From contig NZ_CP109013.1 of the NCBI RefSeq assembly GCF_036226745.1, forward strand, positions 496,001 to 560,000: 64,000 nt of DNA, written 5' to 3'. Every line of letters starts with the position of its first letter. Positions within the stretch are counted from its first letter, which is position 1. The notes beneath the pieces were generated by a model. That model searched no databases and was not told the origin of the DNA. It saw only the letters and a list, made by a program, of their open reading frames with translations. Positions 1 through 64,000 of the stretch are shown here, in pieces. The DNA is from Streptomyces sp. NBC_00683 (GTDB lineage: Bacteria; Actinomycetota; Actinomycetes; Streptomycetales; Streptomycetaceae). The translations under genes were made by a program, and so were the position numbers.

Positions 1-145
1 GCAGCTCGATGTCGAGCAGGTCGATCTTGATGTCGCCGGCGATGACGATGCCCTTGTCGAGAACGCGTTCGAGGATGTCGGCGAGGTTGGTCGTCTGAGG
101 TCCGGGAACCTGGTAACCGCCCTGCATGAGGTCCGCGTCAGTCAC
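1..145 (-). CDS. gvpJ: Gas vesicle protein GvpJ (partial, cut by window edge)
   Basis: Only the first ~48 codons are present; the gene runs off the left edge. The GTG start at 145 overlaps the gvpZ stop by 8 bp. The visible protein has a short polar leader, then TTNLADILERVLDKGIVIAG and the start of the second strand (DIKIDLLDIEL), the conserved helix-strand core of the GvpA/GvpJ shell family. GvpJ is an essential minor homologue of the major shell protein GvpA and is thought to act at nucleation or at the conical ends. Its place directly after gvpZ matches the known Streptomyces order, so gvpL, gvpS and gvpK would be expected to the left. Confidence 0.9.
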   Translation of the reverse strand, partial: MTDADLMQGGYQVPGPQTTNLADILERVLDKGIVIAGDIKIDLLDIEL

Positions 146-1229
146 GGCTGCGCCTCCGGTTTCGGTGCTTCTTCGGCGCGGGGGCCTCCTCCTCGGGCTC
201 CTCCTCTTCTTCTTCCTCTTCCTCTTCCTCTTCTTCCTCGGGCTCCTCTTCCTCCTCCTCGGGCTCCTCTTCCTCGTCCTCCCACTCACCGTCTTCCTCG
301 TCGTCGTACTCGTCCTCGGGCTCCTCGCCCTCTTCCTCGTCCTCCTCTTCGCCCTCTTCCTCGTCCTCGGCCTCCTCCTCGGGCTCTTCCTCCTCGGATT
401 CGGCTTCCTCCCGTTCCACGGCGTCTTCGTGGCTCTCCACGACTTCGCCGTCGCGGATCTCGCCGCGCCAGCCCTCGGGCTCTTCCTCGGTGAGCGTGAC
501 GTACCGCTGGAAGTGCTTGAAGTCCAGCCTCATACGGCGCCCCTGGGCGCGCCACAGGTTGCCTGTCTTCTCGAAGAACCCCGAGGGGTAGTACTCCACG
601 ACCAGGACGATCCGCGTCAGCTTCGGAGCGATTTCGTGGAAGCTGACAGCGCCTCGGGTAGTGCCTTTCGCGCCCTCGGAGGTCCAGACGATCCGCTCGT
701 CGGGCACCTGCTCCTGGACGGTCGCCTTGAAGCTGCGGGACGACGGACCGACCTTGACCTTCCAGTCGCTGGTCACCTCGTCACTCGTCGAGACGTCGCG
801 CACGCCCTTGGCGAAGCTGCTGAACTTGTCGTACTGCGTCCAGTAGTCATATGCGTCCCGCAGGGACACACCCACATCGAGGACCTCGATGATGCTCGTG
901 ATCTTGCTGCCGCTGGATTTGCGCTTGCTCTTTCCTCCGCCGAAGGCTTGCTTCGCCTTGTCCACGACGTTGTCCTTGACGCCCTTGGCCTTCTCCGAAA
1001 CGAACGCCTTCACCGGCGATTCGCCCTTCAGGACACGGGAGCCGATCGCGGGAAGCGATCCCCCGTTCTCCGCGATGTCCGTGAGCTGCCCTGTGAGGCC
1101 GGTCAGTTTTCCGCCGGCCTTCTCCGTAAGTTTCTCCACCTGCGCGCTGAGAAAGTTCGACGCTTCTCCGCGGAGTCGGTCCATGCCCGACTCCTCGGCC
1201 TCCGGTTCGTCTCTGTCCGTCCTGGCCAT
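138..1229 (-). CDS. gvpZ: Gas vesicle cluster protein GvpZ, START/SRPBCC domain with long acidic tail
   Basis: The 363 aa protein has a helical N-terminus (~1-100) that is weakly basic, an SRPBCC (START-like) fold at ~109-245 (SIIEVLDVGVSLRDAYDYW, later VWTSEG), then an almost uninterrupted Glu/Asp tail at ~250-345 ending in a short Arg/Lys patch. SRPBCC domains bind hydrophobic ligands; nothing here shows a ligand. It lies between gvpY (6 bp gap) and gvpJ (8 bp overlap) and is cotranscribed with them. The name follows the Streptomyces cluster; its function in vesicle assembly is not established. The acidic tail is encoded by a GAG/GAA-rich, strand-asymmetric tract at about 180-400. Confidence 0.88.
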   Translation of the reverse strand: MARTDRDEPEAEESGMDRLRGEASNFLSAQVEKLTEKAGGKLTGLTGQLTDIAENGGSLPAIGSRVLKGESPVKAFVSEKAKGVKDNVVDKAKQAFGGGKSKRKSSGSKITSIIEVLDVGVSLRDAYDYWTQYDKFSSFAKGVRDVSTSDEVTSDWKVKVGPSSRSFKATVQEQVPDERIVWTSEGAKGTTRGAVSFHEIAPKLTRIVLVVEYYPSGFFEKTGNLWRAQGRRMRLDFKHFQRYVTLTEEEPEGWRGEIRDGEVVESHEDAVEREEAESEEEEPEEEAEDEEEGEEEDEEEGEEPEDEYDDEEDGEWEDEEEEPEEEEEEPEEEEEEEEEEEEEEPEEEAPAPKKHRNRRRSRD

Positions 1230-1235
1230 GACTGG

Positions 1236-2285
1236 CTACCTCCGCCGTTCGGTGCGCTTGGACGCGGCTCGCTTTGATGACGCGGCTTTCTTGGCCGGGG
1301 CCTTCTTGGCCGTGGACTTCTTGGCGGGAGCCGACTTCTTGGCCGTGGACTTCTTGGCAGGTGCCGACTTCTTGGCCGTGGACTTCTTCGCGGGAGCCGA
1401 CTTCTTCGCAGCCTTCGTCCCCGCAGCGGACTTCTTCGCCGGGGACGTCTTCTTCGCGGCTGTCTTCTTCGCCGGAGCCGCCTTCTTGGCAGCGGACTTC
1501 TTCGCCGGGGCGGCCTTCTTCGCAGCGCTCTTCTTCGCCGGGGACGTCTTCTTCGCAGCGGCCTTCTTCGCCGGAGCGGCCTTCTTCGCAGGCGCCCGCT
1601 TGGCTGGGGCCTTCTTTTCCGGAGCCTTCTTCGCCGGAGCCTTCTTCGCCGCCGGCTTCTTGGCGGGAGCCTGCTTCGACGGCCGCCGGGAGCCGCGGGA
1701 CCTGCTCGGCTCCGGCTCCTCTTCGTCCTCTTCTCCGGCGTCCTCGTCCTCGAACTCCTCCTCCTCCCCAGGTTCTTCGTCTTCGTACTCGTCCTCGAAC
1801 TCGTCCGGCTCCTCCTCGAACTCCTCCTCTTCTTCCTCGAACTCGTCCTCCTCCCCGGGTTCTTCGTCTTCGTACTCGTCCTCGTACTCCCCCTCGGGTT
1901 CTTCCTCTTCGTCCTCGTACTCCGCCTCAGGCTCTTCCTCTTCGTACTCCTCCTCTTCCCCTTCCTCGCCGCGTTCCGTGAGCCGGGCCGTACGGTCGCT
2001 GAGCGCATCAGCGAGCGTGTTCATGCCTCGGTCCGCTGCGGCCGTCAGGGCCTTTCGGCCCGACTCGAGGACCTCGCCCTTCAACTGCTCCTGCAGCTCG
2101 ACGAATTGGGGCACCTCCCCCAGCCTGCGCATCCCTTCGGCGGCGAGCTGGCGTGGCTCCAGACCGAACCGCCTGCCCGCAAGATAGGTCGCGATGGTGA
2201 TCGCCAGACGGCCCTTCTTCGTACGGCCGAGCACATATCCGCCGACCACCGCGGCCGCCAGAGTCACCTTGGTCTGGTCTTCCAT
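1236..2285 (-). CDS. gvpY: Gas vesicle cluster protein GvpY, acidic block followed by histone-H1-like Lys/Ala tail
   Basis: The 349 aa protein has three parts. Residues 1-105 are a compact region with a glycine/alanine segment (AAAVVGGYVLG) and amphipathic helices. Residues ~106-193 are nearly all Glu/Asp with scattered Tyr/Phe. Residues ~195-349 are a tandem Lys-Ala-Pro array (units like APAKK) resembling histone H1 or actinobacterial HU tails. The ATG at 2285 is 7 bp after the gvpG stop. It occupies the gvpY position of Streptomyces gas-vesicle clusters, whose product is uncharacterised. The charge-segregated design suggests condensation with polyanions or with the acidic tails of GvpZ; that is inference. 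Confidence 0.87.
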   Translation of the reverse strand: MEDQTKVTLAAAVVGGYVLGRTKKGRLAITIATYLAGRRFGLEPRQLAAEGMRRLGEVPQFVELQEQLKGEVLESGRKALTAAADRGMNTLADALSDRTARLTERGEEGEEEEYEEEEPEAEYEDEEEEPEGEYEDEYEDEEPGEEDEFEEEEEEFEEEPDEFEDEYEDEEPGEEEEFEDEDAGEEDEEEPEPSRSRGSRRPSKQAPAKKPAAKKAPAKKAPEKKAPAKRAPAKKAAPAKKAAAKKTSPAKKSAAKKAAPAKKSAAKKAAPAKKTAAKKTSPAKKSAAGTKAAKKSAPAKKSTAKKSAPAKKSTAKKSAPAKKSTAKKAPAKKAASSKRAASKRTERRR

Positions 2286-2292
2286 GAGTCAG

Positions 2293-2547
2293 TCACCTTC
2301 GATCGTTCTGCACGGAGCGGACCCGAGCGACGTGCAGCCGTTCGAGCAGCTCTTCCTCTTCCCGTTCGAACTCCTCCAGGCTGACGTTGCCGTCCTCGAG
2401 CTCCTGGTTCAGCGCGGCCAGTTGGGCACGGAGCACACCGGGGTCGTGCATTTCGCGGTCAGCTTGTTCGTTCACCTTCTCCGCCACCCAGATCACGCCG
2501 CGGACCGGTGCGAGAGGAAGCAGGAGGATCCCGCTGATCAGCCCCAT
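2293..2547 (-). CDS. gvpG: Gas vesicle protein GvpG
   Basis: The 84 aa protein fits the small GvpG family: a hydrophobic N-terminus (MGLISGILLLPLAPVRGVIW) followed by a charged coiled-coil helix ending LEEFEREEEELLERL. GvpG is a conserved accessory protein needed for vesicle formation and is thought to work with GvpF/GvpL during nucleation. It begins 2 bp after the gvpF stop and ends 7 bp before gvpY, so translation is probably coupled. Length and position match the Streptomyces clusters. Confidence 0.92.
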   Translation of the reverse strand: MGLISGILLLPLAPVRGVIWVAEKVNEQADREMHDPGVLRAQLAALNQELEDGNVSLEEFEREEEELLERLHVARVRSVQNDRR

Positions 2548-2548
2548 C

Positions 2549-3310
2549 TCAGGTCCCCGCCACCGATGCCCGGGCGGGCCGGGAAGTGACGAAGCTGTAG
2601 CAGGGCAGTGGTCCGGCGATCCGGAGTTCTACGAGCGCGCGGTGGGTGTTCGCGAACGTCTGCGCCTCTGCCCGGAAGCGGTCGCTGTCGCTCCGGTCGA
2701 CGAGGAACGACACGTTCAGCGCGCATCCGTGGACCTCCGGCCCGGCTGCCACCGCCCGGGCCATGGGCGTCAGCGTGCGCACGATCTTCTTGCCGGCCTC
2801 CGCGGCCCTGCGCGTGAGGGCGGTGGCAATGGCCTCCCCGAGCCGGACACTCGCCTCGTAGCCGGGGCGCCGGCGAACCTCTTCCCGGAGCCGCCGTACC
2901 TGGTTCTCCTCGGCCACGACCGCCGCGAGTGCGTCCTGGGCCGGAAGGGCCTTGAGGTTGATCTCGACACCGTCGGTGAGGTGCCGCAGGGAGGCGAGAT
3001 GGGCTTCCCGCGACGCGTCCAGTTCTCTGCGTACGGTGTCCTCGTCCGCCGCGATCATCCCGAAGCGCATGGGGAGCACGGGACCGATGTCCGCGAGTCC
3101 CATGAGCAGGTCCTGGTGGGCCATGAGGTCCCGCCGCCGCGCGCGGAGCTGCGGCGGCGCATCGCTCACCACAGCGGTGACCGGCCCTTCGCCGATCAGC
3201 CGCAGCGCGGCCGGCGGGCTCCCCACACCGGCGGCTTTCCGGGGGAGCGATCCGCCCGTCGGGACGATCGCGTAGACGTACACGCCGGTCGTTGTCGTTG
3301 TCACGCTCAT
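2549..3310 (-). CDS. gvpF: Gas vesicle protein GvpF (GvpF/GvpL family)
   Basis: The 253 aa protein has the GvpF/L family layout: an N-terminal alpha/beta domain starting GVYVYAIVP, a central helical coiled-coil part, and a C-terminal domain with [15 protein letters not shown]. The family supplies minor structural or chaperone proteins that interact with GvpA during nucleation. The ATG at 3310 overlaps the gvpA stop in an ATGA. The GvpL paralogue would lie beyond the left edge. Full family length, nothing missing. Confidence 0.93.
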
Positions 3311-3765
3311 GCCTCCGCGCGGCGTCGTCGGCTCGCACCTTCACGGGCGGGCGCCCGGCGCTTCCTGGGCCGCTCGTGCTGCTCTTCCTGGTCGTCCGAA
3401 TCGTCGTCGTCGTCACCGCCGCCCACCGCCTTGCGGACGCTGTCTCCGACGGACTCCGCGGCCTTGCGCACCTTGTGCTTGCCGACGGACTTGGCCGCGC
3501 CCATGCCGAACAGCTCCGGGACGGTCCTGCTGCCCGAGTCGCGCTCCAGGTCAAGGCGGTTGCAGGCCTCGGCGAATCGCAGGTACGTGTCCACGCTCGC
3601 GATCACGATGCGGGCGTCTATCTTGAGGATCTCGATGCCGACCAGCGAGACCCGGACGAACACATCGATGACCATCCCCCGGTCGAGGATGAGTTCCAGG
3701 ACGTCGTAGAGGGTTCCCGCACGCGGCGGGCACGGCGCTACTTCGTCGGCGTACATGGTGGTCAT
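3307..3765 (-). CDS. gvpA: Major gas vesicle shell protein GvpA
   Basis: The core at ~14-75 ([20 protein letters not shown], then [20 protein letters not shown]) is the coil-helix-strand-strand-helix fold of the gas-vesicle wall protein. Residues ~100-152 are a charged tail, Asp/Glu-rich then Arg/Lys-rich, longer than in cyanobacterial GvpA but usual for Streptomyces. I chose the ATG at 3765 because AAGGA sits 7 bases upstream; an upstream frame to 3795 has no ribosome site. It lies between gvpO and gvpF. Confidence 0.92.
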
Positions 3766-3798
3766 GGAGTTTCCTTCCGGCTGATGGGGCAACACGGG

Positions 3799-4119
3799 TC
3801 ACTCGTCGGCGGCGCCCCGTCGGTACCGGCGGACCCTGCTGTACTCCAAGAGCTCGCCGTCCTCGTCCAACTGCACCTCGTAGGAGGCGAGCAGACTCGT
3901 CGTGTCGGGGATGCGCTGGACTTCCAGCACATCCACCACGACGCACCATCCGTCCTCGCTCCGCCGCACGGCGGACACCCCCTCCGTGGGATGGCCGATG
4001 AGCCTTTCCAGGCTCTGACAGGCAACACGGGCGGCATGCTCGGGGCCTCGCCGGGACGACGGGCGTGAGGCTGCCGCCTTCTTTGCGTGCCCGGCACGTG
4101 TGCGCTGTTTCTCTGCCAT
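3799..4119 (-). CDS. gvpO: Gas vesicle protein GvpO, first gene of the gvp operon
   Basis: The product has a basic N-terminus and a conserved C-terminal domain with GWCVVVDVLEVQRIPDTTSL and a LLEYSRVRRY ending, as in the GvpO family. GvpO is required for vesicle formation in haloarchaea and conserved in actinobacteria; its mechanism is unclear. I start at ATG 4119 (106 aa); GTG at 4134 is an alternative five codons upstream. It is the promoter-proximal gene of the minus-strand operon and is divergent from the gene at 4245. I could not identify a convincing promoter in the 125 bp between them. Confidence 0.88.
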   Translation of the reverse strand: MAEKQRTRAGHAKKAAASRPSSRRGPEHAARVACQSLERLIGHPTEGVSAVRRSEDGWCVVVDVLEVQRIPDTTSLLASYEVQLDEDGELLEYSRVRRYRRGAADE

Positions 4120-4244
4120 GGGATCCAGTCTCACGACAGCAGGGCTCCGCGCATCTTGGGCGGCAGGCCGACGAGGGCGCAGTCCTCACCCCTTCGGCCC
4201 GCCGGCACGACGAAGTCGGCGGAAGGAGGTGCACAGTCGTAGTC

Positions 4245-4688
4245 ATGCGTGAACCACACGAGGAGAGCGGGCCCGAGGACGGGCACGTGCGCCCGCCGAC
4301 CGTCGGGGACACCACCGTGGAGGCCCTCGGGGCCCTGACCGAAGCGCTGGAGACGGTGGAGCGGGCACGGGGCCGCCTGTACGACTTCCATCAGCTGACA
4401 GGTGGCGCGGACCTCGCCCTGGACCGGGCTGTGGAGCTGCTCCGGACGGCCGGTCACGCCGCCCATGCCGACCTGGTGGAGCGCGAGATCCTGGGGCGCA
4501 ACGTCATCCCTGGCTGCTGGACCTACCAGGTCGTCGAGGCGTACAACACGACCTACTACCGGCCGTTCGTGGAGGTGGAGGCCCGGCTGCGGCAGGATCT
4601 CGTGGCCGGGCGGCAGCATCTGTACGAGGCGGAGATGAAGGAAGCCCGGCGTACCCACGGGCACCCCGACCACACCGCCGGGCTCTGA
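4245..4688 (+). CDS. Conserved hypothetical protein, 147 aa
   Basis: I do not recognise a named family. The protein is helical, with ETVERARGRLYDFHQLTGGA, then LVEREILGRNVIPGCWTYQV and a Tyr-rich stretch YNTTYYRPFVEVE before a helix ending in His-rich residues. The single Cys sits in PGCWTYQ. A strong AAGGAGG lies about 14 bases before the chosen ATG, slightly far but with no better in-frame start. Its stop is 2 bp before the PHP protein gene, so the two are cotranscribed and may share a role. Confidence 0.75.
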   Translation: MREPHEESGPEDGHVRPPTVGDTTVEALGALTEALETVERARGRLYDFHQLTGGADLALDRAVELLRTAGHAAHADLVEREILGRNVIPGCWTYQVVEAYNTTYYRPFVEVEARLRQDLVAGRQHLYEAEMKEARRTHGHPDHTAGL

Positions 4689-4690
4689 CC

Positions 4691-5710
4691 GTGGAGGCGT
4701 CCACGGCCCTTCGCCGGATCGCGTTCCTGCTGGAGCGGTCCCAGGCTGCCACGTACCGGGTGAAGGCCTTCCGCACGGCTGCCGATGCGGTCACGGCGAT
4801 GGGCGAGGGCGAGCTCGCGAACCGGGTGGCGCGGGGCTCCCTGGAGTCGGTGCGCGGAATCGGCCCCCGGACGGCGGAAGTGATCCGGGAGTCGATGACG
4901 GGTGCGACACCCCGGTACCTGGAACGGCTCGAAAAGGAAGCCTCGGAGCCGCTCGCCCAGGGGGGTGAGTCGTTGCTCGCGGCCCTGCGTGGCGACTGCC
5001 ATACGCACTCCGACTGGTCCGACGGTGGGAGTCCGATCGCGGAGATGGGCAGGACCGCGGCGGAGCTCGGCCACGAGTGGACCGTGCTCACCGACCACTC
5101 CCCCAGGCTGACCGTGGCCAACGGGTTGTCTCCGGAGCGTCTTCGCCGTCAGCTGGACGTGGTCGCGGAGCTGAACGAGCAGTGGGCACCCTTCCGTCTG
5201 CTCACGGGCATCGAGTGCGACATCCTGCAGGACGGCTCCCTCGACCAGGAACCCGAGCTCCTGGAACGTCTGGACGTGGTCGTCGTCTCGGTCCATTCGA
5301 AGCTGCGCATGGGAGCGGCGGAGATGACGAAGCGGCTGCTCGCGGCGGTACGCGATCCGCACGCGGATGTACTCGGTCACTGCACGGGGCGTCTCGTGGG
5401 CGGGCGGACGCGCCCGCAGTCGGAGTTCGATGCCGACGAGGTCTTCGCGGCGTGCGCGGAAGCGGGGACGGCGGTCGAGATCAACTGCCGGCCCGAACGA
5501 CTCGATCCCCCACGCAGCCTGCTCAGGCGGGCGGTCGCCTCCGGAGCCCTCTTCTCCATCGATACGGACGCCCATGCGCCGGGCCAGCTGGACTGGCAGA
5601 TCTACGGCTGTGCGCGGGCGGAGGAGTGCGGGGTCCCGGCCGACCGTGTCATCACCTCATGGACGGCGGACCGGCTGTTGGAGTGGACACGGGGGGAGGG
5701 ACCCGGCTGA
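4691..5710 (+). CDS. PHP-domain phosphoesterase with N-terminal helix-hairpin-helix region (PolX-like, no polymerase domain)
   Basis: Residues ~1-75 resemble the helical 8-kDa/HhH region of family X DNA polymerases (RVKAFRTAADAV, then VRGIGPRTAEVI, a hairpin DNA-contact motif). Residues ~98-330 are a PHP domain with its metal ligands: CHTHSDWSDG, LTDHSP, GIECDIL, VVSVHSKL, LGHCTG and SIDTDAHAP. PolX enzymes carry a nucleotidyltransferase palm between these parts; here it is absent (339 aa in all). Activity is probably 3'-end phosphoester or nucleotide phosphate hydrolysis, possibly in DNA repair; histidinol phosphatase is a less likely option given the HhH region. GTG start, 2 bp after the upstream gene. 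Confidence 0.85.
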   Translation: MEASTALRRIAFLLERSQAATYRVKAFRTAADAVTAMGEGELANRVARGSLESVRGIGPRTAEVIRESMTGATPRYLERLEKEASEPLAQGGESLLAALRGDCHTHSDWSDGGSPIAEMGRTAAELGHEWTVLTDHSPRLTVANGLSPERLRRQLDVVAELNEQWAPFRLLTGIECDILQDGSLDQEPELLERLDVVVVSVHSKLRMGAAEMTKRLLAAVRDPHADVLGHCTGRLVGGRTRPQSEFDADEVFAACAEAGTAVEINCRPERLDPPRSLLRRAVASGALFSIDTDAHAPGQLDWQIYGCARAEECGVPADRVITSWTADRLLEWTRGEGPG

Positions 5711-5718
5711 CGGTCCCG

Positions 5719-7083
5719 TCATTCCGCGGTGGCGGTGGCGGGGCCGGCGGCAGGTGCGGCGATACGGACCGCGATCAGGGCCACGTCATCCGTACCGGCC
5801 GTCGCGAGTCCGTTGAGCAGCTCGTCGCAGAAGGTCTCCAGGGGCTCGCGCGCCAGTGCCGCGGCGTGCTGGCGCAGTCGGGCAAGGCCCCGGTCCAGCA
5901 TTTCGTCGCGGCGCTCGACGAGCCCGTCGGTGTAGAGCAGGACGGTCGAGTTCGGGGGGAGCACTTCTGTGTCGTCCGGGCGGTGCTCGTCCGGGTCGAC
6001 GCCCAGCATCATGCTCCTCCCGCCGTCGAGGAATCGGGTCTCGCCCTCCCAGGTCACCAGGAGCGGCTCGGGGTGGCCGGCCACCGCGTAGTGCAGCTGC
6101 CAGGGCTCGTCGGGGGACTGTTTCTCGACTAGGGCGTAGATGCACGTCAGCGTCTGTTGGGGGTAGAGGATGTGGGTGGCCGCGTCCAGCCGCGCCAGGA
6201 TCTTGCCGGGCGGCTCCTTGCGGTCGCAGGCGATGCCCCGCAGCATGTTGCGCATCTGGCTCATGGTCACCGCGGAGCGCAGGTCGTGGCCCGCCACATC
6301 TCCGATGATCAGCGTGGTGGCGCCTTCGGGCAGCAGGAACGCGTCGTACCAGTCACCACCGACCTGAGCCGTCGCGACAGCCGACTGGTACCGGGCGGCG
6401 AGCTCCACGGCCCCATCGGCCGGCAGGTCGGGCAGGAGCGAGCGTTGGAGGCGTTCGGCGGTGTGCTGGGCCTCGAAGTGCAGGCGTGAGTTGTCGACGG
6501 CCAGAGCGACCCGATGGGCGAGGTCCTCGACGAGGGAGAGCACGTCCTCGTCGAGCCGGGCCTCCGTCGTGGTCCGTACGAGCGTGATGACGCCCAGCAC
6601 CTGACGGCGCGCCCGCAGCGGAGCGATCACTGCGGTGTCGGCCGTCATGTGGTCGAAGAGTTCGAGTTCGCGCGCGTGCAGCGGGTCGGCGGCACTGTGC
6701 GGCGGGAGGAACTCCGTCAGGAGTATCGGGCCGGCGCCCTGCAGGGCTCGTGCCGCAGCCGCGGCGGAGCCCTCGGTCGGCGGGAGGAGTCCCTCGTACA
6801 GACCTGGCGAGAGACGGTCCGCGTCGCGGTGCTCGACGACGATCCTGCGCAATCGGCCCCGCCGGTCCACCAGGTCGACGGCGCACCAGTCGGCGAGCCC
6901 GGGTACGAGTGTGTGGCACAGCCGGCGCAGGCCGGTCTCCTCGTCCAGGGTGCTGGCCAGTGCCTCCGCAGCGTTGATCAGCAGCGTCAGCCGGTCCAGC
7001 GCGTCCTGGACCTTGCGGTCCACTTCGTACGCGGCGTCACCGTCCGGCGGATCGCCGCCGTGGAGGTCCCGGTCAGCGCACAT
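5719..7083 (-). CDS. GAF-domain PP2C-type (SpoIIE/RsbU) serine phosphatase
   Basis: The 454 aa protein has a GAF sensor at ~30-185 and a PP2C/SpoIIE catalytic domain at ~215-445. The first metal-binding motif is VGGDWYDAF near residue 243, followed by GDVAGHD, TYTDGL-like LLYTDGLVERRD and GTDDVALIAVR. Such proteins dephosphorylate anti-anti-sigma factors in partner-switching networks, which are numerous in Streptomyces; the partner is not in the window. ATG 7083 is preceded by AAGGAG at 5 bases. It converges on the PHP gene with 8 bp between stops. Confidence 0.92.
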   Translation of the reverse strand: MCADRDLHGGDPPDGDAAYEVDRKVQDALDRLTLLINAAEALASTLDEETGLRRLCHTLVPGLADWCAVDLVDRRGRLRRIVVEHRDADRLSPGLYEGLLPPTEGSAAAAARALQGAGPILLTEFLPPHSAADPLHARELELFDHMTADTAVIAPLRARRQVLGVITLVRTTTEARLDEDVLSLVEDLAHRVALAVDNSRLHFEAQHTAERLQRSLLPDLPADGAVELAARYQSAVATAQVGGDWYDAFLLPEGATTLIIGDVAGHDLRSAVTMSQMRNMLRGIACDRKEPPGKILARLDAATHILYPQQTLTCIYALVEKQSPDEPWQLHYAVAGHPEPLLVTWEGETRFLDGGRSMMLGVDPDEHRPDDTEVLPPNSTVLLYTDGLVERRDEMLDRGLARLRQHAAALAREPLETFCDELLNGLATAGTDDVALIAVRIAAPAAGPATATAE

Positions 7084-7095
7084 ACGTGCTCCTTC

Positions 7096-7116
7096 GAGCG
7101 GGACGGGTTCCCGCTC
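7096..7116 (-). promoter_or_regulatory. Inverted repeat in the 5' leader of the PP2C gene
   Basis: GAGCGGGA and TCCCGCTC form a perfect 8-bp stem with a 5-nt loop. In the transcript it lies immediately upstream of the AAGGAG ribosome site of the phosphatase gene. It could limit ribosome access or bind a protein; no function is proven. Confidence 0.35.
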
Positions 7117-7240
7117 CTTCCCCGATTGTCTGCCTGACCGGCGGGCCCGGCATGCGCCGGAAGGCTGCGGCGGGACCTCCGGCGTACAGTCGATCATGAT
7201 GCGTGTGTGGTTTCCGTGGATGACGGGGCAGGAGGTGCCC

Positions 7241-8203
7241 ATGTCCGATCAACGCACTGGACCTTCTCTTCCGCGAACGCGTGGCCCGGTGTCGGCGGGC
7301 GTGATCGGCTTTCTGCGCGGTGACGCGCCTCTGCCGGATCCCGGCTCCGCCGGGGACACCGATCCGTACGGCGAGGACCTGCATCTGGCTCTGTACGTCT
7401 GCTACGAGCTGCACTACCGGGGCTTCGCCGGTGTGCGACCCGAGCTGGAGTGGCATCCGGGTCTGCTCACCGTACGCGCCGAGCTGGAGGACCGTTTCCT
7501 CGCGGCGCTGCGCCGTGACGCCGCAGGAACGGCCGATCTCGACGATGTACTGGCCGGGCTGCTGGTGGAACCGGTCCGCGGGACCGGGATCTCCTGGTTT
7601 CTGCAGGACCAAGGCGAGCTGCGGCACATGCGGGCCTACGCGGTGCAGCGCTCCCTCTACCACCTCAAGGAGGCCGACCCGCACGCCTGGGTGCTGCCAC
7701 GGCTGAGCGGACGGGCCAAGGCAGGCATGGCCGCGATCGAGTACGACGAGTTCGGAGGCGGACGTGCCGACCGCGTCCACGCACAGCTCTTCGCCGACCT
7801 GATGGACGATCTGGGTCTCGACAGCACGTACGGCCGGTATCTGGACGACGGTTGCGCGGAGATGCTGGCCCTGGTGAACCTGATGTCGCTCTTCGGCCTG
7901 CACCGGCGGCTGCGCGGGGCACTGGTGGGGCATTTCGCCGCTGTCGAGATCACCTCCTCACCCGCTTCCCGCCGTCTGGCCCACGCCATGAAAAGAACGG
8001 GTGCGGGGGCGGCCGCGGAGTTCTTCTACACGGAACACGTCGAAGCCGATGCGGTCCACGAGCAAGTGGTGCGCCGTGACGTCATCGGCGGGCTGCTCGA
8101 CGACGAACCGGAGCTGGCATCCGACATCGCCTTCGGTGTCACCGCGACCTCCTGTCTGGAGGACAGGCTCGGGGACCGGCTGCTGGCGGACTGGCGAGCC
8201 TGA
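7241..8203 (+). CDS. Iron-containing redox enzyme family protein (heme-oxygenase-like fold)
   Basis: The 320 aa all-helical protein matches the heme-oxygenase-like iron-dependent oxidase superfamily: DLHLALYVCYELHYRGFAGV near 45-65, helix KEADPHAWVLPRL near 148-160, AAIEYDEFGGG near 166, and EFFYTEHVEADAVHE near 265-280, whose Glu/His residues are typical metal ligands. Members include di-iron N-oxygenases and desaturases; the substrate cannot be read from sequence. ATG 7241 follows GGAGG with ideal spacing. It is divergent from the PP2C gene and followed by a methyltransferase and a CDGSH protein, likely partners. Confidence 0.85.
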   Translation: MSDQRTGPSLPRTRGPVSAGVIGFLRGDAPLPDPGSAGDTDPYGEDLHLALYVCYELHYRGFAGVRPELEWHPGLLTVRAELEDRFLAALRRDAAGTADLDDVLAGLLVEPVRGTGISWFLQDQGELRHMRAYAVQRSLYHLKEADPHAWVLPRLSGRAKAGMAAIEYDEFGGGRADRVHAQLFADLMDDLGLDSTYGRYLDDGCAEMLALVNLMSLFGLHRRLRGALVGHFAAVEITSSPASRRLAHAMKRTGAGAAAEFFYTEHVEADAVHEQVVRRDVIGGLLDDEPELASDIAFGVTATSCLEDRLGDRLLADWRA

Positions 8204-8301
8204 TCCAGCCGCTCCCTTCACACGGATCCGCGGAGCCATGGATTCGTTCCATCGAGTCGGACCCACTACCCCAGTCGTTTCACGGAGCCAAGGAGTCCGG
8301 A

Positions 8302-8988
8302 ATGTCCGCGGAACTTACCGAGAAGCCGGCCCGTCCGACTCGGCTGCTGAAACTCCCCGGCGTGTACGCACCGCAGCACGACACACGCCTTCTCATGGCG
8401 GCCCTGGACCGGGAGGAGATCGCTCCCGGCACACACGTCCTGGATCTCGGTACGGGAAGCGGTGCGCTCGCCCTGCACGCGGCACGGCTGGGGGCGCGGG
8501 TGACCGCCGTGGACATCGCGTGGCGGGCCGTGGTGACCGCGCGGCTGAACGCGTTGCTGTACCGCCGGCGCATCACCGTGCAGCGCAGCGACCTCCTGTC
8601 CGCACTGCCCGGCAGGTCCTACGACCTGGTGATCTGCAATCCGCCCTACGTCCCGTCCCCCATCGGCCGACTACCGGGGCACGGTTCCGCCCAGGCCTGG
8701 GACGCCGGGTGCGACGGACGCGCGGTCCTCGACCGTGTCTGCGCCGCGGCTCCGGCAGCACTGCGTCCCGGCGGCCGCCTGCTGATGGTCCACTCCGGCC
8801 TGTGCGACAGCGACGCGACCCTGCGCCGCCTGTCGGACGCCGGTCTGTACGCGCGTGTGAGCGACCGCGCCCGCGTACCCCTCGGGCCCGTACTGCGGTC
8901 CAGACTCCGGTGGCTGAGGGAGTCGGGCCTGGTGGGCCGGAGCGACACGACTGAGGAACTGGTGGTCATCCGTGCCGAACACCCCTGA
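8302..8988 (+). CDS. HemK/PrmC-like class I SAM methyltransferase
   Basis: The 228 aa protein has the SAM-binding motif VLDLGTGSGALALHA near 46-60, an acidic motif VTAVDIAW, and the amino-methylating motif DLVICNPPYVPSP near 112-125. NPPY marks enzymes that methylate planar amide or amine nitrogens (PrmC, HemK2 relatives). It lacks the N-terminal helical domain of true PrmC, so a different substrate is likely. AAGGAG lies 6 bases before the ATG. It overlaps the start of the CDGSH gene. Confidence 0.87.
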   Translation: MSAELTEKPARPTRLLKLPGVYAPQHDTRLLMAALDREEIAPGTHVLDLGTGSGALALHAARLGARVTAVDIAWRAVVTARLNALLYRRRITVQRSDLLSALPGRSYDLVICNPPYVPSPIGRLPGHGSAQAWDAGCDGRAVLDRVCAAAPAALRPGGRLLMVHSGLCDSDATLRRLSDAGLYARVSDRARVPLGPVLRSRLRWLRESGLVGRSDTTEELVVIRAEHP

Positions 8989-9211
8989 ACGTCCCCGCAG
9001 GATCTCTGTCGACGACGAAGGCCCTCTGCTGATCGAAGGGCCCGTGGAAGTCACGTGTGCAGACGGACGTGTGGCCGTTTCGAACCGGTTCGTCGTCGCC
9101 GTCTGCACCTGCCGGCGAAGCCGGATGTACCCGTGGTGCGACACCAGCCACCGCCGTCGTACGAACCCTGAGGTGGACGGGACCGACGGTCCCGCCCCCC
9201 GACCGCGGTGA
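8972..9211 (+). CDS. CDGSH iron-sulfur domain protein
   Basis: The 79 aa protein contains CTCRRSRMYPWCDTSH (about 48-63), the C-x-C...C-D-x2-H pattern that binds a redox-active 2Fe-2S cluster through three Cys and one His, as in mitoNEET-type proteins. The GTG start at 8972 lies inside the methyltransferase gene (17 bp overlap), so translation is coupled. A role in electron transfer or cluster supply to the heme-oxygenase-like protein is inferred from the neighbourhood. Confidence 0.88.
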   Translation: MPNTPERPRRISVDDEGPLLIEGPVEVTCADGRVAVSNRFVVAVCTCRRSRMYPWCDTSHRRRTNPEVDGTDGPAPRPR

Positions 9212-9266
9212 GGACAGCTGCGCACACCGGACCATCCCACGAGCCCGTTCACCCGTATGGCCCAGT

Positions 9267-9286
9267 GCCGCCTCCGGCGAGGCGGC
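9267..9286 (+). terminator. Candidate terminator hairpin after the CDGSH gene
   Basis: GCCGCCTC and GAGGCGGC pair perfectly around a CGGC loop, 55 bp after the CDGSH stop. There is no U-tract, as is common in Streptomyces, so assignment rests on the stem and position only. Confidence 0.4.
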
Positions 9287-9389
9287 TGCCGGACTCACGC
9301 CTCGCCGAGCGGGGGAGCCGGACCCGGCGGACCGTCCTACGCTGGGAGTGCGGGTGGGGACGACCGCACGCCAGAGGCCGGAGGTACTC

Positions 9390-9827
9390 ATGGCTGTACG
9401 GCACAAACTGATCAAGAGGAGCGGGGACGCGGTCTGGGCCGTCCTGTCCGACGGGGAACGCTACGACCGGTGGGTGGTCGGCACAGCGGACTCCCGTCCC
9501 GCGAAGGGTCGGTGGCCGGAAGTCGGTTCCACCATCGCGTACCGGGTCAGGATCGGCCCCTTCGCTCTGGACAACGAGACAGTCGTGCGCCGATGCGATC
9601 CGCCGCGGATCCTGGAACTCGAGATCGACAGCGGGCAGCTGGGTACGGCGAGGGTCGCGTTCGAAGTCCGCCCGTGGGGCGATGACACCTTGCTGATCGT
9701 TGACGAGCACCCCCTGCGAGGCGCGGGCGCCGCACTGCACAACGTGGCCGTCGACGCACTGATCCAGTTGCGCCACCGGGCCATGCTCAACCGGCTGGCC
9801 AAGGTCTGTGAGGCCGAGGAGGGGTGA
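9390..9827 (+). CDS. SRPBCC (START-like) family protein
   Basis: The 145 aa single-domain protein shows the polyketide-cyclase/START layout: helix SGDAVWAVLSDGERYDRWVV at the N-terminus, central strands (IAYRVRIGPFALDNETVVRR) and a long C-terminal helix LRHRAMLNRLAKV. Such proteins bind lipophilic molecules or act as cyclases; no catalytic residues stand out. ATG 9390 is preceded by GGAGGT at 4 bases. The stop is 7 bp from the converging FUSC gene stop. Confidence 0.8.
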   Translation: MAVRHKLIKRSGDAVWAVLSDGERYDRWVVGTADSRPAKGRWPEVGSTIAYRVRIGPFALDNETVVRRCDPPRILELEIDSGQLGTARVAFEVRPWGDDTLLIVDEHPLRGAGAALHNVAVDALIQLRHRAMLNRLAKVCEAEEG

Positions 9828-9834
9828 GGCCCCC

Positions 9835-11073
9835 TCAGACCTCTGCCCGCGGCCTGGCCTGCGTCGCCCCGCGCAGCCGGCGGAGCACCGACTGGATACG
9901 GGGATGGCGCTCGTGCATTTCCGCGGAATGGCGGTCGAGCTCCTCACCCAGGCGTTCCGTGCGCTTGCCGATGTCGAGTTCGTCGAGGATGCGGTCGACC
10001 TCGGCGAGCAGCGCCCCGTGCAGCTGCCACTGCCTGGGGTACTCCTGAACGTCCTCGAGCAGCAGGTCCGCCACCCGGTCGCGGGTCGCGCGGCTGCGTT
10101 CGAGTGCCTCGGCGAGGCGCTCCTCGGCTTCCTCCCCGCTGGCGGCGATCGGGGTCGTGATCATGACCGCGAAGCCCTCGATCGCGTCCGACATGTGTCC
10201 GAACAGCTCACGCAGGGATACGGCCACGTCCTCGGGGAAGAGTGACTCGTCCGTACGCGCCTTGGCCAGGTCGGTCAGGGTGCGGGTCAGCACACGGAGC
10301 ACCACGGCGCAGATCTCCAGGGTGTCGAGTCCGGTGCGAAGCACCACGCGGTACAGCATCCCCTGCCGTACCCGGGGGTTGAGCATCAGACTCTCCTCGG
10401 CCTGGCGCAGCGAGGCGTCCACCTCCACGATGTCGTGGTCCAGCCTGCGTGCTTCGTGCAGGCGTGCAGCGGCTTCCGGCACCGGGTGGTTGCCGCCGAT
10501 CTCCTCGCCCAGTGCCCGGAACATGCTGCCCATCCGCTCCCCCAGGCCGCCGATGGAGACGCCCGCCGTCTCGACCCAGACGGGCGGCGCGAACAGGAGG
10601 TTGAACAGGAGCCCGACCCCTGCGCCGATGAGCGTCTCGAACACCCGCTCCCATGCGGTGTCGGCGACCTGTGCGACGCCGAGAACGAGCATCGCGCTGA
10701 TGGCCACCTCGGGTACGAACTCGTTCACTCGGACGAAGCGCCCGATCAGCAGCGAGGTGAAGATCGTCAGGCCCAGACTCCACCAGCTCAGCCCCACCAG
10801 GGAGCTGAAGCCGCTGGCGATCAGCACTCCGACGACGACCGAGTTCACCCGTCGGATCCCGGTGGTGAGCGTGGCGTAGAGCGTCACCTGCACCACGAGC
10901 AGAGCCGTGAGCGGGGCGGTCAGGGGCGCCGGGTGGGGCTCGGGCAGAACAGCCTCGGCCACGGCGAAGGCGATGACGGCCGCGGCGGTGGACCGCAGCA
11001 GCTGCGCCGCGGCGGGCTCGGTGGTGCGCTGCACGAGTTTGATGACGGGCGCGGGCGCAGATACTCCAGGCAT
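9835..11073 (-). CDS. FUSC / aromatic-acid exporter family membrane protein
   Basis: The 412 aa protein has about six N-terminal membrane helices (~25-165; e.g. TAAAVIAFAVAEAVL, SLGLTIFTSLLIGRFV) followed by a long cytoplasmic helical domain with coiled-coil character (~185-400). This is the half-size FUSC/ArAE arrangement of exporters of aromatic acids or similar compounds. Full bacterial FUSC proteins have two such membrane halves, so this one probably dimerises. The ATG at 11073 has AAGGA almost touching it, so initiation may be weak. The substrate is unknown. Confidence 0.8.
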   Translation of the reverse strand: MPGVSAPAPVIKLVQRTTEPAAAQLLRSTAAAVIAFAVAEAVLPEPHPAPLTAPLTALLVVQVTLYATLTTGIRRVNSVVVGVLIASGFSSLVGLSWWSLGLTIFTSLLIGRFVRVNEFVPEVAISAMLVLGVAQVADTAWERVFETLIGAGVGLLFNLLFAPPVWVETAGVSIGGLGERMGSMFRALGEEIGGNHPVPEAAARLHEARRLDHDIVEVDASLRQAEESLMLNPRVRQGMLYRVVLRTGLDTLEICAVVLRVLTRTLTDLAKARTDESLFPEDVAVSLRELFGHMSDAIEGFAVMITTPIAASGEEAEERLAEALERSRATRDRVADLLLEDVQEYPRQWQLHGALLAEVDRILDELDIGKRTERLGEELDRHSAEMHERHPRIQSVLRRLRGATQARPRAEV

Positions 11074-11199
11074 TCCTTGACGGTGCCCCGAACCGGGGTG
11101 CCGCAGCGCTTCGAAGGGCAGGCAGACTCCGTACGGAGGTACCGGCGCCCCTCCAGGACCTGCGATGCGGGGCGGGCACAGCGGGAGGATCGTGGAGGT

Positions 11200-11418
11200 A
11201 TGGCTATCTCACAGACTCCCCCGGTCTCGCTGTCATCCGCGCGCACCCGCATGCCCCCGGGCGAAACGCCTCCGGGTGAAGGGTGCATCAGCGAGGCACA
11301 TGTCGAACGCGCGGACGGCGGCATCTGGGAGCATCCGGCCTTCTGGGCCGCGGTGGTACTGCTCGGCTCGGCCGTCGTCGCCGCGTACTTCATCGCGCGC
11401 ATCTTCGGCTTCACATGA
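11200..11418 (+). CDS. Small single-pass membrane protein
   Basis: The 72 aa protein has a polar N-terminus (~1-42, with ERADGGIWEHPAFW) and one C-terminal membrane helix FWAAVVLLGSAVVAAYFIAR. GGGAGG lies 10 bases before the ATG. It sits between FUSC and TetR genes, both on the other strand, so it is its own transcription unit. No family recognised. Confidence 0.65.
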   Translation: MAISQTPPVSLSSARTRMPPGETPPGEGCISEAHVERADGGIWEHPAFWAAVVLLGSAVVAAYFIARIFGFT

Positions 11419-11454
11419 GCGGTACCGGGACACCGGTCACCTGCAGGCCCGTGC

Positions 11455-12237
11455 TCAGCCGCCCGCTGAGCGCGGGCTACCTCCTGGTTCGCTGCGGATC
11501 CTGTTCATCGAAGCCGGGGCCGAGCCGCTGAATCTTTCCAGCAACGCTTCCAGGCCTGACGCCAGCCCTTCCGGCCCGCCTCGGCCGGCCAGCGAAGGCG
11601 CTGTCGCCCTCAATCGCGGAAACTCCTGCACGGACATGCGGTGCAGTCCGAGCCGGAAGCCTGGGTCTGTCTCCTCGGGCGCATCGACCATTGCGCGCAG
11701 TTCCACGAGCAGATAGCCGAGCAGCCACGCGGTGAAGGCACGGTGCAGGGACACTGCTGTGGGCTCGGCAATGCGCGCGTCGTCGAGCAGGGCCAGGACT
11801 CGCTCGTCACTGCGGAGCACGGCCGCCGGGCGGCGGGCGAGCGGCGTGGACAGGAGGCGGGTCGCCAGGAGCGGCACGACGTTGGGGTGGCGCATGGCGA
11901 CTTCATAGGTGGCGTGTGCACGGCGATGCAGCTCCTCCTGCCACGCCGCGGCGTCCGCGGCGTTCCCTGCGTCCGCGGTCAGAGTGTCCTCCAGCTCCTG
12001 GTCGAAGGCTTCCACCAGACCGTCGAGCAAGGCGTCCTTGTTGGGCGCGTACCGGTACAGGGCCATCGCCTCGACCCCCAGCTCCGCACCGAGCTTGCGC
12101 ATGCTGAGGCCGGAGAGGCCGTCCCGGTCCACCACTTCCAAGGCGCTGGCAAGAACCCGTGCCCTGCTCAGGTGCCCGTACTTCCCACGGTCGGAGGCCC
12201 GCCGCCGGGGCTTCTCGCCCCCGGAATCGTTCGGCAT
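11455..12237 (-). CDS. TetR-family repressor, probably of the divergent exopolysaccharide operon
   Basis: The 260 aa protein has a TetR HTH at ~22-70 (RARVLASALEVVDRDGLSGL, recognition helix GVEAMALYRYAPNKDAL) and a C-terminal ligand domain of the Tet-repressor C type (~85-220). It is divergent from the glycosyltransferase operon across 159 bp that contain two inverted repeats and a promoter, the classic arrangement for a local repressor. The ligand is not predictable. The last ~40 residues are Gly/Ser/Pro-rich and probably disordered. Confidence 0.9.
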   Translation of the reverse strand: MPNDSGGEKPRRRASDRGKYGHLSRARVLASALEVVDRDGLSGLSMRKLGAELGVEAMALYRYAPNKDALLDGLVEAFDQELEDTLTADAGNAADAAAWQEELHRRAHATYEVAMRHPNVVPLLATRLLSTPLARRPAAVLRSDERVLALLDDARIAEPTAVSLHRAFTAWLLGYLLVELRAMVDAPEETDPGFRLGLHRMSVQEFPRLRATAPSLAGRGGPEGLASGLEALLERFSGSAPASMNRIRSEPGGSPRSAGG

Positions 12238-12302
12238 GCCGCGTGCCCACCTCGCTTTCGCCTGCTCCCATGGTCTCTCCTGGCGGCCCCTGCAGGCCCT
12301 CC

Positions 12303-12331
12303 TTGACCACCCGGCACAATCGGTGCAATAT
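12303..12331 (+). promoter_or_regulatory. Predicted promoter of the exopolysaccharide operon
   Basis: TTGACC (12303-12308), a 17-bp spacer and CAATAT (12326-12331) give a good vegetative-type promoter. The start point would be near 12338, inside the palindrome at 12332-12343. No other good match lies in the gap. Confidence 0.6.
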
Positions 12332-12343
12332 CGTATATATACG
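12332..12343. promoter_or_regulatory. Palindromic operator candidate (CGTATATATACG)
   Basis: A perfect 12-bp palindrome sits directly after the predicted -10, in the midst of very GC-rich DNA. A TetR dimer bound here would block initiation of the glycosyltransferase operon and could also act on the divergent tetR promoter. Confidence 0.55.
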
Positions 12344-12351
12344 TCGTAAAC

Positions 12352-12368
12352 GTAAGCCGCCAGCTTAC
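12352..12368. promoter_or_regulatory. Inverted repeat GTAAGC-CGCCA-GCTTAC
   Basis: Perfect 6-bp arms with a 5-bp spacer lie in the predicted untranslated leader of the operon, 29 bp before the GTG start of the synthase gene. It may be a second operator or an RNA hairpin in the leader. Confidence 0.4.
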
Positions 12369-12396
12369 AGCCGATACCTACTCTGGGGCGTCAGCC

Positions 12397-14226
12397 GTGA
12401 CGCACATCGAGACGAAATCCGCAGACCGCACCCTGATCGAGCGGTATCTGGCGCGGATCTCGGGAGGCAATGTCGTCCGGGTCACGGCGGGCGGCCCCGT
12501 CTTCGGGCACGCATACCGGATCCGCAGGACCCACCCTTCCACCTTCGTACCCGCCCTCCCGCGCCCCGACCGGGCCGCCCTGCTCGCAGTGACTGCCGGT
12601 TGGTTCCTGTCCTTCATCTGGTTCTGGTCGTGGTGGCTTCAGCCGGTGCACCGCGCGGGCTGGGCCGGTCTGGTCGTCAACAGCGTCCTGCTGCTCTACC
12701 TGACAGGGCTGCCCAGCTACTTCTTCGTCACCGCGCTGCGGCTCCGGCGGGTCAACCCGGCCCTCGTGGTGCCCCGCGTCCCCGTGGCATTCGCGGTGAC
12801 ACGCGCCCCCTCCGAACCCTGGCCCACCGTGCGCCGGACTCTCGAGGCCATGTGCTCCCAGGACTTCCCGTACGACTACGACGTGTGGTTGTGCGACGAG
12901 GATCCGACCGAGGAGATCCGCCTCTGGTGCCGCCGGAACGACGTGGAGCTGTCATGCCGACGCGATGTGGATATCTACCACCGGTCGGACTGGCCCCGCC
13001 GGACGCGCTGCAAGGAGGGGAACTTCAGCTACTTCTACGACCACTGGGGCTACCGCCGCTACGCCGTCGTCGCCCAGCTCGACTGTGACCATGTGCCCTC
13101 CACCGGCTACCTCACCGAGATGGTCAGGCCGTTCGCCGATCCGGCCATCGGGTACGTCGCGGCACCCAGTATCTGCGATGCCAACGACTCCAGGTCGTGG
13201 TCGGCGAGGGGACGACTCCACCGTGAGGCCGTCTGGCACGGCGCCGTCCAGCTGGGTCACAGCGAAGGGCTCGCCCCGATGTGCATCGGCTCGCACTACG
13301 CCGTACGCACCCGGGCACTGCAGGACATCGGCGGCCTGGGGCCCGAGCTCGCCGAGGACTTTTCCACGACGTTCCTGCTCAACTCGGCCGGATGGCAAGG
13401 TGCCTTCGCCGTCGATGCCGAGGCGCACGGCGACGGTCCGCTCACTTTCGCCGACATGGTCACCCAGGAGTACCAGTGGTCCCGAAGCCTCACCAGCATG
13501 ATGCTCGACCTCCTCCCGCGGCACCTGGGACGGCTGCCGTTCCTCCTGCGGCTCCGCTTCGGCTACGCCCTTGCGTACTACCCGCTCATGGGCTCCATGA
13601 TCGTCGCCGGCCTCGTGCTCCCGCCCGTGGCGGTACTCAGCGGTCTGCCCTGGATGAACGTCAACTACCTCGATTTCCTCATCCATTTCTGGTCCCTGCC
13701 CGTGTGGCTGCTGCTGGCCCTGTGGCTGATACGCCGTCGTGGGCTGATGAGGCCGCGCCGCGCGCCGCTCCTCAGTTGGGAGACCTGGCTGTTCGCACTG
13801 GCACGGTGGCCGTTCGTCATCCTGGGCGTGCTGGGAGCGGTCATCCAGCGGCTGCGTCCCCGGCCGCTGACGTTCAAGGTCACCCCCAAGACCGACACGG
13901 GACCGCAGCCACTGCTCGCCCGGCTGACAATTCCGTTCGCCGCTCTGGCGTCGGCTCTCTCATCGATCGCTCTGATCGGCGAGCTCACCAGCCCCTCGGT
14001 CGGCTACGTCTTCCTGTGCATCCTCGCAGCGACCGCCTACGCCACCGTGGCGCTCGCCGTCCCACTGCTCCACGTCAGCGAAAACGCCCGGGCCGCGAAG
14101 GTCTCCTTCTCTTCGGCCCTGCGCACCGCATGGCTGTCCCTGACCGTCGGTGTCCTGTCGGCTCTGCCCGTCGCCACGGCCATCGTCTTCTATCCGTCGT
14201 ACGCCGCTGCCGTACTGGGCCGGTGA
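12397..14226 (+). CDS. Membrane family-2 glycosyltransferase (cellulose-synthase-like polysaccharide synthase)
   Basis: The 609 aa protein has two N-terminal membrane helices (~52-120), a GT-A domain and about six C-terminal helices (~390-600). Visible GT2 landmarks are the UDP-binding VWLCDED (~165), LDCDH (~229, metal-binding DxD), AEDF (~320, catalytic base) and QEYQW (~357-361), a variant of the Q-x-x-R-W motif of processive synthases with Gln for Arg. It therefore probably polymerises and exports a beta-glycan. There is no PilZ domain, so c-di-GMP would act indirectly. The GTG start has no clear ribosome site. It leads an operon supplying UDP-glucose-derived sugars. Confidence 0.88.
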   Translation: MTHIETKSADRTLIERYLARISGGNVVRVTAGGPVFGHAYRIRRTHPSTFVPALPRPDRAALLAVTAGWFLSFIWFWSWWLQPVHRAGWAGLVVNSVLLLYLTGLPSYFFVTALRLRRVNPALVVPRVPVAFAVTRAPSEPWPTVRRTLEAMCSQDFPYDYDVWLCDEDPTEEIRLWCRRNDVELSCRRDVDIYHRSDWPRRTRCKEGNFSYFYDHWGYRRYAVVAQLDCDHVPSTGYLTEMVRPFADPAIGYVAAPSICDANDSRSWSARGRLHREAVWHGAVQLGHSEGLAPMCIGSHYAVRTRALQDIGGLGPELAEDFSTTFLLNSAGWQGAFAVDAEAHGDGPLTFADMVTQEYQWSRSLTSMMLDLLPRHLGRLPFLLRLRFGYALAYYPLMGSMIVAGLVLPPVAVLSGLPWMNVNYLDFLIHFWSLPVWLLLALWLIRRRGLMRPRRAPLLSWETWLFALARWPFVILGVLGAVIQRLRPRPLTFKVTPKTDTGPQPLLARLTIPFAALASALSSIALIGELTSPSVGYVFLCILAATAYATVALAVPLLHVSENARAAKVSFSSALRTAWLSLTVGVLSALPVATAIVFYPSYAAAVLGR

Positions 14227-14276
14227 GTGCGGTGGAGAAGGCCGGAAAACCCATCTCATCGGAAGGAGTTGCCCTC

Positions 14277-15305
14277 ATGCGTGCACCGACGACCATTCTC
14301 GTCACCGGCGGCGCCGGCTTCATCGGCAGTCATACCTGTGTCGAGCTGCTCGACCACGGCTACAAGCTGATCGTGATCGACAACTACTCCAACAGCTCGT
14401 CCCAGGTGTTCAACCGCATCGAGAAGGTCACCGACCGTTTCGTCGGTGCGGTGTACGAGTTGGACATCCGTGATCGACACGCCCTGTCGGCCGTATTCGA
14501 CCGCCACCCAATTGACGCCGTCGTGCACTTTGCCGCGCACAAGGCTGTGGGCGAGTCGACCCGGATGCCCATCGAGTACTACGACACGAATGTCGCCGGC
14601 ACGACCGCACTGCTGCGGGCGATGCACGAACACGAGGTACACCAGCTGGTGTTCTCATCGTCCTGCTCGATCTACGGCGACGCCGGGCGCGGCCCACTGG
14701 ACGAATCCACTCCGGCCCGGCCGACGAACCCTTACGCGTCGTCCAAGTGGATCTGCGAACAGATTCTGGCCGATGTCTGCGCACGGATACCGGAGTTCAC
14801 CGTGCTCTGCCTGCGCTACTTCAACCCGGTCGGCGCCCATCCGAGCGGCCTGCTCGGCGAGGATCCGAGAGGAACTCCGGACAATCTGATGCCGACGGTG
14901 GCCCAGGTGGCCATCGGACGGCTGTCGCGCCTCCGGGTGTTCGGCGACGACTACAGCACGCCGGACGGAACGGCGATCCGCGACTACCTCCACGTCATGG
15001 ACACGGCCGAGGCACACCGCATCGCCCTGGACCGGCTGAGCGACACCTCCGGAATGCATGTGTTCAACCTCGGCGTCGGCAAGGGGCAATCGGTACTCGA
15101 GGTCGTCGCCGCCTTCGGTGCGGCCTCCGGAAGCCCCATCCCCTTCCGTGTCGTGCCCCGCCGGGCCGGTGACGTTCCCGAACTCGTCGCCGACGCGGGC
15201 GCTGTGAATCGCGCCTGGGGATGGCGGCCCCGCCGGAACCTGGCCGACATGTGCGGGGACTCCTGGCGTTTCCAACGGCGCAACCCCCTCGGCTACGCCC
15301 AGTAG
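14277..15305 (+). CDS. galE: UDP-glucose 4-epimerase
   Basis: The 342 aa extended SDR has the NAD-binding motif VTGGAGFIGSHT at ~8-19, the catalytic SSSCSIYGD region, and Y153-x3-K157 (YASSK) followed by RYFNPVGAHPSG typical of GalE. It interconverts UDP-glucose and UDP-galactose; a broader 4-epimerase role such as UDP-xylose/UDP-arabinose cannot be excluded in this operon. GGAAGGAG precedes the ATG. It lies 50 bp after the synthase and 31 bp before the dehydrogenase. Confidence 0.93.
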   Translation: MRAPTTILVTGGAGFIGSHTCVELLDHGYKLIVIDNYSNSSSQVFNRIEKVTDRFVGAVYELDIRDRHALSAVFDRHPIDAVVHFAAHKAVGESTRMPIEYYDTNVAGTTALLRAMHEHEVHQLVFSSSCSIYGDAGRGPLDESTPARPTNPYASSKWICEQILADVCARIPEFTVLCLRYFNPVGAHPSGLLGEDPRGTPDNLMPTVAQVAIGRLSRLRVFGDDYSTPDGTAIRDYLHVMDTAEAHRIALDRLSDTSGMHVFNLGVGKGQSVLEVVAAFGAASGSPIPFRVVPRRAGDVPELVADAGAVNRAWGWRPRRNLADMCGDSWRFQRRNPLGYAQ

Positions 15306-15336
15306 GGCGCACCGACGAGCAGTGAGGAGTGACATC

Positions 15337-16713
15337 ATGCGTATGACCGTCATCGGCACCGGATACGTGGGAACGGTGCACGCCGCGTGCATGGCCGACA
15401 TCGGCCACGAGGTCCTCGGCATCGATATCGACGCCGCCCGTATCGCCATGCTGGCGGCGGGCCGCGCACCGATACGCGAGACCGGCCTGGACACCTTGCT
15501 CGCCCGTGCCGTCGCCTCCGGTCGCCTGCACTTCACCACCTCGATGGACGAGGGAGCCGCCTTCGCCCGTACTCACTTCCTGTGTGTCGGGACCCCTCAG
15601 CGCCACGACAGCGAGGCCGCAGACCTGCGCTACGTCGACGCGGTGGTGGACTCCCTGGCACCACGGCTGCAGCCCGGCAGTCTCCTCGTGGGCAAGTCCA
15701 CCGTGCCGGTCGGCACGGCGGCGCGCATCGGCGCCGGACTCACCGAGACCGCCCCGGACAGTGACGTGGCGTGGAACCCCGAGTTCCTGCGGGAAGGTTC
15801 TGCCGTCGCCGACACCATGCGACCGGACAGACTCGTCGTGGGTGTCGGCTCGGCGGAGGCAGAGGAAACCCTGCGTACCGTCTACGCCCCCATGATCCGG
15901 GCCGGGGTGCCGTTCTTCAGCACCGACCTGGCCACCGCGGAGCTGGTCAAGGTCGCGTCGAACTCCTTCCTGGCGACCAAGATCTCCTTCATCAACGCCA
16001 TGTCCGAGGTCTGCGCCGCCGTGAACGCCGACGCCACGGTCCTCGCCCGGGCCATGGGCGCGGACTCCCGTATCGGTGAGCGATTCCTCGAGCCTGGACT
16101 GGGGTTCGGCGGAAGCTGCTTCCCGAAGGACATCCGGGCGTTCGCGGCCCGCGCCGAGGAGCTCGGAGCCGGCCCGGCGGTCGGGTTCCTGCACGAGGTC
16201 GACCGCATCAACACACGGCAGCGCCTTCGTACGGTCGCCTTCGCACGGCACCTCCTGGGCGATTCGCTGACGGACCGCCGTGTGGCGGTCTTCGGCGCGG
16301 CCTTCAAGCCGGGCAGCGACGATGTACGGGACTCACCCGCACTCGCCGTCGCGACAGCCCTCGACCAGCAGGGTGCCGACGTTCGCATCCACGATCCGCA
16401 GGCCCTGGACAACGCCCGCGCCGCGTTTCCCGACCTGGCCTACGTCCCGACCGTCCCCGACGCATGCGAGAACGCCGAGCTTGTGCTGCATCTGACGGCC
16501 TGGCCCGAATACCGTCAGATCGACCCCGCCGCTCTGGCCCTCGTCGTACGCGAACCGTTGCTGCTGGATGCGCGCAACAGCCTCGACGAGGCGGTCTGGC
16601 AGCGGGCCGGCTGGGCCATCCACGGCCTGGGCCGCCCACAGACCCACAGGCACGGATCGACCACTGCGGACTCCAGCGATCGTCCGGTGCTGGTGGCAGG
16701 AGGTGCGTCATGA
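15337..16713 (+). CDS. ugd: UDP-glucose 6-dehydrogenase
   Basis: The 458 aa protein has GTGYVG near the N-terminus (NAD Rossmann motif), the VGKSTVPVGTA segment, WNPEFLREG, the K-x-x-x-N helix LVKVASNSFLATK and the catalytic Cys261 in GFGGSCFPKD. It oxidises UDP-glucose to UDP-glucuronate with two NAD+. The ATG at 15337 follows GAGGAG; a GTG at 15322 is less likely. Its TGA overlaps the next ATG, so the product is handed to the decarboxylase encoded next. Confidence 0.94.
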   Translation: MRMTVIGTGYVGTVHAACMADIGHEVLGIDIDAARIAMLAAGRAPIRETGLDTLLARAVASGRLHFTTSMDEGAAFARTHFLCVGTPQRHDSEAADLRYVDAVVDSLAPRLQPGSLLVGKSTVPVGTAARIGAGLTETAPDSDVAWNPEFLREGSAVADTMRPDRLVVGVGSAEAEETLRTVYAPMIRAGVPFFSTDLATAELVKVASNSFLATKISFINAMSEVCAAVNADATVLARAMGADSRIGERFLEPGLGFGGSCFPKDIRAFAARAEELGAGPAVGFLHEVDRINTRQRLRTVAFARHLLGDSLTDRRVAVFGAAFKPGSDDVRDSPALAVATALDQQGADVRIHDPQALDNARAAFPDLAYVPTVPDACENAELVLHLTAWPEYRQIDPAALALVVREPLLLDARNSLDEAVWQRAGWAIHGLGRPQTHRHGSTTADSSDRPVLVAGGAS

Positions 16714-17693
16714 GAATCGTCGTGACCGGCGGTGGCGGATTCGTGGGTTCCCACCTGTGCGAGGCCCTTCTCCGCAGGGGCGACACGGTCTGGTGCCTGG
16801 ACAATTTCTCCACCGGGGAGCCGGAGAACCTGGCCGGGCTGCGTGACGCCCCCGGCTTCCACAGCAGGCATACGGACGTGACGGCGCCCTTCGACGTTCC
16901 CGGTCCTGTGCACGCCGTGGCCCACCTGGCGAGCCCGGCATCACCGGCGGACTACGGCCGCCTCCCGGTCGAGACACTGACCGTGGGCAGCCGGGGCACG
17001 GAGAACTGTCTGCGCCTGGCCCTGCGCCACCATGCCCGCTTCCTCCTCACGTCCACCAGCGAGGTCTACGGGGACCCGGAGATCCATCCGCAACCCGAGG
17101 AGTACTGGGGCCGGGTCAATCCGATCGGACCCCGTAGCGTGTACGACGAGGCGAAGCGCTACGCGGAGGCACTGGCCATGGCCTACCGGCGCAGCCTCGG
17201 CGCCGACGTGGGCATCGTTCGGATCTTCAATACGTACGGGCCCCGGATGCGGCCGTACGATGGCCGTGTGGTGTCCACCTTCATCCGCCAGGCCCTGGAG
17301 GGCCGCCCCCTGACCGTCTACGGGGACGGCGGCCAGACCCGCAGCTTCTGCTACGTCGACGACCTCGTTAGCGGGCTCATCGCCATGATCGACAGCTCGT
17401 ACAGCGGTCCGGTCAATCTGGGCAACCCCTGCGAGAACACCGTGCGCGAACTTGCCGAGCACGTGCTGTCCGCCACGGGTTCATCCTCCCGCATCGAGCA
17501 CCGACCGCTGCCCGTCGACGATCCGACCCGGCGGCGCCCCGTCATCGCCCGGGCCCGGGCCCAACTCGGCTGGGCCCCCCGCGTCCCCCTCGACGAGGGG
17601 CTGCGACGCACGGTCGGCTGGTTCGCCTCCCGGTCACCATCCGCCGAGGGGGCGCTGCACCACCACACCGTGCACCACCCCGTCGGGGCCTGA
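16710..17693 (+). CDS. UDP-glucuronate decarboxylase (UDP-xylose synthase type)
   Basis: The 327 aa extended SDR has VTGGGGFVGSHL at ~5-16, the TSTSEVYGDPEIHPQ motif and Y145-x3-K149 in GPRSVYDEAKRYAE, then RIFNTYGPRM, all features of the UXS branch rather than of dTDP-glucose dehydratases. It converts UDP-glucuronate to UDP-xylose with NAD+ recycled. The ATGA overlap with ugd ties the two steps together. The product is the probable donor for a xylose-containing polymer. The His-rich C-terminal tail is not a family feature. Confidence 0.9.
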   Translation: MRIVVTGGGGFVGSHLCEALLRRGDTVWCLDNFSTGEPENLAGLRDAPGFHSRHTDVTAPFDVPGPVHAVAHLASPASPADYGRLPVETLTVGSRGTENCLRLALRHHARFLLTSTSEVYGDPEIHPQPEEYWGRVNPIGPRSVYDEAKRYAEALAMAYRRSLGADVGIVRIFNTYGPRMRPYDGRVVSTFIRQALEGRPLTVYGDGGQTRSFCYVDDLVSGLIAMIDSSYSGPVNLGNPCENTVRELAEHVLSATGSSSRIEHRPLPVDDPTRRRPVIARARAQLGWAPRVPLDEGLRRTVGWFASRSPSAEGALHHHTVHHPVGA

Positions 17694-17698
17694 CTCCG

Positions 17699-19372
17699 AT
17701 GCGCCGGCCCGTCGCCACTCCCGCCCTGAGACGTCATGCGCCGAACGTCCTGCTCGTCCTGGTGTTGTCCCTCGGGGCGGGCAGCTGCGCCGAAACGCCC
17801 CACTACTCACCGCCACGGGCACACACCTACTACGTGAGCCCGGCGGGCGACGATCAGCACGACGGGACGTCGGCGGACCGGGCCTGGCGGACACTCACCA
17901 GGGCGGAGCGTGTCCCGCTCGAGCCCGGAGACCGGCTGCTTCTGCAGGGTGGAGCACGCTACCCCGGCACCGTCACGATCAAGGACAACGAGGCGGGTAG
18001 CGCGAACTCACCTGTCCGGATCGGCTCGTACGGGGAAGGGCGGGCCACCATCGAAGCCACCGACGGTCCCGGCATCTCCGTGCACAACACGGCAGGTGTG
18101 GAGATCACTGACCTCACCGTGACCGGTCGGGGCAGCGCCCTGAAGGACGAAGGCGGAATCAACCTCTACAACGATCGTCCGAGCGGCGGAAAGCTGGGCC
18201 CCGTCAAACTCTCCGGTGTCGACGTCTCCGGCTTCAGGGCGGGCATCGCGATCGGCGGCAAGGACCACAGAACGGGGTTCAGGGACGTGTCCGTCAGCCA
18301 GGCCAGGCTCCACGCCAACAAGGATGCCGGACTCCTCGTGTACGGCCCCGACTTCGACCCGGCGCACCCCGGCTACGCGCACCGGAACATCGACCTCCAA
18401 GGAGTCGACGCCTTCCGCAACGACGGCGACCCGACGGCCGACCACCGCCACACGGGTAGCGGCATCATCCTCGGGTCCGTTCGTGACGCCACCGTGCGTG
18501 CGTCCAGCGCCCACGACAACGGAGCACGCTCCTCGACCGAGGCACCTGCCGGGCCGGTGGGGATCTGGGCCTACGACTCAACAGCCGTGCGGATCGAGCG
18601 CAACGTGGCCTACCAGAACCACACCGGCTCCTCCGTCGACGGGGCAGGTTTCGGATTCGACTCCAATGTCTCCTCCTCGACGATCCAGTACAACCTGGCA
18701 TACCGCAATGACGGCCCCGGCTACTACGCCTATGCAAAAACAGCCAACGGAGCGCATCGCGACAATACGATCCGCTTCAACATCAGTGTGTCCGATGGAC
18801 GGAAACTGCCTCACAACGGCGGACTCTCCGTGCACGGCAAGGACATCCGGAATCTGCAGATCTATCAGAACACCGTCGTGATGCCCGATTCCCCCCGGGG
18901 CGCCGCGCCTGCCCTGCGCTTGCGACGGGGCGAGCAGGGCGTCGCCCTGCGCAACAACATCCTGGTCAACGAGAGCGGCCCGGTGGTCACGGCGGAGCCC
19001 GGGCTCGAGCCGGCCGACGTCGCACTCCAGGGCAACAACTACCGGACGACGGACGGTGCGTGGACGGTCGACTGGGGAGGCCGTTCCTATCCGGCACTGA
19101 ACGCGTGGCGGGAGGCAACCGGACAGGAACGGGCAGGGCAGCGCGCGACCGGGTTCGAGGCCGACCCGTGCTTCGCGGGCGGCGAACTGCCGGCTGTCCG
19201 CTCGGCAGGCGACGCACCCCTGGTCGTCCCGGACTGCCCGGGCCGCAAGGGCCTTGATCTGCGGGCCCTGTTCGGGATCGATCCCGGAACGGTCGACTAC
19301 TTCGGCACCGAAGTACCAGTACCGCCGCCGGTCGGGGCAGCTGTGCCACAGGCCTCCGATTCAGGTACGTGA
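17699..19372 (+). CDS. Secreted lipoprotein with right-handed parallel beta-helix
   Basis: The 557 aa product has a basic N-terminus, a hydrophobic stretch (VLLVLVLSLG) and a loose lipobox AGSC at about residue 30, so it is probably lipid-anchored outside the membrane. The body, from YYVSPAGDDQHDGTSADRAW onward, has repeated short strands with NN/N-N turns (ISVHNTAGVEITDLTVTG, RIERNVAYQNH, TIQYNLAYRND) typical of pectate-lyase-like parallel beta-helices (PbH1 repeats). Related proteins are polysaccharide lyases, epimerases or binding proteins. Inside this operon it likely modifies or trims the secreted glycan; the chemistry cannot be assigned. Confidence 0.8.
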   Translation: MRRPVATPALRRHAPNVLLVLVLSLGAGSCAETPHYSPPRAHTYYVSPAGDDQHDGTSADRAWRTLTRAERVPLEPGDRLLLQGGARYPGTVTIKDNEAGSANSPVRIGSYGEGRATIEATDGPGISVHNTAGVEITDLTVTGRGSALKDEGGINLYNDRPSGGKLGPVKLSGVDVSGFRAGIAIGGKDHRTGFRDVSVSQARLHANKDAGLLVYGPDFDPAHPGYAHRNIDLQGVDAFRNDGDPTADHRHTGSGIILGSVRDATVRASSAHDNGARSSTEAPAGPVGIWAYDSTAVRIERNVAYQNHTGSSVDGAGFGFDSNVSSSTIQYNLAYRNDGPGYYAYAKTANGAHRDNTIRFNISVSDGRKLPHNGGLSVHGKDIRNLQIYQNTVVMPDSPRGAAPALRLRRGEQGVALRNNILVNESGPVVTAEPGLEPADVALQGNNYRTTDGAWTVDWGGRSYPALNAWREATGQERAGQRATGFEADPCFAGGELPAVRSAGDAPLVVPDCPGRKGLDLRALFGIDPGTVDYFGTEVPVPPPVGAAVPQASDSGT

Positions 19373-22300
19373 GCGAGAAGATGCAGCCGGGCGCGGGCCG
19401 TGCCTACGATCGAATCGGGTTCCCGCGCCCGAGCCCACGGGGGATGCGGCTCGGCACCGGCAACGCAGGGAGGCGCTTGCCATTGCTTCGGGCACACCGG
19501 CCCATGGCCGTCCACTCCGCTTTCGTCTTGTGCCTCGCCGTGCTGTACCTCGCGTTCCCCGGCGCTCGTACCCCCCTGTGGGCCCTGATCGGACTGAGTG
19601 GGTTCGCGGCTGTGTTCGTGGGTTTGCACCTGCACCGGCCAGCACACCGCTGGCCGTGGTGGTTCCTTGCAGCGGGTCTGCTCTCCTTCGCGGCCGGCGA
19701 CACCATCTACAACGTGCTCGAGGAGTACCTGCACGTCACAGACTTGTTCCCCTCAGCGGCGGATGCCGCTTACCTCGCGACCTATCCGTTTCTGGCCGTT
19801 GGGCTCCTGGGGCTCCTCAGATACCGCTGGCTGAACAAGGACTTGCCCGCCCTGCTGGACGCACTGATCTTCACCGGGGCGCTGGCCCTGCTGGTCTGGG
19901 TGGGGCTCATGCAGCCCCTCACTCACGTCGAAGGTCTGACCTGGCAGCAGCGCGCCATCAGCATGGCCTACCCGCTGGGCGACGTACTCGTGCTGGCACT
20001 GCTCCTCAGGCTGCTCACGTCCAGCCGACCTGCGGGCGGGAACCGTTCGGTGCATTTCCTCGTCATCGGCACGGTCGCCGTGCTCGGATTCGACATCCTG
20101 TACGGCATCCTCCAGCTCAACAGCACCTGGCAGGTCGGCACCTTGCTGGACATGGGCTGGGTCTTCTTCTACGCGGCATGGGGGCTGGCCGCTCTGCATC
20201 CCTCGATGGTGGAGATCACGGCCCGGTCGCCACAGCGCGAAGCCGTTCTGCCGCCCCGGGGGCGGCTGGTGCTGCTGGCCATAGCAACCCTGGTGGCACC
20301 GGCGATCCTGCTCGTGGAGGCACTGCGGGGCAACGCCGATGACGCGACCGTCATCGCGGGATTCACCGGCGTTCTGTACCTGCTGGTCCTCTTCCGGCTC
20401 TCGAGCATGGTCGTCGCCCACCGCAAGGCGCTGACCCGAGAACGTGCCCTGCTCGATGTGTCCTCGTCACTGGTGGCAGGGGACCGGCCGCGGCAGATCG
20501 CGTTGTCCTGCGAATCCGCGGTCGACACGCTCTTCGGCCCCTCGGTCCCGCACAGCAGCATGTTGCTGTCACCGCAGCATTCGGCGGATCTGTACGCTGA
20601 GTTGCTCCTCTCCGACACCATCGACGTACCGGAGGATCCACTCGCCGCGACGGTGGGCGACGACCCGTCGGACAGCCCCGGCCTGTCGGCTCTCAGTAGC
20701 CCACGGCAGGTCAGCACCGCCCAGCTCGACCCGCACATCGCGGCTGCCCTCGGCAACCTGCCCACCGCCCTGGTGTGTCCGTTGGTCCACCCCGACCATC
20801 CCTCCTCCGGGCCGCGGACCGGCGTTCTCCTGGCCGCCGGCCCGGAAAAGCAACTCACCGAGATTCGCGGATCCCTCGAGATCCTGGCCTCGCAAGCCGG
20901 GCTCGCCATGGAGCGAATCACTCTCCGGGAAGAGATCATCCGCCGCAAGAGTGAGGCATATTTCCGAACACTCGTGCGAAACGGATCGGACGTGATCCTG
21001 ATCATCGACGACGACGACACGGTGCGGTACGCGAGCCCCTCGGCGGATGCCGTGTTCGGGCGGGCCACGTTGAACGGCGTACCACTTCCGTCGCTGGTCG
21101 AGGCACGCGACCGCGACCGTGCGGCCCAGGCCCTGGCGAGAACACGCGAGGGCAGCATCCGGAGCGCCAGGGATCATTGGTTGATCACCTACGAGGGGAG
21201 ACAGGTCGAGGTGGAGGCGCAGTGCAGCAATCTGCGCCAGGACCCGACCGTCCGCGGACTCGTCGTCACCCTTCGCAACGTGACGGAGCAGCGTGCGTTG
21301 GAGCACGAGCTCACCCAACGCGCCTTCCACGATCCGCTCACGGGGCTACCCAACCGGGCCCTGCTGCTCGAGCGGATCGAACGGGCCTTGTTGCGCAGCC
21401 GGCGAGATTCGACACTCGTCTGTGTGCTCTTCATCGACCTCGACGACTTCAAGCTGGTCAACGACTCGATGGGCCACTCCGTCGGCGACGAGCTGCTCGT
21501 CTCCGTGGGCAACAGGCTCTCCGCCACGCTGCGCCGCAGCGACACCGCGGCCCGGCTGGGCGGTGACGAGTTCGCGGTACTGATGGAGGACGCGACGCGT
21601 CCCCTGGATGCCGAACTCCTGGCGGCCCAGGTCGTACAGGCGCTCAGCCGACCGTTCCGCCTGGCGCGCGGGATGGTGAGCGCGTCCGTCAGTGTGGGCG
21701 TCGCCACGAGCATGGACAGCGTGGATACCGAGGAGCTGCTCAGCAGCGCCGACCTGGCCCTCTACGCGGCCAAGGCCGAGGGAAAACGTCGGTGGCACAG
21801 GTTCCAGCCACGGCTTCACTTGCGCATGATGGAGCGTCATGAACTGCAGTCGACCATGGACTCCGCGATAGCCGAGAACCAGTTCACACTGCGCTACCAG
21901 CCCGTCGTCGATTTCGCCGACGCCGAGGCCGTCGTCGGCTTCGAGGCTCTGGTCCGCTGGTCGCATCTGCGTCACGGACTGCTCCCGCCCCAGCAGTTCA
22001 TCAACATCGCCGAGGAGAGCGGGCAGATCAATTCGCTCGGTGCCTGGGTCCTGAGCAAGGCCGCCCGGGACATCGCCGGTCTGCAGAGCCTGTCCGAGCC
22101 CTCGGTGCCCCTCTTCGCCAGTGTGAACGTCTCGGCAGTGCAGTTCCGGGATCGGACCTTTCCGGACAGGGTCAGGGAGGCTGTGGAAACCTCCGGGCTC
22201 GCCCCCGGTTCCTTGCAGCTGGAGCTGACAGAAACCGCTCTCGTGACAGAGGAGGACCAGACCCGAAGGATCATGCAGCGGCTGAGAGGCATGGGAATCC

Positions 22301-22620
22301 GCATCGCCATCGACGACTTCGGCACCGGCTTCGCCTCGTTGCGCTACCTCCGGGAGTTCCCGATCGATGTCATCAAGATCGACAAGTCGTTCATCGACAA
22401 CATCACAGAGGACAGCAAGAAGCTCGGACTCGTCGAGGGCATCGTGCGCATAGCCGACACACTCGGACTGCAGGTCATCGCCGAGGGCATCGAAAGCGCG
22501 GCCCAACGCGATCTGCTGGCGTCCATGGGATGCCCCTGCGGGCAGGGATATCTCTTCGCACGTCCGATGACGGTCGAGCAGGGCGAACTTCTGCTGGGCC
22601 GGAGCGGCGCATCGCCATGA
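19369..22620 (+). CDS. Membrane PAS-GGDEF-EAL protein for c-di-GMP turnover
   Basis: The 1083 aa protein has about ten membrane helices in ~45-355, a GAF-like region (~360-520), a PAS domain (~525-640), a GGDEF domain and an EAL domain. RLGGDEF (~729-735) is intact, and RRSD five residues upstream fits the inhibitory I-site. The EAL domain retains FEALVRW (~857), NVSAVQF, LELTET, DDFGTGF, KIDKSF, EGIES and QGYLF, so both diguanylate cyclase and phosphodiesterase activity are plausible. The GTGA overlap with the beta-helix gene and ATGA with the next gene place it in the operon, where it likely links c-di-GMP to polymer production. Confidence 0.93.
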   Translation: MSEKMQPGAGRAYDRIGFPRPSPRGMRLGTGNAGRRLPLLRAHRPMAVHSAFVLCLAVLYLAFPGARTPLWALIGLSGFAAVFVGLHLHRPAHRWPWWFLAAGLLSFAAGDTIYNVLEEYLHVTDLFPSAADAAYLATYPFLAVGLLGLLRYRWLNKDLPALLDALIFTGALALLVWVGLMQPLTHVEGLTWQQRAISMAYPLGDVLVLALLLRLLTSSRPAGGNRSVHFLVIGTVAVLGFDILYGILQLNSTWQVGTLLDMGWVFFYAAWGLAALHPSMVEITARSPQREAVLPPRGRLVLLAIATLVAPAILLVEALRGNADDATVIAGFTGVLYLLVLFRLSSMVVAHRKALTRERALLDVSSSLVAGDRPRQIALSCESAVDTLFGPSVPHSSMLLSPQHSADLYAELLLSDTIDVPEDPLAATVGDDPSDSPGLSALSSPRQVSTAQLDPHIAAALGNLPTALVCPLVHPDHPSSGPRTGVLLAAGPEKQLTEIRGSLEILASQAGLAMERITLREEIIRRKSEAYFRTLVRNGSDVILIIDDDDTVRYASPSADAVFGRATLNGVPLPSLVEARDRDRAAQALARTREGSIRSARDHWLITYEGRQVEVEAQCSNLRQDPTVRGLVVTLRNVTEQRALEHELTQRAFHDPLTGLPNRALLLERIERALLRSRRDSTLVCVLFIDLDDFKLVNDSMGHSVGDELLVSVGNRLSATLRRSDTAARLGGDEFAVLMEDATRPLDAELLAAQVVQALSRPFRLARGMVSASVSVGVATSMDSVDTEELLSSADLALYAAKAEGKRRWHRFQPRLHLRMMERHELQSTMDSAIAENQFTLRYQPVVDFADAEAVVGFEALVRWSHLRHGLLPPQQFINIAEESGQINSLGAWVLSKAARDIAGLQSLSEPSVPLFASVNVSAVQFRDRTFPDRVREAVETSGLAPGSLQLELTETALVTEEDQTRRIMQRLRGMGIRIAIDDFGTGFASLRYLREFPIDVIKIDKSFIDNITEDSKKLGLVEGIVRIADTLGLQVIAEGIESAAQRDLLASMGCPCGQGYLFARPMTVEQGELLLGRSGASP

Positions 22621-22646
22621 GGACCCGGCCAGGGAAGGACTCAGCC

Positions 22647-23897
22647 ATGCATGACATAGCTGCGGCGCCCGCGGACTCGCAGAACGAGGCACGCTGGGGC
22701 GAGCTGGACAGGCTCCGGCGGACAAGTCCGATGTGCGACGCCGTGCTCGACGAGGTACGAGGCCGGCACATCCGCAGCGGTGACCACTGGCTCGTGGACT
22801 TCGCCTCGTGCAACTACCTCGGCTTCGACTGCGACCCCGAAATCATCGCGGCGATCGAGCCGGCCGTCCGCCGCTGGGGAACACACCCCAGTTGGTCGAG
22901 GCTGATCGGCAGCCCGCGACTGTACATCGACATCGAGGAGCGACTGGCCGGACTCCTCGGAGTCGAGGACACCCTCCTGTTGCCGACCGCAACCCTGATC
23001 CACGCCTCCGTCATCCCGATTCTCGCCGGTCAGGGGCACGTCTTCGTCGAGGCTTCCGCGCACCGGACCGTGTACGACGGGTGTCAGTCGGCCAGGGGAA
23101 GGGGGGCGACGCTGCACCGCTTCCGAGCCGACCGGCCCGCCGAGCTGGACGCGCTGCTCGCCGGAATCCCGCCCGGGTCGCCCGTCCTGGTCTGTCTGGA
23201 CGGGGTGAACAGTATGAGCGGCAACATCCCCGACCTGCCGACCCTGGCTGCGATCTGCCGGGGCAGGAACGCGACGCTGTACGTAGACGACACGCATGGG
23301 TTCGGCGTGGTCGGGGAACGCGGCGCCGCCGACGCCTGCCCGTACGGGTCCCGTGGCAACAGCGTCGTCCGGCACACGGGCGAGAGCTACGACGGCATCG
23401 TGCTCGTCGGCGGATTCTCCAAGGCATATTCGTCGCTGCTCGCCTTTCTGGCCCTGCCCACCCGTCTGAAGAACCGCCTGAAGGTGGACGCCGCGCCGTA
23501 TCTGTACTCCGGCCCCTCACCGACCGCGTCCCTCGCCACGGCGCTCGCCGGTCTGGAGGTCAACGAGCGTCGTGGGGATGCCATTCGCGCCGACCTGTAC
23601 CGCAAGACCGTCCGGGTACTCGACCACATCCGCGAACTCGATCTGCCGACGCTCAACACCGACCGGCTGCCGATCGTGGAGATCCCGCTCGGGAACGCGG
23701 AAGACATCGACGCGGTCGCCCTGTATCTGTGGGAAAAGGGAATCTACGTGACCCTGGCCGCCTATCCACTGGTCCCCCACGACCGTGTGGGATTCCGTGC
23801 ACAGATCACGGCGCTGAATTCGGACGAGGACATCGACCGGCTCAACAACGCGTTGACCGGACTGTCCCACTGCTTCGCCCTCGGCTCCGGGAGGTGA
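22647..23897 (+). CDS. PLP-dependent alpha-oxoamine synthase (BioF/Kbl-like)
   Basis: The 416 aa fold-type I PLP enzyme has FASCNYLGFDCDPE near 50, HPSWSRLIGSP, YVDDTHGFGVVGERG (Asp/His stacking on PLP) and Lys259 in GGFSKAYSS as the Schiff-base lysine. Family members condense an acyl-CoA or acyl-ACP with an amino acid (BioF, Kbl, SPT, HemA, CqsA). No biotin or threonine-degradation gene is near, so the product may be an amino-ketone lipid or signal. ATG 22647 follows GGAAGGA; an ATGA-coupled ATG at 22617 is an alternative start. Confidence 0.83.
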   Translation: MHDIAAAPADSQNEARWGELDRLRRTSPMCDAVLDEVRGRHIRSGDHWLVDFASCNYLGFDCDPEIIAAIEPAVRRWGTHPSWSRLIGSPRLYIDIEERLAGLLGVEDTLLLPTATLIHASVIPILAGQGHVFVEASAHRTVYDGCQSARGRGATLHRFRADRPAELDALLAGIPPGSPVLVCLDGVNSMSGNIPDLPTLAAICRGRNATLYVDDTHGFGVVGERGAADACPYGSRGNSVVRHTGESYDGIVLVGGFSKAYSSLLAFLALPTRLKNRLKVDAAPYLYSGPSPTASLATALAGLEVNERRGDAIRADLYRKTVRVLDHIRELDLPTLNTDRLPIVEIPLGNAEDIDAVALYLWEKGIYVTLAAYPLVPHDRVGFRAQITALNSDEDIDRLNNALTGLSHCFALGSGR

Positions 23898-23904
23898 GCC
23901 GCAC

Positions 23905-24687
23905 GTGTCCGCAAATCCGGCCGGGGAGAACCCGGTACTCAACGACCACGTCGACTGGGACAGCTGGCCCGTCGAGGACTACCTCACGGAGAACTACCGT
24001 GACCTGCATCCCTCCGACGCGGCGGTCATCGCTCACCACTCCGCCTTCTACCGCCGCCTCGCGCCCGGCAGCATCGCCCGTTCACTGGAATTCGGCGCCG
24101 GCCCCAACCTGTATCCCCTCATGCTCGCCGCCGCAGCGAGTCGGCACACCGACGCCGTGGAGGCGAGTGCGCCGTGTGTCGCCTATCTGAACCGGCAGGT
24201 GGCCAGGGGGCCGGACGAGACCTGGTCGCCTTTCCACGAGCTGTGCAGACGGCTGAATCCGGCCCTGCCCGCGTCGCCGGCGGGGGCGCTGCGAGGGGTC
24301 CGTGTCGTCCGCGGCGACATCCGGACGGTGGCCCCCGGCACCTACGGCCTCGCGTCCATGCACTTCGTGGCCGAGGGCGCAACCGAGGACTACGATGAGT
24401 TCGCCGAATTCTGCCGGCTCTTCGCCCACTCCGTGGCACCCGGCGGGCACCTGATCGCCGCCTTCATGGAAAACATGCCCACGTACCGCATCGGTCCGGC
24501 GTCGCAGTGGCCCGGCTGTCCGGTGGACCGGGATCTCGTCTCGGAAGTGTTCGCACCATTCAGTGGACGTCTGGAGGTGACCCGCATCGATGCCGACCCC
24601 ACCCTGCCGGACTACGGAGATTCCGGCATGGTGCTGCTCACCGCGACACGGTGCGAGGACCATGCCTTACCGTCCCGGCCCCTGTGA
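23905..24687 (+). CDS. SAM methyltransferase of the NNMT/PNMT/TEMT type
   Basis: The 260 aa protein begins with a motif shared with amine N-methyltransferases (VEDYLTENYRDLHPSD, ~22-37), has a SAM-binding region SLEFGAGPNLYPLML at ~54-68, and an acidic helix VEASAPCVAYL. Enzymes of this type methylate small amines or pyridines. It starts 7 bp after the oxoamine synthase stop, with GGGAGGT before the GTG, so a methylated amine product from the preceding enzyme is a reasonable inference. Its 3' end overlaps the converging GH15 gene by 76 bp. Confidence 0.8.
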   Translation: MSANPAGENPVLNDHVDWDSWPVEDYLTENYRDLHPSDAAVIAHHSAFYRRLAPGSIARSLEFGAGPNLYPLMLAAAASRHTDAVEASAPCVAYLNRQVARGPDETWSPFHELCRRLNPALPASPAGALRGVRVVRGDIRTVAPGTYGLASMHFVAEGATEDYDEFAEFCRLFAHSVAPGGHLIAAFMENMPTYRIGPASQWPGCPVDRDLVSEVFAPFSGRLEVTRIDADPTLPDYGDSGMVLLTATRCEDHALPSRPL

Positions 24688-26477
24688 TCGCGGGACAGGC
24701 GTTGCAGGGAGAACGCGGTCTCCACCAGGGAGATGTGACTGAAGGCCTGCGGGGTGTTGCCCAATTGCCGGTGCCCTGACGGATCCCACTGCTCGGACAT
24801 GAGCCCTACATCGTTTCGGACACCCAGCACGCGTTCGAAGACCACCTGGGCCGCGTCCAGGTCTCCGGTGGCCGCCAGTGCGTCGGCGTACCAGAGCGAG
24901 CACGCCACGAACGGGCACTCGGAACCCGGCATGCCGTCCACACGGTCCACCCCGGGGCCTGTGAGCATGTACCGGCGCAGGAAGCCGCCCTCGTCGAGTG
25001 CCCGCATGGCCCGGACCGTCCCCTGTACCCTCTCGTCGCCGGCAGGCAGGAATCCCAGTCGGGGAATCAGCAGTGCCGAGGCGTCCAGATCGGTCCCGCC
25101 GTAGGCCTGCACGAACGACTCGCGCCCACCGTCCCAGCCTTCTCGGCACACCTCCTGGTGCACCGTGTCCCTCATGGCGCGCCACTCCTTCGAACTGCCG
25201 TTCCTTCCGATCATCTCTCCTATGCGCAGCGCCCGGTCCGCCGCCACCCACGACATGATCTTGGAGTGGACGAAATGCCTTCGCGGCCCCCGGACTTCCC
25301 AGAGTCCTTGGTCGGGATACCGCCAGTGGACCTGGAGATATCCCATCAGGCCCTTCACCAGACTCCACATGCGCGGCGTCATCGCGATCCCCGCCCGGAG
25401 GGACCAGTACAAGGTGTCCAGAACTTCGCCGTACACATCCAGCTGGAACTGCTGCACCGCGGCGTTGCCGAACCGTACCGGCCTGGATCCCTCGTAGCCG
25501 GGCAGCCAGGGGGCCTCGGTCTCCGGCAGCAGCCGTTCGCCACCCAGGCCGTACACACTCTGCAGACCGGACATGCCCCCCGCGGTGGCGCGCAGCAGCC
25601 AGGCAAGCCAGGCAGTCGCCTCTTCCCGGTAGCCGCTTCGAAGCAGGCAGGACAGCGTAAGTGTGGAATCGCGCAGCCAGCAGTACCGGTAGTCCCAGTT
25701 GCGTTCTCCGCCCAGTTGTTCGGGGAGCGACGTGGTGGGTGCTGCGACAACACTGCCCGTCGGCGCGTAGATCAGCGCTTTCAGCGTGATCAAGGACCGC
25801 ACAACGGCTTCGCGCCATGGTCCCCGGTATCGACAACGGGAGGCCCAGCGCTGCCAGAAGCCGATGGTCTCCTTGAGCATCGTCTCCGTGGGCAGCAGCA
25901 GCTCCGCAGGCGCGTCCAACAGGTGTGACGGCGACCAGACCAGTTGGAGTGTCAGCCCTCGCCCCGCCGAAACCGTGAAATCGCCGACGGTGGAGTCCGG
26001 CCCACCGGACACCTGTACGGGGCCGTCCGTGCCCAGCCAGGTGGAGTCGGGCCCTGCGGTCGCCACCGTGAAGCGCTCGCTGGCATGCATCCATGGAATT
26101 ATTCGGCCCTGGTGAAAGCGTGGTGTCAGTTCGCTCCGCATGGGAACGGAACCGGACAGCGCCTCGACCATCCGCACGAGGCAGGGAAACCCCGTACGAG
26201 GGGGCATGAAGTCCGTCACGCGCACCGATCCCGACGCGGTGTCCCAGAAGGTGTCCAGAACGAGGGTGTCAGGGCGGTAGGCGCGATGCGTGCACGTGCC
26301 GGCTCCGACGGGCGCAACCCGCCAAAACCCGTTGCTGCCCGTACCGAGCAGGGCAGCGAAACAAGCGGGTGAGTCGAAACGCGGCAGGCACAGCCAGTCG
26401 ATGGACCCGTCGCGGCCAACCATCGCCGCAGTCTCCAGGTCCCCGATCAGGGCGTAGTCCTCGATGTTCTCATTCAT
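24612..26477 (-). CDS. Glycoside hydrolase family 15 protein (trehalase/glucoamylase-like)
   Basis: The 621 aa protein has an N-terminal beta-sandwich (~1-210; EDYALIGDLETAAMVGRDGS) and an (alpha/alpha)6 barrel with RNWDYRYCWLRDS near 260, a WEVRGPRRHFVHSK segment and MSEQWDP near 560, where the Glu corresponds to the general base. Actinobacterial proteins of this layout include acid trehalases and glucodextranase-like enzymes, with alpha-glucosidic substrates. No signal peptide is visible, so it is cytoplasmic. It runs against the exopolysaccharide operon and overlaps its last gene by 76 bp. Confidence 0.9.
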   Translation of the reverse strand: MNENIEDYALIGDLETAAMVGRDGSIDWLCLPRFDSPACFAALLGTGSNGFWRVAPVGAGTCTHRAYRPDTLVLDTFWDTASGSVRVTDFMPPRTGFPCLVRMVEALSGSVPMRSELTPRFHQGRIIPWMHASERFTVATAGPDSTWLGTDGPVQVSGGPDSTVGDFTVSAGRGLTLQLVWSPSHLLDAPAELLLPTETMLKETIGFWQRWASRCRYRGPWREAVVRSLITLKALIYAPTGSVVAAPTTSLPEQLGGERNWDYRYCWLRDSTLTLSCLLRSGYREEATAWLAWLLRATAGGMSGLQSVYGLGGERLLPETEAPWLPGYEGSRPVRFGNAAVQQFQLDVYGEVLDTLYWSLRAGIAMTPRMWSLVKGLMGYLQVHWRYPDQGLWEVRGPRRHFVHSKIMSWVAADRALRIGEMIGRNGSSKEWRAMRDTVHQEVCREGWDGGRESFVQAYGGTDLDASALLIPRLGFLPAGDERVQGTVRAMRALDEGGFLRRYMLTGPGVDRVDGMPGSECPFVACSLWYADALAATGDLDAAQVVFERVLGVRNDVGLMSEQWDPSGHRQLGNTPQAFSHISLVETAFSLQRLSRDHRGRDGKAWSSHRVAVSSTMPESP

Positions 26478-26552
26478 GACGGGGCATACGCCGTGATGCT
26501 CATTGCCACGCTTAATTCAGCATAAGCCCCCCTATACCACACCGCACGCGCG

Positions 26553-27302
26553 TCAGCGCGGCGGACGCGGCTTGCCGGGCTTGGTCGAGCGGCCTTCCAG
26601 GAGGGCGCGTCTGATCTGGGCAGCGGTCTCCCTCGCGTGGGACGAGGTCGACGTGCGGTCGGCCACGGAGGTGACGAACCGGTGGGTGGGGCGCAGGCAC
26701 TGTCCGCACGGCGTGTCGGTGGTGACCATGTAGCCGTCCTCGCACTGCGGGTTCGTGCAGTGGCCCGGGCTCAGCAGCGCTTCGGCGACCTCCTGCGCCG
26801 TCCAGCGGCGCCGGCCGTCCTCGTCCTTCTCCTGGAGGGCGTGCGCCCATCGGACGTTCCACCGGCGCTCGAGGCGGTCCAGCAGCTGGTCGGGGGTCCG
26901 CCGGGTGAGTTCCCGGTGGATCAGTTCGTGGACGGACTGCGGGGTGCGGTGGCCGAGTGCCTGGACCAGCGGTTGCGGGAGTGCCTGCAGGATGTAGTTC
27001 ACCGGGTCGGCGCCGGCCCGCTCGCGCCACTTGCGGCATACGCAGGGGCCTGCGAGGGGCAGCTGCCGCTGGCACCGGCCGCACATGCCGCGGCACTCGG
27101 CGCAGAGGCCGTCGTCGAGCCCGTCCAGGTGGGGGGCGGGAGCGCGGCCGCAGTCACGGCAGCAGGAGGCGCAGGGACCGCAGAGGCGTTCGTCGCCCAT
27201 CTTCGTCGTCCACTGCCGCTGCTGGCAGCGGCAGCACAGGGCCGTGTTGCAGTACTCGTGGTGGGCGGCGCCCGATTGCCGTCCGGGTGGCGGAAATGAC
27301 AT
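26553..27302 (-). CDS. Cys-rich zinc-ribbon protein, function unknown
   Basis: The 249 aa protein carries clustered Cys pairs: CCRC and CGPCASCCRDCG (~23-51), CAECRGMCGRC (~67-77), CVC (~87) and a C-terminal CTNPQC...CGQC (~182-201). Between ~98 and ~170 lies a helical region (VNYILQALPQPLVQALGHRT). This looks like several zinc ribbons around a helical core, suited to nucleic-acid or protein binding. The last ~45 residues are Ser/Arg/Lys-rich. GAGGGAA lies 7 bases before the ATG. I do not recognise a named family. Confidence 0.72.
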   Translation of the reverse strand: MSFPPPGRQSGAAHHEYCNTALCCRCQQRQWTTKMGDERLCGPCASCCRDCGRAPAPHLDGLDDGLCAECRGMCGRCQRQLPLAGPCVCRKWRERAGADPVNYILQALPQPLVQALGHRTPQSVHELIHRELTRRTPDQLLDRLERRWNVRWAHALQEKDEDGRRRWTAQEVAEALLSPGHCTNPQCEDGYMVTTDTPCGQCLRPTHRFVTSVADRTSTSSHARETAAQIRRALLEGRSTKPGKPRPPR

Positions 27303-27382
27303 CGCTGCGTTCCCTCACTGGTCCGGTGCGGCGCTCTGCCACGGTCAGCCGCCATTCTCCCGCACCCGGACAGTGCGTGGGG

Positions 27383-27577
27383 TCAGGGCTTCAGACCGCT
27401 GACGACGTTCGCGGTGGCTGCGATCCCCTCGTGGATGGTGGGCGCCATGCTCGTACCCGCGAGGAAGAAGCCGAGCAGGGCGCAGACGATCGCGTGCGAG
27501 ACCTTGAGTCCGCCGTTGCGCAGGAAGATCACTGCAAGGATCAGCAGGAGCAGCACCAGTGAGATCGAAATGGCCAT
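27383..27577 (-). CDS. Small two-helix membrane protein
   Basis: The 64 aa protein is nearly all hydrophobic: helix one SISLVLLLLILAVIFL, a short basic-polar turn RNGGLKVSH, helix two AIVCALLGFFLAGTSMA, then a polar C-terminus. ATG 27577 has GAGGAGG at 6 bases. Similar small proteins accompany conjugation and spread genes of actinomycete mobile elements, but no transfer gene is present here, so that link is weak. It sits 80 bp upstream of the zinc-ribbon gene and may be cotranscribed with it. Confidence 0.68.
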   Translation of the reverse strand: MAISISLVLLLLILAVIFLRNGGLKVSHAIVCALLGFFLAGTSMAPTIHEGIAATANVVSGLKP

Positions 27578-27714
27578 GGCCAACCTCCTCCGCCGCGCCG
27601 GAATTGCGGCATTCGGCCGCCAGTGTGGCGCAGCGGAGGGGCCATCCGGCGGACTGGCGTGTCCGCCGAACGGGTGTTGACGCTGGGTGATCGGAGCCGC
27701 TCACCGGGAAGCGG

Positions 27715-28608
27715 TCAGTGGCTGGTGCGGCGGTCCCGGTCACGGTGGCGGAGAAAGGCTTCGAGCCCCGCCAGGTCGTCGCTGTTCAGATGGTCGACGC
27801 CGGCGGCGAGGAGCTCCGTCCACACGGCGTCGCGCTCCGGCCCCGCCACATCGGGCGTGGCCCAGAACCGGACCCTCTGGCCGCTCGCGCGGGCGGCGGA
27901 GACGAGGGTGCGCAGCCTGTCCCGTTCGGCGGCGGGGAAGGGGCCGGTGCCCAGCCAGCTGAAGCTCTGGGTCCAGTTGCTGCTGATGAGCGGGATGAAG
28001 GAGGCGGGTGCCGCGGTGCCCAGGTCGTCGAGCCGGCCGTCGTAGAAGGCGTAGCGCGTGCTCTGTGCCTCCATCGGTACGCGAGCGGCGCGGTCGCCCG
28101 AGATGACGGGCGTCACCGCCCCGGTGCGGACCCTGCCGTGGCTGAAGCGGGTGAGGATCTGCCGGTAGCGCCGGAGCACCGCGTCGAGTGCGAGGTAGGT
28201 GGCGGCGCCGTTGGTCTTGATGTCGATCAGCAGCTGCAGCGGGGGGCGGTGTCCGGCGTACACCGAGCCGTGGTTCGCCCTGACCCGGGCCAGCAACGGG
28301 TCGAGGTAGAGCGAGGTGAGGGTGCGGGTGGGGTCGAGGCCGGCCTCCTCGTGGGCGACGAGGAGTTCGCCGTCGACGAGGAAGATGTCCGCCTCGACGC
28401 TGGTGAACCCGTGCGCGAGCGCGTCGTGGAGGGGACGCGGGTGCAGGTAGTCGTTGTGCGCGTGGGCATGGGTCAGGGGGCGCGGGCCGTGGGGGCGGCC
28501 GGCGGGGGCGGCCGGCGCCGCGGTTGCCGACTGGGCGGGGATGAAGGCGCCTGCGGCGGCGGTGGCCAGGGCGGTGGTGACGACTCTGCGGCGGGTCAGG
28601 TGTGCCAT
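27715..28608 (-). CDS. Secreted phosphatidylinositol-PLC/glycerophosphodiesterase-like protein
   Basis: The 297 aa product has a Tat-like signal (LTRRRVVTTALATAAAGAF, with Ala-rich cleavage region by ~30). The mature part opens with HAHNDYLHPRPLHDALAHG and SVEADIFLVDGELLVAHE, the His/Glu/Asp active-site pattern of TIM-barrel glycerophosphodiester phosphodiesterases and bacterial PI-PLC-like proteins, and ends with DHLNSDDLAGLEAFL. It should cleave phosphodiester head groups outside the cell. GGGAG precedes ATG 28608; longer upstream reading is not coding-like. Confidence 0.83.
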   Translation of the reverse strand: MAHLTRRRVVTTALATAAAGAFIPAQSATAAPAAPAGRPHGPRPLTHAHAHNDYLHPRPLHDALAHGFTSVEADIFLVDGELLVAHEEAGLDPTRTLTSLYLDPLLARVRANHGSVYAGHRPPLQLLIDIKTNGAATYLALDAVLRRYRQILTRFSHGRVRTGAVTPVISGDRAARVPMEAQSTRYAFYDGRLDDLGTAAPASFIPLISSNWTQSFSWLGTGPFPAAERDRLRTLVSAARASGQRVRFWATPDVAGPERDAVWTELLAAGVDHLNSDDLAGLEAFLRHRDRDRRTSH

Positions 28609-28684
28609 GGGGTCTCCCTGAAGCGGTGAGCGGGCAGAGCGGGCGGGTGGACGCGACGAGTATGGGGCCGCGAACGACTCGAAA

Positions 28685-28698
28685 GGCAGGTACCTGCC
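28685..28698. promoter_or_regulatory. 14-bp perfect palindrome GGCAGGTACCTGCC
   Basis: It lies in the otherwise gene-free 240 bp between the phosphodiesterase gene and the acyl-CoA dehydrogenase terminator, about 77 bp upstream of the phosphodiesterase start. The position suits an operator; the binding protein is unknown. Confidence 0.35.
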
Positions 28699-28791
28699 AA
28701 GAGTTGGACCCGTCGTCGTCCGCCCGTCGACTGCGCTGCGTCTGCTGTTACCCAGGCGATCGGGGCAGGTCGGGGCCGGGGCAGGCACGAC

Positions 28792-28825
28792 GGAGCGGGG
28801 GTACGTGAGTACGTACCCCCGCTCC
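28792..28825 (-). terminator. Strong terminator hairpin of the acyl-CoA dehydrogenase operon
   Basis: Arms 28792-28806 and 28811-28825 are perfectly complementary over 15 bp (GGAGCGGGGGTACGT) with a GAGT loop. It begins 24 bp after the stop of the last gene of the operon. Confidence 0.8.
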
Positions 28826-28848
28826 TGGTGCGATCCGGACGAGAGGCC

Positions 28849-29970
28849 CTACGGTGCGGCCAGCTCCACCAGCTCGGCGACGGCCTCGCGGTGGCGCCCC
28901 GCCGTGCCGTACGCGATCGAGTCGGCCTTGGCCCGCTTCAGGTAGAGGTGTGCCGGGTGCTCCCAGGTCATCCCGATCCCGCCGTGCAGCTGGACGCACT
29001 CCTCCGCCGCGTGCACCGCGACCTTCGAGCAGTAGGCCTGGGCCACGGCCACCGCGAGCGGTGCGTCGGGGCTGCCGGCCGCCAGCGCGTCCGCGGCGTT
29101 GCGGGCCGCCGCGCGCGCGGAGACGACCTCCAGCCAGAGCTGGGCCATCCGGTGCTTGAGCGACTGGAACGAGCCCACCGGCCGGTTGAACTGGTGCCGT
29201 TCGCGGGTGTGGCGGACCGTCTCGGTCAGGCACCACTCGGCGATACCGAGCTGCTCGGAGGCGAGCAGTCCGGCTCCGGACAGCAGCCCCCTCCCCACGG
29301 CGAGGGCCGCGGGCCCGGCCTCGGCGAGCTTGGTGCCGGCAGCCCCGGCGAGGGTGACCGTCGCGAGTGGACGGGTGAGGTCGAGCGGAACGAGCGACTC
29401 GACGGTGACGCCGTCACCGGCCCTGTCGACGGCGTACAGCCCCTCGGCGGTGGGCACCAGCAGCACATCGGCCGCCACCGCCTCGGCGACACCGGTCACC
29501 GTACGGTCGAGAGTGCCGGTCATCGCCGCAGCGGCATCGGCGGCGGGCGTGGCGAACGGCAGGGCGAGGACGGCGACCTTGCGGCCCGCCGCCAGATCGC
29601 CGAGCAGTTCGCCCACAGGACCGTCCTGCGTGTCGAGCGCGAGGAGGATCTCCGTGGCGACGACGGCACTGGTCAGATACGGGGCGGGGGCGACGCTGCG
29701 GCCGAGCTCCTCCAGGACCACGGCGGCCTCGCGGTGGGAGGCCCCCTGTCCGCCGAGTTTCTCCGGGACCAGCAGTCCCGCCGCCCCGATGCCGGCGGCG
29801 AGCGATTCCCACAGCCGCAGGTCGTACGGCGTGTCGGACTCGATACCGGCGATGACCGTCGGCGCGTCGGCCCGGTCGGCGAGCAGCGAGCGCACCGCGG
29901 ACCTCAGGTCTTCCTCGGTCTCCGAGTAGAGAAGGTCGGGAGCGTGGGCTGCTTCGGTCTGTGCGGTCAT
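28849..29970 (-). CDS. Acyl-CoA dehydrogenase, second subunit lacking the catalytic glutamate
   Basis: The 373 aa protein has the acyl-CoA dehydrogenase fold (LLVPEKLGGQGASHREAAVV near 68-87, and a C-terminal helical part with QLHGGIGMTWEHPAHLYLKR). The usual C-terminal EGTSE motif with the catalytic Glu is absent; the protein ends GTAGRHREAVAELVEL. Actinobacterial FadE pairs form alpha2beta2 enzymes in which only one subunit carries the catalytic base, and this looks like the non-basic partner of the gene it overlaps (ATGA). Substrate is unknown; bulky or branched acyl-CoAs are typical for such pairs. Confidence 0.87.
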   Translation of the reverse strand: MTAQTEAAHAPDLLYSETEEDLRSAVRSLLADRADAPTVIAGIESDTPYDLRLWESLAAGIGAAGLLVPEKLGGQGASHREAAVVLEELGRSVAPAPYLTSAVVATEILLALDTQDGPVGELLGDLAAGRKVAVLALPFATPAADAAAAMTGTLDRTVTGVAEAVAADVLLVPTAEGLYAVDRAGDGVTVESLVPLDLTRPLATVTLAGAAGTKLAEAGPAALAVGRGLLSGAGLLASEQLGIAEWCLTETVRHTRERHQFNRPVGSFQSLKHRMAQLWLEVVSARAAARNAADALAAGSPDAPLAVAVAQAYCSKVAVHAAEECVQLHGGIGMTWEHPAHLYLKRAKADSIAYGTAGRHREAVAELVELAAP

Positions 29971-31154
29971 CGGGAGAGATCCTTCCAGGCGACGTCCTTG
30001 TCGTTGCGCGGTTCGACAGGCAGACCGAGGACGCGCTCGGCGACGATGTTGAGCAGGACCTCGCTCGTGCCGCCCTCGATGGAGTTGCCCTTGGAGCGCA
30101 GATAGCGGTAGCCGGCGTCGCGTCCGGTGAAATCGACGAGCTCCGGGCGGCGCATGGTCCAGTCGCTGTACAACAGGCCTTCGTCGCCGAGGAGTTCGAC
30201 CTCCAGGCCGCTGATCTCCTGGTTGAGGCGGGCGAAGGCGAGCTTCATGCCGGATCCTTCGGGGCCCGGCTGCCCGGCGACGAGCTGCTGGCGCAGCCGC
30301 TCGCCGGTGAGCCTGGCGACCTCGGCCTCGACCCAGAGCGTGAGCAGTCGCTGGTGGAGGTCGTGGGTGCGCAGCTCGGGTCGTTCGCGCCAGGTCCTGG
30401 CGACCGTGCCGATCATGCCGCCCTCGCGCGGGATACGGGCTCCGCCGATCGAGACGCGCTCGTTCATCAGGGTGGTCTGGGCGACCTTCCAGCCTTCACC
30501 CACCGGGCCGAGGCGCCTGCTGTCGGGGATGCGCACGCCGGTGAGGAAGACCTCGTTGAACTCCGCCTCGCCGGTGATCTGGCGCAGCGGCCGCACCTCG
30601 ACACCGGGGTCGGTCATGTCGCAGATGAAGTAGCTGATGCCCCGGTGCTTGGGCACGTCCGGGTCGGTGCGGGCGATGAGGATCGCCCAGCGGGCCACAT
30701 GGGCGCTGGACGTCCAGACCTTCTGCCCGTCGACCACCCAGTCCTCGCCGTCACGGACGGCGCGCGTGCCGAGGGCCGCCAGGTCCGATCCGGCGCCCGG
30801 CTCGCTGAAGAGCTGGCACCACACCTCCTCGCCGACCCACAGGGGGCGCAGGAAGCGCTGCTTCTGTTCGTCGGTGCCGTAGCCGAGGATCGTCGGCGCC
30901 GCCATGCCGAGGCCGATGCCGATACGTCGCGGATCGTTGTCGGGGGCGCCCGCGGCGGCGAGTTCGGCGTCGACGACGGGCTGCAGGGAGCGCGACGCGT
31001 CGAGTCCGCCGAGGCCGACGGGGTAGTGCACCCACGCGAGACCGGCGTCGAAGCGTGCCTTGAGGAAGTCGGTACGGTCCGTCGTGGCCGGCGGATGTGC
31101 GGCGAGCAGTTCCTGCGTACGCCGACGGATCTCTGCTGCGTCGATGGTGGTCAT
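29967..31154 (-). CDS. Acyl-CoA dehydrogenase, catalytic subunit
   Basis: The 395 aa protein shows WCQLFSEPGAGSDLAAL (FAD/substrate loop), DGQKVWTSSAHVARW, and near 360 KGNSIEGGTSEVLLN, whose Glu is the expected catalytic base. It dehydrogenates an acyl-CoA at C2-C3 using FAD. It overlaps both neighbours by 4 bp (ATGA), giving a three-gene operon with the quinone oxidoreductase. GGAGG precedes the ATG. Together with the following subunit it likely forms a heterotetramer. Confidence 0.9.
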   Translation of the reverse strand: MTTIDAAEIRRRTQELLAAHPPATTDRTDFLKARFDAGLAWVHYPVGLGGLDASRSLQPVVDAELAAAGAPDNDPRRIGIGLGMAAPTILGYGTDEQKQRFLRPLWVGEEVWCQLFSEPGAGSDLAALGTRAVRDGEDWVVDGQKVWTSSAHVARWAILIARTDPDVPKHRGISYFICDMTDPGVEVRPLRQITGEAEFNEVFLTGVRIPDSRRLGPVGEGWKVAQTTLMNERVSIGGARIPREGGMIGTVARTWRERPELRTHDLHQRLLTLWVEAEVARLTGERLRQQLVAGQPGPEGSGMKLAFARLNQEISGLEVELLGDEGLLYSDWTMRRPELVDFTGRDAGYRYLRSKGNSIEGGTSEVLLNIVAERVLGLPVEPRNDKDVAWKDLSR

Positions 31155-32119
31155 CGGGCACCTCCTGCGGGCAGGACTACTATGCGGCCGGTGCTCGTAC
31201 CGTCGGCGACACGCTGGACGCCGCGCGCGGCGTCGGCCATCGGGAGCCGCTCGCTGACCAGGGGCTTGACGACTCCCTGTGCGGCCAGCTTGGTGAGCTC
31301 GTCGTGGCAGGCGCGGACCGCTGCCGGGTCCTTGGTGTTGTACAGGCCCCAGTGGAGCCCGACGATCGAGTAGTTCTTCACCAGGGCGTGGTTGAGGCCC
31401 GGGGTGGGAATGGCGCCGCTCGCGAAGCCGACGACGACGACGCGGCCTTCGAAGGCGATGCACTTCACGGACTTGGCGTAGGCGTCGCCGCCGACGGGGT
31501 CGTAGACGACATCCGCGCCGCGTCCCGCGGTGGCTTCCTTCACCGCGGCGACTATGTCCTCGCTGCGGCGGTCGATGACCAGGTCGCAGCCGAGTCCACG
31601 GGCGATCTCGGCCTTCTCCGGTCCGCCGACCACTCCGATGACCGTGGCGCCGGCCGCCTTGCCGAGCTGGACGGCGGCGCTGCCGACGCCGCCCGCCGCC
31701 GCGTGCACGAGCAGCGTCTCGCCCGCCTGCAGATGCGCGCGGCGGTGGAGTCCGAACCAGCCGGTCTGGTACCCGATGTGCAGTGCGGCCGCTTCCGCGT
31801 CGTCCAGGGCGTCAGGGGCGGGCAGCAGGGCCGCCTCGTCCGCGACGACGTAGTCGGCGAAGCCGCCGTTCGGGAGAGCGGGGGTGGCGAGCACACGGCG
31901 CCCGTCCTCCGTCACGCCGCAGATCTCCACACCCGGGGTGAACGGCAGCGGGGGCCGGACCTGGTACTGGCCGCGGCAGAGCAGCGCGTCGGGGAAGTTG
32001 ATGTTCGCCGCGCGCACCTCGAGCAGCACCTGCCCCGGTCCGGGACTGGGCCGGTCCGTCTCTTCGAGCTCCATCACCTCGCTCGGCTCGCCGTTCCGGT
32101 GCACTCGCCATGCCTGCAT
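31151..32119 (-). CDS. NADPH:quinone oxidoreductase family protein (zinc-free MDR)
   Basis: The 322 aa medium-chain reductase lacks the structural zinc cysteines and has VRAANINFPDALLCRGQYQV near 37-56, then the NADPH motif HAAAGGVGSAAVQLGKAAGA near 140-159 and YDPVGGDAYAKS. Members reduce quinones or enoyl compounds. ATG 32119 follows GGAGG. It is the first gene of the acyl-CoA dehydrogenase operon; a predicted -10 with an operator-like repeat lies 45 bp upstream. Confidence 0.9.
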   Translation of the reverse strand: MQAWRVHRNGEPSEVMELEETDRPSPGPGQVLLEVRAANINFPDALLCRGQYQVRPPLPFTPGVEICGVTEDGRRVLATPALPNGGFADYVVADEAALLPAPDALDDAEAAALHIGYQTGWFGLHRRAHLQAGETLLVHAAAGGVGSAAVQLGKAAGATVIGVVGGPEKAEIARGLGCDLVIDRRSEDIVAAVKEATAGRGADVVYDPVGGDAYAKSVKCIAFEGRVVVVGFASGAIPTPGLNHALVKNYSIVGLHWGLYNTKDPAAVRACHDELTKLAAQGVVKPLVSERLPMADAARGVQRVADGTSTGRIVVLPAGGAR

Positions 32120-32163
32120 GAGGGGCCTCCACAACACTGTCGGCATTACCACTGCTCCGGCGC

Positions 32164-32180
32164 ATACTAAGCGGTTGCTT
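32164..32180 (-). promoter_or_regulatory. Predicted -10 and overlapping AAGC-GGTT-GCTT operator for the acyl-CoA dehydrogenase operon
   Basis: On the minus strand TAGTAT occupies 32169-32164, placing the start near 32157. The inverted repeat AAGC-N4-GCTT at 32169-32180 abuts it. TetR-type repressors of fatty-acid or sterol catabolism in actinobacteria use similar AAGC/GCTT sites, but no such gene is in view. The -35 is weak. Confidence 0.45.
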
Positions 32181-32221
32181 GCCCGTCTGGGAACACCCGG
32201 CACCGGTCGGCGACAGCTCCT

Positions 32222-32821
32222 TCACGCACGCTTCGGTCTCGCCCTGACATGCATGCGCTCGCCCTGCGGCCCGAACAGGCTGAGAAACTCGACCGGCTCG
32301 TCACCCACGGGCCCGAACCAGTGCGGCAACCGGGTGTCGAACTCCGCCGCCTCTCCGGGCACCAGGACCAGGTCGTGCTCGGCGAGCTTGAGCCGCAGCC
32401 GCCCGTTGAGCACGTAGAGCCACTCGTACCCCTCATGGGTGCGCTGCTCGGGCTCCTCCGTGCAGGGTGCCTCCTGAATGACCTTGTACGCCTGGAGACC
32501 GCCCGGCCGGCCGGTCAGCGGCAGCGAGGTTCTCGAGCCGTGCACGATGGGCTTCGCCCTGACCCGCGGGTCGCCCACGGGCGGCGCCCCCACGAGATCG
32601 TCGAGCGGCACCTCGTGGGCGCGGGCGATGGGAAGCAGCAGCTCGAGACTGGGGCGCCGGCCACCGGATTCCAGCCGCGACAGGGTGGACACGGAGATCC
32701 CTGTGGCCTCGGAGAGCGCGGCGAGCGTCACCCCCCGGTCCTTGCGGAGCCGGCGCAGCCGGGGGCCCACTCCGGTGAGTACGGCATCGACTTCGGGGTC
32801 GTCCTGACTCTGTTCCTTCAT
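32222..32821 (-). CDS. XRE-family regulator with C-terminal cupin
   Basis: The 199 aa protein has an XRE HTH at ~20-75 (LRRLRKDRGVTLAALSEATG, ISVSTLSRLESG) and a cupin at ~100-190 (THEGYEWLYVLNGRLRLKLAEHD). These regulators sense small ligands through the cupin. It is codirectional with and upstream of the quinone oxidoreductase/acyl-CoA dehydrogenase operon (102 bp gap) and may control it. The predicted promoter places the transcript start at the ATG itself. Confidence 0.92.
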   Translation of the reverse strand: MKEQSQDDPEVDAVLTGVGPRLRRLRKDRGVTLAALSEATGISVSTLSRLESGGRRPSLELLLPIARAHEVPLDDLVGAPPVGDPRVRAKPIVHGSRTSLPLTGRPGGLQAYKVIQEAPCTEEPEQRTHEGYEWLYVLNGRLRLKLAEHDLVLVPGEAAEFDTRLPHWFGPVGDEPVEFLSLFGPQGERMHVRARPKRA

Positions 32822-32827
32822 GACTCC

Positions 32828-32856
32828 ATTGCAGAATCAGCAAACGACTTTGTCAA
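32828..32856 (-). promoter_or_regulatory. Predicted promoter of the XRE-cupin gene (leaderless)
   Basis: On the minus strand TTGACA (32856-32851), a 17-bp spacer and TGCAAT (32833-32828) make a near-consensus promoter. Initiation 6-8 bases after the -10 would fall on the ATG at 32821, and no ribosome site precedes that ATG. Confidence 0.65.
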
Positions 32857-33032
32857 TCGGCTGCGGAATCCGGCCCCGCCGGGAAGAGGGGACCCCACTC
32901 CCGCGTTACACCCGGAAGGCAGTCCACGGACGGCCGCGACCTCGCGCATTCCGGGAACGGATCAGGGCAGGGTGAGTCAGGGGAGCCGCTTGCCCGACCG
33001 AGACAGGTCGTGCCGAGCCACCTCTGCCCGCC

Positions 33033-33048
33033 ATACCCCGGTGGGTAT
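33033..33048. promoter_or_regulatory. CsoR/CstR-like operator ATACCC-CGGT-GGGTAT
   Basis: A perfect inverted repeat of the type bound by CsoR-family sensors of copper or persulfide lies 71 bp upstream of the rhodanese start. A -10-like TATTCT (33045-33050) overlaps it. Since the target is a sulfurtransferase, a persulfide-responsive CstR-like repressor is more likely than a copper sensor. The regulator gene is not in the window. Confidence 0.6.
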
Positions 33049-33119
33049 TCTGGCGCGCGGGGTGAGTGAGGCCCCGCCGCCCTCCGCGCCCCGGTTGAAC
33101 GAACGAAAGGAACCCGCTC

Positions 33120-33692
33120 GTGACCAGTCCCGCTTCCCTCTCCCCCGCCCAGGCCGCAGCCCGGCTGGAGGAGTTCACCGTCATCGACGTGCGGGCGCCC
33201 GGTGAGTACGCCTCGGGGCATGTCCCCGGCGCCCTGAACGTTCCGCTCGACCGGCTCGGCGAAGCGGTACCCGCGCTCAAGTCCGCCTCAGCCCGCGGCT
33301 CCCTGCTGGTGGTGTGCGCATCCGGTGTCCGCTCCACGAAGGCCTGCGAGGTCCTCGCCCGGGCCGACATCGAAGCCGTCACGCTGACCGGCGGCACGTC
33401 CGCCTGGGCGGGCGACGGGCACGGCCTGGACCGTCCGGAGGGCGGCCGCGCCACCTGGCCCATGGAGCGCCAGGTGCGGCTCGCCGCCGGTTCGCTCGTG
33501 GTGGCCGGTCTGCTCGCGGGCAGGCGCTTCCCGGCGGCACGCTGGCTGTCGGCGGGCATCGGTTCCGGTCTCGTCTTCTCCGCGGTGACCAACACCTGCG
33601 GCATGGCGGCGGCGCTGTCGAAGCTCCCGCACAACCGTGCGCCGCGCACCGCGGCCGACCTGGACGCGACGCTGGACGCCCTGCAGCGCTGA
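33120..33692 (+). CDS. Rhodanese-DUF2892 membrane sulfurtransferase
   Basis: The 190 aa protein has a rhodanese domain at ~5-100 with the active-site Cys66 in VVCASGVRS, followed by a DUF2892-type membrane part (~110-165; LAAGSLVVAGLLAG and GIGSGLVFSAVTNTCGM). This is the YgaP-like layout: a membrane-bound thiosulfate/persulfide sulfurtransferase. GTG start with AAAGGA 8 bases upstream. A CsoR/CstR-like operator upstream suggests induction by reactive sulfur. Confidence 0.9.
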   Translation: MTSPASLSPAQAAARLEEFTVIDVRAPGEYASGHVPGALNVPLDRLGEAVPALKSASARGSLLVVCASGVRSTKACEVLARADIEAVTLTGGTSAWAGDGHGLDRPEGGRATWPMERQVRLAAGSLVVAGLLAGRRFPAARWLSAGIGSGLVFSAVTNTCGMAAALSKLPHNRAPRTAADLDATLDALQR

Positions 33693-33710
33693 CCTGCCCG
33701 CGGCGGGGGG

Positions 33711-35006
33711 TTACCGGTCGCTCTCGCCCCGGACGAGTGCGAGCAGCCGGTCCAGGACGCGTGGCCCTCCCGCCCGCAGGCCGTCATGCTCGAACTCACT
33801 GGTCACCCAGGTACGGAGGCCGCGGATCGCGGCGGCCGTGCGCAGCGCATGCTCCGTGTCCACGTACATGTCGTCGTGGTAGACCGCCGCGGCGACGGGC
33901 ACCTCGTTGGCCGCGAGCCGCTCGGTGTCGTACAGGGCGGGCCAGTCGGTCCGGGCGGCGAGGAGTTCGGCCGTCTCGCGCAGAGGGCGCAGCGCGGGAT
34001 CGACCTCGAAGTGCCAGGGGTGGATGCTCTCACCGGTGAAGATCACGGGGCCGTCGCCCACCGACGCGGCGTCGAACTGCGGGAATTCGGCGCGGACGCG
34101 TTCGGCGGCCCAGCCGGTCGGCCGGCTGCCCTGCCCGTAGATCGCCTCGTGCATCACGGCGTACAGCGGGTGGCCCGCGAACGACGTGGCCGTACGCATG
34201 GCTTCCTGGAAGGTGTCGGAGAGTTCGATGCCGTGCGGGCCGCCGACGAAGGCGTTCTCCAGGAGGTGGTGGAGCTGGTGGCTGCCGTTCCCGCCGCCCA
34301 GCAGGATGCCGAGGGACTGGAACCCTTCGGGTGTCAGGCGGTGCCCGCCGCTCGTGGGGCGGTGCTCGGAGAGGTACGCGGAGATCGCGCGGGCGCGGTC
34401 GATGTCCTGCGGGTAGCGGGCGTAGTGTGCCGCGACCTTCCGCTCGATCCGCGGATACGCGGCCCGGTAGACGTCGTCGGCATGGGCGTCCAGGGAAGGC
34501 AGCCCGCCGGTGATCAGGACGGCCTTGAGCCCTTCAGGGGCGGCGGACAGGTACCGGACGGCACAGAAGCCGCCGAAGGACTGGCCCAGAACCGTCCAGG
34601 GCGCACCGCCGGTGAGTCGGGGCCGGATGAGTTCGCAGTCCCGGACGATGCTGTCGGAGCGGAAGTGCGCCAGGTAGTCGGCCTGCTCGCGCGGCCCCCC
34701 GCGCAACGGAAGGGTCTGCCGGGTGGCCGGGGTGGAGAGCCCCGTGCCGCGCTGGTCGAGGAGCAGCACGCGGAACTCCCGCACCGCCCGTCCCAGCCAT
34801 GCCTCCGTACCGATGAATCTGCGGGCACCGAAGCCGGGACCGCCCTCCAGGTACACCAGCCAGGGCAGGTCCTCGTCCGACTTGGCAGCCGCCACGACCT
34901 CCCGGCCGAAGATCTCGATCGTCTCGCCGCCGGGATCCGCGTGGTCGAGAGGGACCGTGAACCGTCGGTCGGTGAGGACGAGGCCGGGGTGGTGATAGCT
35001 GTTCAA
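33711..35006 (-). CDS. Alpha/beta hydrolase of the proline iminopeptidase (S33) type
   Basis: The 431 aa protein has the oxyanion region LVYLEGGPGFGA near 49-60, LLDQRGTGLS near 82, the nucleophile elbow VLGQSFGGF near 142-150, and a C-terminal FEHDG with the likely catalytic His. This matches S33 aminopeptidases that release N-terminal proline or act on related amides. No signal peptide. TTG start at 35006 is supported by AGGAG at 6 bases. Convergent with the rhodanese (18 bp between stops) and divergent from the aldo/keto reductase. Confidence 0.88.
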   Translation of the reverse strand: MNSYHHPGLVLTDRRFTVPLDHADPGGETIEIFGREVVAAAKSDEDLPWLVYLEGGPGFGARRFIGTEAWLGRAVREFRVLLLDQRGTGLSTPATRQTLPLRGGPREQADYLAHFRSDSIVRDCELIRPRLTGGAPWTVLGQSFGGFCAVRYLSAAPEGLKAVLITGGLPSLDAHADDVYRAAYPRIERKVAAHYARYPQDIDRARAISAYLSEHRPTSGGHRLTPEGFQSLGILLGGGNGSHQLHHLLENAFVGGPHGIELSDTFQEAMRTATSFAGHPLYAVMHEAIYGQGSRPTGWAAERVRAEFPQFDAASVGDGPVIFTGESIHPWHFEVDPALRPLRETAELLAARTDWPALYDTERLAANEVPVAAAVYHDDMYVDTEHALRTAAAIRGLRTWVTSEFEHDGLRAGGPRVLDRLLALVRGESDR

Positions 35007-35242
35007 GGGTGCTCCTGGATCCGCTGTTTCCCGGACAGTTCAGCACATGGCCCCGGCCCGGACGGTCCCGGGCCGCGTGCGTCGCGCCGCGGCGGCTCCT
35101 ACCGTGCCCCGAGGACGCCAGGAAGCCCGCCGACTTACCCGCGTTTGCCATTAACCCGCGCATGCAATTATTGTCGACGCCAGTAATCATCGTACGCAGA
35201 TCGACACAGTCCGGCCGGTCCGGCACCCCAGGAAGGTCTCCC

Positions 35243-36067
35243 ATGTCCACGGTCCCCACCGTCACCCTCAACAACGGCATCACGATTCCGCAGCTCGGCT
35301 TCGGCGTCTTCCAGGTTCCCGACGACGAGACCACCGCAGCGGTGTCCGGCGCGCTCGACGCGGGCTACCGCTCCATCGACACCGCCGCCGTGTACGGCAA
35401 CGAGACCGGCGTGGGCCGCGCCCTGGCCACCTCCGGGATCCCGCGTGAGGAACTGTTCGTCACCACGAAGCTGTGGAACGCCGACCAGGGGTACGACTCG
35501 GCGCTCGCCGCATTCGACGCGAGCCTGGCCAAGCTCGGCCTCGACTATGTGGACCTCTACCTCATCCACTGGCCCACGCCCGCCCGTGACCTCTACCCGG
35601 ACAGCTGGCGCGCACTGGAGAAGCTGCTGGCCGACGGCCGGATCCGGGCCGCCGGAGTGTCCAACTTCCAGCCCGCCCACCTGCGCCGCCTGATCGACGC
35701 CGGCTCCCTCGTCCCGGCCGTGAACCAGATCGAGCTGCACCCGGGCCTTCAGCAGGAGGAGCTGCGCACCCTGCACGCCGAGCACGGCATCGCCACCGAG
35801 GCGTGGAGCCCCTTGGCGCAGGGCGCGCTGCTGGACGACAGCGCACTGGTCGCGATCGCCGAGCGCCACGGGAAGTCGCCCGCCCAGGTGGTCCTGCGCT
35901 GGCACCTCCAGCTCGGCAACGTCGTGATCCCCAAGTCGGTCACGCCCGCGCGCATCCGGGAGAACATCGACGTCTTCGACTTCGAGCTCTCGCCCGCGGA
36001 CATGGACGCGATCGCCGGCCTCGACCGGGGCATGCGCACGGGCCCGGACCCCGACACCCTCAACTGA
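35243..36067 (+). CDS. Aldo/keto reductase
   Basis: The 274 aa TIM-barrel protein has GYRSIDTAAVYGNE (catalytic Asp, Tyr), VTTKLWN (Lys) and LIHWP (His), i.e. the complete tetrad, and the NADPH-binding VIPKSVTPARIRENI near the end. It resembles the 2,5-diketo-gluconate reductase group. ATG 35243 follows AGGAAGG. The 236 bp upstream, shared with the divergent peptidase, include an AT-rich patch near 35150-35190 that may hold the promoters; I see no clear operator. Confidence 0.92.
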   Translation: MSTVPTVTLNNGITIPQLGFGVFQVPDDETTAAVSGALDAGYRSIDTAAVYGNETGVGRALATSGIPREELFVTTKLWNADQGYDSALAAFDASLAKLGLDYVDLYLIHWPTPARDLYPDSWRALEKLLADGRIRAAGVSNFQPAHLRRLIDAGSLVPAVNQIELHPGLQQEELRTLHAEHGIATEAWSPLAQGALLDDSALVAIAERHGKSPAQVVLRWHLQLGNVVIPKSVTPARIRENIDVFDFELSPADMDAIAGLDRGMRTGPDPDTLN

Positions 36068-36083
36068 GCCCGGACCCGACCGG

Positions 36084-36287
36084 TCAGTCGAGCAGAGCCC
36101 GCAGGAAGGCGCGGAACACGCGCCCCAACGCCCCCAGGGCGCCCATCTCCACAGCGGTCTCGCCGATGTCCGCGGCCGCTTCGGCCCGGTCCGCCCGATG
36201 TTCCGCGGACCGGCACCTGCGGCAGGTCCCGCCCCTCAGCCGACGATGTCTCTCGCACCGGGCGCACATGCCCGAACGTCTCCCCAT
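36084..36287 (-). CDS. Small zinc-ribbon-like protein
   Basis: The 67 aa frame has two Cys pairs, CARC (7-10) and CRRC (22-25), followed by an Ala/Glu-rich helix and a hydrophobic C-terminus (LGRVFRAFLRALLD). Third codon positions are mostly G/C, as in neighbouring genes, which supports coding. No strong ribosome site. It converges on the aldo/keto reductase gene. No family recognised. Confidence 0.55.
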   Translation of the reverse strand: MGRRSGMCARCERHRRLRGGTCRRCRSAEHRADRAEAAADIGETAVEMGALGALGRVFRAFLRALLD

Positions 36288-36337
36288 GAGGAGATCATCT
36301 CACCTGCCGGACAGCCGACTGTGCCTCGACAAGGCTC

Positions 36338-36613
36338 TCAGCGGCCCCGCCGGTAGCTGCTACCGTCCTTCGGGCGGACCAGCAGCCCGGCGACCACCAG
36401 ATAGCGGCGCAGGGCCGAGCAGTCCTCGTGCACGGTGAGGAGCGCCTCGTTGACCTCGCGCTCGGTGTAGGCGCGGTCGTGCTCGAAGAGCGTGTCGGCG
36501 AGGTGGGCCAGCAGCTGCTCGCGGCGGGCCACCTTCCGGGGGATCGCCGTCAGGCGGCCGTGCGAGAAGAGCGCTGCCACCTGGTGCGAACTGCGGTTTT
36601 CTGTATCGGGCAT
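36338..36613 (-). CDS. DUF2087-domain protein
   Basis: The 91 aa protein contains FSHGRLTAIPRKVARREQLL, AYTEREVNEALLTVHEDCSALRRYLV and GLLVRPKDGSSYRR, the DUF2087 pattern: a small winged-helix-like domain often fused to MarR/ArsR regulators, here free-standing. The ATG at 36613 is chosen because the family begins near it; the frame continues upstream without coding character. No clear ribosome site, so it may be leaderless. Confidence 0.8.
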   Translation of the reverse strand: MPDTENRSSHQVAALFSHGRLTAIPRKVARREQLLAHLADTLFEHDRAYTEREVNEALLTVHEDCSALRRYLVVAGLLVRPKDGSSYRRGR

Positions 36614-36843
36614 GCCGGAAGCGTGGCAGGCGCCGGCCGGTCGGGCAACGCGATTTCCCGCGTCTCCGGCCGGTCGGCGCCTGTGTCGTGGCCGTGCAGC
36701 CGGCGCAATACCGCCGCCCTGCGGGGCGCGCGACGGCGACGCGCCCTGGAGCCGCTCCCCCGCCTCGTGGACCGTGCACGCGGCGCCGTTCCGCGTACCG
36801 AAGCCCGGGGCCGCGCTGTGCCCGTGGTGGAAAAGACAAGATC

Positions 36844-36871
36844 TTGACTGACGCCCAGCCGGTCGTACGGT
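36844..36871 (+). promoter_or_regulatory. Predicted promoter of the CE7 esterase gene
   Basis: TTGACT (36844-36849), 16-bp spacer and TACGGT (36866-36871) lie 41 bp upstream of the esterase ATG. The rest of the 298 bp between the DUF2087 and esterase genes shows no other feature. Confidence 0.45.
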
Positions 36872-36911
36872 GTGATCATTCCTATCGACTTTGCGACAAA
36901 GGCGGTCCCGC

Positions 36912-37886
36912 ATGGCCCTGTTCGATCTGCCCCTTGACGAACTGCGCACCTACAGCAGCGGGTCGGAGGAGCCGGCCGACTTCGACGCCTTCTGGTCGGC
37001 CACCCTCGACGAGGCCAGAACCCACGACCTCGATGCCAGATTCGAACTGCGCACCGACACCGGTCTGACCACGGTCGATGTCTACGACGTGACGTTCGCC
37101 GGCTTCGGCGGACATCCGGTCCGGGGCTGGCTCGTCATGCCGGCGGGCACCACGCGACCGCTGCCCCTGGTCGTCGAGTTCATCGGGTACGGGGGCGGGC
37201 GCGGGCTGCCGCATTCGTACCTGCTCTGGGCATCGGCCGGCATGGCCCACTTCGTGATGGACACCCGGGGCCAGGGAAGTGGCTGGGCACCGGGTGACAC
37301 GGCCGACCCCGTGGGGAGCGGGCCGTCCTTGCCGGGGTTCATGACCCGGGGTATCGAGGACCCCGAGGCGTACTACTACCGGCGGCTGATCACGGACGCG
37401 GTACGTGCCGTGGAGGCGGCCCGCTCGCACCCGCTGACGGACGCGTCGCGCACCGCAGCGATCGGTGCGAGCCAGGGCGGCGGGCTCGCCATCGCGGTCG
37501 GCGGGCTGATACCCGACCTGGCGGCCGTCGCACCGGACGTCCCGTTCCTCTGCGACTTCCCCCGGGCGATCAGCCTGACCGACAGGCTCCCCTACCGCGA
37601 GATCGGCAACTACCTCAAGACGCACCGGGGGCGCGCCGAACAGGCGAGGGCGACGCTGGCCTACTTCGACGGGGTGCACTTCGCGGCCCGCGGCCGGGCG
37701 CCCGCACTGTTCTCGGTCGCCCTCGAGGATCAGACCTGCCCGCCGTCCACGGTCTTCGCCGCCTTCAACGCGTACGCCCACCCGGACAAGGAGATCGAGG
37801 TGTACGACTTCAACGACCACGAGGGCGGCGGACCGTTCCAGCAGGCGGTGCAACTCGCCCGGCTGCCCCAGCTGTTGAAGGCCTGA
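36912..37886 (+). CDS. Acetylxylan esterase / cephalosporin deacetylase (CE7)
   Basis: The 324 aa alpha/beta hydrolase has the CE7 landmarks: RGQGSGWAPGDT near 117, the nucleophile GASQGG near 190, ALEDQTCPPST (Asp) near 275 and NDHEGGG (His) near 304. The enzyme removes acetyl groups from xylo-oligosaccharides and related acetylated compounds; no signal peptide, so intracellular as usual for CE7. It precedes a sugar-dehydrogenase pair and probably belongs to plant-polysaccharide use. Confidence 0.92.
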   Translation: MALFDLPLDELRTYSSGSEEPADFDAFWSATLDEARTHDLDARFELRTDTGLTTVDVYDVTFAGFGGHPVRGWLVMPAGTTRPLPLVVEFIGYGGGRGLPHSYLLWASAGMAHFVMDTRGQGSGWAPGDTADPVGSGPSLPGFMTRGIEDPEAYYYRRLITDAVRAVEAARSHPLTDASRTAAIGASQGGGLAIAVGGLIPDLAAVAPDVPFLCDFPRAISLTDRLPYREIGNYLKTHRGRAEQARATLAYFDGVHFAARGRAPALFSVALEDQTCPPSTVFAAFNAYAHPDKEIEVYDFNDHEGGGPFQQAVQLARLPQLLKA

Positions 37887-37911
37887 CCTCCGCGTACGCG
37901 GCGCCGGGCAC

Positions 37912-37941
37912 TTGACCCGGCTCGCGTACGGAGCCTAGGTT
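37912..37941 (+). promoter_or_regulatory. Predicted promoter of the Gfo/Idh-DUF6807 operon
   Basis: TTGACC (37912-37917), 18-bp spacer and TAGGTT (37936-37941) predict a start near 37948, just before a direct repeat. It starts 26 bp after the esterase stop. Confidence 0.55.
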
Positions 37942-37951
37942 TCCCTGGAGA

Positions 37952-37981
37952 GAAAGCGCTTGCTATCGGGCGCTTGCCATC
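37952..37981 (+). promoter_or_regulatory. LacI-type operator and 12-bp direct repeat
   Basis: GAAAGCGCTTGC (37952-37963) contains the AAGCGCTT core of LacI/GalR-family operators. GCGCTTGCTATC (37956-37967) recurs as GCGCTTGCCATC (37970-37981), 11 of 12 identical with a 14-bp period, immediately after the predicted transcription start. This fits sugar-responsive repression of the following two genes. Confidence 0.5.
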
Positions 37982-38009
37982 CGACAGGTGATCCTCCAGG
38001 GGGTACGTC

Positions 38010-39164
38010 ATGCCCAGCCGCCCTTCACACCGGGGACCGGTCCGGGTCGCGATCGTCGGCACGGGCGCGATCGCGCGGGGCAGCCATCTGCCGGCGCTGA
38101 CCGCGCTCGCCGCCGGACAGCCGCTGGAGATCGTCGCCGCGGTCGATGTCGACGCGGCGTCGGCCGAGGCGTTCTGCGCGGACGCGGGCATCCCCCACCC
38201 GTACACGGACCTGTCCGCCATGCTGGCCGAACAGCGGCCCGACCTGGTCACCCTCTGCACCCCGCCCCGGTTCCACCGCGATCAGACCGTTGCCGCGCTG
38301 CGGGCCGGGGCATGGGTGTGGTGCGAGAAGCCGCCCTGTCCTTCGCTGGAGGACTTCGACGCGATCGAGGCGGCCGAGGGCCCCGAGGACGGCGGGCCGT
38401 ACGCGGCGATCGTCTTCCAGCACCGATTCGGGTCGGGCTCCCGCCATGTGCGGGAACTGCTGGCCGAACAGGCAATGGGCAGGGCCCTGGTGGCCCACTG
38501 CCAGACGACCTGGTACCGCGACGAGGCGTATTACGCCGTCCCCTGGCGCGGGAGTTGGAGCAGCGAGGGCGGCGGTCCCGCCATGGGGCACGGCATCCAC
38601 CAGATGGATCTGCTGCTCGATCTGCTCGGCCCGTGGACGGAGATCCGCGCGATGGCGGGGCGGCTGGTGCACGACGTGGAGACGGAGGATGTCTCCACGG
38701 CGCTCATCCGCTTCGAGAGCGGTGCGATGGCCACGGTCGTGAACAGCGTGCTCAGCCCGGACGAGGTCAGCCGGATCCGCATCGACTGCGAGCACGCCAC
38801 GGTCGAGCTCACTCATCTGTACGGGCATCGCAACGCGGACTGGCGGATCACGCCCGCACCCGGAGTCCCTTCCGCGCAGGCAGCCTCCTGGCAGGACTTC
38901 GGAGCGGACGTCCCCAGTTCGCACGAGGCACAGCTGCGCGGGCTGCTGGAGGATCTGCGGGCCGGGCGCAGGCCCCGCAGCAGCGGCGCCGACGGCCGCA
39001 AGAGTCTGGAACTGGTCACAGCCCTCTACAAGGCCGCCTTCACCGGGGCAACGGTCCGGGCGGGTGAGATCGGTCCCGGCGATCCCTTCTACGGCGCGTT
39101 GCACGGCGACGCTCCCGGCTGGGCTCCCCGGTCGACGGCGGAGTCCGTGGAGGTCACGGCATGA
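38010..39164 (+). CDS. Gfo/Idh/MocA family sugar oxidoreductase
   Basis: The 384 aa protein has a Rossmann motif VAIVGTGAIARGSHLPAL near 13-30 and the family's EKP motif (WCEKPPCPS) near 107, followed by the mixed-sheet C-terminal domain with GHGIHQMDLLLDLLG (His and Asp of the active site) near 195. It oxidises or epimerises a sugar with NAD(P). AGGGGG precedes the ATG. It overlaps the DUF6807 gene by ATGA. Confidence 0.92.
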   Translation: MPSRPSHRGPVRVAIVGTGAIARGSHLPALTALAAGQPLEIVAAVDVDAASAEAFCADAGIPHPYTDLSAMLAEQRPDLVTLCTPPRFHRDQTVAALRAGAWVWCEKPPCPSLEDFDAIEAAEGPEDGGPYAAIVFQHRFGSGSRHVRELLAEQAMGRALVAHCQTTWYRDEAYYAVPWRGSWSSEGGGPAMGHGIHQMDLLLDLLGPWTEIRAMAGRLVHDVETEDVSTALIRFESGAMATVVNSVLSPDEVSRIRIDCEHATVELTHLYGHRNADWRITPAPGVPSAQAASWQDFGADVPSSHEAQLRGLLEDLRAGRRPRSSGADGRKSLELVTALYKAAFTGATVRAGEIGPGDPFYGALHGDAPGWAPRSTAESVEVTA

Positions 39165-40090
39165 CGGGGACCGTGGAGCTCACCCATGTGCACGGCGACC
39201 ACCTCGCCGTGTCCGTCGCCGGCAGCGGGGTCGAACTGCTGCGGTACGTGTACCGGGCCGAGGCTCCCTGGGAGGCGCCGAAACCGTACATCCATCCCCT
39301 GCGCACGCTGTCCGGCCGGGTGGTGACCGACTACCGCCCCAACGACCACCGCTGGCACAAGGGTCTGCAGATGACCGCCTCGCATCTGTCGGGACAGAAT
39401 CTGTGGGGCGGAAACACCTATGTGCACGGTGAGGGCTATCTCGCCCTGCCGGAGCGCGTCGGTTCGATGGCGCACCGCGGATTCGACGAGGTGTCGGTGC
39501 ACGACGGCGGGGCCTGCATCACCGAGCGGCTGACCTGGCATCCGCACAGCGGCGAGGTCTGGGCCGAGGAGGCCCGTCGTGTCGAGGTGCACGATGTCGA
39601 CGCGGCGACCGGGAGCTGGGCGCTGACGTGGTCGTCAGCGGTCACCAACCGGCGCGAGGAGCCGCTGCGCCTCGGCAGCCCGACGACGCACGGCCGTCCG
39701 GGCGCGGGGTACACGGGACTGTTCTGGCGCGGGCCGCGCGCCTTCCGCGACGGGCGGATCCTCGCACCGGACGGCGAGGGCCCGGAGCTCATGGGGAAGC
39801 AGGCCGACTGGCTGGCCTACAGCGGTGAGCACGACGGGGTGGACGGCCACGCCACGCTCGTCTTCGTCCACTCCCCCGAGAACGACCACACCGGCGCGGG
39901 CGGGGCTCATCCCGCGCACTGGTTCGTGCGGAACACCCCGTTCGCCGCCGTGGCCCCGTCGTTCGCCTTCCACGACGAACTGGTCCTCGCACCCGGTGAG
40001 ACGATGACCCGCCGCTACCGGGTGCTGGTCGCGGACGGCGCCTGGGACCGCGACCGCATCGCCTCCCGGGTCGGGGCGATGTCCTGGTAG
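39161..40090 (+). CDS. DUF6807 (PmoA-like) family protein
   Basis: The 309 aa beta-rich protein has PYIHPLRTLSGRVVTDYRPN and NDHRWHKGLQMT near 43-68, then GRPGAGYTGLFWRGPR and a RYRVLVADG end, matching the DUF6807 family (annotated as methane-oxygenase PmoA, a misleading name). These proteins occur next to Gfo/Idh dehydrogenases in sugar loci, as here, and may be galactose-mutarotase-like. Start overlaps the upstream stop (ATGA). Biochemical role unknown. Confidence 0.85.
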   Translation: MTGTVELTHVHGDHLAVSVAGSGVELLRYVYRAEAPWEAPKPYIHPLRTLSGRVVTDYRPNDHRWHKGLQMTASHLSGQNLWGGNTYVHGEGYLALPERVGSMAHRGFDEVSVHDGGACITERLTWHPHSGEVWAEEARRVEVHDVDAATGSWALTWSSAVTNRREEPLRLGSPTTHGRPGAGYTGLFWRGPRAFRDGRILAPDGEGPELMGKQADWLAYSGEHDGVDGHATLVFVHSPENDHTGAGGAHPAHWFVRNTPFAAVAPSFAFHDELVLAPGETMTRRYRVLVADGAWDRDRIASRVGAMSW

Positions 40091-40130
40091 GCGCCCGGCC
40101 CCGGGGAATGCTCTCCGAGCGACGGTGGCG

Positions 40131-40574
40131 CTACCGCTCTCCGGCCGGCGCCAGGACGAACACGGGGATCTCGCGGTCGGTCTTGGTCTGGTAGTCGGCG
40201 TAGTCGGGGAATGCCTCCACGGCACGGCCCCACCACAGGGCCTTCTCCTCACCGGTGACCTCACGGGCGACCATGTCCTGCCGCACGGTGCCGTCCCGCA
40301 GCTCCACGTGGGGATCGGCGACCACGTTGTGGTACCAGACGGGGTGCTTGGGGGCGCCGCCGAGAGAGGCGACCGCGGCGTAGCGGCCGTCGTGCTCGAC
40401 CCGCATGAGGGGCGTCTTGCGGAGCTTGCCGCTCCTGGCGCCGCGCGTGGTCAGGAGGATGACGGGCATGCCGCGCAACGTGGTCCCCTGCGTGCCGCCC
40501 GAACTCTCGATGAGCTCGACCTGCTCACGCACCCACGGCGTCGGACTCGGCTCGTACTCACCCTCGATCGGCAT
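40131..40574 (-). CDS. Deazaflavin (F420)-dependent nitroreductase-family protein
   Basis: The 147 aa protein has the Ddn-family pattern: [39 protein letters not shown] and [16 protein letters not shown]. The split beta-barrel binds F420 (or another flavin) and reduces quinones or nitro compounds. AGAGGAG precedes the ATG. It is divergent from the ferredoxin reductase across 302 bp that hold a palindrome and an iron-box-like repeat. Confidence 0.9.
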
Positions 40575-40724
40575 GACACGTGCTCCTCTCGTCGAAGTCC
40601 TGCGTCGTTCGCCCCCTCACGCTTCCCCGGAAGGTCCGGGGCACGCGGGACACCGGAGGACGGCTCGCGTCCGGGTGCCCCCATGGGGCTCACGCAATTT
40701 CCGCTCACATATTCGCGCACCTTT

Positions 40725-40742
40725 GATGTCTATATACACATC
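40725..40742. promoter_or_regulatory. AT-rich near-perfect palindrome GATGT-CTATATAC-ACATC
   Basis: The 18-bp element is self-complementary except for one base pair, and is embedded in an unusually AT-rich stretch (40715-40755). It lies between the F420-type reductase and ferredoxin reductase genes and is a plausible operator or promoter core for either. Confidence 0.45.
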
Positions 40743-40812
40743 TATATCCGAATTGCACACTTGCCCCGCTCCAGGGTCGCTCAGGCGCAGGGCATACCGT
40801 GGGGCGGAGCGT

Positions 40813-40830
40813 AGTAAGCCAAGCCTTACT
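40813..40830. promoter_or_regulatory. Iron-box-like inverted repeat AGTAAG-CCAAGC-CTTACT
   Basis: Perfect 6-bp arms; its complement reads TAAGGCTTGGCTTA, matching 10 of 14 positions of the DmdR/IdeR half consensus TTAGGTTAGGCTAA. It lies 47 bp upstream of the ferredoxin reductase start, so iron control of that gene is possible. Confidence 0.4.
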
Positions 40831-40876
40831 CCGCCGCATCCTGCCCCTGACCAGCCGCCCAAAGGAACTACACTCC

Positions 40877-42238
40877 ATGACACGCCCCGTCCGCGTCGCC
40901 ATCGTCGGAGCCGGTCCTGCCGGAATCTACGCAGCGGACGCGCTGCTCAAATCCGAGGCCGCCCAGGACCCGGGTGTATCGATCGACCTGTTCGAGCGCA
41001 TGCCCGCCCCCTTCGGCCTGATCCGGTACGGCGTGGCCCCGGACCACCCGCGGATCAAGGGCATCGTGAAGGCCCTGCACCAGGTCCTGGACAAGCCGCA
41101 GCTGCGGCTGTTCGGCAACGTCGACTACCCCAACGACATCGGCCTGGACGACCTGCGGAGCTTCTACGACGCGGTGATCTTCTCCACGGGCGCCGACGCG
41201 GACCGCGCCCTGGACATACCGGGGATCGAGCTCGACGGCTCCTACGGCGCCGCCGACTTCGTCGCCTGGTACGACGGACACCCCGAGGTGCCGCGCACCT
41301 GGCCCCTGGAGGCCGAGAAGGTCGCCGTGCTGGGCGTGGGCAACGTGGCCCTCGACGTGGCGCGCATGCTCGCCAAGACGGCGGACGAGCTGCTCCCCAC
41401 GGAGATCCCCGCGAATGTGTACGAGGGCCTCAAGGCGAACAAGGCGCTCGAGGTGCACGTGTTCGGGCGACGGGGTCCGGCCCAGGCCAAGTTCAGCCCG
41501 ATGGAGCTGCGCGAGCTGGACCACTCCCCCAACATCGAGGTCATCGTCAACCCCGAGGACATCGACTACGACGACGGCTCGATCGCGACCCGGCGGGAGA
41601 ACAAGCAGGCCAACATGGTCGCCTCCACGCTGGAGAACTGGGCGATCCGGGACGCGGGCGACCGTCCGCACAAGCTGTTCCTCCACTTCTTCGAGTCCCC
41701 GGTGGAGGTCCTGGGCGAGGACGGCCGCGTCGCCGCCCTGCGTACCGAGCGGACCGAGCTGGACGGCACCGGCAACGTCCGGGGCACGGGCAGCTTCACC
41801 GACTGGGACGTGCAGAGCGTCTACCGCGCGGTCGGCTACTACTCGGAGGAGCTGCCGAAGCTGCCGTTCGACGTGGCCTCCGGTACCGTCCCGCACGCCG
41901 CGGGACGGGTCCTGAGCGGTGAGGAGCCGATGGCCTCGGTGTACGTCACCGGGTGGATCAAGCGTGGTCCGATCGGCCTGATCGGGCACACCAAGGGCGA
42001 TGCGAACGAGACGGTCGCCTGCCTCCTGGAGGACCACACCGCCGGACGGCTGCCCGCCCCCGAGCAGCCCGAGCCCGATGCGGTCGTCGAATTCCTGGAG
42101 CAGCGCGGCGTCCGCTACACCACCCGCGAGGGCTGGCACCGCCTGGACGCCCACGAGCAGGCGCTCGGAGCGGAGCAGGGCCGCGAGCGGATCAAGGTCG
42201 TCGAGCGCGCCGCCATGCTGGACGCGTCCGGCGCCTGA
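40877..42238 (+). CDS. Ferredoxin-NADP+ reductase, adrenodoxin-reductase type (FprA-like)
   Basis: The 453 aa flavoprotein has VAIVGAGPAGIYAADALL at ~6-23 (FAD), RMPAPFGLIRYGVAPDHPRIKG (~42-63, a hallmark of this type), the NADP motif VAVLGVGNVALDVARML near 148-164 and VTGWIKRGPIGLIGHTKGDA near 358-377. It passes electrons between NADPH and ferredoxins that feed P450s and other oxidases. AAAGGA precedes the ATG. A strong hairpin follows the stop. Confidence 0.93.
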   Translation: MTRPVRVAIVGAGPAGIYAADALLKSEAAQDPGVSIDLFERMPAPFGLIRYGVAPDHPRIKGIVKALHQVLDKPQLRLFGNVDYPNDIGLDDLRSFYDAVIFSTGADADRALDIPGIELDGSYGAADFVAWYDGHPEVPRTWPLEAEKVAVLGVGNVALDVARMLAKTADELLPTEIPANVYEGLKANKALEVHVFGRRGPAQAKFSPMELRELDHSPNIEVIVNPEDIDYDDGSIATRRENKQANMVASTLENWAIRDAGDRPHKLFLHFFESPVEVLGEDGRVAALRTERTELDGTGNVRGTGSFTDWDVQSVYRAVGYYSEELPKLPFDVASGTVPHAAGRVLSGEEPMASVYVTGWIKRGPIGLIGHTKGDANETVACLLEDHTAGRLPAPEQPEPDAVVEFLEQRGVRYTTREGWHRLDAHEQALGAEQGRERIKVVERAAMLDASGA

Positions 42239-42250
42239 CAGCGAGCAGTG

Positions 42251-42284
42251 CGCCCCCGGAGCTCCTCGGCGAGCTCCGGGGGCG
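42251..42284 (+). terminator. Terminator hairpin after the ferredoxin reductase gene
   Basis: Arms 42251-42264 and 42271-42284 (CGCCCCCGGAGCTC and its complement) form a perfect 14-bp stem with a 6-nt loop, 13 bp after the stop codon. Confidence 0.8.
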
Positions 42285-42358
42285 CGGTGCTGTCCGGTCG
42301 CTCCAGCCCTTACCGGCTGTTGCCGAACGGGACCGCCCCGAGCCCTTAGACTCGGCGA

Positions 42359-42979
42359 ATGGCGAAGTATTTCGACGTACATCCCGAGAATCCCCAGCGA
42401 CGCACCGTCAGCAGCGTGGCCGACAGCATCCGGTCCGGTGCGCTCGTCGCGTACCCGACGGACTCCTGCTACGCCCTGGGCTGCCAGTTGGGCAGTCGCG
42501 ACGGCATCGGGCGGATCCGGTCGATCCGGAATCTCGACGATCGCCACCACTTCACCCTGGTGTGCCAGAACTTCGCACAGCTGGGCCAGTTCGTACAGAT
42601 CGACAACGACGTCTTCCGCGCCATCAAGGCGGCGACCCCCGGCAGTTACACCTTCATCCTCCCCGCCACCAAAGAGGTGCCGCGGCAGTTGCTGCACCCG
42701 AAGAAGAAGACGGTCGGCGTCCGGATTCCCGACCACGCCGTCGCTCAGGCGCTCCTCGCCGAACTCGGTGAGCCGCTGCTCTCCAGCACGCTGCTCCTGC
42801 CCGACGAGGAGGAGCCGATGACGCAGGGCTGGGAGATCAAGGAACGCCTCGACCACGTGGTGGACGTCGTGCTCGACTCCGGCGACTGCGGCACCGAGCC
42901 GACCACGGTCATCGACTTCTCGAACGGCGAACTCGAGATCGTACGCCGCGGAGCGGGTGACACCGCGCGGTTCGAGTAG
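42359..42979 (+). CDS. YciO/YrdC/Sua5-family protein
   Basis: The 206 aa protein matches the YrdC fold: GALVAYPTDSCYALGCQLG near 28-46, IRNLDDRHHFTLVC, PGSYTFILPATKEVPRQLLHPKKKTVGVRIPDH. True Sua5/TsaC enzymes make threonylcarbamoyl-AMP for tRNA t6A; the K-R-x-x-x pattern here is closer to the YciO branch, whose role is less clear. Stand-alone gene between a terminator and a converging oxidoreductase gene. Confidence 0.88.
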   Translation: MAKYFDVHPENPQRRTVSSVADSIRSGALVAYPTDSCYALGCQLGSRDGIGRIRSIRNLDDRHHFTLVCQNFAQLGQFVQIDNDVFRAIKAATPGSYTFILPATKEVPRQLLHPKKKTVGVRIPDHAVAQALLAELGEPLLSSTLLLPDEEEPMTQGWEIKERLDHVVDVVLDSGDCGTEPTTVIDFSNGELEIVRRGAGDTARFE

Positions 42980-42994
42980 CCCTCGACACCCCGG

Positions 42995-44047
42995 TCACTC
43001 CGCACTGCCGGCGGTCCCGCCGGCAGGCGCGGTGCCCGTCCCGCTCAGCCCTGCTGTCCGCGCGAGCCGTCGCAGCGAGTCCTCGAGAGCCTCACGGTCG
43101 TACGTGCTCGTGGTGACCAGCACTTCGTCCGCGCCCGTCTCCTTGATGACCAGCTCGAGTTCGGACGCGACCGTCTCCTCCGTGCCCGCGAGGTGGCCGC
43201 GCATCCCGCTCTCGAACAGCCTCCGCTCCTTCTCGGTCATCGCCAGTTGCTCGATCCGCTCGGCCGGGGCGAGCGGCGGGAACGTGCCGTGGGTGCGCGC
43301 GTACGCCATGGACCAGGCCTCGGGGACCAGGAGCCGCCTGGCTGCCTCGGCCGTCCCGGCGACAGCGATCGTCCCCGCCACGACCACGTACGGTTCCCGG
43401 GCCCAGGCCGAGGGCCGGAACTCCCTGCGGTAGACGTCGACCGCGTGCAGCAGCTTCTCCCGGCCACGCAGGTCGCCCACCACCAGGGGCAGCCCGGCCG
43501 CAGCGGCGATCGACGCACCCTCGCCGGTCGCGAGGACGTACGGGGGTATGCGCAGCCCCTCGGCGGGCCGGGCGTGCACCTGGGGATGGGCCTGCTGGGT
43601 GCCGTCCAGCCAGCCGAGGAGTTCGGAGAGCTGCCCCGCGAAGTCGTCGGCGTCCTGCTTGTCCCGGCCCAGTGCCCTGCGGATGCCGTCGGTGAAGCCG
43701 ACCGAGCGCCCGAGCCCCATGTCGATCCGCCCGGGGAACAGCGAGGCGAGCACGCCGAACTGCTCGGCGACGACGAACGGCTGGTGGTTGGGGAGCATCA
43801 CTCCGCCCGTGCCCACACGGATGACGGAGGTGGCGGCCGCGACGGCGGCGGCCAGGACGGTAGGCGCGGATCCGGCCACGCCCGGCACGCTGTGGTGCTC
43901 CGAAACCCAGAAACGGTGAAATCCGAGAGATTCGACCACTCCGGCCAGCCGGACGGTGTCGCGCAGCGCCTGCGGACCGTCGTGTCCCTCCCGGGTGCGG
44001 GAGCGGTCCAGGAACGAGAAGCGGGTCGCTGCGATCGAAGGGCTCAC
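42995..44047 (-). CDS. Luciferase-like (LLM) flavin-dependent oxidoreductase
   Basis: The 350 aa TIM-barrel protein shows LGFHRFWVSEHHSVPGVAG near 41-59, VGTGGVMLPNHQPFVVAEQFG near 78-98 and a MGLGRSVGFT motif: the single-component LLM group (FMN or F420 dependent, MsnO8-like). Substrate unknown. GTG start at 44047. The C-terminus is Gly/Ala/Thr-rich. It lies just downstream of the catabolic operon's terminator but is oriented the same way. Confidence 0.9.
   Translation of the reverse strand: MSPSIAATRFSFLDRSRTREGHDGPQALRDTVRLAGVVESLGFHRFWVSEHHSVPGVAGSAPTVLAAAVAAATSVIRVGTGGVMLPNHQPFVVAEQFGVLASLFPGRIDMGLGRSVGFTDGIRRALGRDKQDADDFAGQLSELLGWLDGTQQAHPQVHARPAEGLRIPPYVLATGEGASIAAAAGLPLVVGDLRGREKLLHAVDVYRREFRPSAWAREPYVVVAGTIAVAGTAEAARRLLVPEAWSMAYARTHGTFPPLAPAERIEQLAMTEKERRLFESGMRGHLAGTEETVASELELVIKETGADEVLVTTSTYDREALEDSLRRLARTAGLSGTGTAPAGGTAGSAE
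43005..43026. terminator. Bidirectional hairpin between converging genes
   Basis: CTGCCGGCGG and CCGCCGGCAG pair perfectly around TC. The element lies 26 bp after the YciO-like stop and inside the last codons of the luciferase-like gene, so it could terminate the plus-strand transcript. Confidence 0.45.
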
Positions 44048-44171
44048 GCATGATTCAACGCTCGCGGCCCAGCAGGATTCCCGTACGGCGAGACCGACGC
44101 GACCCGGGGGCCCTGGCCACCCAGCAGACGCGAAGTCCGTCGAGTTCTGAGAACCGGGCCCGAGCAGCGGA

Positions 44172-44211
44172 GGGCCGGGTGCGCGGTCGTCACACCCGTC
44201 GCGCCCGGCCC
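44172..44211 (-). terminator. Candidate terminator of the catabolic operon
   Basis: GGGCCGGGTGCG (44172-44183) pairs with CGCGCCCGGCCC (44200-44211) over 12 bp with one G-U pair and a 16-nt loop, 20 bp beyond the stop of the Rieske oxygenase gene. Confidence 0.5.
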
Positions 44212-44230
44212 GGCTCCTGTCGCGGCAGGC

Positions 44231-45247
44231 TCAGGCGCCCGCCGACGACTGTGCCTCGGCCGCCGCGCGGTACAGCCGGCGCAGCCGCACCACACCCAGA
44301 TCGTGCTGGTAGAGGTTCTCCTGCTGATCGGCGTCGGCCGGCATGGCCTCCAGCATGACGCGGTCCTGCTCCAGGACCTCCCAGTGGCGCTTCTCGATCA
44401 GCGTCCGGTAGAGGAAGCGCCAGGACGCGCGCTGCCAGTCCTCGACCCGGCGGTAGCGCCAGAAGAAGACGCCGCTGCGCCGCTCGTCCACCGGGCAGAC
44501 CATGCCCACGATCCCGAACGGTCCGCCGGGACCGGCCGACGGCGGGTAGGGGATGGACAGGTCGACCCAGTCCACGCCGGTGCGGCAGAGCTCCACCCAG
44601 TCGAAGTTGACGCCGCGCTGGTCGGTCTTCTCGAAGAAGTAGCCGCGCCCGGTCTCCCGGATGCGGAACTTGGCCGTCGTGTCACCGTCGAACATCGTGT
44701 GCGAATCGTGGTGGAGGAAGGCGCCGTGCATCGGGTCGAGGAGGTTCTCCACGGCGTAGCGCCACGGTGATTCCCACTCCGCGTAGCACAGGAACGCGTC
44801 CACCCCGGGGTCCGTCAGCGGTTCCGGGAGTGTCAGTTCGGCCGGCTCCGGGTGCTCCTCGTCGCCGAAGTAGGCAAGGATCGCACCCGCGACCTCGCGC
44901 ACCGGGAGCGAGGTGACCAGCTTCTTGCCTTCCAGGCTGCAGCCCGGCAGACCCGGAACGGAGGAGACCGTCCCGTCGGACTGGACCTCGACGCCGTGGT
45001 ACCAGCAGGCGACCCGGTCGCCGAGGTGCTTGCCGAGCGACAGGGGTGCGCCGCGGTGCGGGCAGCGGTCGGCGAGCATGGACAGGGCGCCGTCGGAGCG
45101 GCGGAACAGCAGCCACTGCTCGCCGAGCGCGGTCACCTTGCGCATCGCGCCGGGGGCGACGAAGTGCGAGGGGACGACGGGGTGCCACTGGTTGCGCAGG
45201 CCGGTGGCGTAGATGTGGTCCGCCGTGGCGGAGGACGTCAGCGTCAT
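44231..45247 (-). CDS. Rieske non-heme iron ring-hydroxylating oxygenase, terminal component
   Basis: The 338 aa protein has a Rieske centre C62-x-H64...C81-x2-H84 (CPHRGAPL, CWYHG) and the mononuclear iron motif D171-x2-H174-x4-H179 (DPMHGAFLHH). Its length and lack of a beta subunit fit the phthalate/vanillate-demethylase class of alpha-only oxygenases, which hydroxylate or demethylate aromatic acids. Electrons would come from the PDR reductase encoded two genes upstream. GGGAG precedes the ATG; 2 bp follow the small upstream gene. Confidence 0.92.
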   Translation of the reverse strand: MTLTSSATADHIYATGLRNQWHPVVPSHFVAPGAMRKVTALGEQWLLFRRSDGALSMLADRCPHRGAPLSLGKHLGDRVACWYHGVEVQSDGTVSSVPGLPGCSLEGKKLVTSLPVREVAGAILAYFGDEEHPEPAELTLPEPLTDPGVDAFLCYAEWESPWRYAVENLLDPMHGAFLHHDSHTMFDGDTTAKFRIRETGRGYFFEKTDQRGVNFDWVELCRTGVDWVDLSIPYPPSAGPGGPFGIVGMVCPVDERRSGVFFWRYRRVEDWQRASWRFLYRTLIEKRHWEVLEQDRVMLEAMPADADQQENLYQHDLGVVRLRRLYRAAAEAQSSAGA

Positions 45248-45249
45248 GG

Positions 45250-45474
45250 TCAGGCTCCCAGTCGGTTCATCTCGGCACGGAAGGATTCCTCGGTCCACGG
45301 TGTGCCGTCGCCGGCGTGGACCTGGCGGGCGTTGAGTCCACGCACCACGTCGGCCAGCTCGTGGCCCTCCTCGGTGAAGACCTCCTCGAGGGTCGCGGCG
45401 AGCTTGTACTCGTACGGGGTGGGCTCGTGCGTACGGGACTGATGGATGTCGAGGTAAGGCCAGGTGTCGGTCAC
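45250..45474 (-). CDS. Small helical protein paired with the Rieske oxygenase
   Basis: The 74 aa protein starts TDTWPYLDIHQSRTHEPTPY and continues with helices (EYKLAATLEEVFTEEGHELA, VVRGLNARQVHAGDG, TPWTEESFRAEMNRLG). The last part resembles the helix-turn-helix found in serine recombinases (LNARQVHAGDGTPWT), and such small proteins recur beside Rieske oxygenases. A structural or regulatory role for the oxygenase is possible. GTG start with CAGGAG at 5 bases. Confidence 0.75.
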   Translation of the reverse strand: MTDTWPYLDIHQSRTHEPTPYEYKLAATLEEVFTEEGHELADVVRGLNARQVHAGDGTPWTEESFRAEMNRLGA

Positions 45475-45503
45475 GGTGTCTCCTGAAAGTGCGGGGGAAG
45501 GTG

Positions 45504-46442
45504 TCACAGGTCGAGGACGAGCCGGCTCCGTGAGGCGCACCGCGAGACGCAGATCATCATCGTGGCGCAGGTGGCACGTTCGGCCTCGCTGAGCAGGAAG
45601 TCGCGGTGGTCGGGGGTGCCCTCGATCACCCGGGTCTCGCAGGACCCGCAGATGCCGTCGCGGCACGAATGCGGTGCGTCGATCCCGGCAGCCTCGACGG
45701 CGTCGAGGATGGAGGTGTCGGCGCCGACGGTGAGGGTCACGCCCGAGGTGCGGCACTCCACCTCGAACTCCTCGTCGTCACCGGTGCGTTCCACGGTCGG
45801 CGCGGCGAACCGCTCCAGGCGCAGCCGGTCCTCGGGGCAGCGTGCCTCGACGGCCGCGAGCAGGGGCTCGGGACCGCAGGAGTACACCAGCGTGCCCTCG
45901 GGCAGCTGTGCGAGCGCGGCATCCAGATCGATGTGACCCAGCTCGTCCTGCGGGACGAGCGTGACATCACCGCCGAGCGCGGCGAGTTCCGAGGTGAACG
46001 CCATCGACGCCCGCCCCCTGCCTCCGTAGACCATCCGCCAGGCGGTCCCCCTGCGGGCCGCCTCCCCGGCCATCGCCAGCAGCGGAGTGATCCCGATGCC
46101 TCCGGCGACGAACAGGTAGGCGTCGGCGTCCTCCAGTGCGAAGTGGTTGCGCGGCTCGGAGACCGTGACCGGCTGCCCGGGGCGCAGCTGTGTGTGCACG
46201 AACCTCGAACCGCCCCGTGAGGCTGGCTCGTTGAGCACACCGATGCGGTAGACGTCCGGCATGTTCGGGTCGCCGCACAGGCTGTACTGGCGTACCTGGC
46301 CCCCGACATGGACGTCGAGGTGCGCGCCGGGCGTCCAGGCGGGCAGGGGTTTGCCGTCGGGGTGGGTCAGTTCGACGGAGAGTACGCCCTCCGCCTCCCA
46401 GGTCATTCGATGGACGACCAGCTGCAGCGAATGCTCGCTCAT
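45504..46442 (-). CDS. PDR/vanillate-demethylase-type oxidoreductase (FMN, NAD, 2Fe-2S)
   Basis: The 312 aa protein has a flavin domain (RQYSLCGDP near 51-59), an NAD domain (FVAGGIGITPLLAMAG near 111-126, CGPEPLLAAVEA) and a C-terminal plant-type ferredoxin with CRDGICGSC...C (~263-300). This is the phthalate-dioxygenase-reductase layout, the natural partner of the Rieske oxygenase in the same operon. AAGGAGG precedes the ATG. All three cofactors appear intact. Confidence 0.93.
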   Translation of the reverse strand: MSEHSLQLVVHRMTWEAEGVLSVELTHPDGKPLPAWTPGAHLDVHVGGQVRQYSLCGDPNMPDVYRIGVLNEPASRGGSRFVHTQLRPGQPVTVSEPRNHFALEDADAYLFVAGGIGITPLLAMAGEAARRGTAWRMVYGGRGRASMAFTSELAALGGDVTLVPQDELGHIDLDAALAQLPEGTLVYSCGPEPLLAAVEARCPEDRLRLERFAAPTVERTGDDEEFEVECRTSGVTLTVGADTSILDAVEAAGIDAPHSCRDGICGSCETRVIEGTPDHRDFLLSEAERATCATMMICVSRCASRSRLVLDL

Positions 46443-46480
46443 GGCCTGTTGCCTCCTTACCGGCAGTACGCGCGACCGGG

Positions 46481-48106
46481 CTACTGGCCCGGGATCCTCA
46501 CGGGCGGGGTGAACGGGACCTTCATCGGGCCGAGTGCCGCCAGATCGACCTCGACGAGCGTCGGTCCTTCGGAGGCGATGGCCTCGCCGAGCACCGGGCC
46601 GGCGTGCTCCTCGGCGGCGATCCGCAGGTACGGCAATCCGCAGGCGCGGGCCAGCAGTTCGAAGTCGGGAGTGGCCAGGTCCACCCCGGAGCGGCGCTCG
46701 CTGTAGCGGTCCTGCATGTTGCGCAGCACTCCGTAGCCGGCGTCGTTGAAGACGATCAGCGTCAGCCGGGGCCGTTCCTGGGCGAGGGTGAGGAGCTCGC
46801 CCAGGTGGACGGCGAGTCCGCCGTCGCCGGCGATGACGACCGTGGGTGCGTCGGGCCGCGCGAGCGCCGCACCGATGCCCATGCCGAGCCCCTGTCCGAT
46901 GCCGCCGCCGCGCGGGAAGACGTTGTCCCGCGGGTCGTACATCTCCAGCAGCCTGTTGCCCCAGCTGCTGGAGGGGATCGTGACGTCGCGCGCCACGACC
47001 GCCTCGCGGGGCAGCGCCGCGCGGATCGCGTCGCAGATCGCGGCCTGGGGTCCGATGTTGTCGTGCAGGAGCGCCCGCACCTCGGTGCGTACGGCGCCCA
47101 CGCGGTCCGTCCAGCCGCTCTCCGCGGGCCGGGTGTGCGGCAGCAGGGCGGTCAGGGCGGCTGCGGCATCGCCGTGGAGCGCGTGGGTGGCGGGGTACAC
47201 CCGGCCCAGCGCGTCCTTGTCGATGTCGATCTGGATGTGCGCCCCGGGAAGTTCCAGCGTGTAGTCGGCTGTCTCGTTCGAGCGGAAGTGCGTGCCGATG
47301 GTGAGCAGCACGTCCGCGTCCGCGAGCAGGGCGCGGACCGCGGGGCTGGTGGCGAAGTTGCCGATGACCTGCTCGTGGTCCTCGGGCACGGCACCGCGAC
47401 CGGAGTTCGAGGTCAGCAGTCCCGCTCCGGTCGCCTCCAGGAGCCCGGCGAGCTCGCCGCCGGCGGTTGCGGCGCCGCCGCCCGCCCAGACCAGCGGGCG
47501 TCGGGCGGAGGCCAGGAGGGCGCCGGCCGCGGCCAGTTCGCTCTCCGTGGGAGCCGGTACGGCGGCTGCGGGGAGCTCGGCGGGCTCGTCGGTCTGCGCC
47601 GCGAACTGGAGGTCGATCGGCCACTCCACGCTCGCCGGTCCGCCCGGTGCGGTGAGCGCCGCGCGGGCCGCCTCGCGCAGGATGCGGCCCGCCTGCTCGG
47701 CGTCCGGCACACTCGCGGCGTGGGCGGAGACCGCCCTCAGCATGCCGAGCTGGTCCTTGGTCTCGTGGATGAATCCCCGTCCGCTGCCGAGGAATTCGCT
47801 CTCCACCTGGCCGGTGATGTGCAGGACGGAACTGCCGGCGCTGAGCGACTCGATCAGCGATCCGGCCGCGTTGCCGGCTCCCGTGCCGGTGGAGGTCAGT
47901 GCGCAGCCGAGGGTGCCGCGGGCACGTCCGTAGGCGTCGGCGGCGTTCACGGCGGACGCTTCGTGCCGCACGGGTACGAAACGCAGTTCGCGGTCGACGG
48001 CTTCGACGAGCGGCAGGTTGTGCACGCTGACGATGCCGAAGACGGTGTCGATGCCGAGTTCCCGCAGGACGGCGACGAGGAGATCGCCTCCGTTGTCGTA
48101 ACGCAT
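46481..48106 (-). CDS. Thiamine-diphosphate enzyme (acetolactate synthase / benzoylformate decarboxylase-like)
   Basis: The 541 aa protein has the Pyr domain with catalytic Glu49 (VRHEASAVNAADAYGRA), a central domain and a PP domain with the ThDP motif GDGGLAVHLGELLTLAQ...NDAGYG. Family members decarboxylate 2-oxo acids or ligate C2 units. In an aromatic catabolic operon, decarboxylation of an aryl 2-oxo acid or processing of a ring-cleavage 2-oxo product is likely. It starts 9 bp after the SDR stop. Confidence 0.9.
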   Translation of the reverse strand: MRYDNGGDLLVAVLRELGIDTVFGIVSVHNLPLVEAVDRELRFVPVRHEASAVNAADAYGRARGTLGCALTSTGTGAGNAAGSLIESLSAGSSVLHITGQVESEFLGSGRGFIHETKDQLGMLRAVSAHAASVPDAEQAGRILREAARAALTAPGGPASVEWPIDLQFAAQTDEPAELPAAAVPAPTESELAAAGALLASARRPLVWAGGGAATAGGELAGLLEATGAGLLTSNSGRGAVPEDHEQVIGNFATSPAVRALLADADVLLTIGTHFRSNETADYTLELPGAHIQIDIDKDALGRVYPATHALHGDAAAALTALLPHTRPAESGWTDRVGAVRTEVRALLHDNIGPQAAICDAIRAALPREAVVARDVTIPSSSWGNRLLEMYDPRDNVFPRGGGIGQGLGMGIGAALARPDAPTVVIAGDGGLAVHLGELLTLAQERPRLTLIVFNDAGYGVLRNMQDRYSERRSGVDLATPDFELLARACGLPYLRIAAEEHAGPVLGEAIASEGPTLVEVDLAALGPMKVPFTPPVRIPGQ

Positions 48107-48115
48107 GGTGTCTCC

Positions 48116-48904
48116 TCAGAGGATGGAGCGGCCGACGCCGCCGCAGACGTCGATGCTGGTGCCGGTGATGTACGAGGCGAGGGGCGAGAGCAGGGTGAGG
48201 ACGGCGAACGCGACCTCTTCGGCCCGGCCGAGCCGGCCGAGTGCTATGCCGCGGTCGGCGGCCAGTTCCGCCTGCCAGTCCTCGTAGCTCCTGCCGGAGT
48301 TGGCGGCCGCGTAGCGCCTCGTCCACTGGCCGGTGTCGATGAGGCCGAGGCAGACGGAGTTGACCCGGATGCCCTCGCCGGCGAGTTCGGCCGACAGGGA
48401 CTTGGAGAGGTTGAGGATGCCTGCCCGGGCGGCGCTCGTGGTGATCAGCCGGGGCTCGGGCTGCTTGGCGAGTACCGCGTTGATGTTGACGACGCTCGCC
48501 GCGCCGGAGGCGGCGAGGTGCGGGCGCGCGGCCTGCAGGGGATTGAGCACCCCGGCGAACTTCAGCTCCAGCTCGTCGCGCCAGTCCTCGGCGGTGGAGT
48601 CGTCGAGACCCTTCATCCGGGACTGACCGGCGTTGTTGACGAGTCCGTCGATGCCTCCGAACTCCTCGGCGGTGCGGCGGACGAAGTCGCGCACGGCGTC
48701 GGCGTCGCGGACGTCGCAGACTCCGGTCAGGAGGCGGTCGTGCCCGGTGCCGAGGTCGGCCGCCACCTTGGCGAGCCGGTCGGCGTCACGGCCGCAGGTG
48801 GCGACGCGGGCTCCCTCGTCGAGCAAAGCGCGGACCGTGGCCAGGCCGACGCCCGAGCTGCCGCCGGTGACCACAATGGTGCGGTCGGCGAGTCCCAGAT
48901 CCAT
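48116..48904 (-). CDS. SDR-fold protein with degenerate catalytic tetrad
   Basis: The 262 aa protein keeps the NAD-binding TGGSSGVGLA (~13-22) and LVNNAGQS motifs, but the catalytic positions read ELKFAG (Lys115 for Asn), NINAVLA (Ala for Ser) and TTSAARAG (Thr156 for Tyr, Arg160 for Lys). A normal SDR reaction is therefore unlikely; it may use other residues, act as a subunit with the adjacent intact SDR, or bind ligand. The rest of the fold, including SIDVCGGVGRS at the end, is intact, so this is not a pseudogene. Confidence 0.88.
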   Translation of the reverse strand: MDLGLADRTIVVTGGSSGVGLATVRALLDEGARVATCGRDADRLAKVAADLGTGHDRLLTGVCDVRDADAVRDFVRRTAEEFGGIDGLVNNAGQSRMKGLDDSTAEDWRDELELKFAGVLNPLQAARPHLAASGAASVVNINAVLAKQPEPRLITTSAARAGILNLSKSLSAELAGEGIRVNSVCLGLIDTGQWTRRYAAANSGRSYEDWQAELAADRGIALGRLGRAEEVAFAVLTLLSPLASYITGTSIDVCGGVGRSIL

Positions 48905-48923
48905 AACTCGTGTCTCCTGCAGT

Positions 48924-49679
48924 TCAGTTCATGGTGAAGCCGCCGTTGACGGCGATCACCTGTCCGGTCAGGTAGCGGGATTCCTCGCCGAGCAGGAAGG
49001 AGACGATCCCGGTGAGGTCGTCCGGCTGCTGCGGCCTGGAGATGGCCCGGTTCATGCGGTAGAGGTCGTGCCGTTCGGCGGGCACGGTCGCGGTCGCCTC
49101 GCACTCGGTGAGCCCGGGGGCGACCGCGTTCACGGTGATCCCCTTGTCTCCGAGCTCGCGTGCCATGGCCCGGGTGAGTGCGATGACCGCACCCTTGGAG
49201 GCGATGTAGTGGGCGAGGCGGGGGGATCCGTACAGCGCGGCGTCCGAGGCGATGTTGACGATCCGTCCCGGTGTCGCGAAGAGCGGGTACAGCGCCTTCG
49301 CCACCAGCCAGGGGCTGCGGGCGTTGACCGCCATCAGCCGGTCCCACACCTCGATGTCGATGTCCTGGAACTCCTTGCCGCCCACACCGTTGGCGAGGGC
49401 CGCGTTGTTGACCAGGCCGTACACGGGGCCGATCTCGCGTACGGCGGCGGCCAGCGCGGCCACCGAGTCGGGGTCGGCCACATCGCAGCGCACGAAGCGG
49501 GCGTCGATGCCTTCCGAGCACAGTTCCGCCACGGCGTGCTCGCCCCGTTCCCGTTCGAGTTCGGCGACGACGACCCGGAAGCCGTCGGCGCCGGCCCGGC
49601 GGGCCATGGCCAGTCCCAGGCCACGGCCCGCACCGGTGACGACGACAGTGCGTGCGTCGGCGGGGGGCTGGTCAGCCAC
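48924..49679 (-). CDS. Short-chain dehydrogenase/reductase
   Basis: The 251 aa classical SDR has VTGAGRGLGLAMA (~14-26), GLVNNAALAN, a Ser in NIASDAALYG and the intact HYIASKGA (Tyr-x3-Lys) near 160, ending TGQVIAVNGGFTMN. It should oxidise an alcohol or dihydrodiol with NAD(P). The start overlaps the cupin stop by 8 bp. A dihydrodiol dehydrogenase role after the Rieske oxygenase is a reasonable inference. Confidence 0.91.
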   Translation of the reverse strand: MADQPPADARTVVVTGAGRGLGLAMARRAGADGFRVVVAELERERGEHAVAELCSEGIDARFVRCDVADPDSVAALAAAVREIGPVYGLVNNAALANGVGGKEFQDIDIEVWDRLMAVNARSPWLVAKALYPLFATPGRIVNIASDAALYGSPRLAHYIASKGAVIALTRAMARELGDKGITVNAVAPGLTECEATATVPAERHDLYRMNRAISRPQQPDDLTGIVSFLLGEESRYLTGQVIAVNGGFTMN

Positions 49680-50193
49680 GGGTGACGCCGTGCATCGGCG
49701 AGTACTCGGGGTAGGTCGGCACCTGCGGCTTCTGCGTGCCGATGACGACGCAGAACAGGGCGTCGGTGTCGCCCTCGTTCTTGAGCGAACGGGTCACACC
49801 GGCGGGAACCACGATCATGTCGCGGTAGCCGAGGGTGCGGTACTCGGCCTCGTCGGGACCGCGGTGGATGCCGACCTTGACCTCGCCCTCCAGGACGAAG
49901 AAGGCCTCTTCGACGTCGTGGTGGGTGTGGGCCGGGCCTTCGGCGCCGGGCGGCAGCAGCATGTTGGAGAAGGTGAACCCGCCGGACGGGAGGATCCGGC
50001 TGTCGCTCTCGTGGTTGCCGGTGGCACCCGAGCCGACGTACCGGATCTGGCCGCGACGGAACTGTGCGCCGGCCTTCTCCTGGAAGGAGAGGGTGTCGAA
50101 GTCCGCCACACGGGAGGCCTTGGTGGCGATGAGGGAGTCGGTGTACGCGGAGAGGTCGTCGCCGTTGTCGTACGCGTCGGTGGTCAGAGGCAT
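49672..50193 (-). CDS. Cupin-domain protein
   Basis: The 173 aa protein has the cupin metal motif GAEGPAHTHHDVEEAFFVLEGEV near 83-105 (three His and a Glu) and a second motif PAGVTRSLKNEGD. It may be a metal-dependent oxygenase, isomerase or decarboxylase of the pathway; the reaction cannot be told. It is preceded by 11 bp from the hydrolase gene and overlaps the next SDR gene. Confidence 0.88.
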   Translation of the reverse strand: MPLTTDAYDNGDDLSAYTDSLIATKASRVADFDTLSFQEKAGAQFRRGQIRYVGSGATGNHESDSRILPSGGFTFSNMLLPPGAEGPAHTHHDVEEAFFVLEGEVKVGIHRGPDEAEYRTLGYRDMIVVPAGVTRSLKNEGDTDALFCVVIGTQKPQVPTYPEYSPMHGVTRG

Positions 50194-50204
50194 GGTGGAG
50201 GCTC

Positions 50205-51005
50205 CTACTCGGGGATGGATGCGGTGATGCGGAGGTGGGAGAGCACCCAGGCGTTGAAGTGGCCCGGCTGCTCCTGGTTGGCCAGGTGACCGGCGTCCTT
50301 GACGATCACGTAGGCGGTCTTGTGGATGGCTCCGGCGATGGCCTGGCTCGCGTCGATGCCGGTGACCCGGTCCTCCTCGCCGCAGAGCACGAGGGTGGGG
50401 GCGGCGATCGAGGGGAGTTCGGCGCGCAGATCGGCGGCGGCCATGGACTCGGCGGCGTACGCGTAACCCGGCAGCCGTACCGAGGCGGCCATCGTGTCCA
50501 CGACCCGGCGCACGAGTTCGCCGGGGGCGCCCGGCGACACCAGCCGCGGTCCGCGTCCCTCGGCGAAGGCGCGCGGGCCGAGCTCGGCGAGCTCGGTGGC
50601 CCGGGCCCGCATGCCCTTCGCCTTCGCCTCGTCCGTGCCGGAGCCCGCACTGGAGTCGGCGACGATCAGCGAGGCGACGAGCTCCGGGTGGCGTGAGGCG
50701 AGCCGTAGCGCGATCACACCGCCCCAGGACACTCCGAGGACGTGCGCGGTCGAGGCGCGCTCACGGATGAGAGCGGCTGCCGCGTCCGCGTAGTCGTCCA
50801 GGCCGAGCGGGCCCTTCGGGTCGGGCGACTTCGCGTAGCCGGGGGCGTCCCAGGCCACGACCCTCGCGTACGAGGAGAGTTCGGCCAGCTGCGGGGCGAA
50901 CGCTGCCGACGACGAGCCGATCCCGTGCAGGCACAGCAGCAGGGGGCCGTGGTCACCGGCCTCTTCGACATGGACGTCGGGGTGGACGTCGGCGCGGGCG
51001 CTCAC
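50205..51005 (-). CDS. Alpha/beta hydrolase (meta-cleavage-product hydrolase type)
   Basis: The 266 aa protein has LLLCLHGIGSSSAAF near 20-34, the nucleophile GVSWGG near 99, GEEDRVTGIDAS (Asp) near 211 and DAGHLANQEQP (His) near 239. In an operon with an extradiol dioxygenase it probably hydrolyses a ring-fission product, like MhpC/BphD. The GTG start overlaps the upstream stop (GTGA). Confidence 0.88.
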   Translation of the reverse strand: MSARADVHPDVHVEEAGDHGPLLLCLHGIGSSSAAFAPQLAELSSYARVVAWDAPGYAKSPDPKGPLGLDDYADAAAALIRERASTAHVLGVSWGGVIALRLASRHPELVASLIVADSSAGSGTDEAKAKGMRARATELAELGPRAFAEGRGPRLVSPGAPGELVRRVVDTMAASVRLPGYAYAAESMAAADLRAELPSIAAPTLVLCGEEDRVTGIDASQAIAGAIHKTAYVIVKDAGHLANQEQPGHFNAWVLSHLRITASIPE

Positions 51006-51799
51006 AGGATCTGGCCCGTCCGTCCCGCCAGCGCGGCGAGGCTGCGCAGGACCGCGTACGGCACCACCTGGCTGGTGGCCGGATTGCCAGGGTCGGGCAG
51101 GTGGGCGACCTCGAAGCGGTACGCACCGTGCGCGCCGGACGCCTCGATCAGATGGCGTGTGCGGTGCGCCGCCGGGTCGGCGACGACCTGGACCCGCACA
51201 GCGTCCAGGTCGCCGACGGCCAGCGCGACCGAAGCGGCCACGTTCGTCGATTTGGGGAACTTGACGGGGACCTCGCGGGCGGTGCCGGACATGACCACGA
51301 CCGGTCCGGTCGCCGACCGCATCCGGGCCAGCAGGTCCTCGTCCATCCAGGGCTGTTCGAGGGTGGAGGGGAGCTTCGTGGTGGTGAGGCGCACCTCGTC
51401 GAGCGGCCCCAGGGAACGTGCCGCCTGGAGGAGGTCGAGGCCCCCGACGGCACCGCCGGTGAAGTACACCCGGCCGGGTCCCGCCGCGAGCAGCCGCTTC
51501 GCGAGCTCCTCGTCGGTCAGCGCTCCGGTGGAGGCGATCAGCAGATCGGTGCCGGATTCCAGCACCCGCTCGCCCCACTCCCGTACGACACCCTGGCCCG
51601 CGGCCTCGACGATCAGGTCACAGGTCTCCAGGGCCTCCTCGAAAGTGGCCTGCCGCGCCGGTGCGGCTTCGCCGAGCGGACGGTTGTCGACGACGCACAC
51701 CAGCTCGGCGCCGCCCACCCGCCCTTCGGCGAGGGCGGTGCCGACGACCCGGCCGATCGCGCCCCAGCCGACGATGCCGACCTTGCGTACGGTGCTCAT
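51002..51799 (-). CDS. L-aspartate dehydrogenase-like protein (NadX/DUF108)
   Basis: The 265 aa protein has a Rossmann motif VGIVGWGAIGRVVGTAL (~7-23), DLIVEAAGQGVVREWGE, a LIASTGALTD loop and KFPKSTNVAASVALA (~187-201), as in aspartate dehydrogenases. The known reaction is NAD(P)-dependent deamination of L-aspartate to oxaloacetate/iminoaspartate. No NAD biosynthesis gene is near; within a catabolic operon it may act on another amino acid or iminium intermediate. ATGA overlap upstream and GTGA overlap downstream. Confidence 0.88.
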   Translation of the reverse strand: MSTVRKVGIVGWGAIGRVVGTALAEGRVGGAELVCVVDNRPLGEAAPARQATFEEALETCDLIVEAAGQGVVREWGERVLESGTDLLIASTGALTDEELAKRLLAAGPGRVYFTGGAVGGLDLLQAARSLGPLDEVRLTTTKLPSTLEQPWMDEDLLARMRSATGPVVVMSGTAREVPVKFPKSTNVAASVALAVGDLDAVRVQVVADPAAHRTRHLIEASGAHGAYRFEVAHLPDPGNPATSQVVPYAVLRSLAALAGRTGQIL

Positions 51800-52740
51800 G
51801 CGGTGGCCTCCTGGGCGTCGAGGGGAGCGAGCGGGCCGGGGTCCGGCGCGCCCGCCATGTGGCAGCGGATCTCCTTGGACGGCGGTCCCGCCGTCCCCCA
51901 CAGGTCGGACAGGTCCGGCACCCGCCGCCACACCCGGGCGATCCAGGCGTCCTCGACGATCTGGGCGACCTCGGAGGTGTACTCGCAGACCAGCCCGGAC
52001 GGGTCGGTGAAGTAGGAGAAGGTGTTGTTCCCGGGGCCGTGCCGGCCGGGCCCCCACTGGGGGGTGATGCCGTGGTGCCGGAGCCGGCCGAGGCCCCGCA
52101 TGAAGTGGTCGACCGAGGTCATCTCGTACGCCACGTGGTTGAGCGAGGTCCACTCGGCCTGGTTGAAGGCGATGCAGTGGTGGTCCGCGTTGCAGCGCAG
52201 GAACGCCATCTGGTGCTCGGACCAGTCGGAGACGCGCAGCCCCAGCACCTCGCAGTAGAAGGTGACGGCGGCGTCGATGTCGGTGGTGTTGAGCACGGCG
52301 TGCGTCACCCCGACGGGCACCGCGCCGTCCCGGCCACGCGGAACGACCGCCTCGACCTGGGCGCTGATCTCGATGAGACGTCCCTCGGGGTCGGTGAACC
52401 GCAGCCCGTAGCCGCCGCCGGCCTGGTGCAGCGGACCGGGCCCGAAGGCGGGGACGATGCCGCGTGCGTCGAGGCGCCGCGCGGCCTCGTCGACCTCGGC
52501 AGGGGTCGCGACGGCGAACGAGAGGCGGCCGAGTCCGACCTTCTCCCGCTCGGCCAGGTGGAGGACGTGGTGCTCGTCGCCCGTACCGCGCAGCCAGCGG
52601 GCGCCGGTGTCGGACTCGACGGTCTCCAGGCCCCAGACCTCTTCGTAGAAGTCGGCGGTCTCGGTGAAGGCCGGGGTGTGCAGCTCGACGTAGCGAAGTG
52701 AGCGGAGCCGTGCGATCGGGCCGGGGGGTGGTTGGTGCAT
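51796..52740 (-). CDS. Type I extradiol ring-cleavage dioxygenase (VOC family)
   Basis: The 314 aa protein has two vicinal-oxygen-chelate modules. The C-terminal one keeps candidate iron ligands His147 (GVTHAVLNTT), His202 (LNHVAYEM) and Glu253 (VCEYTSE), plus HHCIAF and SYFTDPSG, where a conserved His and Tyr assist catalysis. It should cleave a catechol-like ring next to the diol. It ends in an ATGA overlap with the aspartate-dehydrogenase-like gene and follows the aldehyde dehydrogenase by 42 bp. Confidence 0.9.
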   Translation of the reverse strand: MHQPPPGPIARLRSLRYVELHTPAFTETADFYEEVWGLETVESDTGARWLRGTGDEHHVLHLAEREKVGLGRLSFAVATPAEVDEAARRLDARGIVPAFGPGPLHQAGGGYGLRFTDPEGRLIEISAQVEAVVPRGRDGAVPVGVTHAVLNTTDIDAAVTFYCEVLGLRVSDWSEHQMAFLRCNADHHCIAFNQAEWTSLNHVAYEMTSVDHFMRGLGRLRHHGITPQWGPGRHGPGNNTFSYFTDPSGLVCEYTSEVAQIVEDAWIARVWRRVPDLSDLWGTAGPPSKEIRCHMAGAPDPGPLAPLDAQEATA

Positions 52741-52782
52741 CAGTCTCTCCAGACGGACGGACGGGCGTCGGTGCGTGCCGGG

Positions 52783-54267
52783 TCAGCCGGCCCAGGGAAG
52801 CGGGTGGCCGGAGGTGCCCCAGTACAGGGACTTCTGGCGCTGGTAGGCGCGGATCGCGTCGCGGCCCTTCTCCGTTCCGAGGCCGCTGTCCTTCCATCCG
52901 CTGAACGGGGTGGAGGCGCTGAACTGCTTGTACGTGTTGATCCAGACCGTGCCGGCCTCGATCCGGCGGGCGAGCTGCCAGGCGGCTCGCAGGTCCCGGG
53001 TCCAGATGCCGCAGGCCAGCCCGTAGATGGAGTCGTTGGCCTGGCGGACCAGGTCGTCCTCGTCGTCGTAGGGCAGGGCGACCAGGACGGGCCCGAAGAT
53101 CTCCTCCTGGCAGGTGCGGGAGGTGTTGGGCAGTCCCTCCAGGACGGTCGGCAGGTAGTACGCGCCGTCCCGGTACCGCTCGCCCTCGGGCGCCGAGCCT
53201 CCGCACAGGACCCGTGCGCCCTCGGAGCGGGCGAGGTCGACGTAGGCGGCGACGGAGTCACGGTGGCTGTGGTGCACCAGGGGGCCGACCTGGGTGCCCG
53301 GCTCGGTGCCGGGTCCGACGCGCAGCTTGCGGACGCGCTCGACGAGTTCACCGACGAAGGAGTCGTAGATCTCCCGGGCCACGAAGAGCCGGGAGCCGGC
53401 GATGCAGGACTGGCCGCTGGAGGAGAAGATCCCGAACAGCACGCCGGCCAGGGCCTGCTCGATGTCGGCGTCGGCGCGCACGATCGTCGGCGACTTGCCT
53501 CCGAGCTCCAGGGATACAGGGATGAGCTTGCGGGCGGCGAGCGTGGCGATGGACCGGCCGGTCTCCGTACCGCCTGTGAAACCGATGCGGGCGACGAGGG
53601 GGTGGCGGACGACGGCGTCACCGACCACCCGCCCGCTGCCCGGGAGCACCGACAGCAGGGCGGTGGGCAGACCGAACTCCTCGAGGGCCTGGGTGATCAG
53701 GCGGCCGAGGGCGAGGGAGACGAGGGGTGTCCAGGCAGCCGGCTTGAGCAGGACCGCGTTCCCGGCGGCGAGCGCGGGCGCGATCTTCTGCGCGTCGCTG
53801 GCGACGGGAGAGTTCCAGGGGTTGATGGCGCCGACGACGCCCAGCGGCTCGTACGCGCTCATCGTGACGTACGGGCCGCGGGACGGCGTGACCGAGTCCT
53901 CGGCGCTCTCCAGGGCTGCCGCCATGTAGCGGAAGGTGCCTGCCGCACTGAGCGCGAGGGCGCGGGTCTCGGTGAGCGTCTTGCCGGTGTCGGCGGTCTG
54001 CAGTGCGGCGAGGTCGTCCGCCGCCTGCTCGGTCAGCTCGGCGATGCGGTGCAGCAGCCGGGCGCGCTCGTGGGCGAGCAGGTCCCGCCAGGCCGGGTCC
54101 GCCGCTGCCTTCGCCGCAGCTTCGGCCGCTTCGTCGACCTCGTCGGCCGAGGCGGTGTGGACGGTGGCGAGGACGCGGCCGGTCGCCGGGTCGACGGTGT
54201 CGAGCAACTCGCCCGCTCCGCGTCGCCACTGGCCCGCGATCAGGATGTCGGTGGGGATGTGCGGCAC
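52783..54267 (-). CDS. Aldehyde dehydrogenase, first gene of the catabolic operon
   Basis: The 494 aa protein has VGAINPWNSPV (NAD/N-Asn motif), GFTGGTETGRSIA, LELGGKSPTIV with the catalytic Glu, and the catalytic Cys near 287 in SSGQSCIAGSR. It oxidises an aldehyde to a carboxylate with NAD(P)+; 2-hydroxymuconic semialdehyde-type substrates are typical in extradiol pathways. The GTG at 54267 with GGAGGT 6 bases upstream is preferred to the longer frame beginning at 54339. The promoter with operator is ~95 bp upstream. Confidence 0.92.
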   Translation of the reverse strand: MPHIPTDILIAGQWRRGAGELLDTVDPATGRVLATVHTASADEVDEAAEAAAKAAADPAWRDLLAHERARLLHRIAELTEQAADDLAALQTADTGKTLTETRALALSAAGTFRYMAAALESAEDSVTPSRGPYVTMSAYEPLGVVGAINPWNSPVASDAQKIAPALAAGNAVLLKPAAWTPLVSLALGRLITQALEEFGLPTALLSVLPGSGRVVGDAVVRHPLVARIGFTGGTETGRSIATLAARKLIPVSLELGGKSPTIVRADADIEQALAGVLFGIFSSSGQSCIAGSRLFVAREIYDSFVGELVERVRKLRVGPGTEPGTQVGPLVHHSHRDSVAAYVDLARSEGARVLCGGSAPEGERYRDGAYYLPTVLEGLPNTSRTCQEEIFGPVLVALPYDDEDDLVRQANDSIYGLACGIWTRDLRAAWQLARRIEAGTVWINTYKQFSASTPFSGWKDSGLGTEKGRDAIRAYQRQKSLYWGTSGHPLPWAG

Positions 54268-54361
54268 GGGTGTACCTCCGGGCGAGGGGGCGGGCAGGGC
54301 TGGGCCGCGGGTGAGGAAGCACGGGGTGCGTTCCGCCACCGGGAACCGTCGAAGTGCTAGA

Positions 54362-54390
54362 AATCTAAGCGCTTAACTATTCTTCCGCAA
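54362..54390 (-). promoter_or_regulatory. Predicted promoter of the catabolic operon
   Basis: On the minus strand TTGCGG (54390-54385), 17-bp spacer and TAGATT (54367-54362). The palindrome TAAGCGCTTA lies across the spacer and -10, so a bound regulator would block RNA polymerase. Confidence 0.55.
54363..54377. promoter_or_regulatory. Operator site 1 ATCTAAGCGCTTAAC
   Basis: Contains the perfect palindrome TAAGCGCTTA (54366-54375). Its variant recurs 115 bp away in front of the MFS promoter, and its left half ATCTAAGC recurs inverted at 54501-54508. Confidence 0.6.
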
Positions 54391-54479
54391 GGGCCCAGGG
54401 CGAAATCGTTGCCTTCCATGCCTTGAGCACGCCATCGATGGCGTCGATGATGAACACCAAGTTGCTGGAAACAAGATTC

Positions 54480-54508
54480 CTAAGCTCTTAACCATTGACC
54501 GCTTAGAT
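54480..54508. promoter_or_regulatory. Operator site 2 CTAAGCTCTTAAC plus half-site GCTTAGAT
   Basis: CTAAGCTCTTAAC (54480-54492) differs from site 1 at one base; GCTTAGAT (54501-54508) is the complement of its left half. They flank and enter the -35 of the MFS promoter. Confidence 0.6.
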
Positions 54509-54523
54509 ACTGGAACCTACTGT
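54495..54523 (+). promoter_or_regulatory. Predicted promoter of the MFS transporter gene
   Basis: TTGACC (54495-54500), exactly 17 bp, then TACTGT (54518-54523). The start would be near 54530, 30 bp before the ATG. Confidence 0.65.
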
Positions 54524-54559
54524 CTCCGCAACTGCTCTGCCCGCGGAAGGAACCCCTCC

Positions 54560-55924
54560 ATGACGACTGTGGCCGGCAAGCCAGCCCTCGGCTCCATAGC
54601 CGCGAGACTCGAACGACTGCCGCAATCGCGCTGGCACGTCAAAGTCCGGTTCCTGATCGGCGCCGTCACGTTCTTCGAGGCGTTCGACCAGTTGCTGGCC
54701 GCCTCCGCACTGCCCGTCCTGATGAAGGAATGGAACCTGACCACCGGGCAGGCCACCTTCGCCGTGACCTCCGCCTCGATCGGCATGCTGCTCGGCGCCA
54801 TCGCCGCGGGCTGGCTGGGCGACCGCATCGGCCGGGTGCGCACCGTCGCCCTGGGCGTTGCGATCACCGGTCTAGCCAGCCTTGCCGTCGCCTTCTCGGG
54901 CAGCATCGAGACCTTCTCGCTGTTCCGGTTCGTCCAGGGGCTCGGCATCGGCGGTGTCGTGCCCGTAGCGGCCACGTACATCAACGAGATCGCCCGCTCC
55001 GACAAGCGGGGCCGCTTCGTCCTGCTGTACGAGATGATCTTCCCTGCCGGACTGGCGGCCGCCACCCTGCTCGCCGTCTGGGTGGTCCCGAACTTCGGAT
55101 GGCGCGCGATGTTCGTCATCGGCGGTCTCCCGGTGCTGATCGCCGCCGCACTTCCGCGCCACGTCACGGAATCCCCGCGCTGGCTGCTGGCCCGTGGACG
55201 TACCCAGGAGGCCGAGGAGGCCATCAGCCTCATCGAGGCCGAGGTCGCCCGCGTCACCGCCGAGCCGCTGCCCGCACCGGCCGCCGGCGCGCCCGACGAG
55301 GCCTCCCAGGGGCGTCTGCGCGACCTGTTCCAGGGCCGCTACCTGCGGCGTACGGCGGTCCTGTCAGGTCTGTGGTTCGTTGCCTACTACGTGAACCACG
55401 GCATCTCCACCTGGCTGCCGTCGCTCTACACGAAGCAGTTCGGCCTGGATCTGACCACCGCGCTCGTCTACACCCTGCTGAGCAACATCACCGGTCTGCT
55501 CGGCACGTTCATCATGGCCATGGTGATCGACCGCATCGGCCGGAGGCCCGCCCTGATCAGCGCCCTCGTCGGCACCGTGCTCTCGCTCGGCGTGCTCGCC
55601 CTGCTCGGTGCGACCTCGGGCGGCCAGGTCGCGGTGTTCGCCTCGTGCACGACGTTCTTCCTGTACGCGATCAACGCGGGTCTCTACCTGTACTCCCCCG
55701 AGCTGTACCCGACGGCCAACCGGGCCAAGGGGGCGGCGTTCGGTGGCCTGTGGAACCGGTGCGGCGTCATCCTCGGCCCCATAACGGTGGGCGCGATCAT
55801 CGGAGCGGGCGGCAGCCTCGGGCTCGTCTTCGCGCAGCTCGCCGTGGTGGCCGCGGTGGGCGCCGCGATCGCCTGGTTCGCGATCGAGACCAAGAACAGG
55901 ACGCTGGAGGAGCTCAACTCCTGA
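54560..55924 (+). CDS. MFS transporter, aromatic acid/sugar:H+ symporter-like
   Basis: The 454 aa protein has twelve predicted helices and both MFS signature loops: GWLGDRIGRVRTVALG (after helix 2) and DRIGRRPALISALVG (after helix 8), with a long central loop (~195-250). PESPRWLLARGR-like VTESPRWLLARGR follows helix 6, as in the SP/AAHS groups. It probably imports the substrate of the divergent catabolic operon, as the two promoters share operators. GGAAGGA precedes the ATG. Confidence 0.9.
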   Translation: MTTVAGKPALGSIAARLERLPQSRWHVKVRFLIGAVTFFEAFDQLLAASALPVLMKEWNLTTGQATFAVTSASIGMLLGAIAAGWLGDRIGRVRTVALGVAITGLASLAVAFSGSIETFSLFRFVQGLGIGGVVPVAATYINEIARSDKRGRFVLLYEMIFPAGLAAATLLAVWVVPNFGWRAMFVIGGLPVLIAAALPRHVTESPRWLLARGRTQEAEEAISLIEAEVARVTAEPLPAPAAGAPDEASQGRLRDLFQGRYLRRTAVLSGLWFVAYYVNHGISTWLPSLYTKQFGLDLTTALVYTLLSNITGLLGTFIMAMVIDRIGRRPALISALVGTVLSLGVLALLGATSGGQVAVFASCTTFFLYAINAGLYLYSPELYPTANRAKGAAFGGLWNRCGVILGPITVGAIIGAGGSLGLVFAQLAVVAAVGAAIAWFAIETKNRTLEELNS

Positions 55925-55945
55925 CACGCCCGGCGTTCCACGTGA

Positions 55946-55993
55946 GGGGCCGGTGTCCCGGAGCAGTGATCACTGCTCCGGGACACCGGCCCC
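55946..55993. terminator. 48-bp perfect palindrome between converging genes
   Basis: Arms 55946-55969 and 55970-55993 are perfectly complementary over 24 bp with no spacer (centre GTGATCAC). It starts 22 bp after the MFS stop, and its right arm contains the last codons and stop of the TetR-MarR gene. It should work as a bidirectional terminator. Confidence 0.8.
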
Positions 55994-57226
55994 GAGCGTT
56001 TTCCCCAGGGCGCCGAGCAGCCCCGACAGCCGGCGCCGGTCCGCAGGCCCGAACCCGGCGAGCAGCTCGTGCTCCTGGGCCGACCGTGCGGCAGAGACCC
56101 GGTCGGACAGTGCGATGCCCTCCGGGGTGAGGCACAGCCGGACGATCCGGCGGTCGTCGTTGTCGCGCTCCCGCCGGATCAGGCCCACCGCCTCGAGACG
56201 GTCCGCGTGCTGGGTGAGGCCGCCCGCACGGACGGCACCCGCGGCCGCCACCTCGCCCATCGTCCGGCGGTAGGGCTCACCCGCGTCGCGCAGCGTGGCG
56301 AGCACCTCGTAGGCGGGCAGACTGATGCCGTACTCGCGGACGGTCCTGCCGACGAGCTCCTGATGACGCCGGGCGCACTCGCTCAGCCTGTCGAACAGGG
56401 ACGGGGCGGAGTCGTCCGCGCCCGGGGGTGTCGGCGCGGGCCGCCGCGTTTCCGGGCGCGGGACCTCCGGACGTCCGGCTTCCGGGCGTTCGGTCCCCGG
56501 CCTCTCGGGGCGGGTGGACGCGGCCCCGCCCGCACCCTCTGCCCCGCGTTCCTGTCCGCGGGCGGGGCGGAGGGCGTCGCCGAAGGCGGTGGTGAGCACG
56601 TCCGTCAGCGCGGGGGCGAGGTCCCCGGTCGGGACGGAGACCGCCGGATCGTGCGCGAAGACATAGCGTTCCATGATCACGCCGAAGAGGACGCTGCGGA
56701 TCATGGCGATGCGCACCTCCGCCTCGGCCGAGTCGCCGAGCAGCCGCGCGAGCGGTTCGCCGACCTGCTTGTCCAGGATCGTGCGCAGCAGTTCGGCACT
56801 CGGCGGGTGACTGACCGCCGAGCGGATCAGCGCCGGCCAGGGATCGTCGGCCGGCAGCCGGTCCCAGCGTTCCAGGTAGGCCTGGGCAAGGGCGGCCGGC
56901 AGATCGCCCGTGGCGCCTGCCCCGAGCACATCGCCGGTGACACCCGCTCCGCTCCCGACCGCCTCGCGGAACAGACCGTCCTTGGTACCGAAGTACGCCA
57001 TCACCAGGCCGGGTGTCACCCCGGCCTCGGCCGCGATGGCGCGGACCCCGACACCTTTGTAGCCGTGCGCGCCGAACAGCCGGCGGGCGGCATCGAGGAC
57101 CGCGCGGCGATTGCCTTCCGGGTCATGGGAGCCGGGGCGGCGCGGCGCTGCCGCCGACTGCCCATCGGGGGCGGGACTTCCGGCCGCTCGTCGGCGGCCC
57201 TTGCTCTCTGGATCCACAGCCCTCAC
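55970..57226 (-). CDS. TetR-MarR fusion transcriptional regulator
   Basis: One continuous frame holds two full regulators. A TetR HTH (~40-85; AVLDAARRLFGAHGYKGVGV, then GVTPGLVMAYFGTKDGLFRE) and a TetR ligand domain (~90-210) are followed by a Pro/Arg/Glu linker (~212-275) and a complete MarR domain (~280-418; YGISLPAYEVLATLRDAGEP and IRRERDNDDRRIVRLCLT). Start is uncertain: GTG 57226 is used because an operator-like repeat covers the upstream region; TTG 57259 is the longest frame. The MarR part resembles the free MarR at 63104. It probably controls the flanking catabolic or molybdenum-hydroxylase operon. Confidence 0.88.
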   Translation of the reverse strand: MRAVDPESKGRRRAAGSPAPDGQSAAAPRRPGSHDPEGNRRAVLDAARRLFGAHGYKGVGVRAIAAEAGVTPGLVMAYFGTKDGLFREAVGSGAGVTGDVLGAGATGDLPAALAQAYLERWDRLPADDPWPALIRSAVSHPPSAELLRTILDKQVGEPLARLLGDSAEAEVRIAMIRSVLFGVIMERYVFAHDPAVSVPTGDLAPALTDVLTTAFGDALRPARGQERGAEGAGGAASTRPERPGTERPEAGRPEVPRPETRRPAPTPPGADDSAPSLFDRLSECARRHQELVGRTVREYGISLPAYEVLATLRDAGEPYRRTMGEVAAAGAVRAGGLTQHADRLEAVGLIRRERDNDDRRIVRLCLTPEGIALSDRVSAARSAQEHELLAGFGPADRRRLSGLLGALGKTLGAGVPEQ

Positions 57227-57230
57227 ATTA

Positions 57231-57256
57231 AACGAGTGTTCATAAAAACAGTCGTT
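57231..57256. promoter_or_regulatory. Operator candidate AACGAGTGTT-N6-AACAGTCGTT
   Basis: Two 10-bp arms are complementary at 9 of 10 positions with a 6-bp AT-rich spacer, in the 39-bp gap between the XdhC-like gene and the TetR-MarR gene. The size and symmetry suit a TetR dimer, so autoregulation is likely. Confidence 0.6.
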
Positions 57257-57265
57257 CAAAACTGG

Positions 57266-58357
57266 TCACACTGTGTGGACGGGACCGGTCCGGAAGGTGA
57301 GCGGCAGTCCGGTGCCGCCGCGCCGCACCGCGACGATCTCGGCCATGATCGACACGGCCGTCTCCTCGGGTCCCCGGCCGCCGAGATCCAGGCCGACCGG
57401 CGAACGCAGGCGCGCGAACTCCGCGTCGGTCGTACCGGCCGCACGCAGCCGTTCGAGCCGGTCCTGATGCGTACGGCGGCTGCCCATGGCGCCCACGTAT
57501 CCGGCGCGGCTGCGCAGCGCGAGCGCGAGGACCGGCACGTCGAAGCGGTGGTCGTGGGTCAGCACGATCACCGCGGTTCCCGGGTCGACCAGAGCCTCCT
57601 GGGTGCGGAACCAGCGCTCGGGCCGGTCGGTGACCACCTCGTCGGCGCCGGGAAAGCGCTCGGGCGCCGCGAAGGCGGGCCTGGCGTCGCAGACCGTCAC
57701 GCGGTGTCCGAGCGCGGCGCCGATGCCCGCCAGGGGCCGGGCGAACTCGGCCGCACCGAAGATCAGCAACCGCGGCCGTGGCGCGAACGACTGCACCAGC
57801 AGCTCCCGCTCCGGCACGCAGGCAGCGCCGTCGGCCGCAGCGTTTCCGCTGGTCACGAGCCCACTTGCGGCCCGTCCCAGCATGCCGTCGGCGGCCAGGA
57901 CCGCCGCTCGGTCCGCATGCGGGTCACCCAGGGAGCCGGTCACCGTCCCACCACCGACGGCCAGTCCGCCGCCGTCGAGGGGAGTCACGAGAGCCACCGG
58001 CACGCCGGCCGCCAGATCGGCGGCGACACGGCCGAGCGGCACCTCGGGCCCCACCTCACGGATCAGCACCTCGATCGTGCCGCCACAGGTCAGACCCACC
58101 GCGAAGGCGTCCTCGTCGCCGACCCCCCAGCGCTCGACGGTCGGGGCGGCGCCCGCGAGCACCTCCTCCGCGATCGCACAGACGGCGGCTTCGACGCAGC
58201 CGCCGGAGACGCTGCCGACGATACGGCCGCCCTCGGACACCAGCATCGACGCGCCCGGCGCGTGCGGCGCCGAGCCCCAGGTCCGCAGGACGGTCGCCAT
58301 CGCGAAGCGGGTTCCGGAGCGCTGCCAGGCGACTGCCTGGTCGATGACGTGTCGCAT
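57266..58357 (-). CDS. XdhC/CoxI-family molybdenum-enzyme maturation protein
   Basis: The 363 aa protein has the XdhC N-terminal region (VLRTWGSAPHAPGASMLVSE, VGSVSGGCVEAAVC, GLTCGGTIEVLI) with its Cys motifs, and a C-terminal Rossmann domain (LLIFGAAEFARPLAGIGAALG, YVGAMGSRRTHQDRLERLR). These proteins bind and sulfurate the Mo cofactor for xanthine-oxidase-family enzymes. ATG 58357 with GAGG at 8 bases is preferred to GTG 58366. It is divergent from the Mo-hydroxylase genes. Confidence 0.9.
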   Translation of the reverse strand: MRHVIDQAVAWQRSGTRFAMATVLRTWGSAPHAPGASMLVSEGGRIVGSVSGGCVEAAVCAIAEEVLAGAAPTVERWGVGDEDAFAVGLTCGGTIEVLIREVGPEVPLGRVAADLAAGVPVALVTPLDGGGLAVGGGTVTGSLGDPHADRAAVLAADGMLGRAASGLVTSGNAAADGAACVPERELLVQSFAPRPRLLIFGAAEFARPLAGIGAALGHRVTVCDARPAFAAPERFPGADEVVTDRPERWFRTQEALVDPGTAVIVLTHDHRFDVPVLALALRSRAGYVGAMGSRRTHQDRLERLRAAGTTDAEFARLRSPVGLDLGGRGPEETAVSIMAEIVAVRRGGTGLPLTFRTGPVHTV

Positions 58358-58424
58358 GTCGCTCACCTCGGACTAGGAATCCCGGATCGGGAAATCTCGG
58401 ACAGCCTCTTGCCAAGAAGAAACT

Positions 58425-58453
58425 TTAGTGTAAATCATTTTAGGTACTAGATA
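58425..58453 (+). promoter_or_regulatory. Predicted promoter of the Mo-hydroxylase operon
   Basis: TTAGTG (58425-58430), 17-bp AT-rich spacer and TAGATA (58448-58453). Initiation would fall near 58460, just before GTG 58463, so either a leaderless start there or a short leader to TTG 58514 is possible. Confidence 0.5.
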
Positions 58454-58513
58454 GATCTGTACGTGTCGAACGGAACGGCGCGACGACGACCAGAGAGGAC
58501 CGGTGGCAGCAGG

Positions 58514-59383
58514 TTGAAACCCTCATCCTTCGACTACACCGCCCCCAGCACCGTCGGCGAGGCGGTCGCCCTCCTCGCCGACGAGGAGCGGGAAGCCAAG
58601 GTCGTGGCGGGCGGCCAGTCCCTGATCCCCATGCTGAACATGCGCCTCGCCAGACCCGAGGTGCTCGTCGACATCACCCGCATCCCGGAGCTCGGACGTC
58701 TTCACGTCGACGCGGAGGGCAACCTCCGCATCGGAGCAGCCGTGCGGCAGGCCCGCGCCGCCGCCGACCCGGCGCTACGGGACGGTTGGCCGCTGCTGGC
58801 TGCCGCGATCGAGCGGATCGGCCACCCGCAGATCCGCAACCGCGGCACCGTCTGCGGCAGTCTCGCCCACCACGATCCGGCTGCCGAGCTGCCCACCGCG
58901 GCCCTCGCGCTGGACGCCCGGTTCGTGATCACCGGGCCACGCGGCACCCGTACCGTCACCGCCGAGGACTTCTTCGTCGCGACCTTCTCCACCGCCGTCG
59001 AGGCGGACGAACTGCTCACCGAGGTGGTGTTCCCCCCGCTCCCGGCGGATCACGGCTGGGCGTTCGAGGAACTGACCCGCAGACACGGCGACTTCGCCAC
59101 CGTCGGCGTGGCCGTCGTTCTGGAACGGAGCCCCGGGACGGGCACCGTCCGGACCGCCCGTGTGGTCTTCAGCGGCGCGGCCCCCGTCCCCGTACGGCTG
59201 GTCGCCACCGAGAACGCGCTTGTCGGCAGCGATGCCGGCGGGCAGGCCCTCGCAGCGGCAGCCGGCACCGTGCTGGCCGGGCTCGCCCCCTCCGACGACA
59301 TCCATGCCACCGCCGAGTACCGGCGCGAAGGCGCCGCCCATCTCCTCGTCCGCGCCTGCACCACCGCCTGGGAGCGCTGCTGA
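58514..59383 (+). CDS. FAD-binding (medium) subunit of a molybdenum hydroxylase, CoxM-like
   Basis: The 289 aa protein has the CoxM/CutM FAD motifs KVVAGGQSLIPMLNMRLARP (~33-52) and GHPQIRNRGTVCGSLAHHDPAAELP (~100-125). It carries electrons from the 2Fe-2S subunit to the external acceptor. I chose TTG 58514 because family members start at that point; GTG 58463 in the same frame adds 17 Arg-rich residues. Stop and the next ATG share one base (TGATG). Confidence 0.88.
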   Translation: MKPSSFDYTAPSTVGEAVALLADEEREAKVVAGGQSLIPMLNMRLARPEVLVDITRIPELGRLHVDAEGNLRIGAAVRQARAAADPALRDGWPLLAAAIERIGHPQIRNRGTVCGSLAHHDPAAELPTAALALDARFVITGPRGTRTVTAEDFFVATFSTAVEADELLTEVVFPPLPADHGWAFEELTRRHGDFATVGVAVVLERSPGTGTVRTARVVFSGAAPVPVRLVATENALVGSDAGGQALAAAAGTVLAGLAPSDDIHATAEYRREGAAHLLVRACTTAWERC

Positions 59384-59919
59384 TGACCCCGTCCGTCCCC
59401 ACTCCGCTCGCGGCCCGTACGCCGCCGCTCGCCGAGCCCTCCGCCTGGCACGAGATCTCCCTCACCGTCAACGGCCGGCCGGTCACCGCCCAGGTCGAGT
59501 CCCGGCTGCTCCTCAGCGACTTCCTGCGCGACCGGCTCGGTCTGACCGGCACGCACGTCGGCTGCGAGCACGGGGTCTGCGGGGCCTGCACCGTCCTTGT
59601 CGACGACGAACCGGTGCGTACCTGCCTGATTCTGGCCGTGCAGTGCCGGGGCACCGAGATCCGCACGGTCGAGGGCCTCGCCCCCGGCGACGCCCCTCTC
59701 ACTTCCGTGCAGCAGGCCTTCCACGAGTGCCACGGCATGCAGTGCGGCTTCTGCACGCCCGGGTTCGTGATGACGACGACCGCCCTCACCGAGCAGTCCG
59801 ACCGCCCGGACGGGGAACAGGTCGCCGACGCACTCAGCGGGCACCTGTGCCGGTGCACCGGTTACCGCAACATCCGCCGTGCCGTGTGCCGGGCACTCGA
59901 CGAGCGATTCGGGGAGTGA
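59383..59919 (+). CDS. 2Fe-2S (small) subunit of a molybdenum hydroxylase, CoxS-like
   Basis: The 178 aa protein has the plant-ferredoxin-type cluster GCEHGVCGACTVLVDDEPVRTC (two stretches around ~66-86) and the second cluster motif CGFCTPGFV with CRCTGY (~125-163), so both 2Fe-2S sites are complete. The N-terminal ~22 residues are an extra Pro/Ala-rich extension. It links the Mo centre to the FAD subunit. Confidence 0.92.
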   Translation: MTPSVPTPLAARTPPLAEPSAWHEISLTVNGRPVTAQVESRLLLSDFLRDRLGLTGTHVGCEHGVCGACTVLVDDEPVRTCLILAVQCRGTEIRTVEGLAPGDAPLTSVQQAFHECHGMQCGFCTPGFVMTTTALTEQSDRPDGEQVADALSGHLCRCTGYRNIRRAVCRALDERFGE

Positions 59920-59924
59920 CCAGC

Positions 59925-62312
59925 ATGTCCCACGATTCCCACCCTCACCCGCACGGCGACGGGAGCTGGATCGGCCGTTCCGTTCCGCGCGTCGAGGACG
60001 ACCGGCTGCTGCGCGGCAACGGCCGCTACGTCGACGACATCGCCCTGCCCGCCGCCGTCGAGGCCGCGTTCCTGCGCAGTCCGCACGCCCACGCCCGCAT
60101 CGACTCCGTCGACGTGAGCGCGGCGCTGGCCGCGCCCGGCGTCGTCGCCGTGTGGACCGGCGACGACGTGGCGGACCTTCCCGCGATGCTGAACAAGGAG
60201 GAACTGCGCACCCCGCCGGGGCTCGCCGAACTCCTCGACCCGGTGGTCCGCATGACTCCCATGCCGCTGCTCGCCGCTGACAAGGTCCTCTACGTCGGCC
60301 AGCCCGTCGCCGTGGTCTTCGCCGAGAACCGCTACCTCGCCGAGGACGCCCTGGAACTCGTCGACGTGCGCTACTCCCCGCTGGCCGTGCTCGTCGACCC
60401 CGAGCGCTCCCTGACCCCGGACGCGCCTCTGCTGCACGAGGAGCTGCCCGACAACACAGCGGTCACCGTCGCCGCCCGTGCCGGCGACCCGGACACGGCG
60501 TTCGCCCGCGCGCACGCCGTGGTGAGCGAGCGGTTCGAGGCCCACCGGTACGTCGCCTCTCCGATCGAGACCCGCGCGATCTCGGCCCAGGTCGATCCGT
60601 ACAGCGGCCGGCTGACCGTCTGGTCGGGCACCCAGACCCCCCACCGGCTGCGCGACGCCATCGCCCACACCCTCGGCCTGGAGCCCGCCGCCGTCCACGT
60701 CATCGCGGCCGACGTCGGCGGCGGTTTCGGCCAGAAGGGCATCCTCTACGTCGAGGAACTCATCGTCCCCCATGCCGCCCGCCGCATCGGCCGCCCCGTG
60801 CTGTGGCGCGAGGACCGCAACGAGAACCTCACCGCCTCCTCCCACGCCCGTGAGCAGATCCACCGCATCGAACTCGCCGCGGACTCCGAGGGCCTGATCA
60901 TCGCCGTACGCGACCGGATCACCGTCAACTTCGGCGCCTACAACATGACCGGCCTCGTCGTGCCGTACAACTCGCTGTGCCATCTGCTGGGCCCGTACCG
61001 CATCCCCAACGTGGACATCGACGTGGTCGGTGTGCTCACCAACACCACGTTCGCCACGCCCTACCGGGGAGCCGGACGCCCGGAGACGGTCTTCGCCATG
61101 GAACGCGCGATGGACAGGCTGGCCGCGGAACTGGGCATCGAGCCCGAGGAGTTGCGGGCACGCAACCTTGTCGGGCCCGACGCGATGCCGTACGCGACCG
61201 GACTCGTGGACCGCTCGGGCAGACCGCAGACGTACGACTCCGGGGACTATCCCGAGCTGCTGCGCCGCGCCGTGGCCAAGGCCGATGTCCAGGGGGTACG
61301 CGCACGGCAGCGCGCAGGCGCCCGGGACGGAAAGCACGTCGGCATCGGATTCGCCATGTACATCGAAGCCACCGGCCTCGGACCGTTCGAGACCGCCCGG
61401 ATCGACATCGCCCCCAGCGGCAGAGTGCGCCTCGCCATCGGTGCCCCCTCCCAGGGGCAGGGGCACCGCACGTCCATGGCACAGATCGCCGCGGACGCCA
61501 TAGGGGTGCCGTTCGACGTCATCGACGTGGTCGGCGGCGACACGGAAGCCACCCCGTTCGGTGTGGGCACCATCGCCAGCCGGGCCCTGGTCAACGCGGG
61601 CAACGCCACCCACCGAGCTGGCCGGCTGGTTCGCGAGAAGATCGTCGAAGCGGCGGCGCGCCGTCTCGGCGTCGACGCGGACGGCCTCGGCCTGAGCGAC
61701 GGCGTCGTGACGTCCAAGGAGCCGGGCGGCCCGTCCATCGGTCTGGCGGAGCTGGCCGGGCGGGCCCCGCTGCCCGGCACCCCGGAACCCGTCGACGGAC
61801 GGTACGGGACCGAGATCAGCGAGACCGTGCACTTCCGCCCACCGGGCTTCGCGGTCTCGGCCGGAGCACATGCGGCGGTCGTCGAGGTCGACGCGCACAC
61901 CGGCGGCATCGAGATCCTGCACTATGTCGTCGTCCACGACGCGGGCAACATCGTCAACCCGATGATCGCGGAGGGACAGGTCACCGGCGGCATCGCTCAG
62001 GGGATCGGCGGTGCCCTGTACGAGGAGATGGTCTACGGCCCCGACGGCCAGCCCCGCACCGGCACGTACATGGACTATCTGGTGCCCACGTCCTCGGAGA
62101 TACCCGACCTCGACATGGACGAGACCTTCACCCCCAGTCCCATGAACGATCTCGGGGTCAAGGGACTCGGTGAGGGCGGCGCGATCGCCCCGCAGGCGGT
62201 GCTGGCCGGCGCCGTCGAAGACGCGCTGCGCCCCTTCGGTGTGGTCGTACGCCGAGGACCGCTCTCCCCCAGCCGGGTCCGTGACCTGATCCGTACGGCC
62301 GACCGCACCTGA
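59925..62312 (+). CDS. Molybdopterin-binding large subunit of a molybdenum hydroxylase (form-II CoxL-like, not CO dehydrogenase)
   Basis: The 795 aa protein starts with GSWIGRSVPRVEDDRLLRGNGRYVDD and has the Mo-cofactor motifs GGGFGQKG (~267), TPYRGAGRPE (~378-387) and VKGLGEGGA with the catalytic Glu near 751. The active-site loop lacks the AYRCSFR sequence of true CO dehydrogenases, so it should hydroxylate an aldehyde, aromatic or N-heterocyclic compound. GGGGAG precedes the ATG. Purine, nicotinate-like or caffeine-like substrates are options; none is proven. Confidence 0.92.
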   Translation: MSHDSHPHPHGDGSWIGRSVPRVEDDRLLRGNGRYVDDIALPAAVEAAFLRSPHAHARIDSVDVSAALAAPGVVAVWTGDDVADLPAMLNKEELRTPPGLAELLDPVVRMTPMPLLAADKVLYVGQPVAVVFAENRYLAEDALELVDVRYSPLAVLVDPERSLTPDAPLLHEELPDNTAVTVAARAGDPDTAFARAHAVVSERFEAHRYVASPIETRAISAQVDPYSGRLTVWSGTQTPHRLRDAIAHTLGLEPAAVHVIAADVGGGFGQKGILYVEELIVPHAARRIGRPVLWREDRNENLTASSHAREQIHRIELAADSEGLIIAVRDRITVNFGAYNMTGLVVPYNSLCHLLGPYRIPNVDIDVVGVLTNTTFATPYRGAGRPETVFAMERAMDRLAAELGIEPEELRARNLVGPDAMPYATGLVDRSGRPQTYDSGDYPELLRRAVAKADVQGVRARQRAGARDGKHVGIGFAMYIEATGLGPFETARIDIAPSGRVRLAIGAPSQGQGHRTSMAQIAADAIGVPFDVIDVVGGDTEATPFGVGTIASRALVNAGNATHRAGRLVREKIVEAAARRLGVDADGLGLSDGVVTSKEPGGPSIGLAELAGRAPLPGTPEPVDGRYGTEISETVHFRPPGFAVSAGAHAAVVEVDAHTGGIEILHYVVVHDAGNIVNPMIAEGQVTGGIAQGIGGALYEEMVYGPDGQPRTGTYMDYLVPTSSEIPDLDMDETFTPSPMNDLGVKGLGEGGAIAPQAVLAGAVEDALRPFGVVVRRGPLSPSRVRDLIRTADRT

Positions 62313-62374
62313 GCCCGAGCTCGTTCCGCACCTGAATCCGGCCCCGGCCGGCAGCTCCTCCGATTGGACACCCC

Positions 62375-63004
62375 ATGCAGCTCGACCACTCCTTCACCGT
62401 CCCGGCAGGTCCCGACGACGCCTGGAAGCTGTTCCTCGACCTCGGCCGGGTCGCACCGTGCATGCCCGGCGCCGTGCTGGACACCCTCGACGGTGACTCG
62501 TTCACCGGCCGCGTCAAGGTCAAGGTCGGCGCGGTGCAGATGAGTTACCGCGGTGAGGGCACCGTCAGCCGCGACGGGTCCGCCCGTTCGATGCACCTCG
62601 ACCTCAGCGGGAGCGAGACCCGGGGCTCGGGTACCGCGTCGGCCACGGTCACCGCGACGCTGGCCGCCGACCCGCTCGGCACCCGGGTGCGCGTACGTAC
62701 GGACCTCGACATCACCGGCCGCCCCGCGCAGTTCGGCCGGGGCATCATGACCGAGGTCGGCGACCGCATCGTCCAGCAGTTCGCCACCCGTCTCGAAGAG
62801 CTGCTGCGGGACTCCGGGGGCTCCGCTTCCGTCACGGCGACGACGGGTGCCGTGGGGTCGCCCGCCCACTCGCCCGAGCCGGAGGCGGTGGACCTCGGAG
62901 CGGCGGTACTGCCCGTGCTGCTCAGGAAGGCTGCCGTGCCGACGGCAGCGGTGCTCGTCACCGTCGTGGTGATCCAGCTGCTGAGGCGACGTTCCCGCAG
63001 GTGA
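62375..63004 (+). CDS. CoxG-like SRPBCC protein with C-terminal membrane anchor
   Basis: The 209 aa protein has the CoxG domain at ~1-150 (FTVPAGPDDAWKLFLDLGRV, APCMPGAVLDTLDGDSFTG) followed by a linker and a membrane helix AAVPTAAVLVTVVVIQLL with a basic end (LRRRSRR). CoxG recruits CO dehydrogenase or related Mo-hydroxylases to the inner membrane, in line with its place in this operon. Anchor and basic tail point to the cytoplasmic face. Confidence 0.9.
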   Translation: MQLDHSFTVPAGPDDAWKLFLDLGRVAPCMPGAVLDTLDGDSFTGRVKVKVGAVQMSYRGEGTVSRDGSARSMHLDLSGSETRGSGTASATVTATLAADPLGTRVRVRTDLDITGRPAQFGRGIMTEVGDRIVQQFATRLEELLRDSGGSASVTATTGAVGSPAHSPEPEAVDLGAAVLPVLLRKAAVPTAAVLVTVVVIQLLRRRSRR

Positions 63005-63103
63005 TTCGGGCTGCGCGGCCCCTCCCCCGGTCCGGCCCATCGCCTCAGCGGTAAGATTCTCAGTGCCGTGAGAAGCTGGCGGGCGCTGTACGAGGGGATG
63101 GGC

Positions 63104-63643
63104 ATGGCTGCATCGAGGCCGGTGGACCGGGACGCCGTCGCGAACGTGATCGAGGACTGGGCGCGCGAACGCCCCGAGCTGGACACCAGTCCGCTCGAGG
63201 TCCTCGCGCGCCTCCACCGTTCCTTCCTGCGTTACAGCACCAGGCTGACGGCATCGATCGAGCGTCACGGCCTGTCCGTGGCCGGCTTCGATGTGCTGAC
63301 CGCCCTTCGGCGGTCCGGAGCTCCCTACCGGCTGACGGCCGGACAGCTCGCGGACACCGGACTGGTGTCATCGGCAGGAGTGACGCTGCGGATCGACCGC
63401 CTGGAGAAGGACGGCCTCATCGTCCGCGAACGGGACTCCGACGACCGCCGGGTCGTCTACTCCCGTCTCACGGACAAGGGTCTGTCGACGGTGGACACCG
63501 TGTTCTCGGAGCACCTCGACAACGAACGCCGGATGCTCAGCGGGCTCTCACCGTCCGAGTGCCGCCAGCTGGCGCGACTGCTGCGCAAGCTCGAGGTCTC
63601 GATCATCCATTCCGACGAGGAACCGACCGACGCCACGGCGTGA
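63104..63643 (+). CDS. MarR-family regulator
   Basis: The 179 aa protein has a winged-helix MarR domain (~35-165) with HGLSVAGFDVLTALRRSGAP, LTAGQLADTGLVSSAGVTLR and VRERDSDDRRVVYSRLT (wing). It resembles the MarR half of the TetR-MarR fusion at 55970-57226. ATG 63104 has GAGGGG at 6 bases; GTG 63068, close behind a TAAGAT -10-like box, is another option. It ends the Mo-hydroxylase operon or has its own promoter in the 99-bp gap. Confidence 0.9.
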   Translation: MAASRPVDRDAVANVIEDWARERPELDTSPLEVLARLHRSFLRYSTRLTASIERHGLSVAGFDVLTALRRSGAPYRLTAGQLADTGLVSSAGVTLRIDRLEKDGLIVRERDSDDRRVVYSRLTDKGLSTVDTVFSEHLDNERRMLSGLSPSECRQLARLLRKLEVSIIHSDEEPTDATA

Positions 63644-63661
63644 TCAGCGGTGCGGCGCCCG

Positions 63662-64000
63662 TCATCCGAGGAATGCCGCGGTGGTCGCCACGAACGTGCC
63701 GGGGTCGTCGAGCCACGGGAAGTGCCCGGCCTCGGGCTGAACGACCAGCTCGGCGTGCGGGAACAGACCGGCGAACTCGGCCACGGCGGGCGGAGGGGAG
63801 TTCAGGTCGACCTCCCCGGCCAGCAGGAGGACCGGCGCGGTGAACCGGGCGAGCGCCGCCCGCGTGGCGTCCGGGTCGAAGGCGCCCTCGGCAGCGAACA
63901 AGCCCGCCGCCTCCGCGTTCTTCTGCCCGTCCTCCGCAGCCCTGAACGCCCGGGCCGCTTCGTCCCAGCGGCCGTGGAAGAACGGCGCGATGGCCTCGAA
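63662..64000 (-). CDS. Alpha/beta hydrolase, C-terminal part (cut by window edge)
   Basis: The last 112 codons are present; the start lies beyond the right edge. Visible are the cap-domain end (FFHGRWDEAARAFRAAEDG), then VLLLAGEVDLNSPPPAV with the catalytic Asp and VVQPEAGHFPWLDDPG with the catalytic His. It converges on the MarR gene with 18 bp between. Substrate unknown. Confidence 0.85.
   Translation of the reverse strand, partial: FEAIAPFFHGRWDEAARAFRAAEDGQKNAEAAGLFAAEGAFDPDATRAALARFTAPVLLLAGEVDLNSPPPAVAEFAGLFPHAELVVQPEAGHFPWLDDPGTFVATTAAFLG

Follow-up and report, generated by a model that had tools for sequence, protein, structure and literature searches.

The locus described here raises the question whether genes for a membrane polysaccharide synthase and its sugar-nucleotide supply form one system with the genes for a c-di-GMP enzyme, a PLP-dependent synthase and a methyltransferase that follow them, and what such a system would make.

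Organization of the operon

Analysis of the window, i.e. the whole stretch of 64,000 nucleotides of Streptomyces sp. NBC_00683, confirmed that the eight genes listed in a preliminary description are all present, in the order given there, on the plus strand from 12397 to 24687. The junctions between them are +50, +31, -4, +5, -4, -4 and +7 bp, and therefore five of the seven are at most 7 bp or overlapping; the tightness reported earlier holds while the number of such junctions, given as four, does not. The operon is a composite of two modules, module 1 (GT2, GalE-like, UGD, UXS and beta-helix lipoprotein) and module 2 (GGDEF-EAL, alpha-oxoamine synthase or AOS, and methyltransferase or MT). 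The features of the region are as follows.

11455..12237, minus strand: TetR-family regulator (Pfam TetR_N and TetR_C_1), divergent from the operon
12303..12331, plus strand: promoter, TTGACC at 12303, 17 bp, CAATAT; conserved in the aligned TetR-GT2 intergenic regions
12332..12356, plus strand: operator-like inverted repeat, putative TetR site, consensus GTACATATACGNCGTAAACATACG
12397..14226, plus strand: processive polysaccharide synthase of family GT2 (609 aa; no PilZ match; crude hydropathy gives about 8 TM helices)
14277..15305, plus strand: UDP-sugar 4-epimerase, GalE-like (TIGR01179), predicted to act on UDP-Glc/Gal or UDP-Xyl/Ara
15337..16713, plus strand: UDP-glucose 6-dehydrogenase, UGD (Pfam UDPG_MGDP_dh domains, TIGR03026)
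16710..17693, plus strand: UDP-glucuronate decarboxylase / UDP-xylose synthase, UXS
17699..19372, plus strand: right-handed beta-helix lipoprotein of predicted GH136-like fold, probable glycan-processing enzyme
19369..22620, plus strand: membrane sensor-PAS-GGDEF-EAL protein, about 7 TM helices by crude hydropathy, catalytic motifs and I-site intact
22617..23897, plus strand: alpha-oxoamine synthase (PLP), 426 aa, ATGA overlap with the preceding gene
23905..24687, plus strand: SAM-dependent methyltransferase (119 bits on the SCO2525-family model, whose cut-off is 240; NNMT/PNMT/TEMT matched weakly, under cut-off)
24612..26477, minus strand: GH15 glycosidase, convergent neighbour; its homologues in L148, L152 and L163 have operator-like sites ahead of them

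The GH15 gene, which overlaps the last operon gene by 76 bp, and the divergent TetR gene with its conserved operator were both absent from the preliminary description. GH15 followed the MT gene in six of seven extended GT2-linked stretches (L257-L262, but not L256). A role in defence was considered and rejected, five proteins having no PADLOC match.

Module 1 and the APS operon of Sinorhizobium

The GT2 synthase is 45-48% identical to ApsS-type GT2 proteins of Sinorhizobium, the UXS shares 54% identity with its Uxs1 counterpart in the APS-type operon of S. medicae (next best in its own genome, 38%) and the epimerase is 43% identical to the S. medicae Uxe homologue. These three genes lie side by side in both systems, and module 1 is an actinobacterial counterpart of the Sinorhizobium arabinose-polysaccharide (APS) operon uxs1-uxe-apsS. 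The GT2, UGD and UXS families agree with the earlier proposal of a membrane synthase with its own UDP-xylose supply. The gene order GT2-GalE-UGD-UXS-beta-helix recurs in Streptomyces, Catenulispora and Actinacidiphila, which is more than chance would give; among 40 actinobacterial stretches fetched by the synthase, GalE was found in 37, UGD in 39, UXS in 36 and the beta-helix gene in 38.

Several features set the Streptomyces operon apart from APS: it includes UGD, a c-di-GMP enzyme, an oxoamine synthase and a methyltransferase, it has a beta-helix protein where APS has the GH26 protein ApsE, and it is preceded by a TetR gene and an operator-like site where an AraC-type regulator adjoins the S. 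medicae APS-type operon. All 34 non-actinobacterial synthase stretches, of which 33 are proteobacterial and one is from Gracilibacteria, carried GH26, and none of the 40 actinobacterial ones did; the beta-helix gene was absent from all 34 non-actinobacterial stretches. The beta-helix protein thus replaces GH26 in actinobacterial loci. In the 40 actinobacterial stretches, among them the window's first 40 kb, ApsE (GH26), ApsH1 and ApsH2 gave no match at E 1e-6, and neither did the AraC gene adjoining the S. medicae operon, which we take from its position to be CuxR-like.

The sugar composition proposed earlier, with galactose and glucuronate, is not supported in that form. Arabinose is a component of S. 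meliloti APS, the nearest system described, and the APS operon has uxs1 and uxe, according to the parts consulted of PMC7902896; facts on APS are drawn from portions of that paper, PMC8546604 and PMC10519070, and by the same portions APS, like the Streptomyces operon, is linked to c-di-GMP. The epimerase scored 404 bits on the GalE model TIGR01179, exceeding the cut-off. The epimerase tree (47 rows; L107 missing) did not separate Uxe from ExoB-like enzymes and is neutral on UDP-Ara versus UDP-Gal. A pentose polymer is likelier than one of xylose, glucuronate and galactose.

The CslA/GlxA and MatAB surface glycans of Streptomyces are made by GT2 membrane synthases. The synthase is distinct from both, as was stated previously: it is 28% identical over the matched part to CslA and 31% to a MatB-like protein, which are encoded elsewhere in the same genome. 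CslA lies next to a GlxA domain there, and the MatB-like protein has a deacetylase domain. The CelA model gave 62 bits against a cut-off of 699, and PilZ, the domain typical of the c-di-GMP-activated cellulose synthase BcsA, was not among the Pfam matches of the synthase, in line with the preliminary description.

The beta-helix lipoprotein was modelled with a GH136-like fold over its catalytic module (predicted structure, Foldseek VIA re-alignment), and on this model it is a probable glycan-processing enzyme. The lacto-N-biosidase LnbX belongs to family GH136, with D411 and D418 as its catalytic aspartates. These positions align with A316 and N323 of the beta-helix protein; D314 and D321, each two residues before A316 and N323, are invariant in 34 rows.

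Module 2: GGDEF-EAL, oxoamine synthase and methyltransferase

A GGDEF-EAL gene lies directly upstream of AOS in all 52 Streptomyces and Actinacidiphila loci whose sequence covers that stretch, an arrangement exceeding chance. The two form one polypeptide in 42 of these loci and are separate genes in ten, the window included (in L165 the contig stops short; L014, whose frames are broken, and the partial AOS matches G009 and G223 were left out of the count). The five GGDEF residues are kept in 65-67 of 69 rows, the I-site R in 66 and the I-site D in 67, and the EAL glutamate in 66, so that a few rows are without a catalytic residue. The GGDEF-EAL protein of the window has both catalytic motifs and the I-site intact, as expected from a bifunctional enzyme.

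Analysis of the AOS rows revealed the PLP lysine in 70 of 72, two being without it, and the active-site histidine and two aspartates in all 72. BioF, KBL, SPT, ALAS and CqsA have the PLP fold and active-site motifs in common with AOS, but AOS, unlike these equivalogs, is coupled to GGDEF-EAL, and it scored under the curated NCBIfam cut-off for each of them (bits/cut-off: BioF 167/426, KBL 127/460, SPT 143/500, ALAS 106/339, CqsA 60/428). No paper on a GGDEF-EAL::AOS fusion was found in the literature searched. Some module 2 loci adjoin GT4, PIG-L and PMT-like glycan genes, and others adjoin a deaminase and a chaplin gene with no glycan genes called in the stretch; an MFS transporter gene separates AOS from MT in L169 and L170 and follows AOS in L213.

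Outside the genus, AOS matches were found in 28 genomes of one other family, of which 17 were fetched. AOS had a gene of the aminoacyl-tRNA-transferase cluster nearby in all 17 (Pfam was run on one cluster member) and GGDEF-EAL nearby in 14, L215 and L217 being short stretches. Since these genes are often on opposite strands, this is synteny and not an operon.

A further module, GGEAL2-ATR-AAT, consists of another GGDEF-EAL protein, an A-PCP-reductase and an aminoacyl-tRNA transferase and is partly different from module 2. It is found directly after glycan genes in L254 and near them in L284, L280, L282 and L266, while no GGDEF-EAL was called in the stretches of transferase homologues of only 46-55% (L287, L288). 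The ATR has the same domain order as A-PCP-reductases that act in pyrazine/pyrazinone pathways. In the window an oxoamine synthase takes the place that the A-PCP-reductase has in GGEAL2-ATR-AAT, and the two may have their chemistry in common.

TetR regulator, promoter and putative operator

TetR homologues 52-77% identical occupy the corresponding position in TetR-type loci, and in some other loci they adjoin module 2. TTGAC and the -10 element are conserved across the aligned TetR-GT2 intergenic regions; position 12303, where the preliminary description began, is the TTGAC of this promoter. A candidate BldD half-site, ACTCTGGGG, just upstream of the GT2 start was rejected, since this sequence falls on the ribosome-binding region and shows no conservation as a site.

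The operator consensus occurs once in the 8.52-Mb genome at one mismatch or fewer, and the reversed-pattern control gave 0. In 52 control genomes, picked by absence of the synthase orthologue and AOS irrespective of TetR, there were 0 exact and two one-mismatch sites, both with no cluster gene nearby (L252/L253), so one-mismatch matches arise by chance too. Eight genomes carried one to three sites each; they were preselected for showing a site, so this count gives rarity and says nothing on frequency. A scan of the loci at 18 of 24 letters, run without a shuffle control, placed operator-like sites before GT2 in TetR-type loci, before GalE-GGEAL-AOS in L148, L154, L156, L159, L163 and L167, likewise in L149 and L151, where an opposite-strand GH15 gene stands between GalE and GGEAL, and directly before GGEAL::AOS in L173, L174, L180, L182 and L184. 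None was found in the scanned stretch of deaminase- and LacI-type module 2 loci. The putative TetR operator thus connects both modules.

Linkage of the two modules across genomes

Whether the last four genes are linked to the synthase, a check proposed in the preliminary description, had a mixed outcome. The beta-helix gene is linked, in 38 of 40 actinobacterial stretches. Of the named TetR-type loci, 14 extend beyond the beta-helix gene, and in 11 of these GGDEF-EAL and AOS come next; no UXS-first synthase stretch has them there. At the genome level the linkage is likewise mixed: most module 2 copies lie outside the synthase operon, with many other neighbours, but AOS is enriched in synthase genomes (19/32 versus 32/263 others; Fisher p 9e-9, a hand count in which kinship is ignored) and the operator is common to both modules. 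In the AOS tree the copies linked to GT2 are arranged as a grade across a 37-row clade including Actinacidiphila, and therefore the linkage looks old.

Proposed function and alternative explanations

We consider it fairly probable that a dedicated TetR repressor controls the eight genes as one operon, whose products are a cell-surface polysaccharide, a small molecule and a c-di-GMP signal. TetR would bind the conserved inverted repeat at the promoter and be released by a ligand. UGD and UXS, judging by their families, would supply UDP-glucuronate and UDP-xylose, and the GalE-like enzyme would yield the 4-epimer, probably UDP-L-arabinose by analogy with Uxe. The GT2 protein, by homology, would polymerise and extrude a pentose-containing glycan like S. 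meliloti APS, which the beta-helix lipoprotein may trim or cut outside the membrane in place of the proteobacterial GH26 ApsE. The membrane GGDEF-EAL protein, with its active-site motifs, would set c-di-GMP, and the AOS tied to it would make an alpha-aminoketone that the methyltransferase then modifies, as the fusions and motifs suggest. Coupling would come from co-expression under TetR, perhaps also from gating of the tethered oxoamine synthase, and therefore c-di-GMP need not touch the synthase. The earlier statements that a c-di-GMP enzyme is part of the operon and that c-di-GMP need not act through PilZ are supported.

In the earlier reading c-di-GMP controls the synthase of a xylose/glucuronate/galactose polymer, and AOS and MT are accessory. 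This reading could draw on UGD, UXS, the score of the epimerase on the GalE model and the intact GGDEF-EAL motifs within the operon. It appears unlikely, since among operons with a described product the nearest one yields a polymer containing arabinose (PMC7902896), the synthase has no PilZ match and GGDEF-EAL is far closer tied to AOS than to the glycan synthase. That same tie makes it possible, though not probable, that c-di-GMP is the input, bound by the GGDEF-EAL part to gate a fused oxoamine synthase: the fusion is in frame in most loci and the I-site is kept, but so are the GGDEF and EAL catalytic residues, needless in a pure receptor, and in ten loci including the window the genes are separate. 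We are doubtful that the product of AOS and MT is instead a lipid or amino-ketone unit serving as anchor or decoration of the polymer, made in the way serine palmitoyltransferase makes sphingoid bases, with no free molecule. AOS is about as similar to serine palmitoyltransferases as to BioF and KBL, it is tethered to a membrane protein and some module 2 loci lie beside GT4, PIG-L and PMT-like genes; against this, module 2 also occurs beside the deaminase and chaplin gene with no glycan genes called, and with the MFS transporter in three loci.

That module 2 is a passenger, merely downstream of the glycan genes, is very unlikely. Its scattered distribution among many neighbours, the many module 2 loci without operator and the neglect of kinship in the genome association would agree with it, but the same operator-like site stands before either module in different genomes, and GGEAL2-ATR-AAT also lies directly after or near glycan genes. 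Alpha-amino carbonyls can condense to pyrazines or pyrazinones. We think it rather unlikely, yet worth stating, that GGDEF-EAL and an alpha-amino-carbonyl enzyme form a new signalling system, in which a pyrazine/pyrazinone-type signal linked to c-di-GMP switches on the pentose-rich polymer via TetR, possibly its receptor. The carbonyl enzyme would be either AOS (alpha-aminoketone; mostly fused) or the A-PCP-reductase (alpha-aminoaldehyde), with an aminoacyl-tRNA transferase, methyltransferase and MFS transporter added to the GGDEF-EAL module in different lineages. No description of such a system was found in the literature searched.

Biological meaning

Returning to the operon under its dedicated TetR repressor, the data suggest joint control over the production of a surface polymer, a second messenger and a small molecule. 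The finding places rhizobial APS-type polysaccharide machinery in Streptomyces, the GT2 protein being a surface-glycan synthase other than CslA and MatB. Most loci join a c-di-GMP enzyme physically to a metabolic enzyme, and this could tie the level of the second messenger to production of a specific small molecule. With a single operator in the genome, loss of one TetR gene should jointly switch on the glycan, the c-di-GMP enzyme and the small molecule and thereby allow both polymer and metabolite to be identified.

Gene content and organization of the operon

The window covers bases 496001-560000 of the 8.52-Mb chromosome. Gene calls and family searches confirmed the eight operon genes of the preliminary description, all in one direction, with successive junctions of +50, +31, -4, +5, -4, -4 and +7 bp.

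Genes of the operon (12397-24687, plus strand)
Genes 1-3: GT2 synthase, 4-epimerase (GalE) and UDP-glucose dehydrogenase (UGD), by family searches
Gene 4: UDP-glucuronate decarboxylase (UXS), an SDR enzyme named by similarity to Uxs1
Genes 5-6: right-handed beta-helix protein and PAS-GGDEF-EAL protein, by family searches
Gene 7: AOS, placed by family search among the class I/II PLP enzymes, in the oxoamine-synthase group
Gene 8: SAM methyltransferase, a weak family match

A divergent TetR gene lies upstream and a convergent GH15 gene downstream. Elsewhere in the window, at 138-3795, gas vesicle genes (GvpG, GvpL/F and GvpA-type) adjoin strongly repetitive coding sequence with tandem repeats, a possible cause of the unusual AT skew in the initial 2 kb. 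A molybdenum hydroxylase large subunit with MoCo-binding domains is encoded at 59916-62312.

Distribution of the glycan genes (module 1)

With each species represented by one genome, a pattern-based scan placed the synthase at 74 loci, and in the genus sample it occurred in 32 of 295 Streptomyces (E < 1e-100), once with a stop and once in two pieces. The order GT2-GalE-UGD-UXS-beta-helix was found again in the loci with a TetR gene and in Catenulispora. In a second group UXS comes first, and the beta-helix gene lies on one strand or the other. Outside the actinobacteria, most loci (mainly from Rhodobacteraceae) show the order UXS-epimerase-GT2. On plasmids the synthase was matched best by GT2 genes of Sinorhizobium and Rhizobium (about 48% identity over about 84%), and two such annotated plasmid loci read UXS-epimerase-GT2-DUF995-GH26-DUF995.

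We compared 40 actinobacterial stretches (L005-L042 and L044, together with the initial 40 kb of the window) with 34 others (L043 and L046-L078; 33 proteobacterial and one Gracilibacteria), all selected by the synthase, whose presence is therefore given. The GH26 endoglycanase ApsE, part of the operon for the arabinose-containing polysaccharide (APS) of S. meliloti, matched in 34/34 non-actinobacterial stretches but in 0/40 actinobacterial ones, while the beta-helix protein, whose fold was modelled, was present in 38/40 and 0/34, respectively. GalE was present in 37, UGD in 39 and UXS in 36 of the 40 actinobacterial stretches, counts to be read knowing that Uxe and Uxs1 queries cross-match each other's genes. 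The epimerase tree did not separate arabinose from galactose chemistry. We infer the sugars of the glycan, and likewise the direction of any c-di-GMP control. The synthase is distinct from CslA/GlxA and MatAB, as had been proposed: the same genome encodes, at other places, a CslA-GlxA-like pair (28% to the GT2) and a MatB-like deacetylase-GT2.

GGDEF-EAL and AOS form an independent module (module 2)

AOS was detected in 51/295 Streptomyces (E < 1e-75), lying outside any synthase operon in 40 of them. The loci surveyed were these 40, two from a class-wide search, the window and 10 synthase-linked loci, omitting G009 and G223 (partial matches) and L014 (an eleventh linked locus with broken frames); L165 is cut, and 52 loci retain the upstream gene. 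This gene coded for GGDEF-EAL in 52/52, forming a single stop-free reading frame with AOS in 42 and standing separate in 10, including the window. Alignments of 69 and 72 rows, including family f18 from outside Streptomyces, showed nearly invariant GGDEF, EAL and AOS catalytic motifs. AOS scored under the curated cut-offs for BioF, KBL, SPT, ALAS and the CqsA type, and the sensor region of the GGDEF-EAL protein had a single weak paralogue in its own genome (32% over part).

The last four genes had been described as linked to the synthase. Among 16 named TetR-type loci, 14 were usable, L011 and L026 being cut by contig ends; GGDEF-EAL and AOS follow the beta-helix gene in 11 (L005, L007-L010, L012, L014, L023, L032, L036 and L040) but not in three. 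In L006 (extended as L254) the beta-helix gene is instead followed immediately by genes for a different GGDEF-EAL, an A-PCP-reductase and a homologue of aminoacyl-tRNA transferase, L013 (extended as L284) has this trio beyond an opposite-strand MFS gene, and the stretch of L020 contains neither set. By genome, synthase and AOS were associated (19/32 vs 32/263, p 9e-9, kinship not corrected). In the midpoint-rooted AOS tree (71 rows), synthase-linked copies formed a grade in a 37-row clade including Actinacidiphila, with epimerase-linked and deaminase-type copies nested inside; from this pattern the linkage looks old, with subsequent loss or rearrangement. The earlier interpretation was half right: the surface-glycan operon is genuine, but its c-di-GMP/oxoamine part is an independent module joined to it.

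The module has other neighbours as well. At L171-L185 (LacI-type, some TetR-type) it often lies opposite a conserved GT4, GT4, PIG-L, PMT-like and GH42-like set, which is a second glycan context. At L146-L168 (deaminase-type) it often adjoins a deaminase, a chaplin gene and a TAP-like hydrolase, and these AOS copies form one clade of 15 rows. L213, of family f28, encodes a GGDEF-EAL protein of 1556 aa, longer by about 460 residues at its N-terminus; its gene shares 4 bp with AOS, and an MFS transporter gene comes next.

A parallel module and a putative small molecule

The transferase homologue was at least 79% identical in 9/295 Streptomyces and was preceded by GGDEF-EAL and the A-PCP-reductase in 9/9, as also in S. 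ipomoeae. The GGDEF-EAL proteins of these ten loci were 81-83% identical to that of L254 and 46-48% to that of the window. Module-1 sugar genes were present in five of the ten stretches and a TetR gene alone in a sixth; five had an opposite-strand MFS gene. Of four more distant transferase homologues, two were examined, and neither had a GGDEF-EAL called close by. Streptomyces albidochromogenes has both modules, the trio behind glycan genes (L254) and a fused GGDEF-EAL::AOS-methyltransferase-GH15 on a different contig (L255).

Of the 28 genomes of family f18 that matched, 17 were examined; AOS lay near a related transferase in 17/17 and a GGDEF-EAL gene in 14/17, AOS and its neighbours often being on opposite strands. 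In most of the f18 stretches L218-L230, AOS has the transferase, GGDEF-EAL, a methyltransferase and a UvrD-like helicase as neighbours. Two Streptomyces loci have an MFS gene between AOS and the methyltransferase; in the f28 locus L213 it comes after AOS.

Oxoamine synthases yield alpha-aminoketones, and valdiazen and DPO are pyrazine-type bacterial signals. Since both modules pair GGDEF-EAL with a maker of alpha-amino carbonyls, the module would make a small molecule. Monomodular A-PCP-reductases yield aminoaldehydes, and from these pyrazines or pyrazinones, according to PMC8658869.

A conserved operator-like site

TTGAC and a -10 element recur in the TetR-GT2 intergenic regions, as does GTACATATACGNCGTAAACATACG or a near variant of it. 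Similar sites precede the epimerase gene in eight module-2 loci; GGDEF-EAL-AOS is next on the same strand in six, and a GH15 gene intervenes in L149 and L151. Five loci that have a divergent TetR gene carry such a site immediately 5' of GGDEF-EAL::AOS, and further ones lie ahead of UGD-UXS in two loci and of GH15 in three. A stricter pattern (at most one mismatch) occurred once in this genome and 1-3 times in each of seven others known to have the site (exact in 7/8), twice and never exactly in 52 genomes having neither a synthase orthologue nor AOS, and, when reversed, nowhere in all 60. The site was not found in the scanned stretches of deaminase- and LacI-type module-2 loci, which therefore give no sign of TetR control.

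Taken together, the operon consists of surface-glycan genes, nearest to those of APS (uxs1-uxe-apsS; PMC7902896), joined to an independent c-di-GMP/oxoamine module, and a single TetR, predicted to bind the conserved site, would govern both.
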